Assembly: GCA_017465845.1 (NCBI GenBank) | Contig: JAFTVH010000105.1 | Coordinates: 1 to 36,080 of the forward strand | Origin: Lachnospiraceae bacterium | Lineage (GTDB): Bacteria > Bacillota > Clostridia > Lachnospirales > Lachnospiraceae | DNA: 36,080 nt | Direction of reading: 5' to 3' | Translations under genes and position numbers: made by a program | In this document: piece after piece, positions 1-36,080 of the stretch | Layout of the letters: each line of letters opens with the position of its first letter | Numbering within the stretch: position 1 is the first letter of the stretch | Notes under the pieces: generated by a model | Told to the model about the DNA's origin: nothing | Database searches by the model: none | What the model saw: the letters and a program-made list of their open reading frames with translations, nothing else

Positions 1-43
1 CAATTCCATATGATGCAGACCTATTATCCAATAGCATACCCGA

Positions 44-160
44 AGAGATATGTAAATCTCTACGAGTAGTAACTGTAAATGTTGTTATGAAGAGCCGTAT
101 GCGGAAAAGCCGCACGTACTGATCTGTGAGGACTTCACATCGTGAGGTGTGATTTTACTT
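44..160 (+). ncRNA. 3' end of a group II intron (domains V-VI)
   Basis: Bases 92-125 match the domain V pattern of bacterial group II introns: GAGCCGTATGCGG, a short A-rich loop, then CCGCACGTAC. The basal stem has two mismatches compared with the usual sequence (G-A and C-U), so it may be weakened. Bases 135-152 form a perfect 7-pair hairpin with a GTGA tetraloop, which fits domain VI; the intron end is probably near 158-160. A further hairpin at 44-61 precedes them. The rest of the intron, including any reverse transcriptase, would lie left of the window. The 3' splice junction sits about 60 bases before the next start codon. Identification is by motif memory; intron class and activity are unknown. 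Confidence 0.75.
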
Positions 161-219
161 GGTATGCGCCTGGAAACTATTATTTTACATATCAATGATT
201 ATTAGAAAGGAAAAGGACT

Positions 220-3200
220 ATGCTGAAAAAATACATAGCACAGATATTAACTGTAGTTGTTTTGCTGGCTTCGATACCATTGGACGCATTCGCTTCCACA
301 GCAACATCTTCAGATGTTCCTTCGCAAATAAAAGAGCTTAGTTTGGAAGTAGGCGATGACCTTATTGATACCACTGTCACTTCGGGAGATGCCCTTTTGA
401 ATCATGAGGCTACAGGATGGGTTCAGGATGATAGCAAGTGGAGCTATGGTAGGCCTAAAGGCAATAATGCAGACGGAACCGGCAGCTGGGGGTGGTGGAG
501 AGGAACCAGGGTTGCTTCTTCCATTTCCAGCGAAAATGAAATCGCTCTTTTTGCAAATGCATCCGATGGTATCGTCCTCTTGCCCAAGCTTCCGTCCTCT
601 AATTACAAATTTGAGGCGACTTTTACCATAAATAATAAATCCGGGGCAAACGGTTCTTTTGGCCTTATTACAAACATTAATCCGTCATATGCGGATAGTA
701 CAGGCGCAACGATGTTTGTTCTCTATGCAGCAGGCCATCAAAGTAAAGATACCGCCTATAGCTGGAATAAACAGGGTGGAACTAAAGACTGGTATAGACC
801 GGGGCATACAGCACCGGGGACCGGTGAATCTATAACGCTTACCGTTTATGTTTATAACGGTACAAACTATTGTTACATTAACGGTAATTATGCGAGATCT
901 ATAAGTACTATATTCACAAAAGAGGGTCCAAGCCTTTGCGGCTTCTTTATCTCCAGTGACTCGAACATGACTGTTAATATTACAGATATTTCTGTCAAAG
1001 AGCTTAAATATGTTGAAAAAGATCCTTCGGACGGAGACACTTCAGGTGGAGGCGATACTTCCGGCGGCGATACCCCGGCTCCTACCGGACCTGTTTTTGA
1101 TGAAGATAGCCTGATTATTGGTAATGTCCTTTATCAGACTGATTTTGAGGATACAGCCGTTGGAGAACTTCCGGAAGACTGGCAGAAAGGTTATCCGGGA
1201 AATGGATCTACCTTCGGATGGGGGGTGACCGATGTTACCCAGAGATCCATGATAGGAGAAGTTGTTGAGCTTAACGGTGATAAGGTTCTGAATTTTGCTT
1301 CTTCCAATACCGACGCATATATCACCGCTCCGTCTACCGGTACGCTTGATTATATTTTCGAAGCTACCATAATCAGCAATTTCGATACTCAGGGCGAGTT
1401 TGGTATGGCTAATAACTTTTATGCCGGTGTAAATGATGCTAATGGCTGTATGTACACCAGCATTTACGTGAATGACTCCAGGACCACATCCACAATTCAG
1501 TATAAAAACGGTGGTTCCTACAAGAAATGGGATATCAGCAATATTCCAGCAAAAGGAGAAACAGTAAAGCTTAAAATAATCAGCTATGGTGGTAAGAATT
1601 ATATCTACTATAACGATATCCTTTCTGCTGTTGCTCCTCATCGTACAGGTGTTAATGCTGTTTCTGACAACCCGGGCTTTTTCACCTACGGCGGCAATAT
1701 CTATGTTACCGATGTAAAGATTACAGAGATTTATAATGCAGAGATTGTTATTGACGGTGCAAACGTCTCTGTCACCGATGACGGCAAGGTTGGAATTGAC
1801 GTTGTTTCCTCTTTTGATAAAGCACAGGATGTTTATTGTATGTATTATAACGAAGATTATACATACAGCGATTCCGCTGATATGAAATTCGGTGCAGTTA
1901 TGGCTGTCGGCAGCAGCCAGATTGCTCAGGAGATTGAAGCAGGGCAGGATGGTGTAACCAATACCACATTTACCACCTGCACACAGGATGACAGCGAGAT
2001 AACATTTGTTTATTCTATTTCCGATATCCCGGAAGAGAATTACGACAAATTTTATACTGTACGCCCTTATGTAATCGTTCAGGATACCTATTATTATGGT
2101 GAAGCTAAGGCATATTCTGCAGCTGAACTTGCAAACGGAATTTATGCTTTCAGTGATGATGAGGAACTTAAGGACCGGTTAGCTGCTGCCTTTGCAAATT
2201 CTAATGTTTTTGTGGGAAAAGATGGGGCAACTCTTACATTCACCCTTTTCTCTGATTTCCACTATAAGGCCGGAATGTATCCTGCAACGATTTCTGATCT
2301 GAAGACAATCCTGGAGCGTGCTGATGAAAGTAATTCTGCTTTCATTATGTCAGCAGGAGACCTGACCAACGATATGAAAGGCTCACCCGAGCTTTATAAA
2401 ACCTACCTTAATTATTATACCGAAGAGGGCGAACTTCTTCCGGCATACAATATCTACGGTAACCATGAACTGGAAACCGGCAATACCATGGAGGATGTAA
2501 CCTGGACACTTGCTAATACCGATGTTGTATGGGGAACCGCAGACGGTACGTATGATGCTTCTATCGGATACTATTATTTTGAATCAAACGGATTCAGAAT
2601 CATCGGTATCGACACACAGCATTCCTACAATCCTACAACCGGTGAATGGGAACACAACAAGAAAGGCAGTTGGGGAGCCCCCACCGGCAATACCAAGGTC
2701 AACTCTTTAGGTCCCACACAGCTTGCATGGCTGGAAAAAGTACTTACTGATGCTGCTGACAAGGATATTCCTTGTATCGTTGTAGGACACGACGGATTCT
2801 CCGGTCTCGGCTATGCGACAACTTCTTCTGATGCAGCCGCTGTCCGTGAGATATTCACAAAGGTAAACGACCAGAACCCCGGCACTGTACTGATGTGCAT
2901 AAATGGTCATGTACACACCAATCATCAGGGGGATAGAGACGGTGTATTCTATCTGGATACCAATACTACCTTTAATGGTTTGTGGCAGGATGCTCAAGCC
3001 ACACATCACTACACTGATGAACATACTTATATGTTCGAAGAGTATGATGATGACGGTAATCTTATAAGTATAACCGAGAAATCCCTTAATACCCTTTCGC
3101 AGGGCAAGAACACCTGGTTCTTTGAAGAACCGTTAAGTGCGGTGATTACCATTAGCGAATACGGAGTGATCACTATTGACGGTTCCCAGAGCAAATGGGC

Positions 3201-3909
3201 ATATGATATTGTTCCTGAAGCTGCTGCCGGCAAATCCGGTGTAGAGCCGCTTATTTCCTCAGGTACTTATTGGACTTGTGATCTTCTCGGTCATAGCATC
3301 GTTTACAAATCTGATGATAAAAGTCATTGGACAGAATGCACCAACACACTTTGCGATGAAGCAATCCAGTCGGTTGCCCACACCTACGATCAGCAGGTGG
3401 TTTCTGATGAGTATAAAGCAACAGACGCAACCTGTGAGGCAAAAGCAACCTACTATTATTCTTGTGTATGCGGAGCCATGGGCACCGAAATCTTTGAAAT
3501 TGGAGAACTTGCTGAACACTCATATGGTGAGTGGAAAGTTGTAAAAGAGGCGACTGCTACTGAAACCGGGCTGAAAGAGCGTGAGTGCTCCGAATGTGGA
3601 GATGTTCAGAGAGAAGAAATTTCGGTTATCAGCTCTGATAGGCCGGGAACTGAGGACACTCCGGAAACCGGAGATACACCCAGCACGCCGGGGTCTGAGG
3701 ACAATCTGGAAACCGGAGATACTCCTGGCACCTCTGAAGATGAGGATTCTTTCAGCACCCCTGATACTCAAGATGCTGCGGCTGGCACCACTAATACACC
3801 TGTAACAGGAGATAATACCTATACGGTTCTTTGGCTGATAATTCTAATTATGAGTGGTGCAGGGCTTTCTAGTGTGTTAGTCTATCACAGCCGAAAAAGA
3901 AAATATTGA
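220..3909 (+). CDS. Cell-wall-anchored calcineurin-like metallophosphoesterase
   Basis: This 1229-residue protein starts with a signal peptide (about residues 1-26, ending ...PLDAFA) behind the ribosome binding site AGAAAGGAAAAGG. Two LamG/concanavalin-like beta-sandwich regions (about 45-265 and 300-515) flank a Gly/Asp-rich linker (about 267-298). A further beta-rich segment (about 516-640) leads to a calcineurin-type phosphoesterase core with all metal motifs: D679-x-H681, G713-D714, G747-N-H749, G856-H857 and G896-H-x-H899. A Cys-pair-rich repeat region (about 1010-1130), a Pro/Thr/Glu linker and a C-terminal PVTGD signal, hydrophobic helix and RKRKY tail follow. It should be exported and attached by sortase. 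Substrate is unknown: phosphodiesters, phosphorylated glycans or teichoic acids are possible. The lectin-like modules suggest carbohydrate or surface binding. Confidence 0.85.
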   Translation: MLKKYIAQILTVVVLLASIPLDAFASTATSSDVPSQIKELSLEVGDDLIDTTVTSGDALLNHEATGWVQDDSKWSYGRPKGNNADGTGSWGWWRGTRVASSISSENEIALFANASDGIVLLPKLPSSNYKFEATFTINNKSGANGSFGLITNINPSYADSTGATMFVLYAAGHQSKDTAYSWNKQGGTKDWYRPGHTAPGTGESITLTVYVYNGTNYCYINGNYARSISTIFTKEGPSLCGFFISSDSNMTVNITDISVKELKYVEKDPSDGDTSGGGDTSGGDTPAPTGPVFDEDSLIIGNVLYQTDFEDTAVGELPEDWQKGYPGNGSTFGWGVTDVTQRSMIGEVVELNGDKVLNFASSNTDAYITAPSTGTLDYIFEATIISNFDTQGEFGMANNFYAGVNDANGCMYTSIYVNDSRTTSTIQYKNGGSYKKWDISNIPAKGETVKLKIISYGGKNYIYYNDILSAVAPHRTGVNAVSDNPGFFTYGGNIYVTDVKITEIYNAEIVIDGANVSVTDDGKVGIDVVSSFDKAQDVYCMYYNEDYTYSDSADMKFGAVMAVGSSQIAQEIEAGQDGVTNTTFTTCTQDDSEITFVYSISDIPEENYDKFYTVRPYVIVQDTYYYGEAKAYSAAELANGIYAFSDDEELKDRLAAAFANSNVFVGKDGATLTFTLFSDFHYKAGMYPATISDLKTILERADESNSAFIMSAGDLTNDMKGSPELYKTYLNYYTEEGELLPAYNIYGNHELETGNTMEDVTWTLANTDVVWGTADGTYDASIGYYYFESNGFRIIGIDTQHSYNPTTGEWEHNKKGSWGAPTGNTKVNSLGPTQLAWLEKVLTDAADKDIPCIVVGHDGFSGLGYATTSSDAAAVREIFTKVNDQNPGTVLMCINGHVHTNHQGDRDGVFYLDTNTTFNGLWQDAQATHHYTDEHTYMFEEYDDDGNLISITEKSLNTLSQGKNTWFFEEPLSAVITISEYGVITIDGSQSKWAYDIVPEAAAGKSGVEPLISSGTYWTCDLLGHSIVYKSDDKSHWTECTNTLCDEAIQSVAHTYDQQVVSDEYKATDATCEAKATYYYSCVCGAMGTEIFEIGELAEHSYGEWKVVKEATATETGLKERECSECGDVQREEISVISSDRPGTEDTPETGDTPSTPGSEDNLETGDTPGTSEDEDSFSTPDTQDAAAGTTNTPVTGDNTYTVLWLIILIMSGAGLSSVLVYHSRKRKY

Positions 3910-3923
3910 TATAGTTTAACCAA

Positions 3924-4131
3924 ATGAACGCGGGAAAATGTACCATTCAGACGCAGACGGCACATATTCTGGCTCTGAACATGGAACTGGTAGAGCCTGA
4001 AACACGAAAAATAATTGCCGCGGCTCTTCTGGAGCTGCTGAAGTAAAAAGGAGAGAGACCCGGAAGAAAAGGTCCGGTTGTATGTGAAAGTGTCGTTTGA
4101 TACTACAGCGGTTGTTGAACTACCCGGCTAA
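3924..4131 (+). pseudogene. Remnant of a GH78-like alpha-L-rhamnosidase C-terminus
   Basis: Bases 3924-4046 encode a 40-residue piece containing TQTAHILALNMELVEPE and ending ELLK-stop. This resembles the conserved helix of GH78 rhamnosidases (pattern TQT-x-x-x-LAL-x-x-x-L). About 40 bases later, in another frame, 4072-4131 encodes VRLYVKVSFDTTAVVELPG-stop, which resembles the C-terminal beta domain of the same family (NTTA-x-V-x-LP). The catalytic part is absent, and the two pieces are out of frame, so an internal deletion or frameshift is inferred. No ribosome binding site is evident. The family assignment is by remembered motifs and should be treated as probable. Confidence 0.55.
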
Positions 4132-4197
4132 AATGGAAAAATACATATTTTAACAGCCGGAGAATATTATTTATAGGCCTATTAACAGTTTGAATGA

Positions 4198-4240
4198 GCA
4201 CAGAACAGATATTGAATTTGTTCTGTGCTTATTACATTTT
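4198..4240 (+). terminator. Intrinsic terminator downstream of the surface phosphoesterase
   Basis: A perfect 10-pair stem (GCACAGAACA at 4198-4207 with its complement at 4219-4228) and an 11-base loop are followed by TTATTACATTTTT. It closes the transcription unit of the phosphoesterase and separates it from sbcDC. Confidence 0.8.
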
Positions 4241-4263
4241 TCGGCAGCAAAGGTTGATATTAG

Positions 4264-4292
4264 TTGCATTCAGGTGTGGTAGTTGTTAAAAT
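4264..4292 (+). promoter_or_regulatory. Sigma-A-type promoter of sbcDC
   Basis: TTGCAT at 4264-4269, a 17-base spacer and TAAAAT at 4287-4292 with an extended TG at 4284-4285 make a near-consensus promoter. Transcription would start near 4299, which supports the downstream ATG at 4327 rather than an earlier in-frame start. Confidence 0.7.
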
Positions 4293-4326
4293 AGACATAT
4301 ACACTATGGAAAGGCTGGTGCAGCAA

Positions 4327-5484
4327 ATGAAGTTTTTACATCTGGGTGACCTCCACATAGGTAAGTCACTTGGCGAATTTAATTTGATAGAAGACCAGAA
4401 GTTTATCTTGAATCAAATATTGGATATTGCAGGCAAACAGTCCGTAGATGCCGTACTGATAGCCGGTGATGTGTACGATAAGCCCATTCCCAGTGAGGAA
4501 GCTGTGGGCTTATTTGATTACTTCCTCTGTAAACTGGCTGCTATGAAGATCAAGACCTTTGTGATCAGCGGCAATCATGATTCTGATGAGAGGCTGAACT
4601 TCGGCAGCAGTCTGTTTGAGGCGAATCAACTGTATATTTCTGCTAAATATGGCGGACAGCTCTATAAGCAGGAGCTTACGGACGAATATGGGAAAATTAA
4701 CGTTTATCTGCTGCCTTTTGTGAAGGCTTCTCAGGTGAAACATTTCTTCCCGGAAGAAGAAATAGATTCTTATGACAAAGCCGTATCCGTCATAATCGAT
4801 CATGCGAAAATCGATAAAAAGGAACGTAATATATTGGTTGCCCATCAGTTTGTTGCCGGAAAAAGTGGAGACCCTGTGATGGGTGGCTCCGAAAGTGCGG
4901 CGGTTTTGAACGTGGGTCTGGTTGAGAAAATCGGAACGGATTGTTTGAACGAATTTGATTATGTTGCGCTGGGACACATCCATTCGCCCCAGAAAGTAGG
5001 AAGAGAGGAAATAAGATATTCCGGGTCATTGCTCAAATATTCTCAAAGTGAAGTGAACAATGACAAATCTGTCCCCCTTGTCATAGTGGGCGCAAAGGGT
5101 GATGTCTCCATAGAGCTGATCAAATTGAAGCCTCTCAGGGATATGCGTCATATAAAGGGAAAGATGGAGCAGCTTCTGGATAAGGAGAATATAAAATCAC
5201 CGGACGACTTTATCTATGTGACATTGACGGATGAAGACCCCATCAATGATGCAATGGGAATTTTTCAGCAATATTATCCCAATACCATTAAGATTGATTA
5301 CGACAATGATCACACCAGAGCAATCGGTCAGGTGGATATTTCCCGAATCGTGGAGGACAAGTCTTTTCCGGAATTGATCTCTGATTTTTATCACTTAATG
5401 TATGGCTGTGAGATCAGCGAAGAAGAAATGGCAATCATGAAGGAAGTTGCAAGAGAGGCTGGTGTGACAGATGAAACCGATTAA
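4327..5484 (+). CDS. sbcD: Nuclease SbcCD subunit D
   Basis: The 385-residue protein is the Mre11-type phosphoesterase partner of SbcC, which together cut hairpins and protein-blocked or double-strand DNA ends in the cytoplasm. The metal motifs are present in order: D8-L-H10 in LGDLHIG, G47-D48, G82-N-H84-D85, the AHQF histidine and G216-H-I-H219. A longer in-frame reading from 4264 exists, but ATG 4327 gives the canonical MKFLHLGDLHIG start, lies after the predicted transcription start, and has an AAGG about 12 bases upstream. Length is normal for SbcD. The 3' end overlaps sbcC by 14 bases, implying translational coupling. It is a housekeeping repair gene, seemingly unrelated to the surrounding glycan genes. 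Confidence 0.95.
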   Translation: MKFLHLGDLHIGKSLGEFNLIEDQKFILNQILDIAGKQSVDAVLIAGDVYDKPIPSEEAVGLFDYFLCKLAAMKIKTFVISGNHDSDERLNFGSSLFEANQLYISAKYGGQLYKQELTDEYGKINVYLLPFVKASQVKHFFPEEEIDSYDKAVSVIIDHAKIDKKERNILVAHQFVAGKSGDPVMGGSESAAVLNVGLVEKIGTDCLNEFDYVALGHIHSPQKVGREEIRYSGSLLKYSQSEVNNDKSVPLVIVGAKGDVSIELIKLKPLRDMRHIKGKMEQLLDKENIKSPDDFIYVTLTDEDPINDAMGIFQQYYPNTIKIDYDNDHTRAIGQVDISRIVEDKSFPELISDFYHLMYGCEISEEEMAIMKEVAREAGVTDETD

Positions 5485-8400
5485 ATTGATTATAAGTGCG
5501 TTCGGACCATACGCAGGCCTTATGCCTGCGATTGACTTTGAACAGTTTGAAAATAAAGGATTATTCCTGATCTCCGGTGATACCGGTGCAGGGAAAACAA
5601 CATTGTTTGATGCTATCTGCTTTGCCCTTTACGGAGAAACAAGCGGAACCTACCGTAATACTAAGAATCTTCGCAGCGAATATGCAAAGGATGGTACAGA
5701 AAGTTTTGTTGATTTTTATTTTTCCCATCAAGGCAGAAACTATCATATCTACAGAAGCCCATCCTATGATAGAAAGAAACAGCGCGGAGAGGGTGTGATC
5801 ACAGAAAAGGAAAAGGCTGTACTTTACTGCGAAGATGAGACCCCGATCGAAGGTATCGCCAATGTGAATACAGCCGTAAAGGAGCTGCTTCATATTGACG
5901 CAAAGCAGTTTAAACAGATTGCCATGATCGCCCAGGGAGAATTCTGGGATCTGCTCAACGCGAAGACAGAAGAAAGAACTGCCATCCTCAGGACGATTTT
6001 CATGACCGGCGGATATAAGAGCATGGAATTTAAGCTGAAAGACCGTATGGACGATAGCTTCAGGATGCGGGTCAATACGGAAAACAGTATTGTGCAGTAT
6101 TTTGAGGACGCAGTTGCTGAGGAGAACAGCGAATTTGCTGAGGAGCTGGGTTCTCTTCAGGAACGTGCGGGGAAGAGCAGCAGCGCATGGAATCTGGAGG
6201 AATTCCTGGATATTCTCGACCGTATGATTGACTCAGATAAGAAAGATTTAAAACAGAAGGAAAAAGAGTCCAAGCAGGAAGAAAAAGAACTGGAAGCGAA
6301 GAAAAAGATTCTGGCGATGGCAAAGACGAATAATGAATTCATCCGCCGTTATGAAGTATTGTCAGACGAAAAGGAAGAACTTGACGGACAGAAGACGGTA
6401 ATTAAGGAATTGTCTGTTGCCTTGAATCGCCGGAAGGCTGCAACCCGGGAGGTGAAGCCTATATATGATACCTGGATTGGTAAGCAGAGAGAAGCTGCCG
6501 GCACCGGGAAAGAAATAGAGGAGAGTACAGGGAGATTGCAGCAGGCGAAAGAACGTGTGGAAAAGGCGAAAGAAGCGTTAAAAGAAAGCCTTGCAGCCGA
6601 GCCCACAGCAGAAGAACTTAAGAAGCATATCCACAAGATTGATGAGGATCAGGAAAAGTATGAACAGAGAGATTCCCTGACCAATGAGGCGATCAAGTTG
6701 ACCAAAGCCGAAGTCTTACTTCAGGAAGAGGATGAGCAGCTGAAGAAGGCAGAAGCGGAATTGAAAAGTAAAATAACTTTTCTTGAAAAAGAGATTACTG
6801 CGTTAAAAGGCAGACCCGAGGAACTGATCAGAATCAGGAATGTAGGAGAAAAGCTTACCAGTCTTAAAAATGATGTGGAGCAAATCATTGAGGAGAAAAT
6901 TCCCGTTCATGTGACGAAAAAGAAATCTCTTGAAAAAAAGCAGAAAGATTTTGCAGACAAGCAAGCCGGGTACAATGAGATATCCGTGAAAAGACAGGAA
7001 GCAGAGATCATCCTGGAGAACTGTCGTGCAGGTATTCTGGCGCAAGGTCTAACGGAAGGCGATAAGTGCCCGGTATGTGGTTCAACCCATCATCCCAGGC
7101 TTGCTGCGTTGCCGGACAAGTCCATTTCTGAGGAAGAGTTCAAGGCTCTCCAGAATGCGGAGAATGATGCTAAGGAGGCAAAAGACAAAGCACTTTTAAT
7201 AGTCGAAAGAGAGAAAACTGCGTTTGAAGCGTGCGAGGCGCAATTAAGAATCTCTATTTTAGACTGCCTTGAAAATGAACTTTTGACAATGGAAGATTTC
7301 GCCCATAAGACTCTTGACGAACTTTTTATGCTGATAAAGGAAGCGCAAAAAGGCATCATGAAGCAGCTTACCGAGAATAAGAAGGCTGAAATCGCAGCGG
7401 ATAAAGATTGTAAGAAATTACAGGGCGCTCAGGATAAGCTGACCTCTGCAAGAGGAACAGAAGCGGAAGACCTCAAAGCAAAACAGGAGGCTCATGGTGA
7501 CCGTAAGCAGCAAAACAAGACCGCACTTGTGCAGAACACAGCTTTGCTGCAGACGTTATCAAAACTTCCCTATGCCGACTGGAAAACTGCACGCAAAGAG
7601 CGCAATGCAGCGCAAAAGGAAGCGGCTCGAATCATGGAAGCCATTGAGAGTGCGCAGACAGAAAAGAATAAAGCTGAGAAGAATGAAGCAGAGATTCAGT
7701 CTTCCCTCGCTACCTTAAAAAAAGCGCACGAGAAGCAGCAAAGTGAAGAAAAGCTTTTTCATGGCGAGTTCACAAAGATTTTAAAAGCCAAAAAGTTTGC
7801 TGATGCAGAGGAATTCCTTTCCTGTGTCGTGACGGAAGCGGTCATTGCAGAAACGGAGAAGAAGATCAATCAGTATGATCAGTCGGTGAACGCAAATGCT
7901 ATCCAGCTTGCTCAGGCCAAAGAAGATGCAAAGGGCAAGAAGACCATAGACTTAGACAGTATCCTGTCGGAGGTGAAGGACCAGTCCCAAAAAGTGGAAG
8001 CCATTCGCGGACAGATGAGTAATATCAGATACAGGCTTCAGATAAATGAAGAAAAGCGAACCAACATTGCAAGCCGGAAATCCTCTCTGGAGAAGTATCG
8101 CAGGGAAAATACGATTTGCAAGCGACTTTATGATCTGGTAAAAGGACAGACCGCAAAAGGTAAGATCACACTGGAGCAATATATTCAGGCAGCAGGCTTT
8201 GATAATATTATCATGGCTGCCAACCGCAGGCTTCTTCCCATGAGTGACGGCCAGTATGAGCTTTACAGGCAGGAGGATTCCCTGGGTAAAAAGAGCAATA
8301 CATTTCTTGATCTGGAAGTGCTCGATAACTTTACGGGACACAGAAGACCGGTGGGCAACTTATCCGGCGGTGAAAGCTTCAAAGCTTCGCTGAGTCTTGC

Positions 8401-8656
8401 ATTGGGACTTTCTGATACTGTCTCATCCAACCTGGGCGGAATTCAGATGGATGCGCTGTTTGTGGATGAGGGCTTCGGAACCCTTGACCGAAAGTCTATC
8501 GAAAATGCCATGGATATCCTGATCAATCTGTCAGGGACGAACAAACTGGTAGGCATTATCAGCCATCGTGAGGAGCTGAAGGACAACATCGCTCAGCAGA
8601 TCAAGGTGACTAAGACAAAATATGGGAGTCAGATAGCGGTGGATAATGGGCTGTGA
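5471..8656 (+). CDS. sbcC: Nuclease SbcCD subunit C (Rad50-like ATPase)
   Basis: This 1061-residue SMC-like ATPase pairs with SbcD. The N-terminal ATPase half carries Walker A (GDTGAGKTT, residues 36-44). Long Lys/Glu/Gln-rich coiled coils run from about 200 to 880. A zinc-hook motif CPVC (C533 and C536) sits at their apex. The C-terminal ATPase half carries the signature LSGGES (964-969) and Walker B around FVDEGFG (997-1003). All key motifs are intact and length is typical. The start codon lies inside the end of sbcD, and a terminator follows after about 45 bases, so sbcDC is a two-gene operon. Confidence 0.96.
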   Translation: MKPIKLIISAFGPYAGLMPAIDFEQFENKGLFLISGDTGAGKTTLFDAICFALYGETSGTYRNTKNLRSEYAKDGTESFVDFYFSHQGRNYHIYRSPSYDRKKQRGEGVITEKEKAVLYCEDETPIEGIANVNTAVKELLHIDAKQFKQIAMIAQGEFWDLLNAKTEERTAILRTIFMTGGYKSMEFKLKDRMDDSFRMRVNTENSIVQYFEDAVAEENSEFAEELGSLQERAGKSSSAWNLEEFLDILDRMIDSDKKDLKQKEKESKQEEKELEAKKKILAMAKTNNEFIRRYEVLSDEKEELDGQKTVIKELSVALNRRKAATREVKPIYDTWIGKQREAAGTGKEIEESTGRLQQAKERVEKAKEALKESLAAEPTAEELKKHIHKIDEDQEKYEQRDSLTNEAIKLTKAEVLLQEEDEQLKKAEAELKSKITFLEKEITALKGRPEELIRIRNVGEKLTSLKNDVEQIIEEKIPVHVTKKKSLEKKQKDFADKQAGYNEISVKRQEAEIILENCRAGILAQGLTEGDKCPVCGSTHHPRLAALPDKSISEEEFKALQNAENDAKEAKDKALLIVEREKTAFEACEAQLRISILDCLENELLTMEDFAHKTLDELFMLIKEAQKGIMKQLTENKKAEIAADKDCKKLQGAQDKLTSARGTEAEDLKAKQEAHGDRKQQNKTALVQNTALLQTLSKLPYADWKTARKERNAAQKEAARIMEAIESAQTEKNKAEKNEAEIQSSLATLKKAHEKQQSEEKLFHGEFTKILKAKKFADAEEFLSCVVTEAVIAETEKKINQYDQSVNANAIQLAQAKEDAKGKKTIDLDSILSEVKDQSQKVEAIRGQMSNIRYRLQINEEKRTNIASRKSSLEKYRRENTICKRLYDLVKGQTAKGKITLEQYIQAAGFDNIIMAANRRLLPMSDGQYELYRQEDSLGKKSNTFLDLEVLDNFTGHRRPVGNLSGGESFKASLSLALGLSDTVSSNLGGIQMDALFVDEGFGTLDRKSIENAMDILINLSGTNKLVGIISHREELKDNIAQQIKVTKTKYGSQIAVDNGL

Positions 8657-8699
8657 GTTGGGATACCCCATTTGCACCGGCTAAAATTCAGGATAAAAC

Positions 8700-8742
8700 G
8701 AATCGCACTTGCTTTTAACGTGGCAGGTGCGATTTTTTTTTC
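8700..8742 (+). terminator. Intrinsic terminator after sbcC
   Basis: AATCGCACTTGC (8701-8712) pairs with GCAGGTGCGATT (8723-8734) apart from one internal mismatch, and the stem runs straight into nine Ts. Confidence 0.88.
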
Positions 8743-8957
8743 TGAGAATCCCCAATACCCAATGATATTGGTCCATAGGAGATTCAAGCGAATGTGAAGT
8801 AGGCTCATTTGCTTTTTTATTGATGAATTGGGAAATGATAGATTTATATAACCTGAGAATCTGCTAAAATAGAGATATAAGCTTATGAGCAAATAGCAAA
8901 ATGTAACGGAGTAGATTTCGCGGATTGCGAATATCCGATTGATTTCAGAGGTGTGAT
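8743..8957 (+). promoter_or_regulatory. Leader and probable extended -10 promoter of the first AraC regulator
   Basis: The sbcC-regulator gap contains TGCTAAAAT at 8862-8870, a good extended -10 element; the -35 region (around 8842-8847) is weak, which suits a regulated promoter. Transcription would begin near 8877, giving an 80-base leader. Just before the ribosome binding site (AGAGGTG, 8947-8953) lies a small hairpin, CGGAT (8921-8925) with ATCCG (8933-8937). It belongs to a motif that recurs near 13031. No small gene is evident here. Confidence 0.5.
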
Positions 8958-11183
8958 ATGATCAAGAACAAAAGTTACTTCCCCAGAATATTCAGAGATT
9001 TTTTGTTGACATTGTTAGTACCCATTATTGCACTGGCACTTTTATATCTGCAGGCAGGAAATACCATTGAGGAGCAGATACTGCTTTCCAATAAGAATAC
9101 ATTGAATCAGTTTTTTGAATTGATCGATACCACATTAAGTGAAATGAGATGGACAGGTTATTCGATTGCAAATCATAAAAAATGCAGAGAATATTCGTTA
9201 TATGCCGCTAAAGGAAATGACCGTCTGACTTATCAGGTAAAGGAAATCATTCAGGTGCTGGAAGATGCAGTGAATGATAAATATTATGATCTTCTGATTT
9301 ATTATCCGGGTAACGGGCGTATCATATCCGGGGTATACGGTTCCATGAATTGGGAGGATTATTGTTCTGTTTACTATAGTGGGGAGGAGTGCGAAAAACA
9401 GTTTGGAGATATTCTGGAATGTAACACAAAGGGAGCTTCCTTATATATGATGAAACAGGAAGGGAAAGAACCACTGTTGTGTATCGCAATGAGAAAAAAA
9501 AATGTGGGGGACCATGCGAAGGATTATGTTGTGGTGCAGATCATAGACCCCAAATACTTAAATAAGATCATGACGGAGATGTATCAGCCTGAGGATGGCG
9601 TTCTGCTGATTTTTGATGAAAAAGAGAAATTATTGATCAGCGGGGATAACAGGGAAGAATACCATATGGATGGCTATATAGCAGCAGACATGCCTTATGA
9701 GATAAAGATCAATAACAATAAATATATGATGCAGGTGCAACAGGCTAAAAGTGTACCCGGATATTATGCGGTTGCGATTGATGCCAAGATCTTTTGGGAA
9801 AAATTATCTGAGCTGCGAATCATTTGCATCGTGGGAGGTCTGGCTTGCGCTGTGATCAGCATTTACATTGCATGGCGTGGTTCCAAGCGTACTTACAGTC
9901 CCCTGTGGAACATTGTAAATCACATAGAAGAATACAATTTACTGCAATATGACGCAGAAATGAATTCAGAGGTTGAATTTATCAATAAGATTTTTGAAAA
10001 GGAAGTTAATGAGAGGCGTTATTTAGACAGGAAAGAAAAAGCGGATAAATTGGATAGCTTTATCATCTCACTGCTTTATGGAGATGTGAGTGTAGGGGCA
10101 GGAGAAGATGCATTTATAGAGAATGGGATATCGTTGTGTTCAGACAGATTCAGTGTAGTAGTCATGTCTGTAGTGAAAACCAGGGAAATGGAAAGCGATC
10201 TGCAGGCGTTTGCAATCAAAAATATATTTGAAGAATTATATAATCAGGGAAACAGGGGATATCTTGTCAGAACAGCAGACAATCAATTTGTAAGTCTTAT
10301 CAATATAGGAGAAGCGCTTTCGACAGAGCTTTTATCAGATGTTTTACTGGAAGGTCAAAAATTTGTAAGAGAGCATTTGAATATCATTGTAACGATTGCA
10401 GTAGGCGATATCCATGAAGGGATGGCAGAAATTCCGATGTCTTATAAAGAGGCGAGAGAAGCGCTGCGCTATAAATATTTGTTCGGTGAGGAGAGCTGTA
10501 TCCAATACAGTCAAATCAAAGCAAGAGAACTTAACTATTCCGTATCCGGTGAATCAAGACTGTCCAAGATGGTAATCGGATACATGAAGGATTCTTCGCC
10601 GGCGAAATCTGCCGAGCAGTTTGTACGGGAACTTTTAGAAATGTATGGAATCAATGAACAGGCATCTATGGACACGGTGGAATGCTTTAAATATGAAATG
10701 CTCAGTATCATCAACAAGGCTGTCATGTCTAACAAAGGCGTATTTGACAATTATAAAGAGAGTGTAGAAGAATTGATTTTACAGCCTACACTGGAAAAAT
10801 TCAGGGAGAAATTCATCGATGTGCTGACAAAGCTTTGGGAAAAGGAAAGGGAAAGCATAGAGCAGGAGGATATTTGTAACAGAGTGCGGTCCTATATTTT
10901 GGAGCATTACAGGGAGCCGGAGCTTTCTGTCAATATGTTAGGGGATAAGATGCGGATATCTACCTATTATTTATCAAAGCTGTTCAAGGCCAAATATGAT
11001 ATCTCCATTCCGGATTATATTTCGCAGACGAGAATACGAAGTGCCAAAGATGATTTGAAAAATACGTCAAAAAATATAAAACAGATAGCAGAAGAAAACG
11101 GCTTTTTAAGCAGTACAGTATTTATCAATACCTTTAAAAAGTGGGAAGGAATCACGCCGGGAATCTACCGGAAACTGAAATGA
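8958..11183 (+). CDS. Membrane-anchored AraC-family transcription regulator (YesS/YtdP-like)
   Basis: The 741-residue protein has a transmembrane helix near residues 14-34 and a second near 286-306, so about 250 residues face outward as a probable ligand-sensing domain. A cytoplasmic linker leads to a C-terminal AraC-type double helix-turn-helix (about 641-741, from VRSYILEHY to TPGIYRKLK). This is the layout of one-component regulators such as Bacillus YesS and YtdP, which sit next to Lpl/Ytc-type sugar transporters. It directly precedes such a transporter operon, so it probably activates the promoter at 11227. There is no kinase domain. The signal (an extracellular sugar, or a liganded binding protein) is inferred. 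Confidence 0.87.
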   Translation: MIKNKSYFPRIFRDFLLTLLVPIIALALLYLQAGNTIEEQILLSNKNTLNQFFELIDTTLSEMRWTGYSIANHKKCREYSLYAAKGNDRLTYQVKEIIQVLEDAVNDKYYDLLIYYPGNGRIISGVYGSMNWEDYCSVYYSGEECEKQFGDILECNTKGASLYMMKQEGKEPLLCIAMRKKNVGDHAKDYVVVQIIDPKYLNKIMTEMYQPEDGVLLIFDEKEKLLISGDNREEYHMDGYIAADMPYEIKINNNKYMMQVQQAKSVPGYYAVAIDAKIFWEKLSELRIICIVGGLACAVISIYIAWRGSKRTYSPLWNIVNHIEEYNLLQYDAEMNSEVEFINKIFEKEVNERRYLDRKEKADKLDSFIISLLYGDVSVGAGEDAFIENGISLCSDRFSVVVMSVVKTREMESDLQAFAIKNIFEELYNQGNRGYLVRTADNQFVSLINIGEALSTELLSDVLLEGQKFVREHLNIIVTIAVGDIHEGMAEIPMSYKEAREALRYKYLFGEESCIQYSQIKARELNYSVSGESRLSKMVIGYMKDSSPAKSAEQFVRELLEMYGINEQASMDTVECFKYEMLSIINKAVMSNKGVFDNYKESVEELILQPTLEKFREKFIDVLTKLWEKERESIEQEDICNRVRSYILEHYREPELSVNMLGDKMRISTYYLSKLFKAKYDISIPDYISQTRIRSAKDDLKNTSKNIKQIAEENGFLSSTVFINTFKKWEGITPGIYRKLK

Positions 11184-11210
11184 TGCATGAATTTGGGGTT
11201 TTATCAACGA

Positions 11211-11255
11211 GTTGGGAATCCGAAGATTTACAATAAACACGGGATTTGGTATAAA
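11211..11255 (+). promoter_or_regulatory. Promoter of the first transporter/glycan operon with a possible operator
   Basis: TTTACA at 11227-11232, a 17-base spacer and TATAAA at 11250-11255 form a near-consensus sigma-A promoter. Immediately upstream and touching the -35 box is GTTGGGAATCCGAAGATTT (11211-11229), which resembles repeats at 8921 and 13031. This is a sensible position for an AraC-type activator. The promoter call is firm; the operator is inference. Confidence 0.65.
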
Positions 11256-11333
11256 AAATTCAGATGCAGACAGAGAGCTCACTTATGCATGAACAATTAA
11301 ATATGATAATTTGTACGGAAGGAGCACAAAGAT

Positions 11334-13019
11334 ATGAAAAGAAACCGGTTAAACAAGTTTCTGGGTATTACACTTGCAGGAACCATGGCTTTGGGATTAG
11401 CAGCCTGCGGTAATCAGAATAATGCAGAATCAACGACTGGTTCCAATGCAGGAACAGTTGAACAGGGAAGCAGTGCAGCGGAGGAATCCACAGCAGAATC
11501 CACTGAGGTTGTGGAGGAAGAGCTTACCTATCCCTTAAAGGATGCTTCCAAATTAAGCATGTGGACCTATAATCAGCCCCCTGTAGCTTCTATCTATGCG
11601 GATTGGACAGAATCTCTGTATCATATAGGGTTACAGGAAAATACCGGCGTAGAGGTTGAATGGATTTATCCTGCTGCCGGTGCAAATGTAGACGAAGCAT
11701 ATAATCTGATGCTTACAGACGAAGTGCTTCCGAATATGATCACGAATGACACTTCCCTTTCAGACGCTTTGTTACTGGCACGTGACGGCATGATTTATGA
11801 TCTGACCGATTATCTGCCGGAATATGCACCTGATTATTGGGAATATCTGAATTCCGACCCTGAGTTATTGAGAAGCGTGAAAGCTGACGACGGACGTATT
11901 TATGGTGTGTACGGTCATACAGAGGGTGATTATAACGGAACTTATATCGGACCTGTTATTCGCCAGGACTGGCTGAAGGAATGTGGGCTGGATATGCCTG
12001 TGACTTTGGAAGACTGGGAAGAAGTATTGGTTGCATTTAAAGACAAGTATAATGCAAAGTTTGGTTTTACCAAGAAGAGATATCATATGGGTATTGCATC
12101 CGGCACCAATGCGCAGGCAACTATTTTCGCTTATTCCACCATTGACGGCTGGTATGTGAATAAAGATGGTCAGATAGCACTTGGGCAGATGGATGAAGAG
12201 TGGAAAGAGTCTCTTGAAGTACTGCACAGATGGTATGATATGGGACTGATCGATCAGGACAGCTTTACCATGGATGACAATGCTTTACGTGCTAAGGTAC
12301 TGAATAATGAGGTTGGTGTGTCTATCACAGCACTGAGCCAGATGACCAACTGGATCAATGATGCACAGGCACAGGGTACCGGTGCTGACTGGGTAGGTAT
12401 GGAATATCCCAGAGTAGCAGAAGGCGTTGCTACCTCCAGAATTCAGTCCGGTTCCAGAACGTCTGCTACGGTAACCATGATTACGACTACATGCTCCGAA
12501 GAGGAACTGATCACAGCACTGAAATGGCTGAATTATGGCTTTACAGAAGAAGGCGGTATGTACATCAACTTTGGTAATGAAGGGGAAACCTATACCTTAG
12601 ATGCGGATGGCAATCCTCAGTGGACAGATCTGATCAAGAATGATCCCGATGGCGTATCTGCAGCAGTGAAAAAATATACCGGTGCTCATAGTGGCGTGGT
12701 AGCAACTATCCAGGCAGCAGATCTGGTAAAACTGATCAATGCAGAGACCTCAGCAGCTGCTGTATATGAGTGGATCGATAACACAGATAACAGCAAGTAT
12801 GTTGTACCGAAACTGGCATTGACGGAGGAAGAAAGCATTACCTATAGTGATAAATTTACACCGATCAGTGATTATTGTGCAGAGATGGCACTGAAGTTCA
12901 TTTTAGGGGAAGAGTCACTTGATAATTTTGACGCTTTCATTGAAAAACTGCATACAATGGGAGTTGATGAATGTCAGGCTATCCAGCAGGCAGCATATGA
13001 GCGTTATTTAGCAAAATAA
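11334..13019 (+). CDS. Sugar ABC transporter substrate-binding lipoprotein (LplA/YtcQ type)
   Basis: The 561-residue protein begins with a lipoprotein signal peptide whose lipobox LAAC places the lipidated cysteine at residue 25. An Asn/Ser/Glu-rich tether (about 26-65) follows, then a large bilobal family 1 solute-binding domain. It should sit on the outer face of the membrane and deliver an oligosaccharide to the two permeases downstream. At about 560 residues it matches the large Lpl/Ytc binding proteins, not small monosaccharide binders. The ribosome binding site GGAAGGAG precedes the ATG. It is the first gene after the promoter at 11227, and a terminator-like hairpin follows it. The ligand is not predictable from sequence alone. 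Confidence 0.9.
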   Translation: MKRNRLNKFLGITLAGTMALGLAACGNQNNAESTTGSNAGTVEQGSSAAEESTAESTEVVEEELTYPLKDASKLSMWTYNQPPVASIYADWTESLYHIGLQENTGVEVEWIYPAAGANVDEAYNLMLTDEVLPNMITNDTSLSDALLLARDGMIYDLTDYLPEYAPDYWEYLNSDPELLRSVKADDGRIYGVYGHTEGDYNGTYIGPVIRQDWLKECGLDMPVTLEDWEEVLVAFKDKYNAKFGFTKKRYHMGIASGTNAQATIFAYSTIDGWYVNKDGQIALGQMDEEWKESLEVLHRWYDMGLIDQDSFTMDDNALRAKVLNNEVGVSITALSQMTNWINDAQAQGTGADWVGMEYPRVAEGVATSRIQSGSRTSATVTMITTTCSEEELITALKWLNYGFTEEGGMYINFGNEGETYTLDADGNPQWTDLIKNDPDGVSAAVKKYTGAHSGVVATIQAADLVKLINAETSAAAVYEWIDNTDNSKYVVPKLALTEEESITYSDKFTPISDYCAEMALKFILGEESLDNFDAFIEKLHTMGVDECQAIQQAAYERYLAK

Positions 13020-13027
13020 TATTACCG

Positions 13028-13049
13028 AAGCGGTTGTGAATATCCGCTT
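13028..13049 (+). repeat. Small hairpin carrying the recurrent GAATATCCG motif
   Basis: AAGCGG (13028-13033) pairs with CCGCTT (13044-13049). The sequence from 13031 to 13054 matches that at 8921-8945 with one deletion and three substitutions, one of them at the last base. It lies just after the binding-protein stop codon. Confidence 0.5.
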
Positions 13050-13055
13050 GATTCG

Positions 13056-13095
13056 TAGCAGGGAATGCCTCTGTGAGGATTCCCTGCTATTTTTC
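13056..13095 (+). terminator. Terminator-like attenuating hairpin between binding protein and permeases
   Basis: A perfect 11-pair stem (TAGCAGGGAAT at 13056-13066 with its complement at 13079-13089) encloses a 12-base loop that can pair further, and is followed by TTTTTC. It lies inside the operon, only 17 bases before the next start codon. Partial termination or 3' protection here would give more binding protein than permease, as is common in such operons. Confidence 0.75.
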
Positions 13096-13111
13096 TAAGG
13101 AGATCAGACTT

Positions 13112-14023
13112 ATGTTATCAGGCAAAGCAATTGTAAAGGATTTCAAAAAAAATAAACTGATATATCTTATGGTATTACCGGTTATTATTTATCTTATCCT
13201 TTTTTGTTACAAGCCGATGTATGGTATCATCATTGCCTTTCAGAGATTTCGTCCCGGACTTGGAATAGAAAGAAGCCCCTGGGTTGGTCTGAACAATTTT
13301 GTCAGGTTCTTTAAAGATATTTATTTCTGGAGGGTTGTGAAGAACACTTTTACAATCAGCTTTTTAAACATTCTGTTTACGTTCCCGGCACCGATTTTAT
13401 TGGCATTATTACTCAATGAGGTTCAATGTTCATGGTTCAAGCGTACCGTTCAGACTGTTACCTATCTTCCGCACTTTATCGCGATGGTAGTAGTGTGCGG
13501 TCTGATCAATCAGTTTTGCCGGAGTGATGGATTGATTAATGATGTCATTGCCTTTTTTGGAGGTGAGAGGGCAAACCTGCTTATTAAAACGGAGATGTTT
13601 TATCCCATTTATATCATTTCCGGAATCTGGAAGGAAATCGGATGGAGCTCCATTATTTATCTTGCAACGCTTGCAGGAATTGACCAGGAACAGTACGAGG
13701 CGGCGAAAATTGATGGTGCAGGCAGAATTCAGCAGATGCGTTATATTACGCTGCCGGGGCTGATGCCTACCATATCCATGCTGTTAATCTTAAAAATGGG
13801 TCAGGTCCTGAACATCGGCATGGAGAAGATACTGCTTCTGTATCACGAAATGACATATGAGGTGGCGGATGTTATTTCTACCTATGTCTACCGCAAAGGC
13901 TTGATTGATGCGGACTACAGTTACAGTACCGCAATCGGACTGTTCAATTCCATAGTCAATATTGTGTTTCTGGTAGGTGCTAATAAAATCAGCAAGAAAC
14001 TGGGACAGAGCGGTTTGTTCTAA
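13112..14023 (+). CDS. Sugar ABC transporter permease, LplB type
   Basis: This 303-residue inner-membrane protein has about six transmembrane helices and the ABC-permease EAA loop around EAAKIDGAGRIQQMRYITLP (roughly residues 193-213), which docks the ATPase. The opening MVLPVIIYLILFCYKPMYG is typical of LplB. A longer reading from 13073 would start inside the upstream hairpin; ATG 13112 is preferred because AAGGAG sits 7 bases upstream. It forms a heterodimeric channel with the next gene product, fed by the lipoprotein encoded before it. No ATPase gene is nearby, so a shared MsmX-like ATPase from elsewhere is expected. Confidence 0.92.
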   Translation: MLSGKAIVKDFKKNKLIYLMVLPVIIYLILFCYKPMYGIIIAFQRFRPGLGIERSPWVGLNNFVRFFKDIYFWRVVKNTFTISFLNILFTFPAPILLALLLNEVQCSWFKRTVQTVTYLPHFIAMVVVCGLINQFCRSDGLINDVIAFFGGERANLLIKTEMFYPIYIISGIWKEIGWSSIIYLATLAGIDQEQYEAAKIDGAGRIQQMRYITLPGLMPTISMLLILKMGQVLNIGMEKILLLYHEMTYEVADVISTYVYRKGLIDADYSYSTAIGLFNSIVNIVFLVGANKISKKLGQSGLF

Positions 14024-14042
14024 AAAAAGACAAGGAGACAGT

Positions 14043-14927
14043 ATGCGTAATAGAAAAAAGAAAAAGAAAAGCGTCGAAGATATTATCCTGGACGTCATTA
14101 TATATTCCATATTGATTCTGCTGGCCATAGTGACCTTTTATCCGATGTGGTATGTTGTGGTAGCTTCTTTTAGCTCCGGCAGTTATATCATCAGTCAGGA
14201 AATTCTGTTATGGCCGGGAGACTTTAATCTTGAAGCTTATAAACTTACTTTCCGGCATCCGCTATTAGTGAAAAGCTTCGGGAACAGTTTAATGGTTCTG
14301 GCACTGGGACTGCCTATTAATATCGTTCTGACGGTATTAGCCGGGTATTTTATGTCAAGTACAACAAAGGTATATTGGAAAAAACCGATCATTTATATGA
14401 TTTTATTTACCATGTTCTTTAACGGCGGATTGGTTCCGAACTACTTGAATGTGAAAGATTTAAGAATCTTTAATACCATCTGGGCATTGGTCCTGCCGGG
14501 CGCTTTGAGCGTTTACAATGCCAACATCTGCAAAACAGCCATGGAGGCAATCCCTTACAGTCTGCATGAATCCGCTTATCTGGATGGTGCCAGTGATCTG
14601 AAGGTACTTTTTAAGATTGTACTTCCGTTGATGAAGCCTACCATGGCGGTGCTGCTGCTTTATTATGGAGTAGCCCATTGGAATGCGTGGTTTAATGCTT
14701 CCATCTACATAAGGGATGAACAGAAGCTGCCTGCACAGAATATCCTGCGTGCCGTACTTCTGGAGAATACTACTTTGGCAGAAAGTGCGGGGGACAGCTA
14801 TAATGCCTACGCAGAAGCTATGCAGTATGCTGCGATTGTAATTATTACAGTACCTATCGTATGCGTATATCCTTTCCTGCAGAAGCATTTTGCAAAGGGT
14901 GTTATGATCGGTGCCGTGAAAGGGTGA
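14043..14927 (+). CDS. Sugar ABC transporter permease, LplC/YtcP type
   Basis: The 294-residue protein is the second channel half. It has a basic N-terminus (RNRKKKKKS), about six transmembrane helices, and an EAA-type loop at ESAYLDGASDLKVLFKIVLP. The end QKHFAKGVMIGAVKG is a hallmark of the YtcP family. ATG 14043 is chosen over the longer reading from 13977 because AAGGAG lies 5 bases before it and the longer version overlaps the preceding gene. The spacing of 19 bases to the previous gene and 5 bases to the next shows tight operon packing. Confidence 0.92.
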   Translation: MRNRKKKKKSVEDIILDVIIYSILILLAIVTFYPMWYVVVASFSSGSYIISQEILLWPGDFNLEAYKLTFRHPLLVKSFGNSLMVLALGLPINIVLTVLAGYFMSSTTKVYWKKPIIYMILFTMFFNGGLVPNYLNVKDLRIFNTIWALVLPGALSVYNANICKTAMEAIPYSLHESAYLDGASDLKVLFKIVLPLMKPTMAVLLLYYGVAHWNAWFNASIYIRDEQKLPAQNILRAVLLENTTLAESAGDSYNAYAEAMQYAAIVIITVPIVCVYPFLQKHFAKGVMIGAVKG

Positions 14928-14932
14928 TTGTT

Positions 14933-17239
14933 ATGGGAGAAATTGGAAGATTTAACGACATAGGAAATGAGTATGAAATTGTAAAGCCCGATTTAAAACG
15001 TCCCATGATGAATTACTTCTGGAATCAAAAGATTTTATCTGCCGTAAATCAGAATGGAGGCGGTAACGGCGGTTATCGCGGTATGACATCCCAGTATATC
15101 GGTGAGGTCGGGAAACCGCGGGCGCAGCTTCTGGCTAACGGCAATCGTTATTTTTACATCAGGGATCATCTGACCGGAAAACTTTGGAATCCGGGCTGGT
15201 ATCCTGTAAAGGAAGCTTTAGACGCGTATCATTGTGTGCATGGACTTGGCTACAGCACTATTTGCGGCACAAAAGACAAAATATGTGTGACTTTAAATGG
15301 TACCGTAAGTCATGATGAGCCGGCGGAAATGTGGCAGATCAGAATCGTGAATAAAGATGAAAAGGAGCGTCTGGTGACGATATATCCTTTTGTAGAATTC
15401 GATCTGTCAGGATATCCTCACAGAAGTGAATATGAAAGCTGGGTACGTGCTTATTATGATGCAGAGAAGCATTTGATCTTTGCAGAAAACAATGCGGAAG
15501 AACGCCCCTATGACTGGTTCCATGGTTTCTGTAGTACAGATTATGAAGTGACAGCTTTTGACACTTCCAAGAAACGCTTTATCGGTACCTATGGTGACAT
15601 TCGTATGCCGGATGCTTTGGCGGCAGGAAAACTCGGAAATTCATTGGCCGCATGTGAAACTATGGTCGGTGTTTTTGAGTTGAATGTGAAGTTGGCAGCA
15701 GGCGAAGAAAAGGAGCTTCACTTTATTGTCGGAAGTGCAGACAGACGTGAGACTGCAGAAAGGATTTCTGCGAAGCTGTTATCCTCGGGCCGCTTCGAGG
15801 AAGCTCTCAAATTACATGCTGCGGATAAGGAAAAGCTTTGCAGTCTGATGAATATACAGACACCGGACAAAAAGGTAAATGATCTGGCTAACTATTGGTT
15901 AAAGCAGCAGGTGCAGCTTTGTGTGGAAGTTGGCCGGGCAGGCAGCAAAGGCTTCAGAGATCAGCTGCAGGATTCCTGGGGCATTGCAGCGTTTAATCCC
16001 GCTCTTGCAAGAGGAAAGATCCTGGAGGCTTTGGAGCACATACACGAATCCGGTGCCTGTGCAAAGCTCTGGAATCCTTTAAGGGATGAAGAGTACTCAG
16101 ACTTACCGACTTGGGTAGCACCGACCATCAATGCGTACATCAAGGAATCCGGTGATATCGGGTTCTTACGTGAAAAAGTATGTTACATGGAAGGGAAAGT
16201 AGATACTGTTTGGGAACATATTCTGACCACGACAAGATACTCTTCTGATGATCTGGGAGCGCACAATCTTGTGCTGGCTCATATGGGTGAATGGAACGAT
16301 TCGCTGAACGGTCTTGGCAGAGGCGGCAAGGGAGAAAGCGTCTGGACGTCAATTGCGCTGTATCAGTCTTTACATGCCGTTGCAGAGATGGCCCGTGAAA
16401 TTGTAAAGGATGCTTCCGTAGAACAGGAGATGTTGGAACGTGCTGAGCGTATCAAGAAAGCAGTGAATGAGCATGGCTGGGATGGCGAGTGGTATCTGAC
16501 CGGCTATCAGGATGACGGCACGCCGGTAGGCTCCAAGGTAAACAAGGAAGGTATGATTTATCTGAATGGCCAGACCTGGGCAACGATGCTTGGCATAGCA
16601 GAGGAAGAACGTGCTAAGAAGTGTCTGGCAGCTGTGGATAAGTATCTGGATTGTGATTACGGCCCGTTGACATGTTATCCGCCATATACCAAATATGACC
16701 CGAAAGTAGGCCGGCTTACAGGATTTGTACCCGGTGTGTGGGAGAATGGTACTACTTACTGCCATGGTGCAGCTTTTAAGGTAGTAAGTGATTTTATTCA
16801 GGGCAGAGGTGACGAAGGGTACGAGACTCTTTTGAAGATCATGCCGGACAGCAAATGGAATCCATCTGAACATTCAGGCTGCGAGCCATATGCTTTTACC
16901 AATATGTATCTGGGACCGGACAATCCGAGAAAGGGTGAAACCTCTTTTGCATGGATCACCGGTACCGCCGGCTGGGTATACCGTTCCATTGCACAGTATA
17001 TGCTGGGCTTCCATCCTGAACATGACGGTTTTACCATTGATCCATGTATTCCGAAAGCATGGAAGAAGGTGACCGGTACACGTCAGTTCCGTGGTGATAT
17101 CTACGAAATGGAGATCATCAATGACAACGGAAGCTGTAAGGGTGTGAAAGAATTGTATGTGGATGGTACAAAGGCAGCATGCAATAGAATCCCTCTTTTT
17201 GGTGATGGAAAGGTACATAATATTAAAGTAGTGCTGTAG
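14933..17239 (+). CDS. GH94-family glycoside phosphorylase (cellobiose-phosphorylase-like)
   Basis: This 768-residue cytoplasmic protein has no signal peptide. It shows the GH94 layout: an N-terminal beta-sandwich with a GRFNDIGNEYEI opening and RDHLTGKLWNPGW, then an (alpha/alpha)6 barrel with HMGEWNDSLNGLGRGGKGESVW. Asp456 in the EWND motif is the likely general-acid position. ENGTTYCHGAAFK and WITGTAGWVYRS (T678 and G680) correspond to the phosphate-binding region, and the LGF-x-P-x-x-DGFTIDPCIP end is typical. It would split an imported beta-linked disaccharide or oligosaccharide with phosphate, giving a sugar 1-phosphate and saving ATP. It starts 5 bases after the permease gene, so it most likely acts on that importer's cargo. 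The exact specificity (cellobiose, cellobionate, chitobiose, laminaribiose or something new) cannot be read off. Confidence 0.85.
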   Translation: MGEIGRFNDIGNEYEIVKPDLKRPMMNYFWNQKILSAVNQNGGGNGGYRGMTSQYIGEVGKPRAQLLANGNRYFYIRDHLTGKLWNPGWYPVKEALDAYHCVHGLGYSTICGTKDKICVTLNGTVSHDEPAEMWQIRIVNKDEKERLVTIYPFVEFDLSGYPHRSEYESWVRAYYDAEKHLIFAENNAEERPYDWFHGFCSTDYEVTAFDTSKKRFIGTYGDIRMPDALAAGKLGNSLAACETMVGVFELNVKLAAGEEKELHFIVGSADRRETAERISAKLLSSGRFEEALKLHAADKEKLCSLMNIQTPDKKVNDLANYWLKQQVQLCVEVGRAGSKGFRDQLQDSWGIAAFNPALARGKILEALEHIHESGACAKLWNPLRDEEYSDLPTWVAPTINAYIKESGDIGFLREKVCYMEGKVDTVWEHILTTTRYSSDDLGAHNLVLAHMGEWNDSLNGLGRGGKGESVWTSIALYQSLHAVAEMAREIVKDASVEQEMLERAERIKKAVNEHGWDGEWYLTGYQDDGTPVGSKVNKEGMIYLNGQTWATMLGIAEEERAKKCLAAVDKYLDCDYGPLTCYPPYTKYDPKVGRLTGFVPGVWENGTTYCHGAAFKVVSDFIQGRGDEGYETLLKIMPDSKWNPSEHSGCEPYAFTNMYLGPDNPRKGETSFAWITGTAGWVYRSIAQYMLGFHPEHDGFTIDPCIPKAWKKVTGTRQFRGDIYEMEIINDNGSCKGVKELYVDGTKAACNRIPLFGDGKVHNIKVVL

Positions 17240-17324
17240 CATATGGCAAGTATTTTGTAAAGATAAAAATATGTACTGCGTGCATTCGGGAGAGCACAAG
17301 GTATTTTGAAAGGAGAACGAAAAA

Positions 17325-20300
17325 ATGCAGAAGTTTTATAGAATCATTAGTGCAATGCTGGCTGTCATTTTTATGGTTAGTAATACCGGAGTAATACAGG
17401 CAGCTGCAGAAACAGAGAGTGTGGCAACTTATGCAGAAGATGATTTTGAAAGCTACGAAACATTACCTGCAGCCTATATTATCTCAGGAAATGGAACGGG
17501 TGAATTGGCTTTGAATGACGGCAATCAATATTTCAAGCTTAGCGCACCTGCTGCAACTTCGCCAACTTTGTCATACGCATTCAGCAGTGCGTATACAAAA
17601 GATCAGACAGTGCCCCTTTGGTTGGAAATAACATTGTCCGGTCAGGAAGGCGGCTCTTTTGAAACATGGCATTTGAGAGCAAGAGTGGCTAAGGGAAGCG
17701 CTAAAGAACCAATCTTAACCGGTAAGGGCAATGATGTATATGCCGGAGAGACTAAGCTTACAACACTCAGGGCGGATGAATTTACCAAGTTTATCGTTAA
17801 GATAACGTACAATGCAGAAACATCGGTATTTGATTACTCTGTATGGGTGGACAAATATACAGGTGATGCTCAGGGAACAGGCAGTTTGGCAATCGATGAC
17901 TTTGGTAAAATTAATTTGTATGCAAATAATAGTAAAAGTACTGTAGAAAAGCACTTAGGTATTGATAATTTTGCGGCTTATGCAAGTGCTGAATACCAGG
18001 CAGTTTTTCCGGAAACAGTTCCGAGCGATCCAAGTGACGGCGATGCATCAGGTGACGGCAGTGATCCGAGCGGCGGCGATGCATCAGGTGATGAAAATGA
18101 GCCAAGTGTAGCTCCGGATGAAGACTATGGGAAGCCTGCTGAGCCGAAAGTAGGTACCGTGTTATATGAAAATACTTTTAGCGACATAACAGCAACAGAT
18201 TATTCAAACGGATATGCTACTGTGAGCATTGATTTAAAAGATGCTTCCGGTACCGTTGGTACTGCGGAAGAAGGATACCTGGAGTTTGTTTGTAATGATG
18301 CAGTAATTGGTGAGCAGTATTTCCAGATTGCATTTGACAAGGCGATTGAAAGTTCACCACTGTGGATAGGAATGAAGGTGGCATCAGGCGATAAAACACC
18401 TGTTGATATATCTTTCCGGGCTTGCGGCGGTGAAACTACGAAGAAAACAAACTTATGCAACATCAGTAATGCAGTAATATTGGGTTCAGATAATACAACT
18501 GAGATTACCACACTCAGTACAGAGTGGGTGGAGCTTTTGTTCAAACTGGATTTGGCGAATATGAAGTACACTGCATATGTAGATGGTATCGGAAAATATA
18601 CAGGAAAACTGGAATTTTCAGATAATACCTTTAAACGCTTATGGATTTATATTACACAAAATACAGAGAATGCGGGTGCTGTTTTAAAGATTGATGATTT
18701 TAAGGTATTTGCAGAGGATATTGTGACAGCAGGGAATACAGAAATCCCGGTTGTTGGTACAGATGTAGAAATGGACCACCCCGGACTGGAAGATTTTGCT
18801 AATGGTATTGCTGTAATGGCAGGTCAGTCTAAGGCATATGTGAATGGAACATTAACTGATATTGATGCTGAGGCCGGGTTGGCAGAGACAGGAGACGATG
18901 TACTTGTACCGGGTTCTTTCATCAGTACTTATCTTGGTGTGCAGGTGGACAGTGCAGCCCAGATGTATTCTTTAAGTGCAGCAGCTGCCGACGCAGGAAA
19001 AACGGTTTCCTGGGATTCCAGAGGATTGCTGGTAGTAACAGATGATGGCGTGACGGTAGATCAGAAGCTTATGACGCTGTTGGCCGGATATCTGGAGACA
19101 GGTGTAGAAGCGACCAACTATGCTGTTTATCCTGAATTTACTCAGGATATTATTGATAAAGCGGTTGCGGTGCAGCCGTCAGGCTGGCAGCCGAATAAAG
19201 GTAATGACAATGCTGCCCAAAACTGTGCAGAAGCACTTTATTATTTAAGCCTCATTACAAAATTGGATCCCCAGGCAGCAGCTACGGACGGAACGCTTTG
19301 TAAGGATGCGGCATTGAAACAGCTGCGTTTCCTGATTGCAGGCGGAAACGAACCGTTTGCAAGTACAGGTGCATATTGGGGACATGCTGTTGTATCTTCC
19401 GCTTTAACATTAATTAAAAATACAGACACTATTTATGAGGAACTGACAGCAGAGGAAAAAGATCGTATGGATTGGCTCATGAAAGCACTTGCTATTTCCG
19501 GCAACTGGGGCTTTAACGATGCCAACAATTATGATACAGGAGTTGCTTTGTTAGGTAACTTTAATAAGTACTGGAATCCGAATTTCAGAAATACATACCT
19601 TACGGTTGTACTGAATGCATCTATGTATTTTGGTACAAATGAGGATGGTTCTTCTAAACTGGATGATATTTTCCTTGATTTTGATTATGAGACTTACATC
19701 AAAAAGTTTGAAGAACTTGGTTTTACTAATATTTTAGGGGCATGGACTACCGTAGATTATAATGGAGTCAGCATCGGCAAATATATGGAAGAAGGCGGCC
19801 AGGTTGTTATGAGCAGCGGTGCCAGTGGCGGAAGCGGTAAAGGTGTTAAAGTCGCATTTTCATACAACGGCTATAATGCAACTCAGGTGCTGGAGATCTT
19901 TCATGGGCTTATAGATTATACCTATGCCTTTAATGTCATGAATTCATACAATACAGATAGTGAATATGAGCGTTGCTATATTATTTCCGGCAAAGTATCA
20001 CCACTTACCGGCCAGATGGGTATGCTCCGGGAATTTGCAGCCCATGCAGGCAGAAGCCGGGTAACATATTGCTATGACAGTTATATGATTTTAAATACCG
20101 TGCTGGCAAATATGAAGCTGTTTGGCGGTTGGGACTCTTCCACACAACAGATGCGTGAGTACGATAACAGAATCTATGTCGGTAACGAAGACCTGATTTT
20201 CAAAATGCAGCAAGGATATCACGGTCATTCCAATGGTACTGCTGCCAATGAATACGAGTATACCTTTAGTGACAGAGGAGTAGATTTTATAAAGGATATT

Positions 20301-21404
20301 TGGAGAAACTTCCATTGCATGTCAAATGAGCAGGTAACTACAATGGAGAATCCATATCAGGAAGCGCTTCCGGCAGAACCCAAAGATGGTATTACCGAAG
20401 CACCTGAAGATTCCTTTGTTTCTGTTAAATTTGCAGAAGGCGACTATTTTACCGAGGAGTCTTACTACAAAATCGGTGAGAATTTAAAGAATGAAACGAT
20501 CGAATTTGATGTTGTGATAGGCGATAATATTAATCCTTCAGCCTACGGCAGTGTCATAGCGATAGATAAGCAGGGTGATGTCATCACTCCGAAATTTACC
20601 AAAATGATTCTTCAGTTCAGAAGCGGCAAAATCAGAATCATGAATGGTTCCACTTATGAAGACACACATTTGACCTTTCATGAGAATTATCGTTTCCATG
20701 TAAAAGCCACTTTTGATGTGAATGCACAAAAATATTCTGTAGAAATCAATCGTACTTATCCTACTGTCGGGGCAGTGTATGAAGCGGATAATTTTGATTT
20801 CAGAACGAACACCAGAGAAATTGATTATGTAGATTCTCTGAGTATTGCGAAAGAAACTGAAAACAGTACCATGTGGGTGGAGAACTTTAAGCTGATTGGA
20901 GCGGAAACAGAGCCAAGTGAACCAAGCGAGCCGAGTGAACCGAGCGAGCCGAGTGAACCGAGTGAGCCGAGTGAACCGAGTGAGCCGAGTGAACCGAGTG
21001 AGCCAAGTGAGCCAAGTGAACCGAGCGAGCCGAGTGAACCGAGTGAGCCGAGTGAGCCAAGTGAGCCGAGTGAACCCAGTGAACCGAGTGAGCCAAGTAA
21101 GCCGAGCAATCCGAGTGAACCAAGTGAACCGAGTGAACCGAGTGAGCCAAGTGAGCCCACAGCTCCAAGCGAGCCGAGTAACACAACAGAGTCAAGTGAG
21201 TCAGAGCCAAGCGAGTCAACGGAGCCGGAGGAAGAGGCCGACGATGATCAGGCTGCAGCAGAGGACTCCGTGGTAAATGCCGACACTACAGGCAATGTAC
21301 CGGCAACAGGAGACGATTCCAATATTGCATTCTTCGTGATGGCAGCGCTTGCTTCCCTTGCGGTGGCTGTGATTTGCATAAGATTCAGACGCAAAGAAGA
21401 ATGA
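17325..21404 (+). CDS. Cell-wall-anchored multidomain protein with a toroid-like (putative polysaccharide lyase/hydrolase) core
   Basis: The 1359-residue protein has a signal peptide (about 1-28, ending VIQAAA), two beta-sandwich domains (about 35-220 and 278-468) split by a Ser/Asp/Gly linker, and a copper-amine-oxidase-N-like domain (about 485-590, GQSKAYVNG to LLVVTDDGV). A helical region (about 600-1025) holds GNWGFNDANNY (726-736) and YHGHSNG (965-971), reminiscent of alpha/alpha-toroid polysaccharide lyases. A third sandwich (about 1035-1185), a Pro-Ser-Glu repeat stalk (from 1196) and a PATGD sortase-type signal with helix and RFRRKEE tail follow. It is probably the extracellular depolymerising or binding component for the operon's glycan. 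I do not recognise an exact family, so catalytic activity is inference. The ribosome binding site is AAAGGAG. Confidence 0.8.
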   Translation: MQKFYRIISAMLAVIFMVSNTGVIQAAAETESVATYAEDDFESYETLPAAYIISGNGTGELALNDGNQYFKLSAPAATSPTLSYAFSSAYTKDQTVPLWLEITLSGQEGGSFETWHLRARVAKGSAKEPILTGKGNDVYAGETKLTTLRADEFTKFIVKITYNAETSVFDYSVWVDKYTGDAQGTGSLAIDDFGKINLYANNSKSTVEKHLGIDNFAAYASAEYQAVFPETVPSDPSDGDASGDGSDPSGGDASGDENEPSVAPDEDYGKPAEPKVGTVLYENTFSDITATDYSNGYATVSIDLKDASGTVGTAEEGYLEFVCNDAVIGEQYFQIAFDKAIESSPLWIGMKVASGDKTPVDISFRACGGETTKKTNLCNISNAVILGSDNTTEITTLSTEWVELLFKLDLANMKYTAYVDGIGKYTGKLEFSDNTFKRLWIYITQNTENAGAVLKIDDFKVFAEDIVTAGNTEIPVVGTDVEMDHPGLEDFANGIAVMAGQSKAYVNGTLTDIDAEAGLAETGDDVLVPGSFISTYLGVQVDSAAQMYSLSAAAADAGKTVSWDSRGLLVVTDDGVTVDQKLMTLLAGYLETGVEATNYAVYPEFTQDIIDKAVAVQPSGWQPNKGNDNAAQNCAEALYYLSLITKLDPQAAATDGTLCKDAALKQLRFLIAGGNEPFASTGAYWGHAVVSSALTLIKNTDTIYEELTAEEKDRMDWLMKALAISGNWGFNDANNYDTGVALLGNFNKYWNPNFRNTYLTVVLNASMYFGTNEDGSSKLDDIFLDFDYETYIKKFEELGFTNILGAWTTVDYNGVSIGKYMEEGGQVVMSSGASGGSGKGVKVAFSYNGYNATQVLEIFHGLIDYTYAFNVMNSYNTDSEYERCYIISGKVSPLTGQMGMLREFAAHAGRSRVTYCYDSYMILNTVLANMKLFGGWDSSTQQMREYDNRIYVGNEDLIFKMQQGYHGHSNGTAANEYEYTFSDRGVDFIKDIWRNFHCMSNEQVTTMENPYQEALPAEPKDGITEAPEDSFVSVKFAEGDYFTEESYYKIGENLKNETIEFDVVIGDNINPSAYGSVIAIDKQGDVITPKFTKMILQFRSGKIRIMNGSTYEDTHLTFHENYRFHVKATFDVNAQKYSVEINRTYPTVGAVYEADNFDFRTNTREIDYVDSLSIAKETENSTMWVENFKLIGAETEPSEPSEPSEPSEPSEPSEPSEPSEPSEPSEPSEPSEPSEPSEPSEPSEPSEPSEPSEPSEPSKPSNPSEPSEPSEPSEPSEPTAPSEPSNTTESSESEPSESTEPEEEADDDQAAAEDSVVNADTTGNVPATGDDSNIAFFVMAALASLAVAVICIRFRRKEE
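20910..21189 (+). repeat. 9-base tandem repeat encoding a Pro-Ser-Glu stalk
   Basis: About 30 units of GA(A/G)CC(A/G)AG(T/C) encode Glu-Pro-Ser repeats within the surface protein. Drift to PSK, PSN and PTA units occurs toward the 3' end. Synonymous alternation of GAG/GAA and AGT/AGC varies along the array. It forms an extended wall-spanning spacer in front of the anchor signal, and is likely to change length by slippage. Confidence 0.95.
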
Positions 21405-21429
21405 TATAACCAAGAATAATATAAAAGTT

Positions 21430-21456
21430 CAGACGGCGGTGATGATCCGCCGTCTG
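21430..21456 (+). other. Strong GC-rich hairpin without a U tract
   Basis: CAGACGGCGG (21430-21439) pairs perfectly with CCGCCGTCTG (21447-21456) around a 7-base loop. No T-run follows on the + strand, so it is more likely an mRNA-stabilising or processing hairpin between the surface-protein gene and the oxidoreductases than a full terminator. Confidence 0.55.
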
Positions 21457-21504
21457 CTCATATCAGCAGAAGAAAACTGATAAAGAGCAGAGAGGAGAGA
21501 GGGA

Positions 21505-22719
21505 ATGGCAAAATATATATCAGAAACCTTACAGACGCCCGTAGCGTATGAATGCGATGTCCTGGTAGCCGGAGGCGGAATCGCCGGTGTGTCCGCTGCT
21601 GTTGCTGCGGCAAGGCAGGGCTCTAAGGTAATCCTTTTGGAGAAACAGTTCCTGTTAGGCGGGCTTGCAACAGCAGGACTGATAACGATATACCTTCCGT
21701 TATGCGACGGAAAAGGGCATCAGGTCAGCTTTGGACTTGCCGAAGAACTTTTTCGATTATCCATTCAATATGGTTATGAAGCAAAGTATCCGTCGGCGTG
21801 GCTGGAGGAGCAGAGCAAAGAAGGCACAGCACAAGACAGACAGAAACAGCGCTTTGAAGTCCGGTTCAATGCCCAGCTTTTTGCAATCGCCATGGAACAG
21901 CTTTTGAAAAAGGAAGGCGTGACGATTCTTTACGGAACAGCAGTCTGCGGCGTGCAGGTGGAAAAGGATAAAATTGCTTCCCTGATCATTGAAAACAAGT
22001 CCGGAAGAAGTGCTGTGAAAGCCAAGTCTGTAGTAGACACAACGGGTGATGCAGATATCTGCATGATGGCAGGCGAAGCTATTGAACTTTTTGAAGGGCA
22101 AAATGCATTGGCAGCCTGGTACTATAGTGCAGGAGAAAAAGGATTTGACTTAAATATGCTGGGTGTCATAGATATCTCTGATGAAGAAAATGACGGAACC
22201 ATGATCAAGTTGATTCCAAAAACATTTCAGGGCGTGGATGCTATGGAGTTAAGTGAAATGGTTCAGAATGCACATGATGCGATCTTAGATGATTTCAGGA
22301 AAAAGCGTATGCAGGATGAAACCTTATTGCCCACTACATTTGCAACCATACCACAGGTCAGGATGACGCGCCGACTTTCCGGAAAGTATACAATGACGCT
22401 GCAGGATGAAAGAAGAGAATTTGAGGATAGTATCGGTATTATAAGTAATTGGAAAAAGAGAGGACCTGTATATGAGATCCCGTTTTCAGCATTACACGGT
22501 ACGAAGATCAAAAACCTGATCACGGCAGGCAGAAGTATTTCCGCACAGGATTCGATGTGGGATGTGACACGTGTGATTCCGGCATGTGCAGTTACGGGAG
22601 AAGCTGCCGGAACTGCAGCGGCTATGACAGATGATTTTGAAGCACTGGATGTAGCTGAACTTCAAGGGCGTCTGGAAAAAGCCGGAGTGAAATTATTTAT
22701 CAAAAGTCTTGAGATGTAA
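21505..22719 (+). CDS. FAD-dependent oxidoreductase (PF12831-like)
   Basis: The 404-residue cytoplasmic protein has an N-terminal Rossmann motif GGGIAG (residues 23-28, in VLVAGGGIAGVSAAVAAA), an acidic residue closing the second strand (LLEK), and the GG-motif LLGGLATAGL typical of glutathione-reductase-type flavoproteins. VVDTTGDADI and the C-terminal TAGRSISAQDSMWDVTR...TGEAAGTAAA complete the FAD site. The family is common in glycan-degradation loci, but its substrate is generally unknown; sugar or polyol oxidation is a guess. The ribosome binding site AGAGGAGAGAGGG lies just upstream. It is followed within 45 bases by a larger relative, suggesting a partnership. Confidence 0.85.
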   Translation: MAKYISETLQTPVAYECDVLVAGGGIAGVSAAVAAARQGSKVILLEKQFLLGGLATAGLITIYLPLCDGKGHQVSFGLAEELFRLSIQYGYEAKYPSAWLEEQSKEGTAQDRQKQRFEVRFNAQLFAIAMEQLLKKEGVTILYGTAVCGVQVEKDKIASLIIENKSGRSAVKAKSVVDTTGDADICMMAGEAIELFEGQNALAAWYYSAGEKGFDLNMLGVIDISDEENDGTMIKLIPKTFQGVDAMELSEMVQNAHDAILDDFRKKRMQDETLLPTTFATIPQVRMTRRLSGKYTMTLQDERREFEDSIGIISNWKKRGPVYEIPFSALHGTKIKNLITAGRSISAQDSMWDVTRVIPACAVTGEAAGTAAAMTDDFEALDVAELQGRLEKAGVKLFIKSLEM

Positions 22720-22763
22720 GCCCATGAAATAGTAACAGATACATTATTATAGGAAAGGTTGAT

Positions 22764-24977
22764 ATGAAACAAAAAGAAATTGAGATAATTGCGGATTTAG
22801 TGATTGCCGGTGCCGGTTTGCCCGGTATATGTACTGCATTGCAGAGTGCCAGGATGGGACTGAAGACTGCGCTGATCAACAATCGCCCATATTTTGGCGG
22901 TAACAGCAGTGCGGAGCTTATGATCATGATCGTAGGTGCCAGTGGAATGCAGGAATTCAATTATAATGCCAGGGAGACGGGCATCGTAGAAGAATTGTTT
23001 CTTGAAAATTTATATAAAAATCCCGAAAAAAACAGATACGTCTGGGATGGAATTTTATTAGATAAACTAATGGCAGAGGAAAACCTGATGCTGTTCCCCA
23101 ACACCTGTATTGATACAGTGGAAATGACAGACGAAGGAATGATCCGGTCTTTGTCGGGACTGCAGACTACCACAGAGAAGCGGTTTATTTTTCAGGCACC
23201 TTTGTTTGTTGACGATACCGGGGATGGTACTGTGGGATATCTTGCCGGTGCAGAGTATCGCTATGGACGGGAAGCAAGTGCAGAGTTTGACGAGAAGTTT
23301 GCACCTGCTGAGGCGGATGACGGAGTATTGCCCAGTACTATGGTATTTTTTGCGCACGACAAAGGATATCCGGTGAGCTACAAGCCGCCGCGTTTTGCAA
23401 AAGATTACACCAAGACGGACGTATTGGAACATCGTATCATTCCACCTGATAATTTTCACCAGTTTCAGTGGTTTTATGAGCTGGACGGCCGAATGAACCA
23501 GATGGAAGATTATGAGGAGATCCTGCAGCATCATCGTGAACTGGTTTACGGAGTGTGGGATTATATCAAGAACAGCGGTAAATATGATTCAGATAATTAT
23601 GAGTTCAGCTACATTTCTCCCATTGCAGGAAAAAGGGAATCCAGAAGGCTGATAGGCGATTATATTTTAACAGAAGGTGATATCACGGATCAGAAGGATT
23701 TTCCCGATGCCATCGGCCATGGCGGATGGTCCATAGATCTCCATGCACTGGACGGATTTTACTCTAAGGAAATCATAAACAGACATATTTACCTGAAGGG
23801 TATCTACCAGATACCGTATCGCTGCTGTTATTCCAAAGATGTGAAAAATCTCTTCATTGAAGGGCGCTGTATGTCGGTTTCTCATGTGGCGCTGGGAACT
23901 GTCCGCACAATGGCAACACTCTCTACAGCAGGCCAGGCAAATGCTGTTTCGGCCTATCTGTGCAAAAAATATGGTGTGCTGCCCGGACAGGTAGGAGAAG
24001 AACATCTGGAAGAGCTGCAGAACCTCCTTTTGGAAGCAGACCAGTATATTGTAGGGAAGAAATATGCTGATCCGGATAATTTGGCGCAAACAGCGGAAGT
24101 TTCGGCATCGTCTGTAAAACCGTTGTCAAATCTTTCTCAGGAGTTGGTGCAGCGGATGGAGCATCATATTGCGCTTTCACTGCCGTTTGACGGAAGAGTA
24201 AACAGCATATGCTTATATGGGAAAGCGGAGCAGGATACGATTTTAAGTTATCGTATTTACAGTGCGGATAAGCCTGAGAACTATAATCCGGCAGCAGAGT
24301 TATATCAGGGCATGGTTAAGGTGTCAGAATCTAAAATGACAGAAGAAATCGTTTTACCGATTGATCAGGAATTTGTTCCGGGACATTATTTTATTGAGCT
24401 GGAGCAAAATACGGCACTGGAACTGGCGATGTCAAAATACAGCTACACCGGAGCAGTGACTTCCGTTAAGAAGCCAAATAGTGATTGTGCGCATGTAGAT
24501 TTTGCCAGCGGGCTGGTGAAAGAGCATGTGTGGAAAGTGCTGGAACCCTGCCTGTGCTTTCGTGTAAGCTGTGAGAAGTCAGTGTTTGGTGCTGAGAATG
24601 TGACCAATGGTTATACCCGACCATATCAGCTGAGCAACATCTGGCATTCTGACGGAAAGGAGAATCAATGGTTAAAGCTTAGCTGGGATGAGCCGCAGAG
24701 AATATCGAAATTAACGCTTTTCTTCGATTCTAATTTAAATCGATTTTGCAGGAGTGCTGATAAGGATAATGTGGATCTGTTTTATCGGATGGTAAAAGAT
24801 TATGCAGTATATTATAAAGATGCGGACGGGAAGAAACGATTATTGTACGAGATAAACGGGAATTTCCAGAGAGTGAATGAGCTTCATTTTGCACCGGTAG
24901 ATACAGATACTATTTTTGTGGAATTCAGGGAAACCCATGGACAGGGATTTTTTAGTGTGTATGAAATAAGATGTTAA
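22764..24977 (+). CDS. FAD-dependent oxidoreductase with a discoidin-like C-terminal domain
   Basis: This 737-residue protein has an N-terminal FAD fold (GAGLPG at 16-21; FGGNSSAELMIM; VDDTGDGTVGYLAGAEYRYG; FIEGRCMSVSHVALGTVRTM). An alpha-beta substrate domain lies in between. The last part (about 610-737) has NVTNGYTRPYQLSNIW, QWLKLSWDEP and LTLFFDSNLN, reminiscent of F5/8 (discoidin) sandwiches. There is no signal peptide, so the sandwich acts inside the cell. It is the last gene before a terminator. A neighbour of a GH94 phosphorylase and a surface enzyme, it may oxidise a sugar or glycosyl moiety, but the reaction is unknown. The ribosome binding site is AGGAAAGG. Confidence 0.82.
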   Translation: MKQKEIEIIADLVIAGAGLPGICTALQSARMGLKTALINNRPYFGGNSSAELMIMIVGASGMQEFNYNARETGIVEELFLENLYKNPEKNRYVWDGILLDKLMAEENLMLFPNTCIDTVEMTDEGMIRSLSGLQTTTEKRFIFQAPLFVDDTGDGTVGYLAGAEYRYGREASAEFDEKFAPAEADDGVLPSTMVFFAHDKGYPVSYKPPRFAKDYTKTDVLEHRIIPPDNFHQFQWFYELDGRMNQMEDYEEILQHHRELVYGVWDYIKNSGKYDSDNYEFSYISPIAGKRESRRLIGDYILTEGDITDQKDFPDAIGHGGWSIDLHALDGFYSKEIINRHIYLKGIYQIPYRCCYSKDVKNLFIEGRCMSVSHVALGTVRTMATLSTAGQANAVSAYLCKKYGVLPGQVGEEHLEELQNLLLEADQYIVGKKYADPDNLAQTAEVSASSVKPLSNLSQELVQRMEHHIALSLPFDGRVNSICLYGKAEQDTILSYRIYSADKPENYNPAAELYQGMVKVSESKMTEEIVLPIDQEFVPGHYFIELEQNTALELAMSKYSYTGAVTSVKKPNSDCAHVDFASGLVKEHVWKVLEPCLCFRVSCEKSVFGAENVTNGYTRPYQLSNIWHSDGKENQWLKLSWDEPQRISKLTLFFDSNLNRFCRSADKDNVDLFYRMVKDYAVYYKDADGKKRLLYEINGNFQRVNELHFAPVDTDTIFVEFRETHGQGFFSVYEIRC

Positions 24978-25018
24978 CTAAAATCATTGATAATGCAAAA
25001 TGAATAAGCAAGACAAAG

Positions 25019-25050
25019 AGATCCTCAGTAATTAAACTGAGGATTTTTCT
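25019..25050 (+). terminator. Intrinsic terminator closing the first glycan operon
   Basis: ATCCTCAGT (25021-25029) pairs with ACTGAGGAT (25036-25044), followed by TTTTCT. It separates the oxidoreductase operon from the second transporter operon. Confidence 0.85.
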
Positions 25051-25165
25051 ATGATTGGAGACACATATATAAGAAAAAAGTATTGCATTTTAAGAAAAGA
25101 GTATACCATAAAACCTGTCAGAAGGGGATGTTAAGAAAAGCGCATCGCTTAAAAAGTTAACGTGA

Positions 25166-25194
25166 TTGATAATCGGAAATTGGATTTGTATAAT
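25166..25194 (+). promoter_or_regulatory. Consensus sigma-A promoter of the second transporter operon
   Basis: TTGATA (25166-25171), a 17-base spacer and TATAAT (25189-25194) are nearly perfect consensus. A short palindrome AAGCG-CAT-CGCTT lies upstream at about 25138-25150 and could be an operator. Transcription near 25201 rules out the longer start reading of the next gene. Confidence 0.8.
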
Positions 25195-25228
25195 GACCTC
25201 ATCAAATTTGTCAGAGAGGAGCATGGAC

Positions 25229-26140
25229 ATGTCCAAAACGAAAAAATTTTTAAAAAATATGTATCGTTGTAGAATGTTGTATCTGATGGTTTTGCCATCC
25301 ATTATCACCCTGTTTATATTTCACTACATACCCATATATGGAGTACAGATTGCATTTAAAGATTATCGTACCAGCTTAGGGATTATGGGAAGTGAATGGG
25401 TAGGTCTCAAACACTTTAAATACTTTATATTTCAGTACCCTTATTTTACCAAAGTGCTTACCAATACCCTGAAAGTCAGCCTGCTCGGTTTGTCTACTTT
25501 TCCCGTTCCGGTTATTTTTGCTATCATGCTCAATGAGATGAAGAATCAGAAACTGAAAAAAGTATGTCAGATGATAACCTATGCACCACATTTTGTATCT
25601 ACCGTGGTAGTTTGTTCCATGGTTATCCTGTTTGCCAACAGAGAGGGCTTATTCAATATCATTGCCGGCTTTTTCGGAGCAGAGGCAAGAGATTTTATGG
25701 CAATGCCTTCGGCATTTGCACCTATTTATGTCCTTAGTGGTCTTTGGAGTGGTTTGGGCTGGGGAACCATCATCTATATGGCTACGCTGGCAGGGGTGTC
25801 TCCCGAGTTGATAGAAGCTGCCAGAATCGATGGAGCCGGTCGCGTAAAGGTTATCTGGCATGTGCAGCTGCCTCATCTGCTGCCTACCATCGTCACAATG
25901 TTTATTTTGAAGATGGGATCTCTGTTGTCTGTTGGATTTGAGAAAACATTCCTTTTACAGAATGATCTGAACATGGATGCTTCCAGCGTGATTTCTACTT
26001 ATGTATATGAGGTGGGTATGATAACTCACCAGTATAGTTATTCTGCTGCCATAGGCTTATTTAACAACATTATTAATATTATTCTGATAGTGACGGTCAA
26101 CAAGATATCTAATAAAGTAGCCAATATAGGCTTGTGGTAG
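25229..26140 (+). CDS. Sugar ABC transporter permease, LplB type (second system)
   Basis: A 303-residue membrane protein of the LplB family, parallel in layout to the permease at 13112. It opens with RMLYLMVLPSIITLFIFHYIP, has about six helices, and carries the EAA loop EAARIDGAGRVKVIWHVQLP. In-frame starts exist at 25166 and 25223, but the promoter excludes the first. The ribosome binding site GAGAGGA, 8 bases away, favours ATG 25229 over 25223. It heads the second importer operon and pairs with the next gene product. Confidence 0.9.
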   Translation: MSKTKKFLKNMYRCRMLYLMVLPSIITLFIFHYIPIYGVQIAFKDYRTSLGIMGSEWVGLKHFKYFIFQYPYFTKVLTNTLKVSLLGLSTFPVPVIFAIMLNEMKNQKLKKVCQMITYAPHFVSTVVVCSMVILFANREGLFNIIAGFFGAEARDFMAMPSAFAPIYVLSGLWSGLGWGTIIYMATLAGVSPELIEAARIDGAGRVKVIWHVQLPHLLPTIVTMFILKMGSLLSVGFEKTFLLQNDLNMDASSVISTYVYEVGMITHQYSYSAAIGLFNNIINIILIVTVNKISNKVANIGLW

Positions 26141-26152
26141 GGAGGTGTTAAC

Positions 26153-27070
26153 ATGGCGAAGAATAAAATAACAAGAGTAAAAAGAAAAAAGACAGAGCTG
26201 TTTGATGTGGTGAATAACATACTGGTAGTGCTGATTACGTTAATTGTGATTTATCCGTTATATTTCTGCGTAATCGCTTCATTTTCAAGACCCAGCCAGG
26301 TTGCACTGGGCAAAACGCTGCTGTGGGTAAAGGATTTTACATTGGATGCGTACAAATATGTGTTTCAGGAGAAGCAGTTATGGATCGGTTACCGCAACAG
26401 CATTATTTACCTGGTGCTTGGTACCCTTTATAATCTGGTGCTGACGATTCCTGCGGCATATGTAATGACCAAAAAATACCTGCCCCTTAGAGGGCCATTA
26501 TCATGGTATTATTTCATTACCATGTATATTGGCGGAGGAATGATCCCTACTTATTTATTGATAAAGAATCTGGGATTGATTGACAATCCCCTGGTTCTGA
26601 TTATTGGTTCCGGTGTAAGCTGCTATAATCTGATCGTGACCAGACAATATTTTTCTTCCAGCATTCCGCAGGATATCTTTGATGCTGCATATATTGACGG
26701 TGCCTCGGAGCTGTCCTGCTTTACCAGAATAGCAATGCCGCTGGCTAAGCCTATCATAGCAGTTATGACATTATATTATGGAGTGGGACATTGGAACAGT
26801 TATTATGGTGCACTTCTGTATATCAGAAAGTCAGTTTATTATCCTCTGCAGCTTGTGCTCCGGAATATTCTCATATCCAATGAGCTCTCTTTGGCGGGCA
26901 TAGAAAATGCAGATGCGGAAACAGTAGCTTATATGCTTTATGTGGCAGAGATGGCACAAGGTATGAAATATGCTATTGTATTTATTGCCAGTGCTCCGCT
27001 GTTGGTAGCATATCCTTTTGTACAGAAGCATTTTACCAAGGGAATTATGATTGGTTCTGTGAAAGGTTGA
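26153..27070 (+). CDS. Sugar ABC transporter permease, LplC/YtcP type (second system)
   Basis: The 305-residue channel partner has a Lys/Arg-rich start (KITRVKRKKTE), six predicted helices, the EAA-type loop DAAYIDGASELSCFTRIAMP and the family tail QKHFTKGIMIGSVKG. A good ribosome binding site (GGGAGG) sits 12 bases after the preceding stop codon. Strong parallels with the permease at 14043 suggest an ancient duplication of the importer, although the binding proteins differ clearly. Confidence 0.92.
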   Translation: MAKNKITRVKRKKTELFDVVNNILVVLITLIVIYPLYFCVIASFSRPSQVALGKTLLWVKDFTLDAYKYVFQEKQLWIGYRNSIIYLVLGTLYNLVLTIPAAYVMTKKYLPLRGPLSWYYFITMYIGGGMIPTYLLIKNLGLIDNPLVLIIGSGVSCYNLIVTRQYFSSSIPQDIFDAAYIDGASELSCFTRIAMPLAKPIIAVMTLYYGVGHWNSYYGALLYIRKSVYYPLQLVLRNILISNELSLAGIENADAETVAYMLYVAEMAQGMKYAIVFIASAPLLVAYPFVQKHFTKGIMIGSVKG

Positions 27071-27101
27071 TTACGCGTTGCGTCAAAAAATCAGGTATGA
27101 T

Positions 27102-27129
27102 ATCTTGGCAGTAAAGCTGCCCTAAGATA
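27102..27129 (+). other. Bulged hairpin between permease and binding-protein genes
   Basis: TATCTT-GGCAG pairs with CTGCC-AAGATA apart from a two-base bulge on the 3' side. No T-run follows, so it is not a terminator. It may stabilise or separate the binding-protein message. Confidence 0.4.
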
Positions 27130-27167
27130 AATGAAAAGGCACATAAAATGTGCAGAAGGAGGTTTCT

Positions 27168-28952
27168 ATGAAACTATGGAAAAGGTTTGCAGCCACAATG
27201 CTTACTGTCGCTATGGCAGCCACAACTGTTGGATGCGGACAGACAACATCAAATCCCGGAACTTCTGATTCCGGAAGCAAAAATGCAGAAAGTGCAGGGA
27301 CTCAGGCAACAGGAACTCAGGCAGTGGAATCTGAGGAGAAACTGTCCTGGCTCAACACCTCTGGAACACTTCCTATCGTAGAGGAAGGAACCGAAAAGAC
27401 GCTGACTATGGCAATTATGATGAGTGAGGATTCCGGGGAGCCGGAGGAACAGTGGTTTTACCAGTTTATTGAGGAAAAGATGAACATCAATCTGGAAGTT
27501 ACCAAATTTTCCGGTAAGAATAGGTCAGAATTTATATCTATGGCTTTTGCAGACGATGACCTGCCGGATATAATTATCGGTGCCTCATTTTCCACTTCAG
27601 AATTGATGAAATATGGTGCATATGAGGGACAGCTGATGGATCTGGCGCCCTATATTACAGAAGAACTGACACCTAACCTGTGTGCTATTTATGAGGAGCA
27701 TCCGGAATACGAGAGTGTGGTAACTGATAAAGATGGGCATGTCTGGTCTCTGGGATATATCAATAACATTGCTGACAGAGGGCAGATTCCTCGTGCATTT
27801 ATTAATTATGACTGGATTGAAGAGGCAGGGCTGGACGTACCTGAGACCACAGATGAACTTTTGACGGTATTGCGTGCTTTCAAGGAAAGAGGCGATGATA
27901 TTGTTCCCATTGCCGGTACAGCCAATTCAAATTCACCTCTCGTGTACATTTTAAATGCTTTTGGTTATAATACCACGAATACCAGAGGTGAGGGCATCTG
28001 CTTAAGAGACGGCAAGGTAGTATTGCCGATAGCTGACAGGGAAGCGTATGGAGCATATTTGGAATATATGAATACGCTTTATACAGAAGGTCTGATTCAT
28101 CCGGATTTTTTCACCATGGACGGAACGACCATGAATGCAATTATTTCCGAAGGCAAGGCCGGTTTTATCGCGCAGGCGCCCTTTGTATATATGGCTGACG
28201 TTTCCTCATGGTGGGGAGCAAAAGCACTGACAAGTGATTACAATGATGAGGCATTCTGGCCTGCAAGCATGGGCTCTGTCAGCGCCGGCGGTTTTGTAGT
28301 AAGTGCAAACTGTGAGGAACCGGAACTGGCTCTGGCATTTGCAGACTGGTTCTTTGTTGAAGAGAACTATGAAATTTCCGGTAGCGGTCCTTCTGAGAAT
28401 CAGACAGATTATCTGGGTAATGTAGCCGGCTTCCATATAGACGAGGAGACAAAGGTATCAACCTATATAGACATGGTAGAGAATCCTGAAAAATATTCCA
28501 GTGCAAGTGATTATGTGATAAAGGAGATTATGCTTTGGGGATATAAAACAATAGGGCTTGGTTCACCCAGTTCGGCATTGGTAAAACAGAGGATGGCCGG
28601 CTTTGAGAATCCTGATGACGGATATGCAGATGTAACCTCACCGGAGAGTGATTCCGATCTGCGAAAGATCATTACAGACGGCGAGCCTCATTTCAGATTA
28701 GCTTTACAGGATACCTTGTGCCCTGTTGTTGAGACAGGTTATCCGAATTCCGTTTATCTGGATGCAGAAACCTCTGTTGAAATGGGCAATTTGGCAACTG
28801 TGCTCAAGGAGTATGCTAGAACAGAATCTGCTAAGTTTATTACCGGTGCAAGACCTCTTAGTGAGCTTAATGATTACTTTGACCAGATGGAAGCACTGGG
28901 AGCATTGGATTATGTGAAGGTATATCAGGATTATTATGATGCAATGCAGTAA
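27168..28952 (+). CDS. Sugar ABC transporter substrate-binding lipoprotein (second system)
   Basis: The 594-residue lipoprotein carries a signal peptide with the lipid-modified cysteine at residue 23 (TTVGC). A Ser/Gln/Ala-rich tether (about 24-62) precedes a large family 1-like solute-binding domain. ATG 27168 is preferred over 27150, because AGAAGGAGG lies just before it. Unlike the first system, the binding protein comes after the permeases and is followed by a regulator. It is expected to capture an oligosaccharide for the permeases at 25229 and 26153. Its sequence differs enough from the 11334 protein to suggest a different ligand. Confidence 0.9.
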   Translation: MKLWKRFAATMLTVAMAATTVGCGQTTSNPGTSDSGSKNAESAGTQATGTQAVESEEKLSWLNTSGTLPIVEEGTEKTLTMAIMMSEDSGEPEEQWFYQFIEEKMNINLEVTKFSGKNRSEFISMAFADDDLPDIIIGASFSTSELMKYGAYEGQLMDLAPYITEELTPNLCAIYEEHPEYESVVTDKDGHVWSLGYINNIADRGQIPRAFINYDWIEEAGLDVPETTDELLTVLRAFKERGDDIVPIAGTANSNSPLVYILNAFGYNTTNTRGEGICLRDGKVVLPIADREAYGAYLEYMNTLYTEGLIHPDFFTMDGTTMNAIISEGKAGFIAQAPFVYMADVSSWWGAKALTSDYNDEAFWPASMGSVSAGGFVVSANCEEPELALAFADWFFVEENYEISGSGPSENQTDYLGNVAGFHIDEETKVSTYIDMVENPEKYSSASDYVIKEIMLWGYKTIGLGSPSSALVKQRMAGFENPDDGYADVTSPESDSDLRKIITDGEPHFRLALQDTLCPVVETGYPNSVYLDAETSVEMGNLATVLKEYARTESAKFITGARPLSELNDYFDQMEALGALDYVKVYQDYYDAMQ

Positions 28953-28993
28953 AGATTATGGTACAATTCTGAATATATCCGATGATTGATATT

Positions 28994-29019
28994 ACAAGGG
29001 AGGCGTCGGCTTCCCTTGT
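28994..29019 (+). terminator. Stable hairpin after the second binding-protein gene
   Basis: ACAAGGGA (28994-29001) and TCCCTTGT (29012-29019) pair, and the stem extends inward to a GTCG tetraloop. The following sequence (GGTGTTGT) is only mildly T-rich, so it may be a weak terminator or a stabilising hairpin that lowers expression of the regulator behind it. Confidence 0.5.
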
Positions 29020-29092
29020 GGTGTTGTATGGAATGCCATAGGAGCTGTTGTCGGGAGAAGGAAGAACCTTTGTAGAGGATTGGCGGTTGAAA

Positions 29093-31219
29093 ATGAAGGA
29101 TAATTTTAAGATGAGAAAAGGAAATCCCTATCTGCTTTATTATTTTAGTTTTGCCATTGTATGCTGTGTGACGCTCAGTGTTATTTTTCTTTTTATCAAT
29201 TACCAGAATGTCAAACGAACGGAGGATAATTATAATCAGGAGAAGCTCAAACTGGTCTGTGAAATGCTGGATGCGCACCTGGAATCTCAAAGGGGAATCA
29301 CTTATCTGATCAGCAAATGGAAGGAGTATCAGCCTTATTATTTCAGGCAGAATAAGTACTATGAGCTAGAGCTGTTGGAGGATTTTGAAGCAAGGGATGC
29401 GTCATTGGCATTGGAAGGAATGGCTTTCCTACATTACGAAGGAGATGAAGTTATTTTCCGCAATGACGGAAGATCACAGAGTTTAAAACAGTATTTTAAC
29501 TTCAATGAATATAATGAAGCTGAGTGTGAGGTAATCGCGACTGCGCTGCAGGAGGTATGGAAGGGAATCAGAGTGTATTCCATAGCGGACAGCCTTTATT
29601 TCATGTCCTCCATTAAAGTGACAGAAAGCATCGGGAATTCCAATGCAGTATATTGCTTTGTAGTCCAACAGGATGATTTGGAAGAGCGGATTCAGGTGGT
29701 CAGCGGAGGGCTGAAAGGTAATTATGCCATTTATGTGGATGATCAGGTTGTGTACAGCAATAGTGAGAATCCCTGTAGTGTTACCCGGGCCGGAGTCATA
29801 AGTGCAGCGACCCAAAACGATCAGATGCAGATATGCTGGCTGCCGGAGGGAATTATGTTCCCGGGGCATATGCTGCCTTTACAGATATTGCTTTTGTTAT
29901 CGGTATTACTTATGATTTTTGTCTTTGCCAGTTATTTTGCGTGGAAATCTTTTCTCCCAATCAAAGGGATGGCGGAAAAATACCGGGAGAGTGTATCCGG
30001 TATGGATGAGCAGGAATACAAAAATATACTGGAAGAATTGAATTATATGATGGATGCCGTATTGAAAAGCAATATGGAAATCAATGAACAGCTGGCGCAA
30101 AAGCAGATATTACTGAAAAAGCAGATTTTAAGAATGATCCTGAATGGCAATTATTCTTTTGATACCACATCAAACGCGAATCACACAAGGATTCTGTTTC
30201 CCGGGTCCTATTTCTTTGTGATGAGTATTTTGCTGGGAGAGGAGACTGTGGAGCAGGATTTCCTATACACACTGGCAGAGCAGCTGGAACTTTTGAATGA
30301 TTTCTTACAGGAGAAGCATGTAGCAGTATTGTGTGAAGCTCCTCAGAAAGCGGTTTATGTTCTGTGCAGCATGGATGAGGAAGAACAATATGAGGAATTA
30401 AAAGAGAACGTACAGGAGGTAGTAGACAGCTTTGAAAGGAATCTGAGGGTAGGCTGTGGTAAGGTATACAGTGATTTGTCCAAGGGGTCGGCATCCTATC
30501 TGGAGAGTCTGGATAATGTTCATAAATATGCAGCGGCACAGAAATCACCGCAGACAGAAAACACAGAACTCATTTATAGCAAGAGCGATATATACCGGAT
30601 ATGCAGCGAGATGGCTTTGGGTAATGAGGAAGGTGTCATTCGCGCGATTAACAGCTATGTGGAACGGCTGCGCAGCAGTAATGTGTCACTGCTTATGCAG
30701 CAATATATATTTTCTAATTTTATCAGTGAGGTATCAAAGACTGCCTTTGACAATCAGATTGAACTGGAGCAATCCAGTGTCAGTCTTTTGGTGTCGGCCA
30801 GGAATTTGAACAGTTTCCTGGAGGCTGCCGGCGTATTGGTGCATGATTTCTGCACAAAGCTTAAGGATAAGCAGGAGCAGATCGCACATGATGAAGCATA
30901 TCAGGTGTGTGCTTACATGCGTCAGCACTTTGCGGATTATGACTTATCCATGGAGAAGGTGGCGGCTGATCTGGGAACTACTACAGCATTTGTGAGAAAG
31001 GCTGTAAAGGAGAAAACAGGCAATAGCTATAAGGATTTTTTAATTTATCTGCGCATTGAATATGCTAAGGAGCTGTTGGAGAAAGGAAAGCTGACGGTGG
31101 CGGAGGTGTGTGAAAGAGTGGGTTATGGAAACATTTCTTATTTCATTAAGGTGTTCCGGGAAACAACAGGTATGACACCGGCAGTCTGGCGGGAACAACA
31201 GCCGTGGGCACAAGAGTAG
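29093..31219 (+). CDS. Second membrane-anchored AraC-family regulator
   Basis: The protein (708 residues from ATG 29093) has transmembrane helices near residues 15-36 and 263-285. Between them lies an outward-facing sensing domain, followed by a cytoplasmic linker and a C-terminal AraC double helix-turn-helix (about 604-708, from YMRQHFADYDLSMEKVA to TPAVWREQ). It parallels the regulator at 8958 but is only distantly similar. The start is uncertain: AGAGG lies 14 bases before 29093, a TTG at 29087 and an ATG at 29111 are alternatives, and TTG 29048 is unlikely. It probably controls the second operon by sensing its own glycan signal. Confidence 0.83.
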   Translation: MKDNFKMRKGNPYLLYYFSFAIVCCVTLSVIFLFINYQNVKRTEDNYNQEKLKLVCEMLDAHLESQRGITYLISKWKEYQPYYFRQNKYYELELLEDFEARDASLALEGMAFLHYEGDEVIFRNDGRSQSLKQYFNFNEYNEAECEVIATALQEVWKGIRVYSIADSLYFMSSIKVTESIGNSNAVYCFVVQQDDLEERIQVVSGGLKGNYAIYVDDQVVYSNSENPCSVTRAGVISAATQNDQMQICWLPEGIMFPGHMLPLQILLLLSVLLMIFVFASYFAWKSFLPIKGMAEKYRESVSGMDEQEYKNILEELNYMMDAVLKSNMEINEQLAQKQILLKKQILRMILNGNYSFDTTSNANHTRILFPGSYFFVMSILLGEETVEQDFLYTLAEQLELLNDFLQEKHVAVLCEAPQKAVYVLCSMDEEEQYEELKENVQEVVDSFERNLRVGCGKVYSDLSKGSASYLESLDNVHKYAAAQKSPQTENTELIYSKSDIYRICSEMALGNEEGVIRAINSYVERLRSSNVSLLMQQYIFSNFISEVSKTAFDNQIELEQSSVSLLVSARNLNSFLEAAGVLVHDFCTKLKDKQEQIAHDEAYQVCAYMRQHFADYDLSMEKVAADLGTTTAFVRKAVKEKTGNSYKDFLIYLRIEYAKELLEKGKLTVAEVCERVGYGNISYFIKVFRETTGMTPAVWREQQPWAQE

Positions 31220-31242
31220 AGTGGCTGGAAGGAGAAAATATT

Positions 31243-33786
31243 ATGGAGCAAAGAATTCTGGAATGTTGTACGGGAAAAGCATCTCCGGAGTATATTTTGC
31301 CTTTTTTCTGGCAGCATGGAGAAGACCTTTCTATTCTGAAGGAGGAGATTGACGCCATACAAAAATGTGGCATAAATGAGTTTTGTGTGGAAAGTCGAAC
31401 CCATGAAGAATTTTGCCGTGAAAAATGGTGGGAAGATTTTGGATTCATACTGAAAGAGGCAAGGAAAAGGAAAATGCGGGTGTGGCTGTTGGATGATAAG
31501 CGTTTTCCTACCGGTTATGCCAACAATTACATAGAGGACCATCCCAAACTGCGCGCGGTGAGAATTCGCATGGTTTTCCGTGATTTTGCGGGGCCTCAGG
31601 CAGACGCGGCATTGATTCCGGTCTCTATTGGAAAAGATGAGAGCTTTGTTTCTATTGTGGCGTATCGCCGGACGAAGAAGGGAGATGTTCTCACCGGAGA
31701 AGGGATAGAGCTAAAGTCCAAGATACAGGATGGTTTGATCTGGTGGGATATTCCGGAAGGCATATGGCGAGTATGTTATTTCATTCGTACCCATAAGACC
31801 TGCGTGGGGGCAAAGCAGAATTATATTGACATGATGTCAGAAGAGTCATGCAAGGCTATGCTGCATGCAGTGTATGAACCTCACTATGAGCATTTTAAAG
31901 AGTACTTCGGGAATACCTTTGCAGGCTTTTTCTCCGATGAGCCGGGTTTCGCCAATGATGGCGGGCATTATAATGCCACTCTTGGGAGAGAAGATGTGCC
32001 CATTCCTTGGAATGATAAGCTGCCGGAAGTTTTGAAAGAGAAAACAGGACTCAGTGAAGAAGAGGTATTGAAGCGATTGCCGGCACTTTTTCATGAAATA
32101 GAGGGTGTGACACCGCTGATACGTGAAACTTACATGGAAGCAGCAACAAAGAGTTACAGCAAAAATTTCTCCTGGCTTCTGGGAGATTGGTGTCGTGCTC
32201 ACGATGTGATGTACATCGGTCATGTAATTGAAGATCAAAATTCACATCAGCGTTTGGGTTACAGCGCAGGACATTTCTTTCGTTCTCTGGACGGGCAGGA
32301 TATGGCCGGATGTGATATTGTGCTTCATCAGATTATTCCGGGACAGGCAGAATTAGAGCACACTGCATCACTGAGCGGACATCGGGCAGATCCGGCCTTT
32401 TTTAACTATACATTGGCAAAGCTGGCATCTTCTCATGCACATATTCAGCCTCTAAAGAAGGGAAGGGCTATGTGTGAGGTTTATGGTGCATTCGGCTGGG
32501 CTGAGGGAATTCCGGAAATGAAGTTCTTGACTGATCTGATGCTGGTAAGCGGTATCAACTACTTTGTACCCCACGCATTCACGCCGAAATATCCGGATCA
32601 TGACTGTCCGCCTCATTTTTATGCCCGTGGAATGAATCCGCAATATCCCCTTTTTGGAGAACTGATGGGGTATATGAAGAGAGTTGCACATGCGCTGACC
32701 GGAGGTGTTCATCAGGCTGATGTGGCAGTGTATTATAATGCTGAAGCAGAATGGGCAGGCGGAAAACGAATGCTCCAGCAGGAGATATGCAAAGTGTTGA
32801 CCCGTAGCCAGATTGACTTTGATCTGATTCCACAGGATACCCTCTGCCAGACAGCTTGTGTGAAAAAGGGGCGGCTGGAAGTGAATGAGGAAACATACGG
32901 TGCATTGATTGTGCCTTACAGTCAGTACTTACCAAAGAAAGTAATAGAATGTTTTGAAATATTGGCAGCAGAAGGATTGCCGGTGTGGTATGTGGATGGG
33001 TATCCGGAGGCAGCAGTGGAAGATGTGGCACATTGTAATGTGGTAGGACTTACGGAACTGACTAAGGAGATTGCAAAACAGGGATTACAGCATGTGAAAG
33101 TATCAACAGAATGTCCAAGCCTCCGCTTCTTTCATACCAAACGTGGTGCCAGTGATGTGATCATGTTGTGGAATGAGGATATTTTTGAAGAGATTGATAC
33201 GCAGGTTACTTTTGGTGTGGAGAGCAGTAAAGTATTCTATGATGCATGGAATAATCGTGTGTATCAGCCTGAGCAACAAGGCAGCAGTGTCCGCGTACTT
33301 CTGAAACCGGCGCAGGCAATATTGGTATGCAGCGGTGACCGGGATGAAGCATTATCACCGTATGATTACGGAGATGGACAGATGAAGGAATTGTCCCTTA
33401 CATGGAAGGTAGGAATCTGCCCTGCAGGTGAGCAGGAATTTAGTAATTATCCATTGACAGAGCTTCACAACCTTTCCGGAGAACTGCCCCATTTCGGTGG
33501 AGTGATCCGCTATGAAGCTGTCTGGGACACCTGTGAACCGGAAAAATACCGGACGATATCACTTACAACGGTAGGAGAGACAGCACAGCTTTGGGTGAAT
33601 GGAGAATATTGTGGCTCTGTAGTGGCAAGACCTTATCGCTTTGATGTAGAGGGGAAACTGAAAAACGGAGAGAATCATTTGCGCATTGATGTAATGAGTA
33701 ACCTGGGGTATCGGGAACGGGATGAATTGTCTTCTTACTTGCCGTTGCCGCCTACCGGGCTTGTGGGAAACATATTGATTGGTTAG
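31243..33786 (+). CDS. Putative glycoside hydrolase, GH106-like TIM-barrel superfamily
   Basis: The 847-residue cytoplasmic protein has no signal peptide. Its N-terminus (EARKRKMRVWLLDDKRFPTG) and FFSDEPGF (about 229-236, with D232 and E233) resemble the (beta/alpha)8 barrel of GH106 alpha-L-rhamnosidases and related GH2/GH42-like enzymes. A glutamine-amidotransferase-like trimerisation segment and a C-terminal beta-sandwich (LWVNGEYCG...NHLRIDVMSNLG) follow. ATG 31243 is chosen because AAGGAG lies 9 bases upstream; a longer reading from 31204 lacks one. Rhamnosidase activity is a hypothesis, as other galactosidase-like specificities are equally possible. It follows the regulator by 23 bases. 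Confidence 0.7.
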   Translation: MEQRILECCTGKASPEYILPFFWQHGEDLSILKEEIDAIQKCGINEFCVESRTHEEFCREKWWEDFGFILKEARKRKMRVWLLDDKRFPTGYANNYIEDHPKLRAVRIRMVFRDFAGPQADAALIPVSIGKDESFVSIVAYRRTKKGDVLTGEGIELKSKIQDGLIWWDIPEGIWRVCYFIRTHKTCVGAKQNYIDMMSEESCKAMLHAVYEPHYEHFKEYFGNTFAGFFSDEPGFANDGGHYNATLGREDVPIPWNDKLPEVLKEKTGLSEEEVLKRLPALFHEIEGVTPLIRETYMEAATKSYSKNFSWLLGDWCRAHDVMYIGHVIEDQNSHQRLGYSAGHFFRSLDGQDMAGCDIVLHQIIPGQAELEHTASLSGHRADPAFFNYTLAKLASSHAHIQPLKKGRAMCEVYGAFGWAEGIPEMKFLTDLMLVSGINYFVPHAFTPKYPDHDCPPHFYARGMNPQYPLFGELMGYMKRVAHALTGGVHQADVAVYYNAEAEWAGGKRMLQQEICKVLTRSQIDFDLIPQDTLCQTACVKKGRLEVNEETYGALIVPYSQYLPKKVIECFEILAAEGLPVWYVDGYPEAAVEDVAHCNVVGLTELTKEIAKQGLQHVKVSTECPSLRFFHTKRGASDVIMLWNEDIFEEIDTQVTFGVESSKVFYDAWNNRVYQPEQQGSSVRVLLKPAQAILVCSGDRDEALSPYDYGDGQMKELSLTWKVGICPAGEQEFSNYPLTELHNLSGELPHFGGVIRYEAVWDTCEPEKYRTISLTTVGETAQLWVNGEYCGSVVARPYRFDVEGKLKNGENHLRIDVMSNLGYRERDELSSYLPLPPTGLVGNILIG

Positions 33787-33826
33787 AGGTTATTGGATAT
33801 GACATATGAAATGGAGGAAAATAAAA

Positions 33827-34891
33827 GTGAATAAGTATCATTCTATAAAACCCGGCACTCCATGGTTAGATACAGAAGGAAAAAGAATTCAGGCACACGG
33901 AGGTTCTGTATTATTTTGGAACGGTAAATTTTATTGGTATGGAGAAAATAAAGAAGGTGTTACTGACGAAAAAGAAATATGGCATAATGGCGTGAGACTA
34001 TATTCCAGTGATGATTTATACAATTGGGATGATGAAGGTGTAATATGTGTCGCATCCCCTGATGATATCACCAATCCGCTGCATCCGAAGAGCAAAATGG
34101 ATAGACCTCATATTCTTTATAATGATAAAACAAAGAAATTTGTTCTGTGGATGAAAATAATGGGCGCGAATGATAATCAGTATATGGTTGTAGCTATAGC
34201 TGAAAATATAAAGGGACCATTTGAAATAGTCAATAAGACACTTCATCCGGGAGGAATGAAGTCAGGTGATTTTGATCTGGTGAAAAGAGAAGATGGAAGT
34301 GCCGTGATTATTTTTGAAAGAGTACATAGTGATATGATATGTATGGAGCTGACCGAGGATTATCTGGATACAACAGCTGAATATTCTGTTCATTTTCCGA
34401 GAAAGTGTCCGCCATATGTAAGGGAAGCACCGGCAGTATTTAAGCGTGGAGATAAATATTATATATATACATCCGGTACGACTGCAAAATTTCCGAATCC
34501 TACAGAAGTGGCGTGCTTTACAGAGTTTCATGGCGAATGGAAAGAAATGGGGAATCCTTGTATCAATGATATCAGGAAGACTACTTTTGACAGTCAAATC
34601 TCATGTGTATTTAAATATCCGTATGCGGAAGATTTATATATTGCAATGGCAGATAGGTGGCTTGTGGATTTGAAACCTGACAGACCGGATTTCTGCGATC
34701 TTTTTGCCAAAATGTTTGATCCGGATAAAAAGGATGAGTCGGTAAAGCTGAATGTTTATGATTATACTGCCAAAAACACTTCTCTTGCAGATTATGTCTG
34801 GCTTCCGATAAAGTTTGTTGATGGTCTGCCGTGTATCGAGTGGGTAGATGAATGGCGGGTAGAGGATTATAAGGTTTTAACTCATATCTGA
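33827..34891 (+). CDS. GH43-family glycosidase, subfamily 24-like (exo-beta-1,3-galactanase-type)
   Basis: The 354-residue protein has a five-bladed beta-propeller signature: QAHGGSVLFWNGKFYWYGENK (with E40), DRPHILYN (D92), REAPAVF (E200) and TTFDSQISCVF (Q257). These correspond in order and spacing to active-site positions I recall for GH43 subfamily 24, where a Gln replaces the usual catalytic base and a Glu is the acid. There is no signal peptide, so it acts inside the cell. GTG 33827 is chosen because GGAGG lies 9 bases upstream and sits inside the longer ATG 33806 version. It could trim beta-linked galactose or related sugars from imported oligosaccharides. It is the last gene of the operon. 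Confidence 0.75.
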   Translation: MNKYHSIKPGTPWLDTEGKRIQAHGGSVLFWNGKFYWYGENKEGVTDEKEIWHNGVRLYSSDDLYNWDDEGVICVASPDDITNPLHPKSKMDRPHILYNDKTKKFVLWMKIMGANDNQYMVVAIAENIKGPFEIVNKTLHPGGMKSGDFDLVKREDGSAVIIFERVHSDMICMELTEDYLDTTAEYSVHFPRKCPPYVREAPAVFKRGDKYYIYTSGTTAKFPNPTEVACFTEFHGEWKEMGNPCINDIRKTTFDSQISCVFKYPYAEDLYIAMADRWLVDLKPDRPDFCDLFAKMFDPDKKDESVKLNVYDYTAKNTSLADYVWLPIKFVDGLPCIEWVDEWRVEDYKVLTHI

Positions 34892-34920
34892 ACTGATACT
34901 TTGCAATGCCAAATGATAGC

Positions 34921-34949
34921 TTGATAAATAGCAGGCGCTGTGCTAAACT
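34921..34949 (+). promoter_or_regulatory. Promoter of the degraded AAA-ATPase-like gene
   Basis: TTGATA (34921-34926), a 17-base spacer and TAAACT (34944-34949) preceded by an extended TG form a good sigma-A promoter. It lies between the GH43 stop and the remnant gene. Confidence 0.65.
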
Positions 34950-35022
34950 TGAAACATATAAGTGGTGACAGTATATTATTTGATTGAGGCTTGCAAGGAT
35001 TCGGGAAGGAGTGCGCAAAGGA

Positions 35023-35810
35023 ATGGGAGTTTATTTAAACAGCAGAAAACCGCATGATAATTACCAGAAGACAGTAGATTCGACTTACTTTGTTGACAAA
35101 TCTCTGCTGCTTGATGAACTGATTCCCATTGTGGAATTGCCCAGTGGGATTATATCTTTCACAGAGACTTTGTGACAGACAAGGATAAGATGGACTATGT
35201 TGATTTCCTGAGCAATCTGTTGAAGGATCAGCCATACGTAGAGTTGGCTTATATGACAGGTATTCTTCCCATAGCGAAATACAGCAGTGGTTCTGAATTG
35301 AATATGTTTTGTGAATATACCATGGTCAATGAAGAAAAATATAGTGAATTTTTCGGATTTACGGAATCGGAAACGGACAGTATTTTTGCAAAATATCAGG
35401 AACTGAATGAAGAGCAAAACGTGACACGTGATGGACTTCGCATATGGTATGATGGTTATCATACATGTTCCGGAGAACGTGTCTATAATCCACGTTCTGT
35501 AGTACTGTCACTGACCAATAATAATCTGGGAAACTACTGGACCAGTGCCGGCCCCTATGATGAGATTTTCTTTTATGTTCAAAGAAATATTGCAGCAGTT
35601 CGAGATGAACTTGCATTAATGGTATCCGGAATTCCTGTACCGGCCAAGGTGAGGGAATATGCCGCGACATCAATGAACTTGACGACAAAAGATGAGATAT
35701 TCTCTGCGATGGTGGTTTACGGCTTCTTAAGTTATGAGAACGGGTTTGTATCCATACCTAATAAGGAACTGATGAATAAATTTAATGATATGCTTCTGAA
35801 AGAACCTTAA
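35023..35810 (+). pseudogene. AAA-ATPase-like/DUF1703 gene with an internal deletion
   Basis: The reading from ATG 35023 (ribosome binding site AAAGGA) gives MGVYLNSRKPHDNYQKTVDS and VDKSLLL, the typical start of AAA-ATPase-like proteins that carry a C-terminal PD-(D/E)XK (DUF1703) domain. It stops at 35175. From about 35145 another frame reads WDYIFHRDFVTDKDK and LSNLLKDQPYVELAYMTGIL up to the stop at 35808-35810. This is the family sequence that follows its Walker-B-like DEWD motif. The part that should lie between, including the Walker A/RPRRFGKT region, is missing, so a deletion joined the ends out of frame near 35137-35147. The C-terminal nuclease half also seems absent after LLKEP. Both defects suggest it is not functional. 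Confidence 0.78.
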
Positions 35811-35868
35811 ATTTCTTCGGATCTCTGGCGGCACTGGGGAAGCGTGTATATTGGGAATGTATCTGCAG

Positions 35869-35904
35869 GCTGTTTGCTGTAACAAGCAAACAGCTTTCTT
35901 TTGG
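35869..35904 (+). terminator. Intrinsic terminator after the remnant gene
   Basis: GCTGTTTGCT (35869-35878) pairs perfectly with AGCAAACAGC (35885-35894) around a 6-base loop, followed by TTTCTTTT. It marks the transcript end of the former AAA-ATPase-like gene. Confidence 0.78.
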
Positions 35905-36080
35905 TGTGGAAAGAGATGTTGTGGTGGATGAACTGCAGTTTTATTTTGAGTCCACCATGGCGGTTGGTATTCCACGGGAGGAATTGGGATTGCAAACTGT
36001 TCAATCTGATGCTGGAAAAGGGGAAGAAGCTTGAGTAGGAGTGTATAAAATTTGCAGAATCCTATAAAAACTGCAATAAA
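35905..36080. other. Unassigned end of window
   Basis: One + frame stays open across the preceding terminator and can be read as VVVDELQFYFESTMAVGIPREELGL, ending near 36032, but it has no start codon or ribosome binding site and I recognise no family. It may be a remnant of a neighbouring gene or chance. Confidence 0.3.

Follow-up and report, generated by a model that had tools for sequence, protein, structure and literature searches.

Gene content and boundaries of the locus

The window, by which we mean the entire 36,080-nucleotide stretch analysed, is the whole of contig C79 in a 4.19-Mb assembly of 201 contigs that is 85% complete. Between positions 8958 and 24977, eight genes follow one another on the + strand: AraC1, SBP1, Perm1a, Perm1b, GH94, a surface protein, FAD1 and FAD2. 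An earlier note on this DNA had named a regulator, an importer, a GH94 phosphorylase, a wall-anchored protein and two FAD oxidoreductases here, and Pfam and NCBIfam searches confirmed them all, on one strand and at the following positions.

8958..11183, + strand: AraC1, a 741-aa membrane-bound AraC-family regulator (PF12833 at 60.9 bits, PF00165, PF17853)
11334..13019, + strand: SBP1, a 561-aa oligosaccharide-binding lipoprotein (phmmer matches to 5xs8, 3.5e-37, and to AlgQ2)
13073..14023, + strand: Perm1a, an ABC permease (PF00528)
13977..14927, + strand: Perm1b, an ABC permease (PF00528) whose frame, as listed, shares 47 bp with Perm1a
14936..17239, + strand: GH94 glycoside phosphorylase (PF17167 at 316.4 bits, 3.3e-94; PF06165 at 154 bits, 6.4e-45)
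17325..21404, + strand: surface protein of 1359 aa with an LPXTG-type anchor (TIGR01167 at 18.2 bits, cut-off 15.9)
18975..20444, + strand: conserved but rare domain within the surface protein (33% identity to L008, 29% to the L226 domain)
21430..21456, no strand assigned: GC-rich hairpin between the surface gene and FAD1, without a T run 3' of it on the + strand
21505..22719, + strand: FAD1, a 404-aa PF12831 flavoprotein (196.9 bits)
22764..24977, + strand: FAD2, a 737-aa PF12831 flavoprotein with a C-terminal discoidin-like region (245.1 bits)
25021..25044, no strand assigned: terminator-like hairpin after FAD2, listed on the - strand by the scan; on the + strand TTTTTC follows (by eye)

Intergenic gaps within the run range from -47 to 150 bp, and 188 bp separate position 24977 from what follows. 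Another terminator-like hairpin lies 5' of the run at 8700-8735; the hairpin scan found 18 in the region against 13.2 in shuffled sequences, so that about 13 are to be expected by chance. The single strand, the short gaps and the closing hairpin count for reading these genes as one operon. The run brings together a regulator, a binding protein, permeases and enzymes for glycans, which is the make-up of a Gram-positive glycan-use locus. No ABC ATPase was found in the 8958-24977 run, and an Rfam search gave no match over the gathering score.

Regulator, importer and surface protein

AraC1 carries the Pfam domains HTH_18 and GGDEF_2, and two hydrophobic stretches, one N-terminal and one in the middle of the protein, are visible by eye. 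SBP1 has no Pfam match; it begins with a lipobox-like LAACG (by eye), and its nearest PDB chains in a phmmer search are 5xs8/5gub and AlgQ2. It is distantly related to Smon0123 of the glycosaminoglycan (GAG) import cluster Smon0120-0127 of Streptobacillus moniliformis, and both loci encode ABC import of oligosaccharides. They differ in that the Smon0123 ligand residues are mostly replaced in SBP1 and that the window has no recognised GH88 or lyase family. We considered SBP1 as an importer of uronate disaccharides and rejected the idea: among the seven side-chain contacts of Smon0123 in the aligned stretch, one is identical (Gln405) and one conservative (Arg393 to Lys), while Tyr146, Arg204, Lys210, Tyr409 and Glu410 are replaced (all by eye). 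Ser287, a main-chain contact, is Met in SBP1, and His36 precedes the aligned stretch (also by eye).

The surface protein has a signal-peptide-like N-terminus and a stalk of Ser-Glu-Pro repeats, both seen by eye, in addition to its LPXTG anchor. The protein may have the toroid-like fold named in the earlier note. Apart from a marginal Cu_amine_oxidN1 stretch it matches no Pfam family, and no PDB relative of its conserved domain was found. This domain is rare, occurring in one of 150 genomes of the family (its own) and in three of 391 genomes of the class, namely its own, G371 and, marginally, G341, where the match spans 75 residues and was not confirmed by a gene-level search. The single match in genome_contigs, L008, is 33% identical over query residues 82-496, and its fetched stretch contains neither a GH94 nor a PF12831 gene. 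In G371 (L226:1-6156) the domain sits inside a 2051-aa protein together with segments that look CBM96-like and dockerin-like by eye. This company fits an extracellular glycan role for the surface domain.

A heparinase II/III-type lyase was also considered for this protein and set aside, there being no Hepar_II_III or DUF4962 domain and no Pfam or PDB relative; against profiles of two heparinase-like proteins, the domain reached a probability of 0.2%. More broadly, hhalign gave it 0.1-0.3% against the two heparinase-like proteins, GH94, GH88, GH127 and one 799-aa protein of L217 (profiles or single sequences).

The GH94 phosphorylase

The listed reading frame of the GH94 gene starts at 14861, the domain match begins at its residue 48, and the alignments with relatives start only a few residues from the ATG at 14936. 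Both Pfam domains score well over their cut-offs (27 bits for PF17167, 23 bits for PF06165), and the catalytic Asp and the phosphate-site His and Thr are kept; in CgCBP these are presumably Asp490, His666 and Thr731. The donor-site Trp and Arg are likewise kept in the alignment, and the donor site looks normal.

The acceptor site is different. Cellobiose phosphorylases have Glu, Tyr and Lys there, which we take to be residues 649, 653 and 658 of CgCBP, and the window enzyme has Arg, Phe and Trp, so cellobiose is an unlikely substrate. Compared with the cellobiose phosphorylases 3QDE and 2CQS, it thus shares the two Pfam domains, the catalytic Asp, the phosphate-site His and Thr and the donor Trp and Arg (31% identity to 3QDE over 803 columns), but differs in this triple and falls on a separate branch of the tree. 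That tree holds 59 of 73 matches, after duplicates and pieces shorter than 680 aa were dropped. The Arg/Phe/Trp triple occurs in three of the 59 sequences (the window, G493 and G619), which together form one branch; Glu, as in cellobiose phosphorylases, is found in 29 and Arg in 17. With 17 of 59 GH94 proteins carrying it, the acceptor-site Arg was discarded as proof of an acidic acceptor. As a separate observation, three loci in G118 and G060 (L133, L134 and L135) share a conserved gene group, made up of a pair of GH3-like genes, one large glycosidase-like gene, a transporter gene and a GH94 gene. That GH94 has Arg/Met/Phe at the acceptor site and belongs to another GH94 group; the other labels were assigned by eye.

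Two characterised enzymes offer further comparisons. In the cellobionic acid phosphorylase SdCBAP (4ZLE/4ZLI), Arg609 and Lys613 are presumably the carboxylate-binding residues, with 609 contacting the gluconate carboxylate. The window GH94 has Arg at position 609 of 4ZLE by ungapped register but Phe at the position taken as Lys613, so the residue pair is incomplete, and it scores 276 bits against the cellobionic acid phosphorylase versus 396 bits against cellobiose phosphorylase. The Saccharophagus cellobionic acid phosphorylase has been solved with a glucosyl-glucuronate (PMC8741936), and a GH94 enzyme can therefore hold a uronate acceptor. Positions of the solabiose phosphorylase PBOR_28850 can be computed as offsets from His611 and Thr676 (PMC8741936), where Thr676 is equated with the leading Thr of the TGT motif. 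By these offsets, which involve no direct alignment, the window GH94 resembles it in having Trp and Phe at the Trp603 and Phe672 positions, that Phe lying four residues before the phosphate-site Thr; it differs in having Gly at the Thr337 offset, five residues before the RD Arg, if the stretch is gap-free. Judged from these residues, the acceptor is probably a sugar other than glucose, with acids, galactose-like sugars and cyclitols all candidates.

The two flavoproteins

FAD1 and FAD2 both belong to the PF12831 FAD_oxidored family, at scores far above its cut-off of 27 bits, and neither shows a signal peptide by eye. FAD2 departs from the family in its long C-terminal region, in which F5/F8-type matches stay below cut-off. 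No NCBIfam model reached its cut-off among 25 of the 95 listed for FAD1 and all 12 listed for FAD2. A GMC domain is absent from both proteins (Pfam). Like the FAD-GO glycoside oxidoreductases of the GMC type, for which flavin oxidation in glycoside breakdown is described (PMC4650693), they may act on sugars, but they belong to another protein family. No reaction for PF12831 flavoproteins showed in the literature listings searched, and a study of the Brucella ovis flavoproteome names PF12831 once.

The genome itself holds 29 PF12831 pieces, 26 of them over the cut-off, in many contexts; some proteins yield two pieces. Two such genes stand side by side in four of 21 FAD2 loci (L206, L208, L212 and L213), and with one gene between them in L210. 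Side-by-side pairs are also present in G174 (L070) and on contig C98 of the same genome, and L064 is among the pair loci. The PF12831 pair, found in several loci, is thus a recurring arrangement, and the neighbouring proteins may work as partners.

Two further observations concern FAD2. Window positions 23038-23545, within the gene, are 94% identical over 508 bp to L058:10734-11241 on contig C119, where the copy stands alone within a 231-aa open frame; this copy is a gene remnant or a recombination scar. In three genomes, FAD2-type genes adjoin URO-D-like genes (L206:12762-13937, identified by Pfam, and L203:11011-12192 and L218:10538-11617, identified by a profile match).

Recurrence of the association in other genomes

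Of 200 genomes of the family, the genome itself included, 11 hold FAD1 relatives (E <= 1e-60) and 85 hold GH94 relatives. Both occur together in this genome, G149 and G201, and in the latter two the listed matches lie on different contigs. Outside the genome, GH94 matches reach at most 36% identity in the 200-genome family sample and at most 37% in a further 100 genomes from the genus. In the class sample of 391 genomes, two are closer, at 74% (G493) and 44% (G619).

G493 belongs to another family of the class. Here a gene for a heparinase-like protein is followed by GH94 (74%), FAD2 and GH2; the FAD2 is full length, with 55% identity over 739 columns, and the gap between GH94 and FAD2 is 9 bp by the longest frame, or 18 bp with the start placed at the fourth codon. 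Such high identity across families suggests horizontal transfer, as judged from the sequences, and neither gene was found at E <= 1e-110 in three further genomes of G493's family. The link appears again on contig C130 of the window's own genome, where an AraC gene, a FAD1-type gene (37% to FAD1), a binding protein (32%), two permeases and a second GH94 (29%) form one run. In G463, GH94 and a FAD2-type gene lie about 2 kb apart on the same strand, and in G419 a FAD1-like gene lies about 5 kb from GH94, with two opposite-strand genes in between.

To count such cases we took neighbourhoods from the genomes of all ten FAD1 matches outside the genome, from 21 of 57 such FAD2 matches (top and full-length ones preferred) and from 15 GH94 loci, comprising 11 of 19 such class matches and two each from the family and genus samples. 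Loci measured at most 20 kb and many ended at contig ends, so that "no GH94" means none within the fetched stretch. GH94 was found in two of the 21 FAD2 loci (G493 and G463) and in none of the ten FAD1 loci; conversely, a PF12831-type gene was found in two of the 15 GH94 loci (G493 and G419). A six-frame search recovered FAD1 in L128 and a match in L132 and left the GH94 counts unchanged.

Under a uniform model with rough densities (141 GH94 matches in 200 family genomes, assumed to measure about 3.1 Mb each), 0.08 GH94 genes are expected in the 21 FAD2 loci, and the probability of two or more is about 0.003. Setting aside G493, first met via its GH94, leaves one in 20 loci, with a probability of about 0.08 for one or more at the same length. 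Within the genome, two of five GH94 genes over the cut-off co-occur with PF12831 genes (P about 0.05; the uniform model behind this figure takes no account of the clustering of sugar genes). GH94 is thus probably found with these flavoproteins more often than by chance, in an association far from an obligate system. The earlier note had read the run as a single pathway and proposed looking for the same gene set elsewhere. That GH94 and these flavoproteins keep company is borne out by G493, where GH94 and FAD2 are adjacent, and by C130, G463 and G419; a conserved set is not, since the full set occurred in no other genome searched and all ten FAD1 loci and 19 of the 21 FAD2 loci are without GH94.

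Genomic context of related genes

Genes beside the relatives give some clues to the chemistry. In G619, the same-strand run that holds the GH94 (44%) also contains an esterase-like gene, IolO (315.5 bits against a cut-off of 300) and an isomerase resembling IolB, which at 183 bits stays below its cut-off of 205. IolO has been described as a 5-keto-L-gluconate 4-epimerase of Thermotoga, and an IolO relative makes D-tagaturonate (PMC12632266). In G149 (L125:9554-18495), a FAD1 relative (54%) adjoins IolB (233.6 bits, cut-off 205), and the locus also holds genes resembling EtfA and GlcD, each scoring below its cut-off, along with sugar-kinase-like and class II aldolase genes. This setting hints at a flavoprotein step in a pathway of the inositol type.

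A FAD2-type gene in G526 accompanies genes for a heparinase-like protein, GH88, a binding protein and two GH127-like proteins, and G419 has GH94 and GH28, with the FAD1-like gene further on. Other neighbours speak against a narrow reading: FAD1 relatives adjoin GH3 in G201 and G051 and a GH2-like gene on contig C88 of the window's own genome (by eye), and elsewhere they lie in loci where no glycosidase was recognised. Window-type GH94 genes of other branches lie near rhamnosidase-like genes in G661, G579 and G295 (by eye). Taken together, the neighbouring genes point to acids or cyclitols as substrates, each clue coming from a single locus. The suggestion in the earlier note that a uronate may be involved gains circumstantial backing from these neighbours and loses some from SBP1, which has few of the contacts that Smon0123 makes with its uronate disaccharide.

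A proposed pathway and its alternatives

The best-supported reading, which we hold tentatively, is that the locus serves to import a beta-glucoside whose acceptor part is not glucose, to split it by phosphorolysis and to oxidise the acceptor by means of the flavoproteins. It builds on the gene content and order, the recurrent GH94-flavoprotein neighbours, the intact catalytic residues of GH94 and its non-cellobiose acceptor site. The surface protein would hold a polysaccharide at the wall, or possibly cut it, and SBP1, Perm1a and Perm1b would import the oligosaccharide under the control of AraC1. In the cytosol, GH94 would then remove the non-reducing beta-glucosyl unit with phosphate, yielding alpha-glucose 1-phosphate and a non-glucose second sugar, and FAD1 and FAD2, also cytosolic, would oxidise either that sugar, for which a uronate, aldonate or cyclitol is most likely, or the next product. 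The substrate, any cutting by the surface protein, the placement in the cytosol, and both what the flavoproteins catalyse and when they act are our inferences. The component parts are of known kinds, and the pairing of GH94 with flavoproteins is little studied; in the literature searched, no paper brought GH94, a phosphorylase and an FAD-dependent oxidoreductase together.

A bolder form of this reading, which we regard as unlikely, is an undescribed anaerobic route. Here the Arg/Phe/Trp enzymes of the window, G493 and G619 would represent a new GH94 specificity that cleaves a beta-glucosyl-uronate, -aldonate or -cyclitol, and the PF12831 tandem would oxidise the acid or cyclitol set free, handing the electrons to an electron-transfer flavoprotein or a comparable carrier and feeding the 5-keto-L-gluconate/tagaturonate or inositol pathways.

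Sugar importers and glycosidases are recurrent neighbours of PF12831 flavoproteins, and knowing the acceptor of the GH94 would point to a candidate substrate for these flavoproteins. Phosphorylases of new specificity have a further use in the synthesis of rare disaccharides.

The chief rival to a joint pathway, and one we take to be quite possible, is that two modules stand side by side. GH94 and the transporter would use one glucoside, the flavoproteins would serve another sugar task that shares the inducer, and the run would be a patchwork of large, mobile sugar-gene families. The many contexts of the 29 PF12831 pieces in the genome fit this picture, as do the FAD1 and FAD2 relatives fetched mostly away from GH94, the hairpin at 21430-21456 that splits the surface gene from FAD1, and the 508-bp FAD2 remnant (94%) alone on C119. 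What it accounts for less well is the direct adjacency of GH94 and FAD2 in G493 and the second cluster of GH94 and a FAD1-type gene on C130.

Two alternatives remain. The locus might be of the solabiose type, with GH94 splitting beta-glucosyl-(1,3)-galactose or another neutral disaccharide like it and the flavoproteins as accessories; the Trp and Phe at the computed Trp603 and Phe672 positions agree with this and the Gly at the Thr337 offset, if gap-free, does not (both by offset from PMC8741936), and we consider it rather improbable. About as improbable is an order in which the flavoproteins act first, oxidising the imported glycoside, for example to a keto-sugar, before GH94 or an elimination cleaves it in the manner of keto-glycoside routes. 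In GMC, a different flavoprotein family, FAD-dependent 3-oxidation is known to precede deglycosylation (PMC4650693), and TIM barrels of the AP_endonuc_2 type are encoded close to some PF12831 genes, such as on contig C45 of the same genome. However, FAD1 and FAD2 lack a GMC domain, Pfam recognised no TIM-barrel isomerase or keto-sugar hydrolase in the operon, and the donor site of GH94 is normal.

Surroundings of the locus

Elsewhere in the window, a second same-strand run at 25166-34891 encodes two more permeases along with another binding protein, another AraC regulator and GH106-like (PF17132) and GH43-like proteins, and is possibly co-regulated with the first. Upstream of sbcDC, positions 220-3909 encode an LPXTG-like metallophosphoesterase surface protein (PF00149), whose anchor and LamG-like stretches were recognised by eye.
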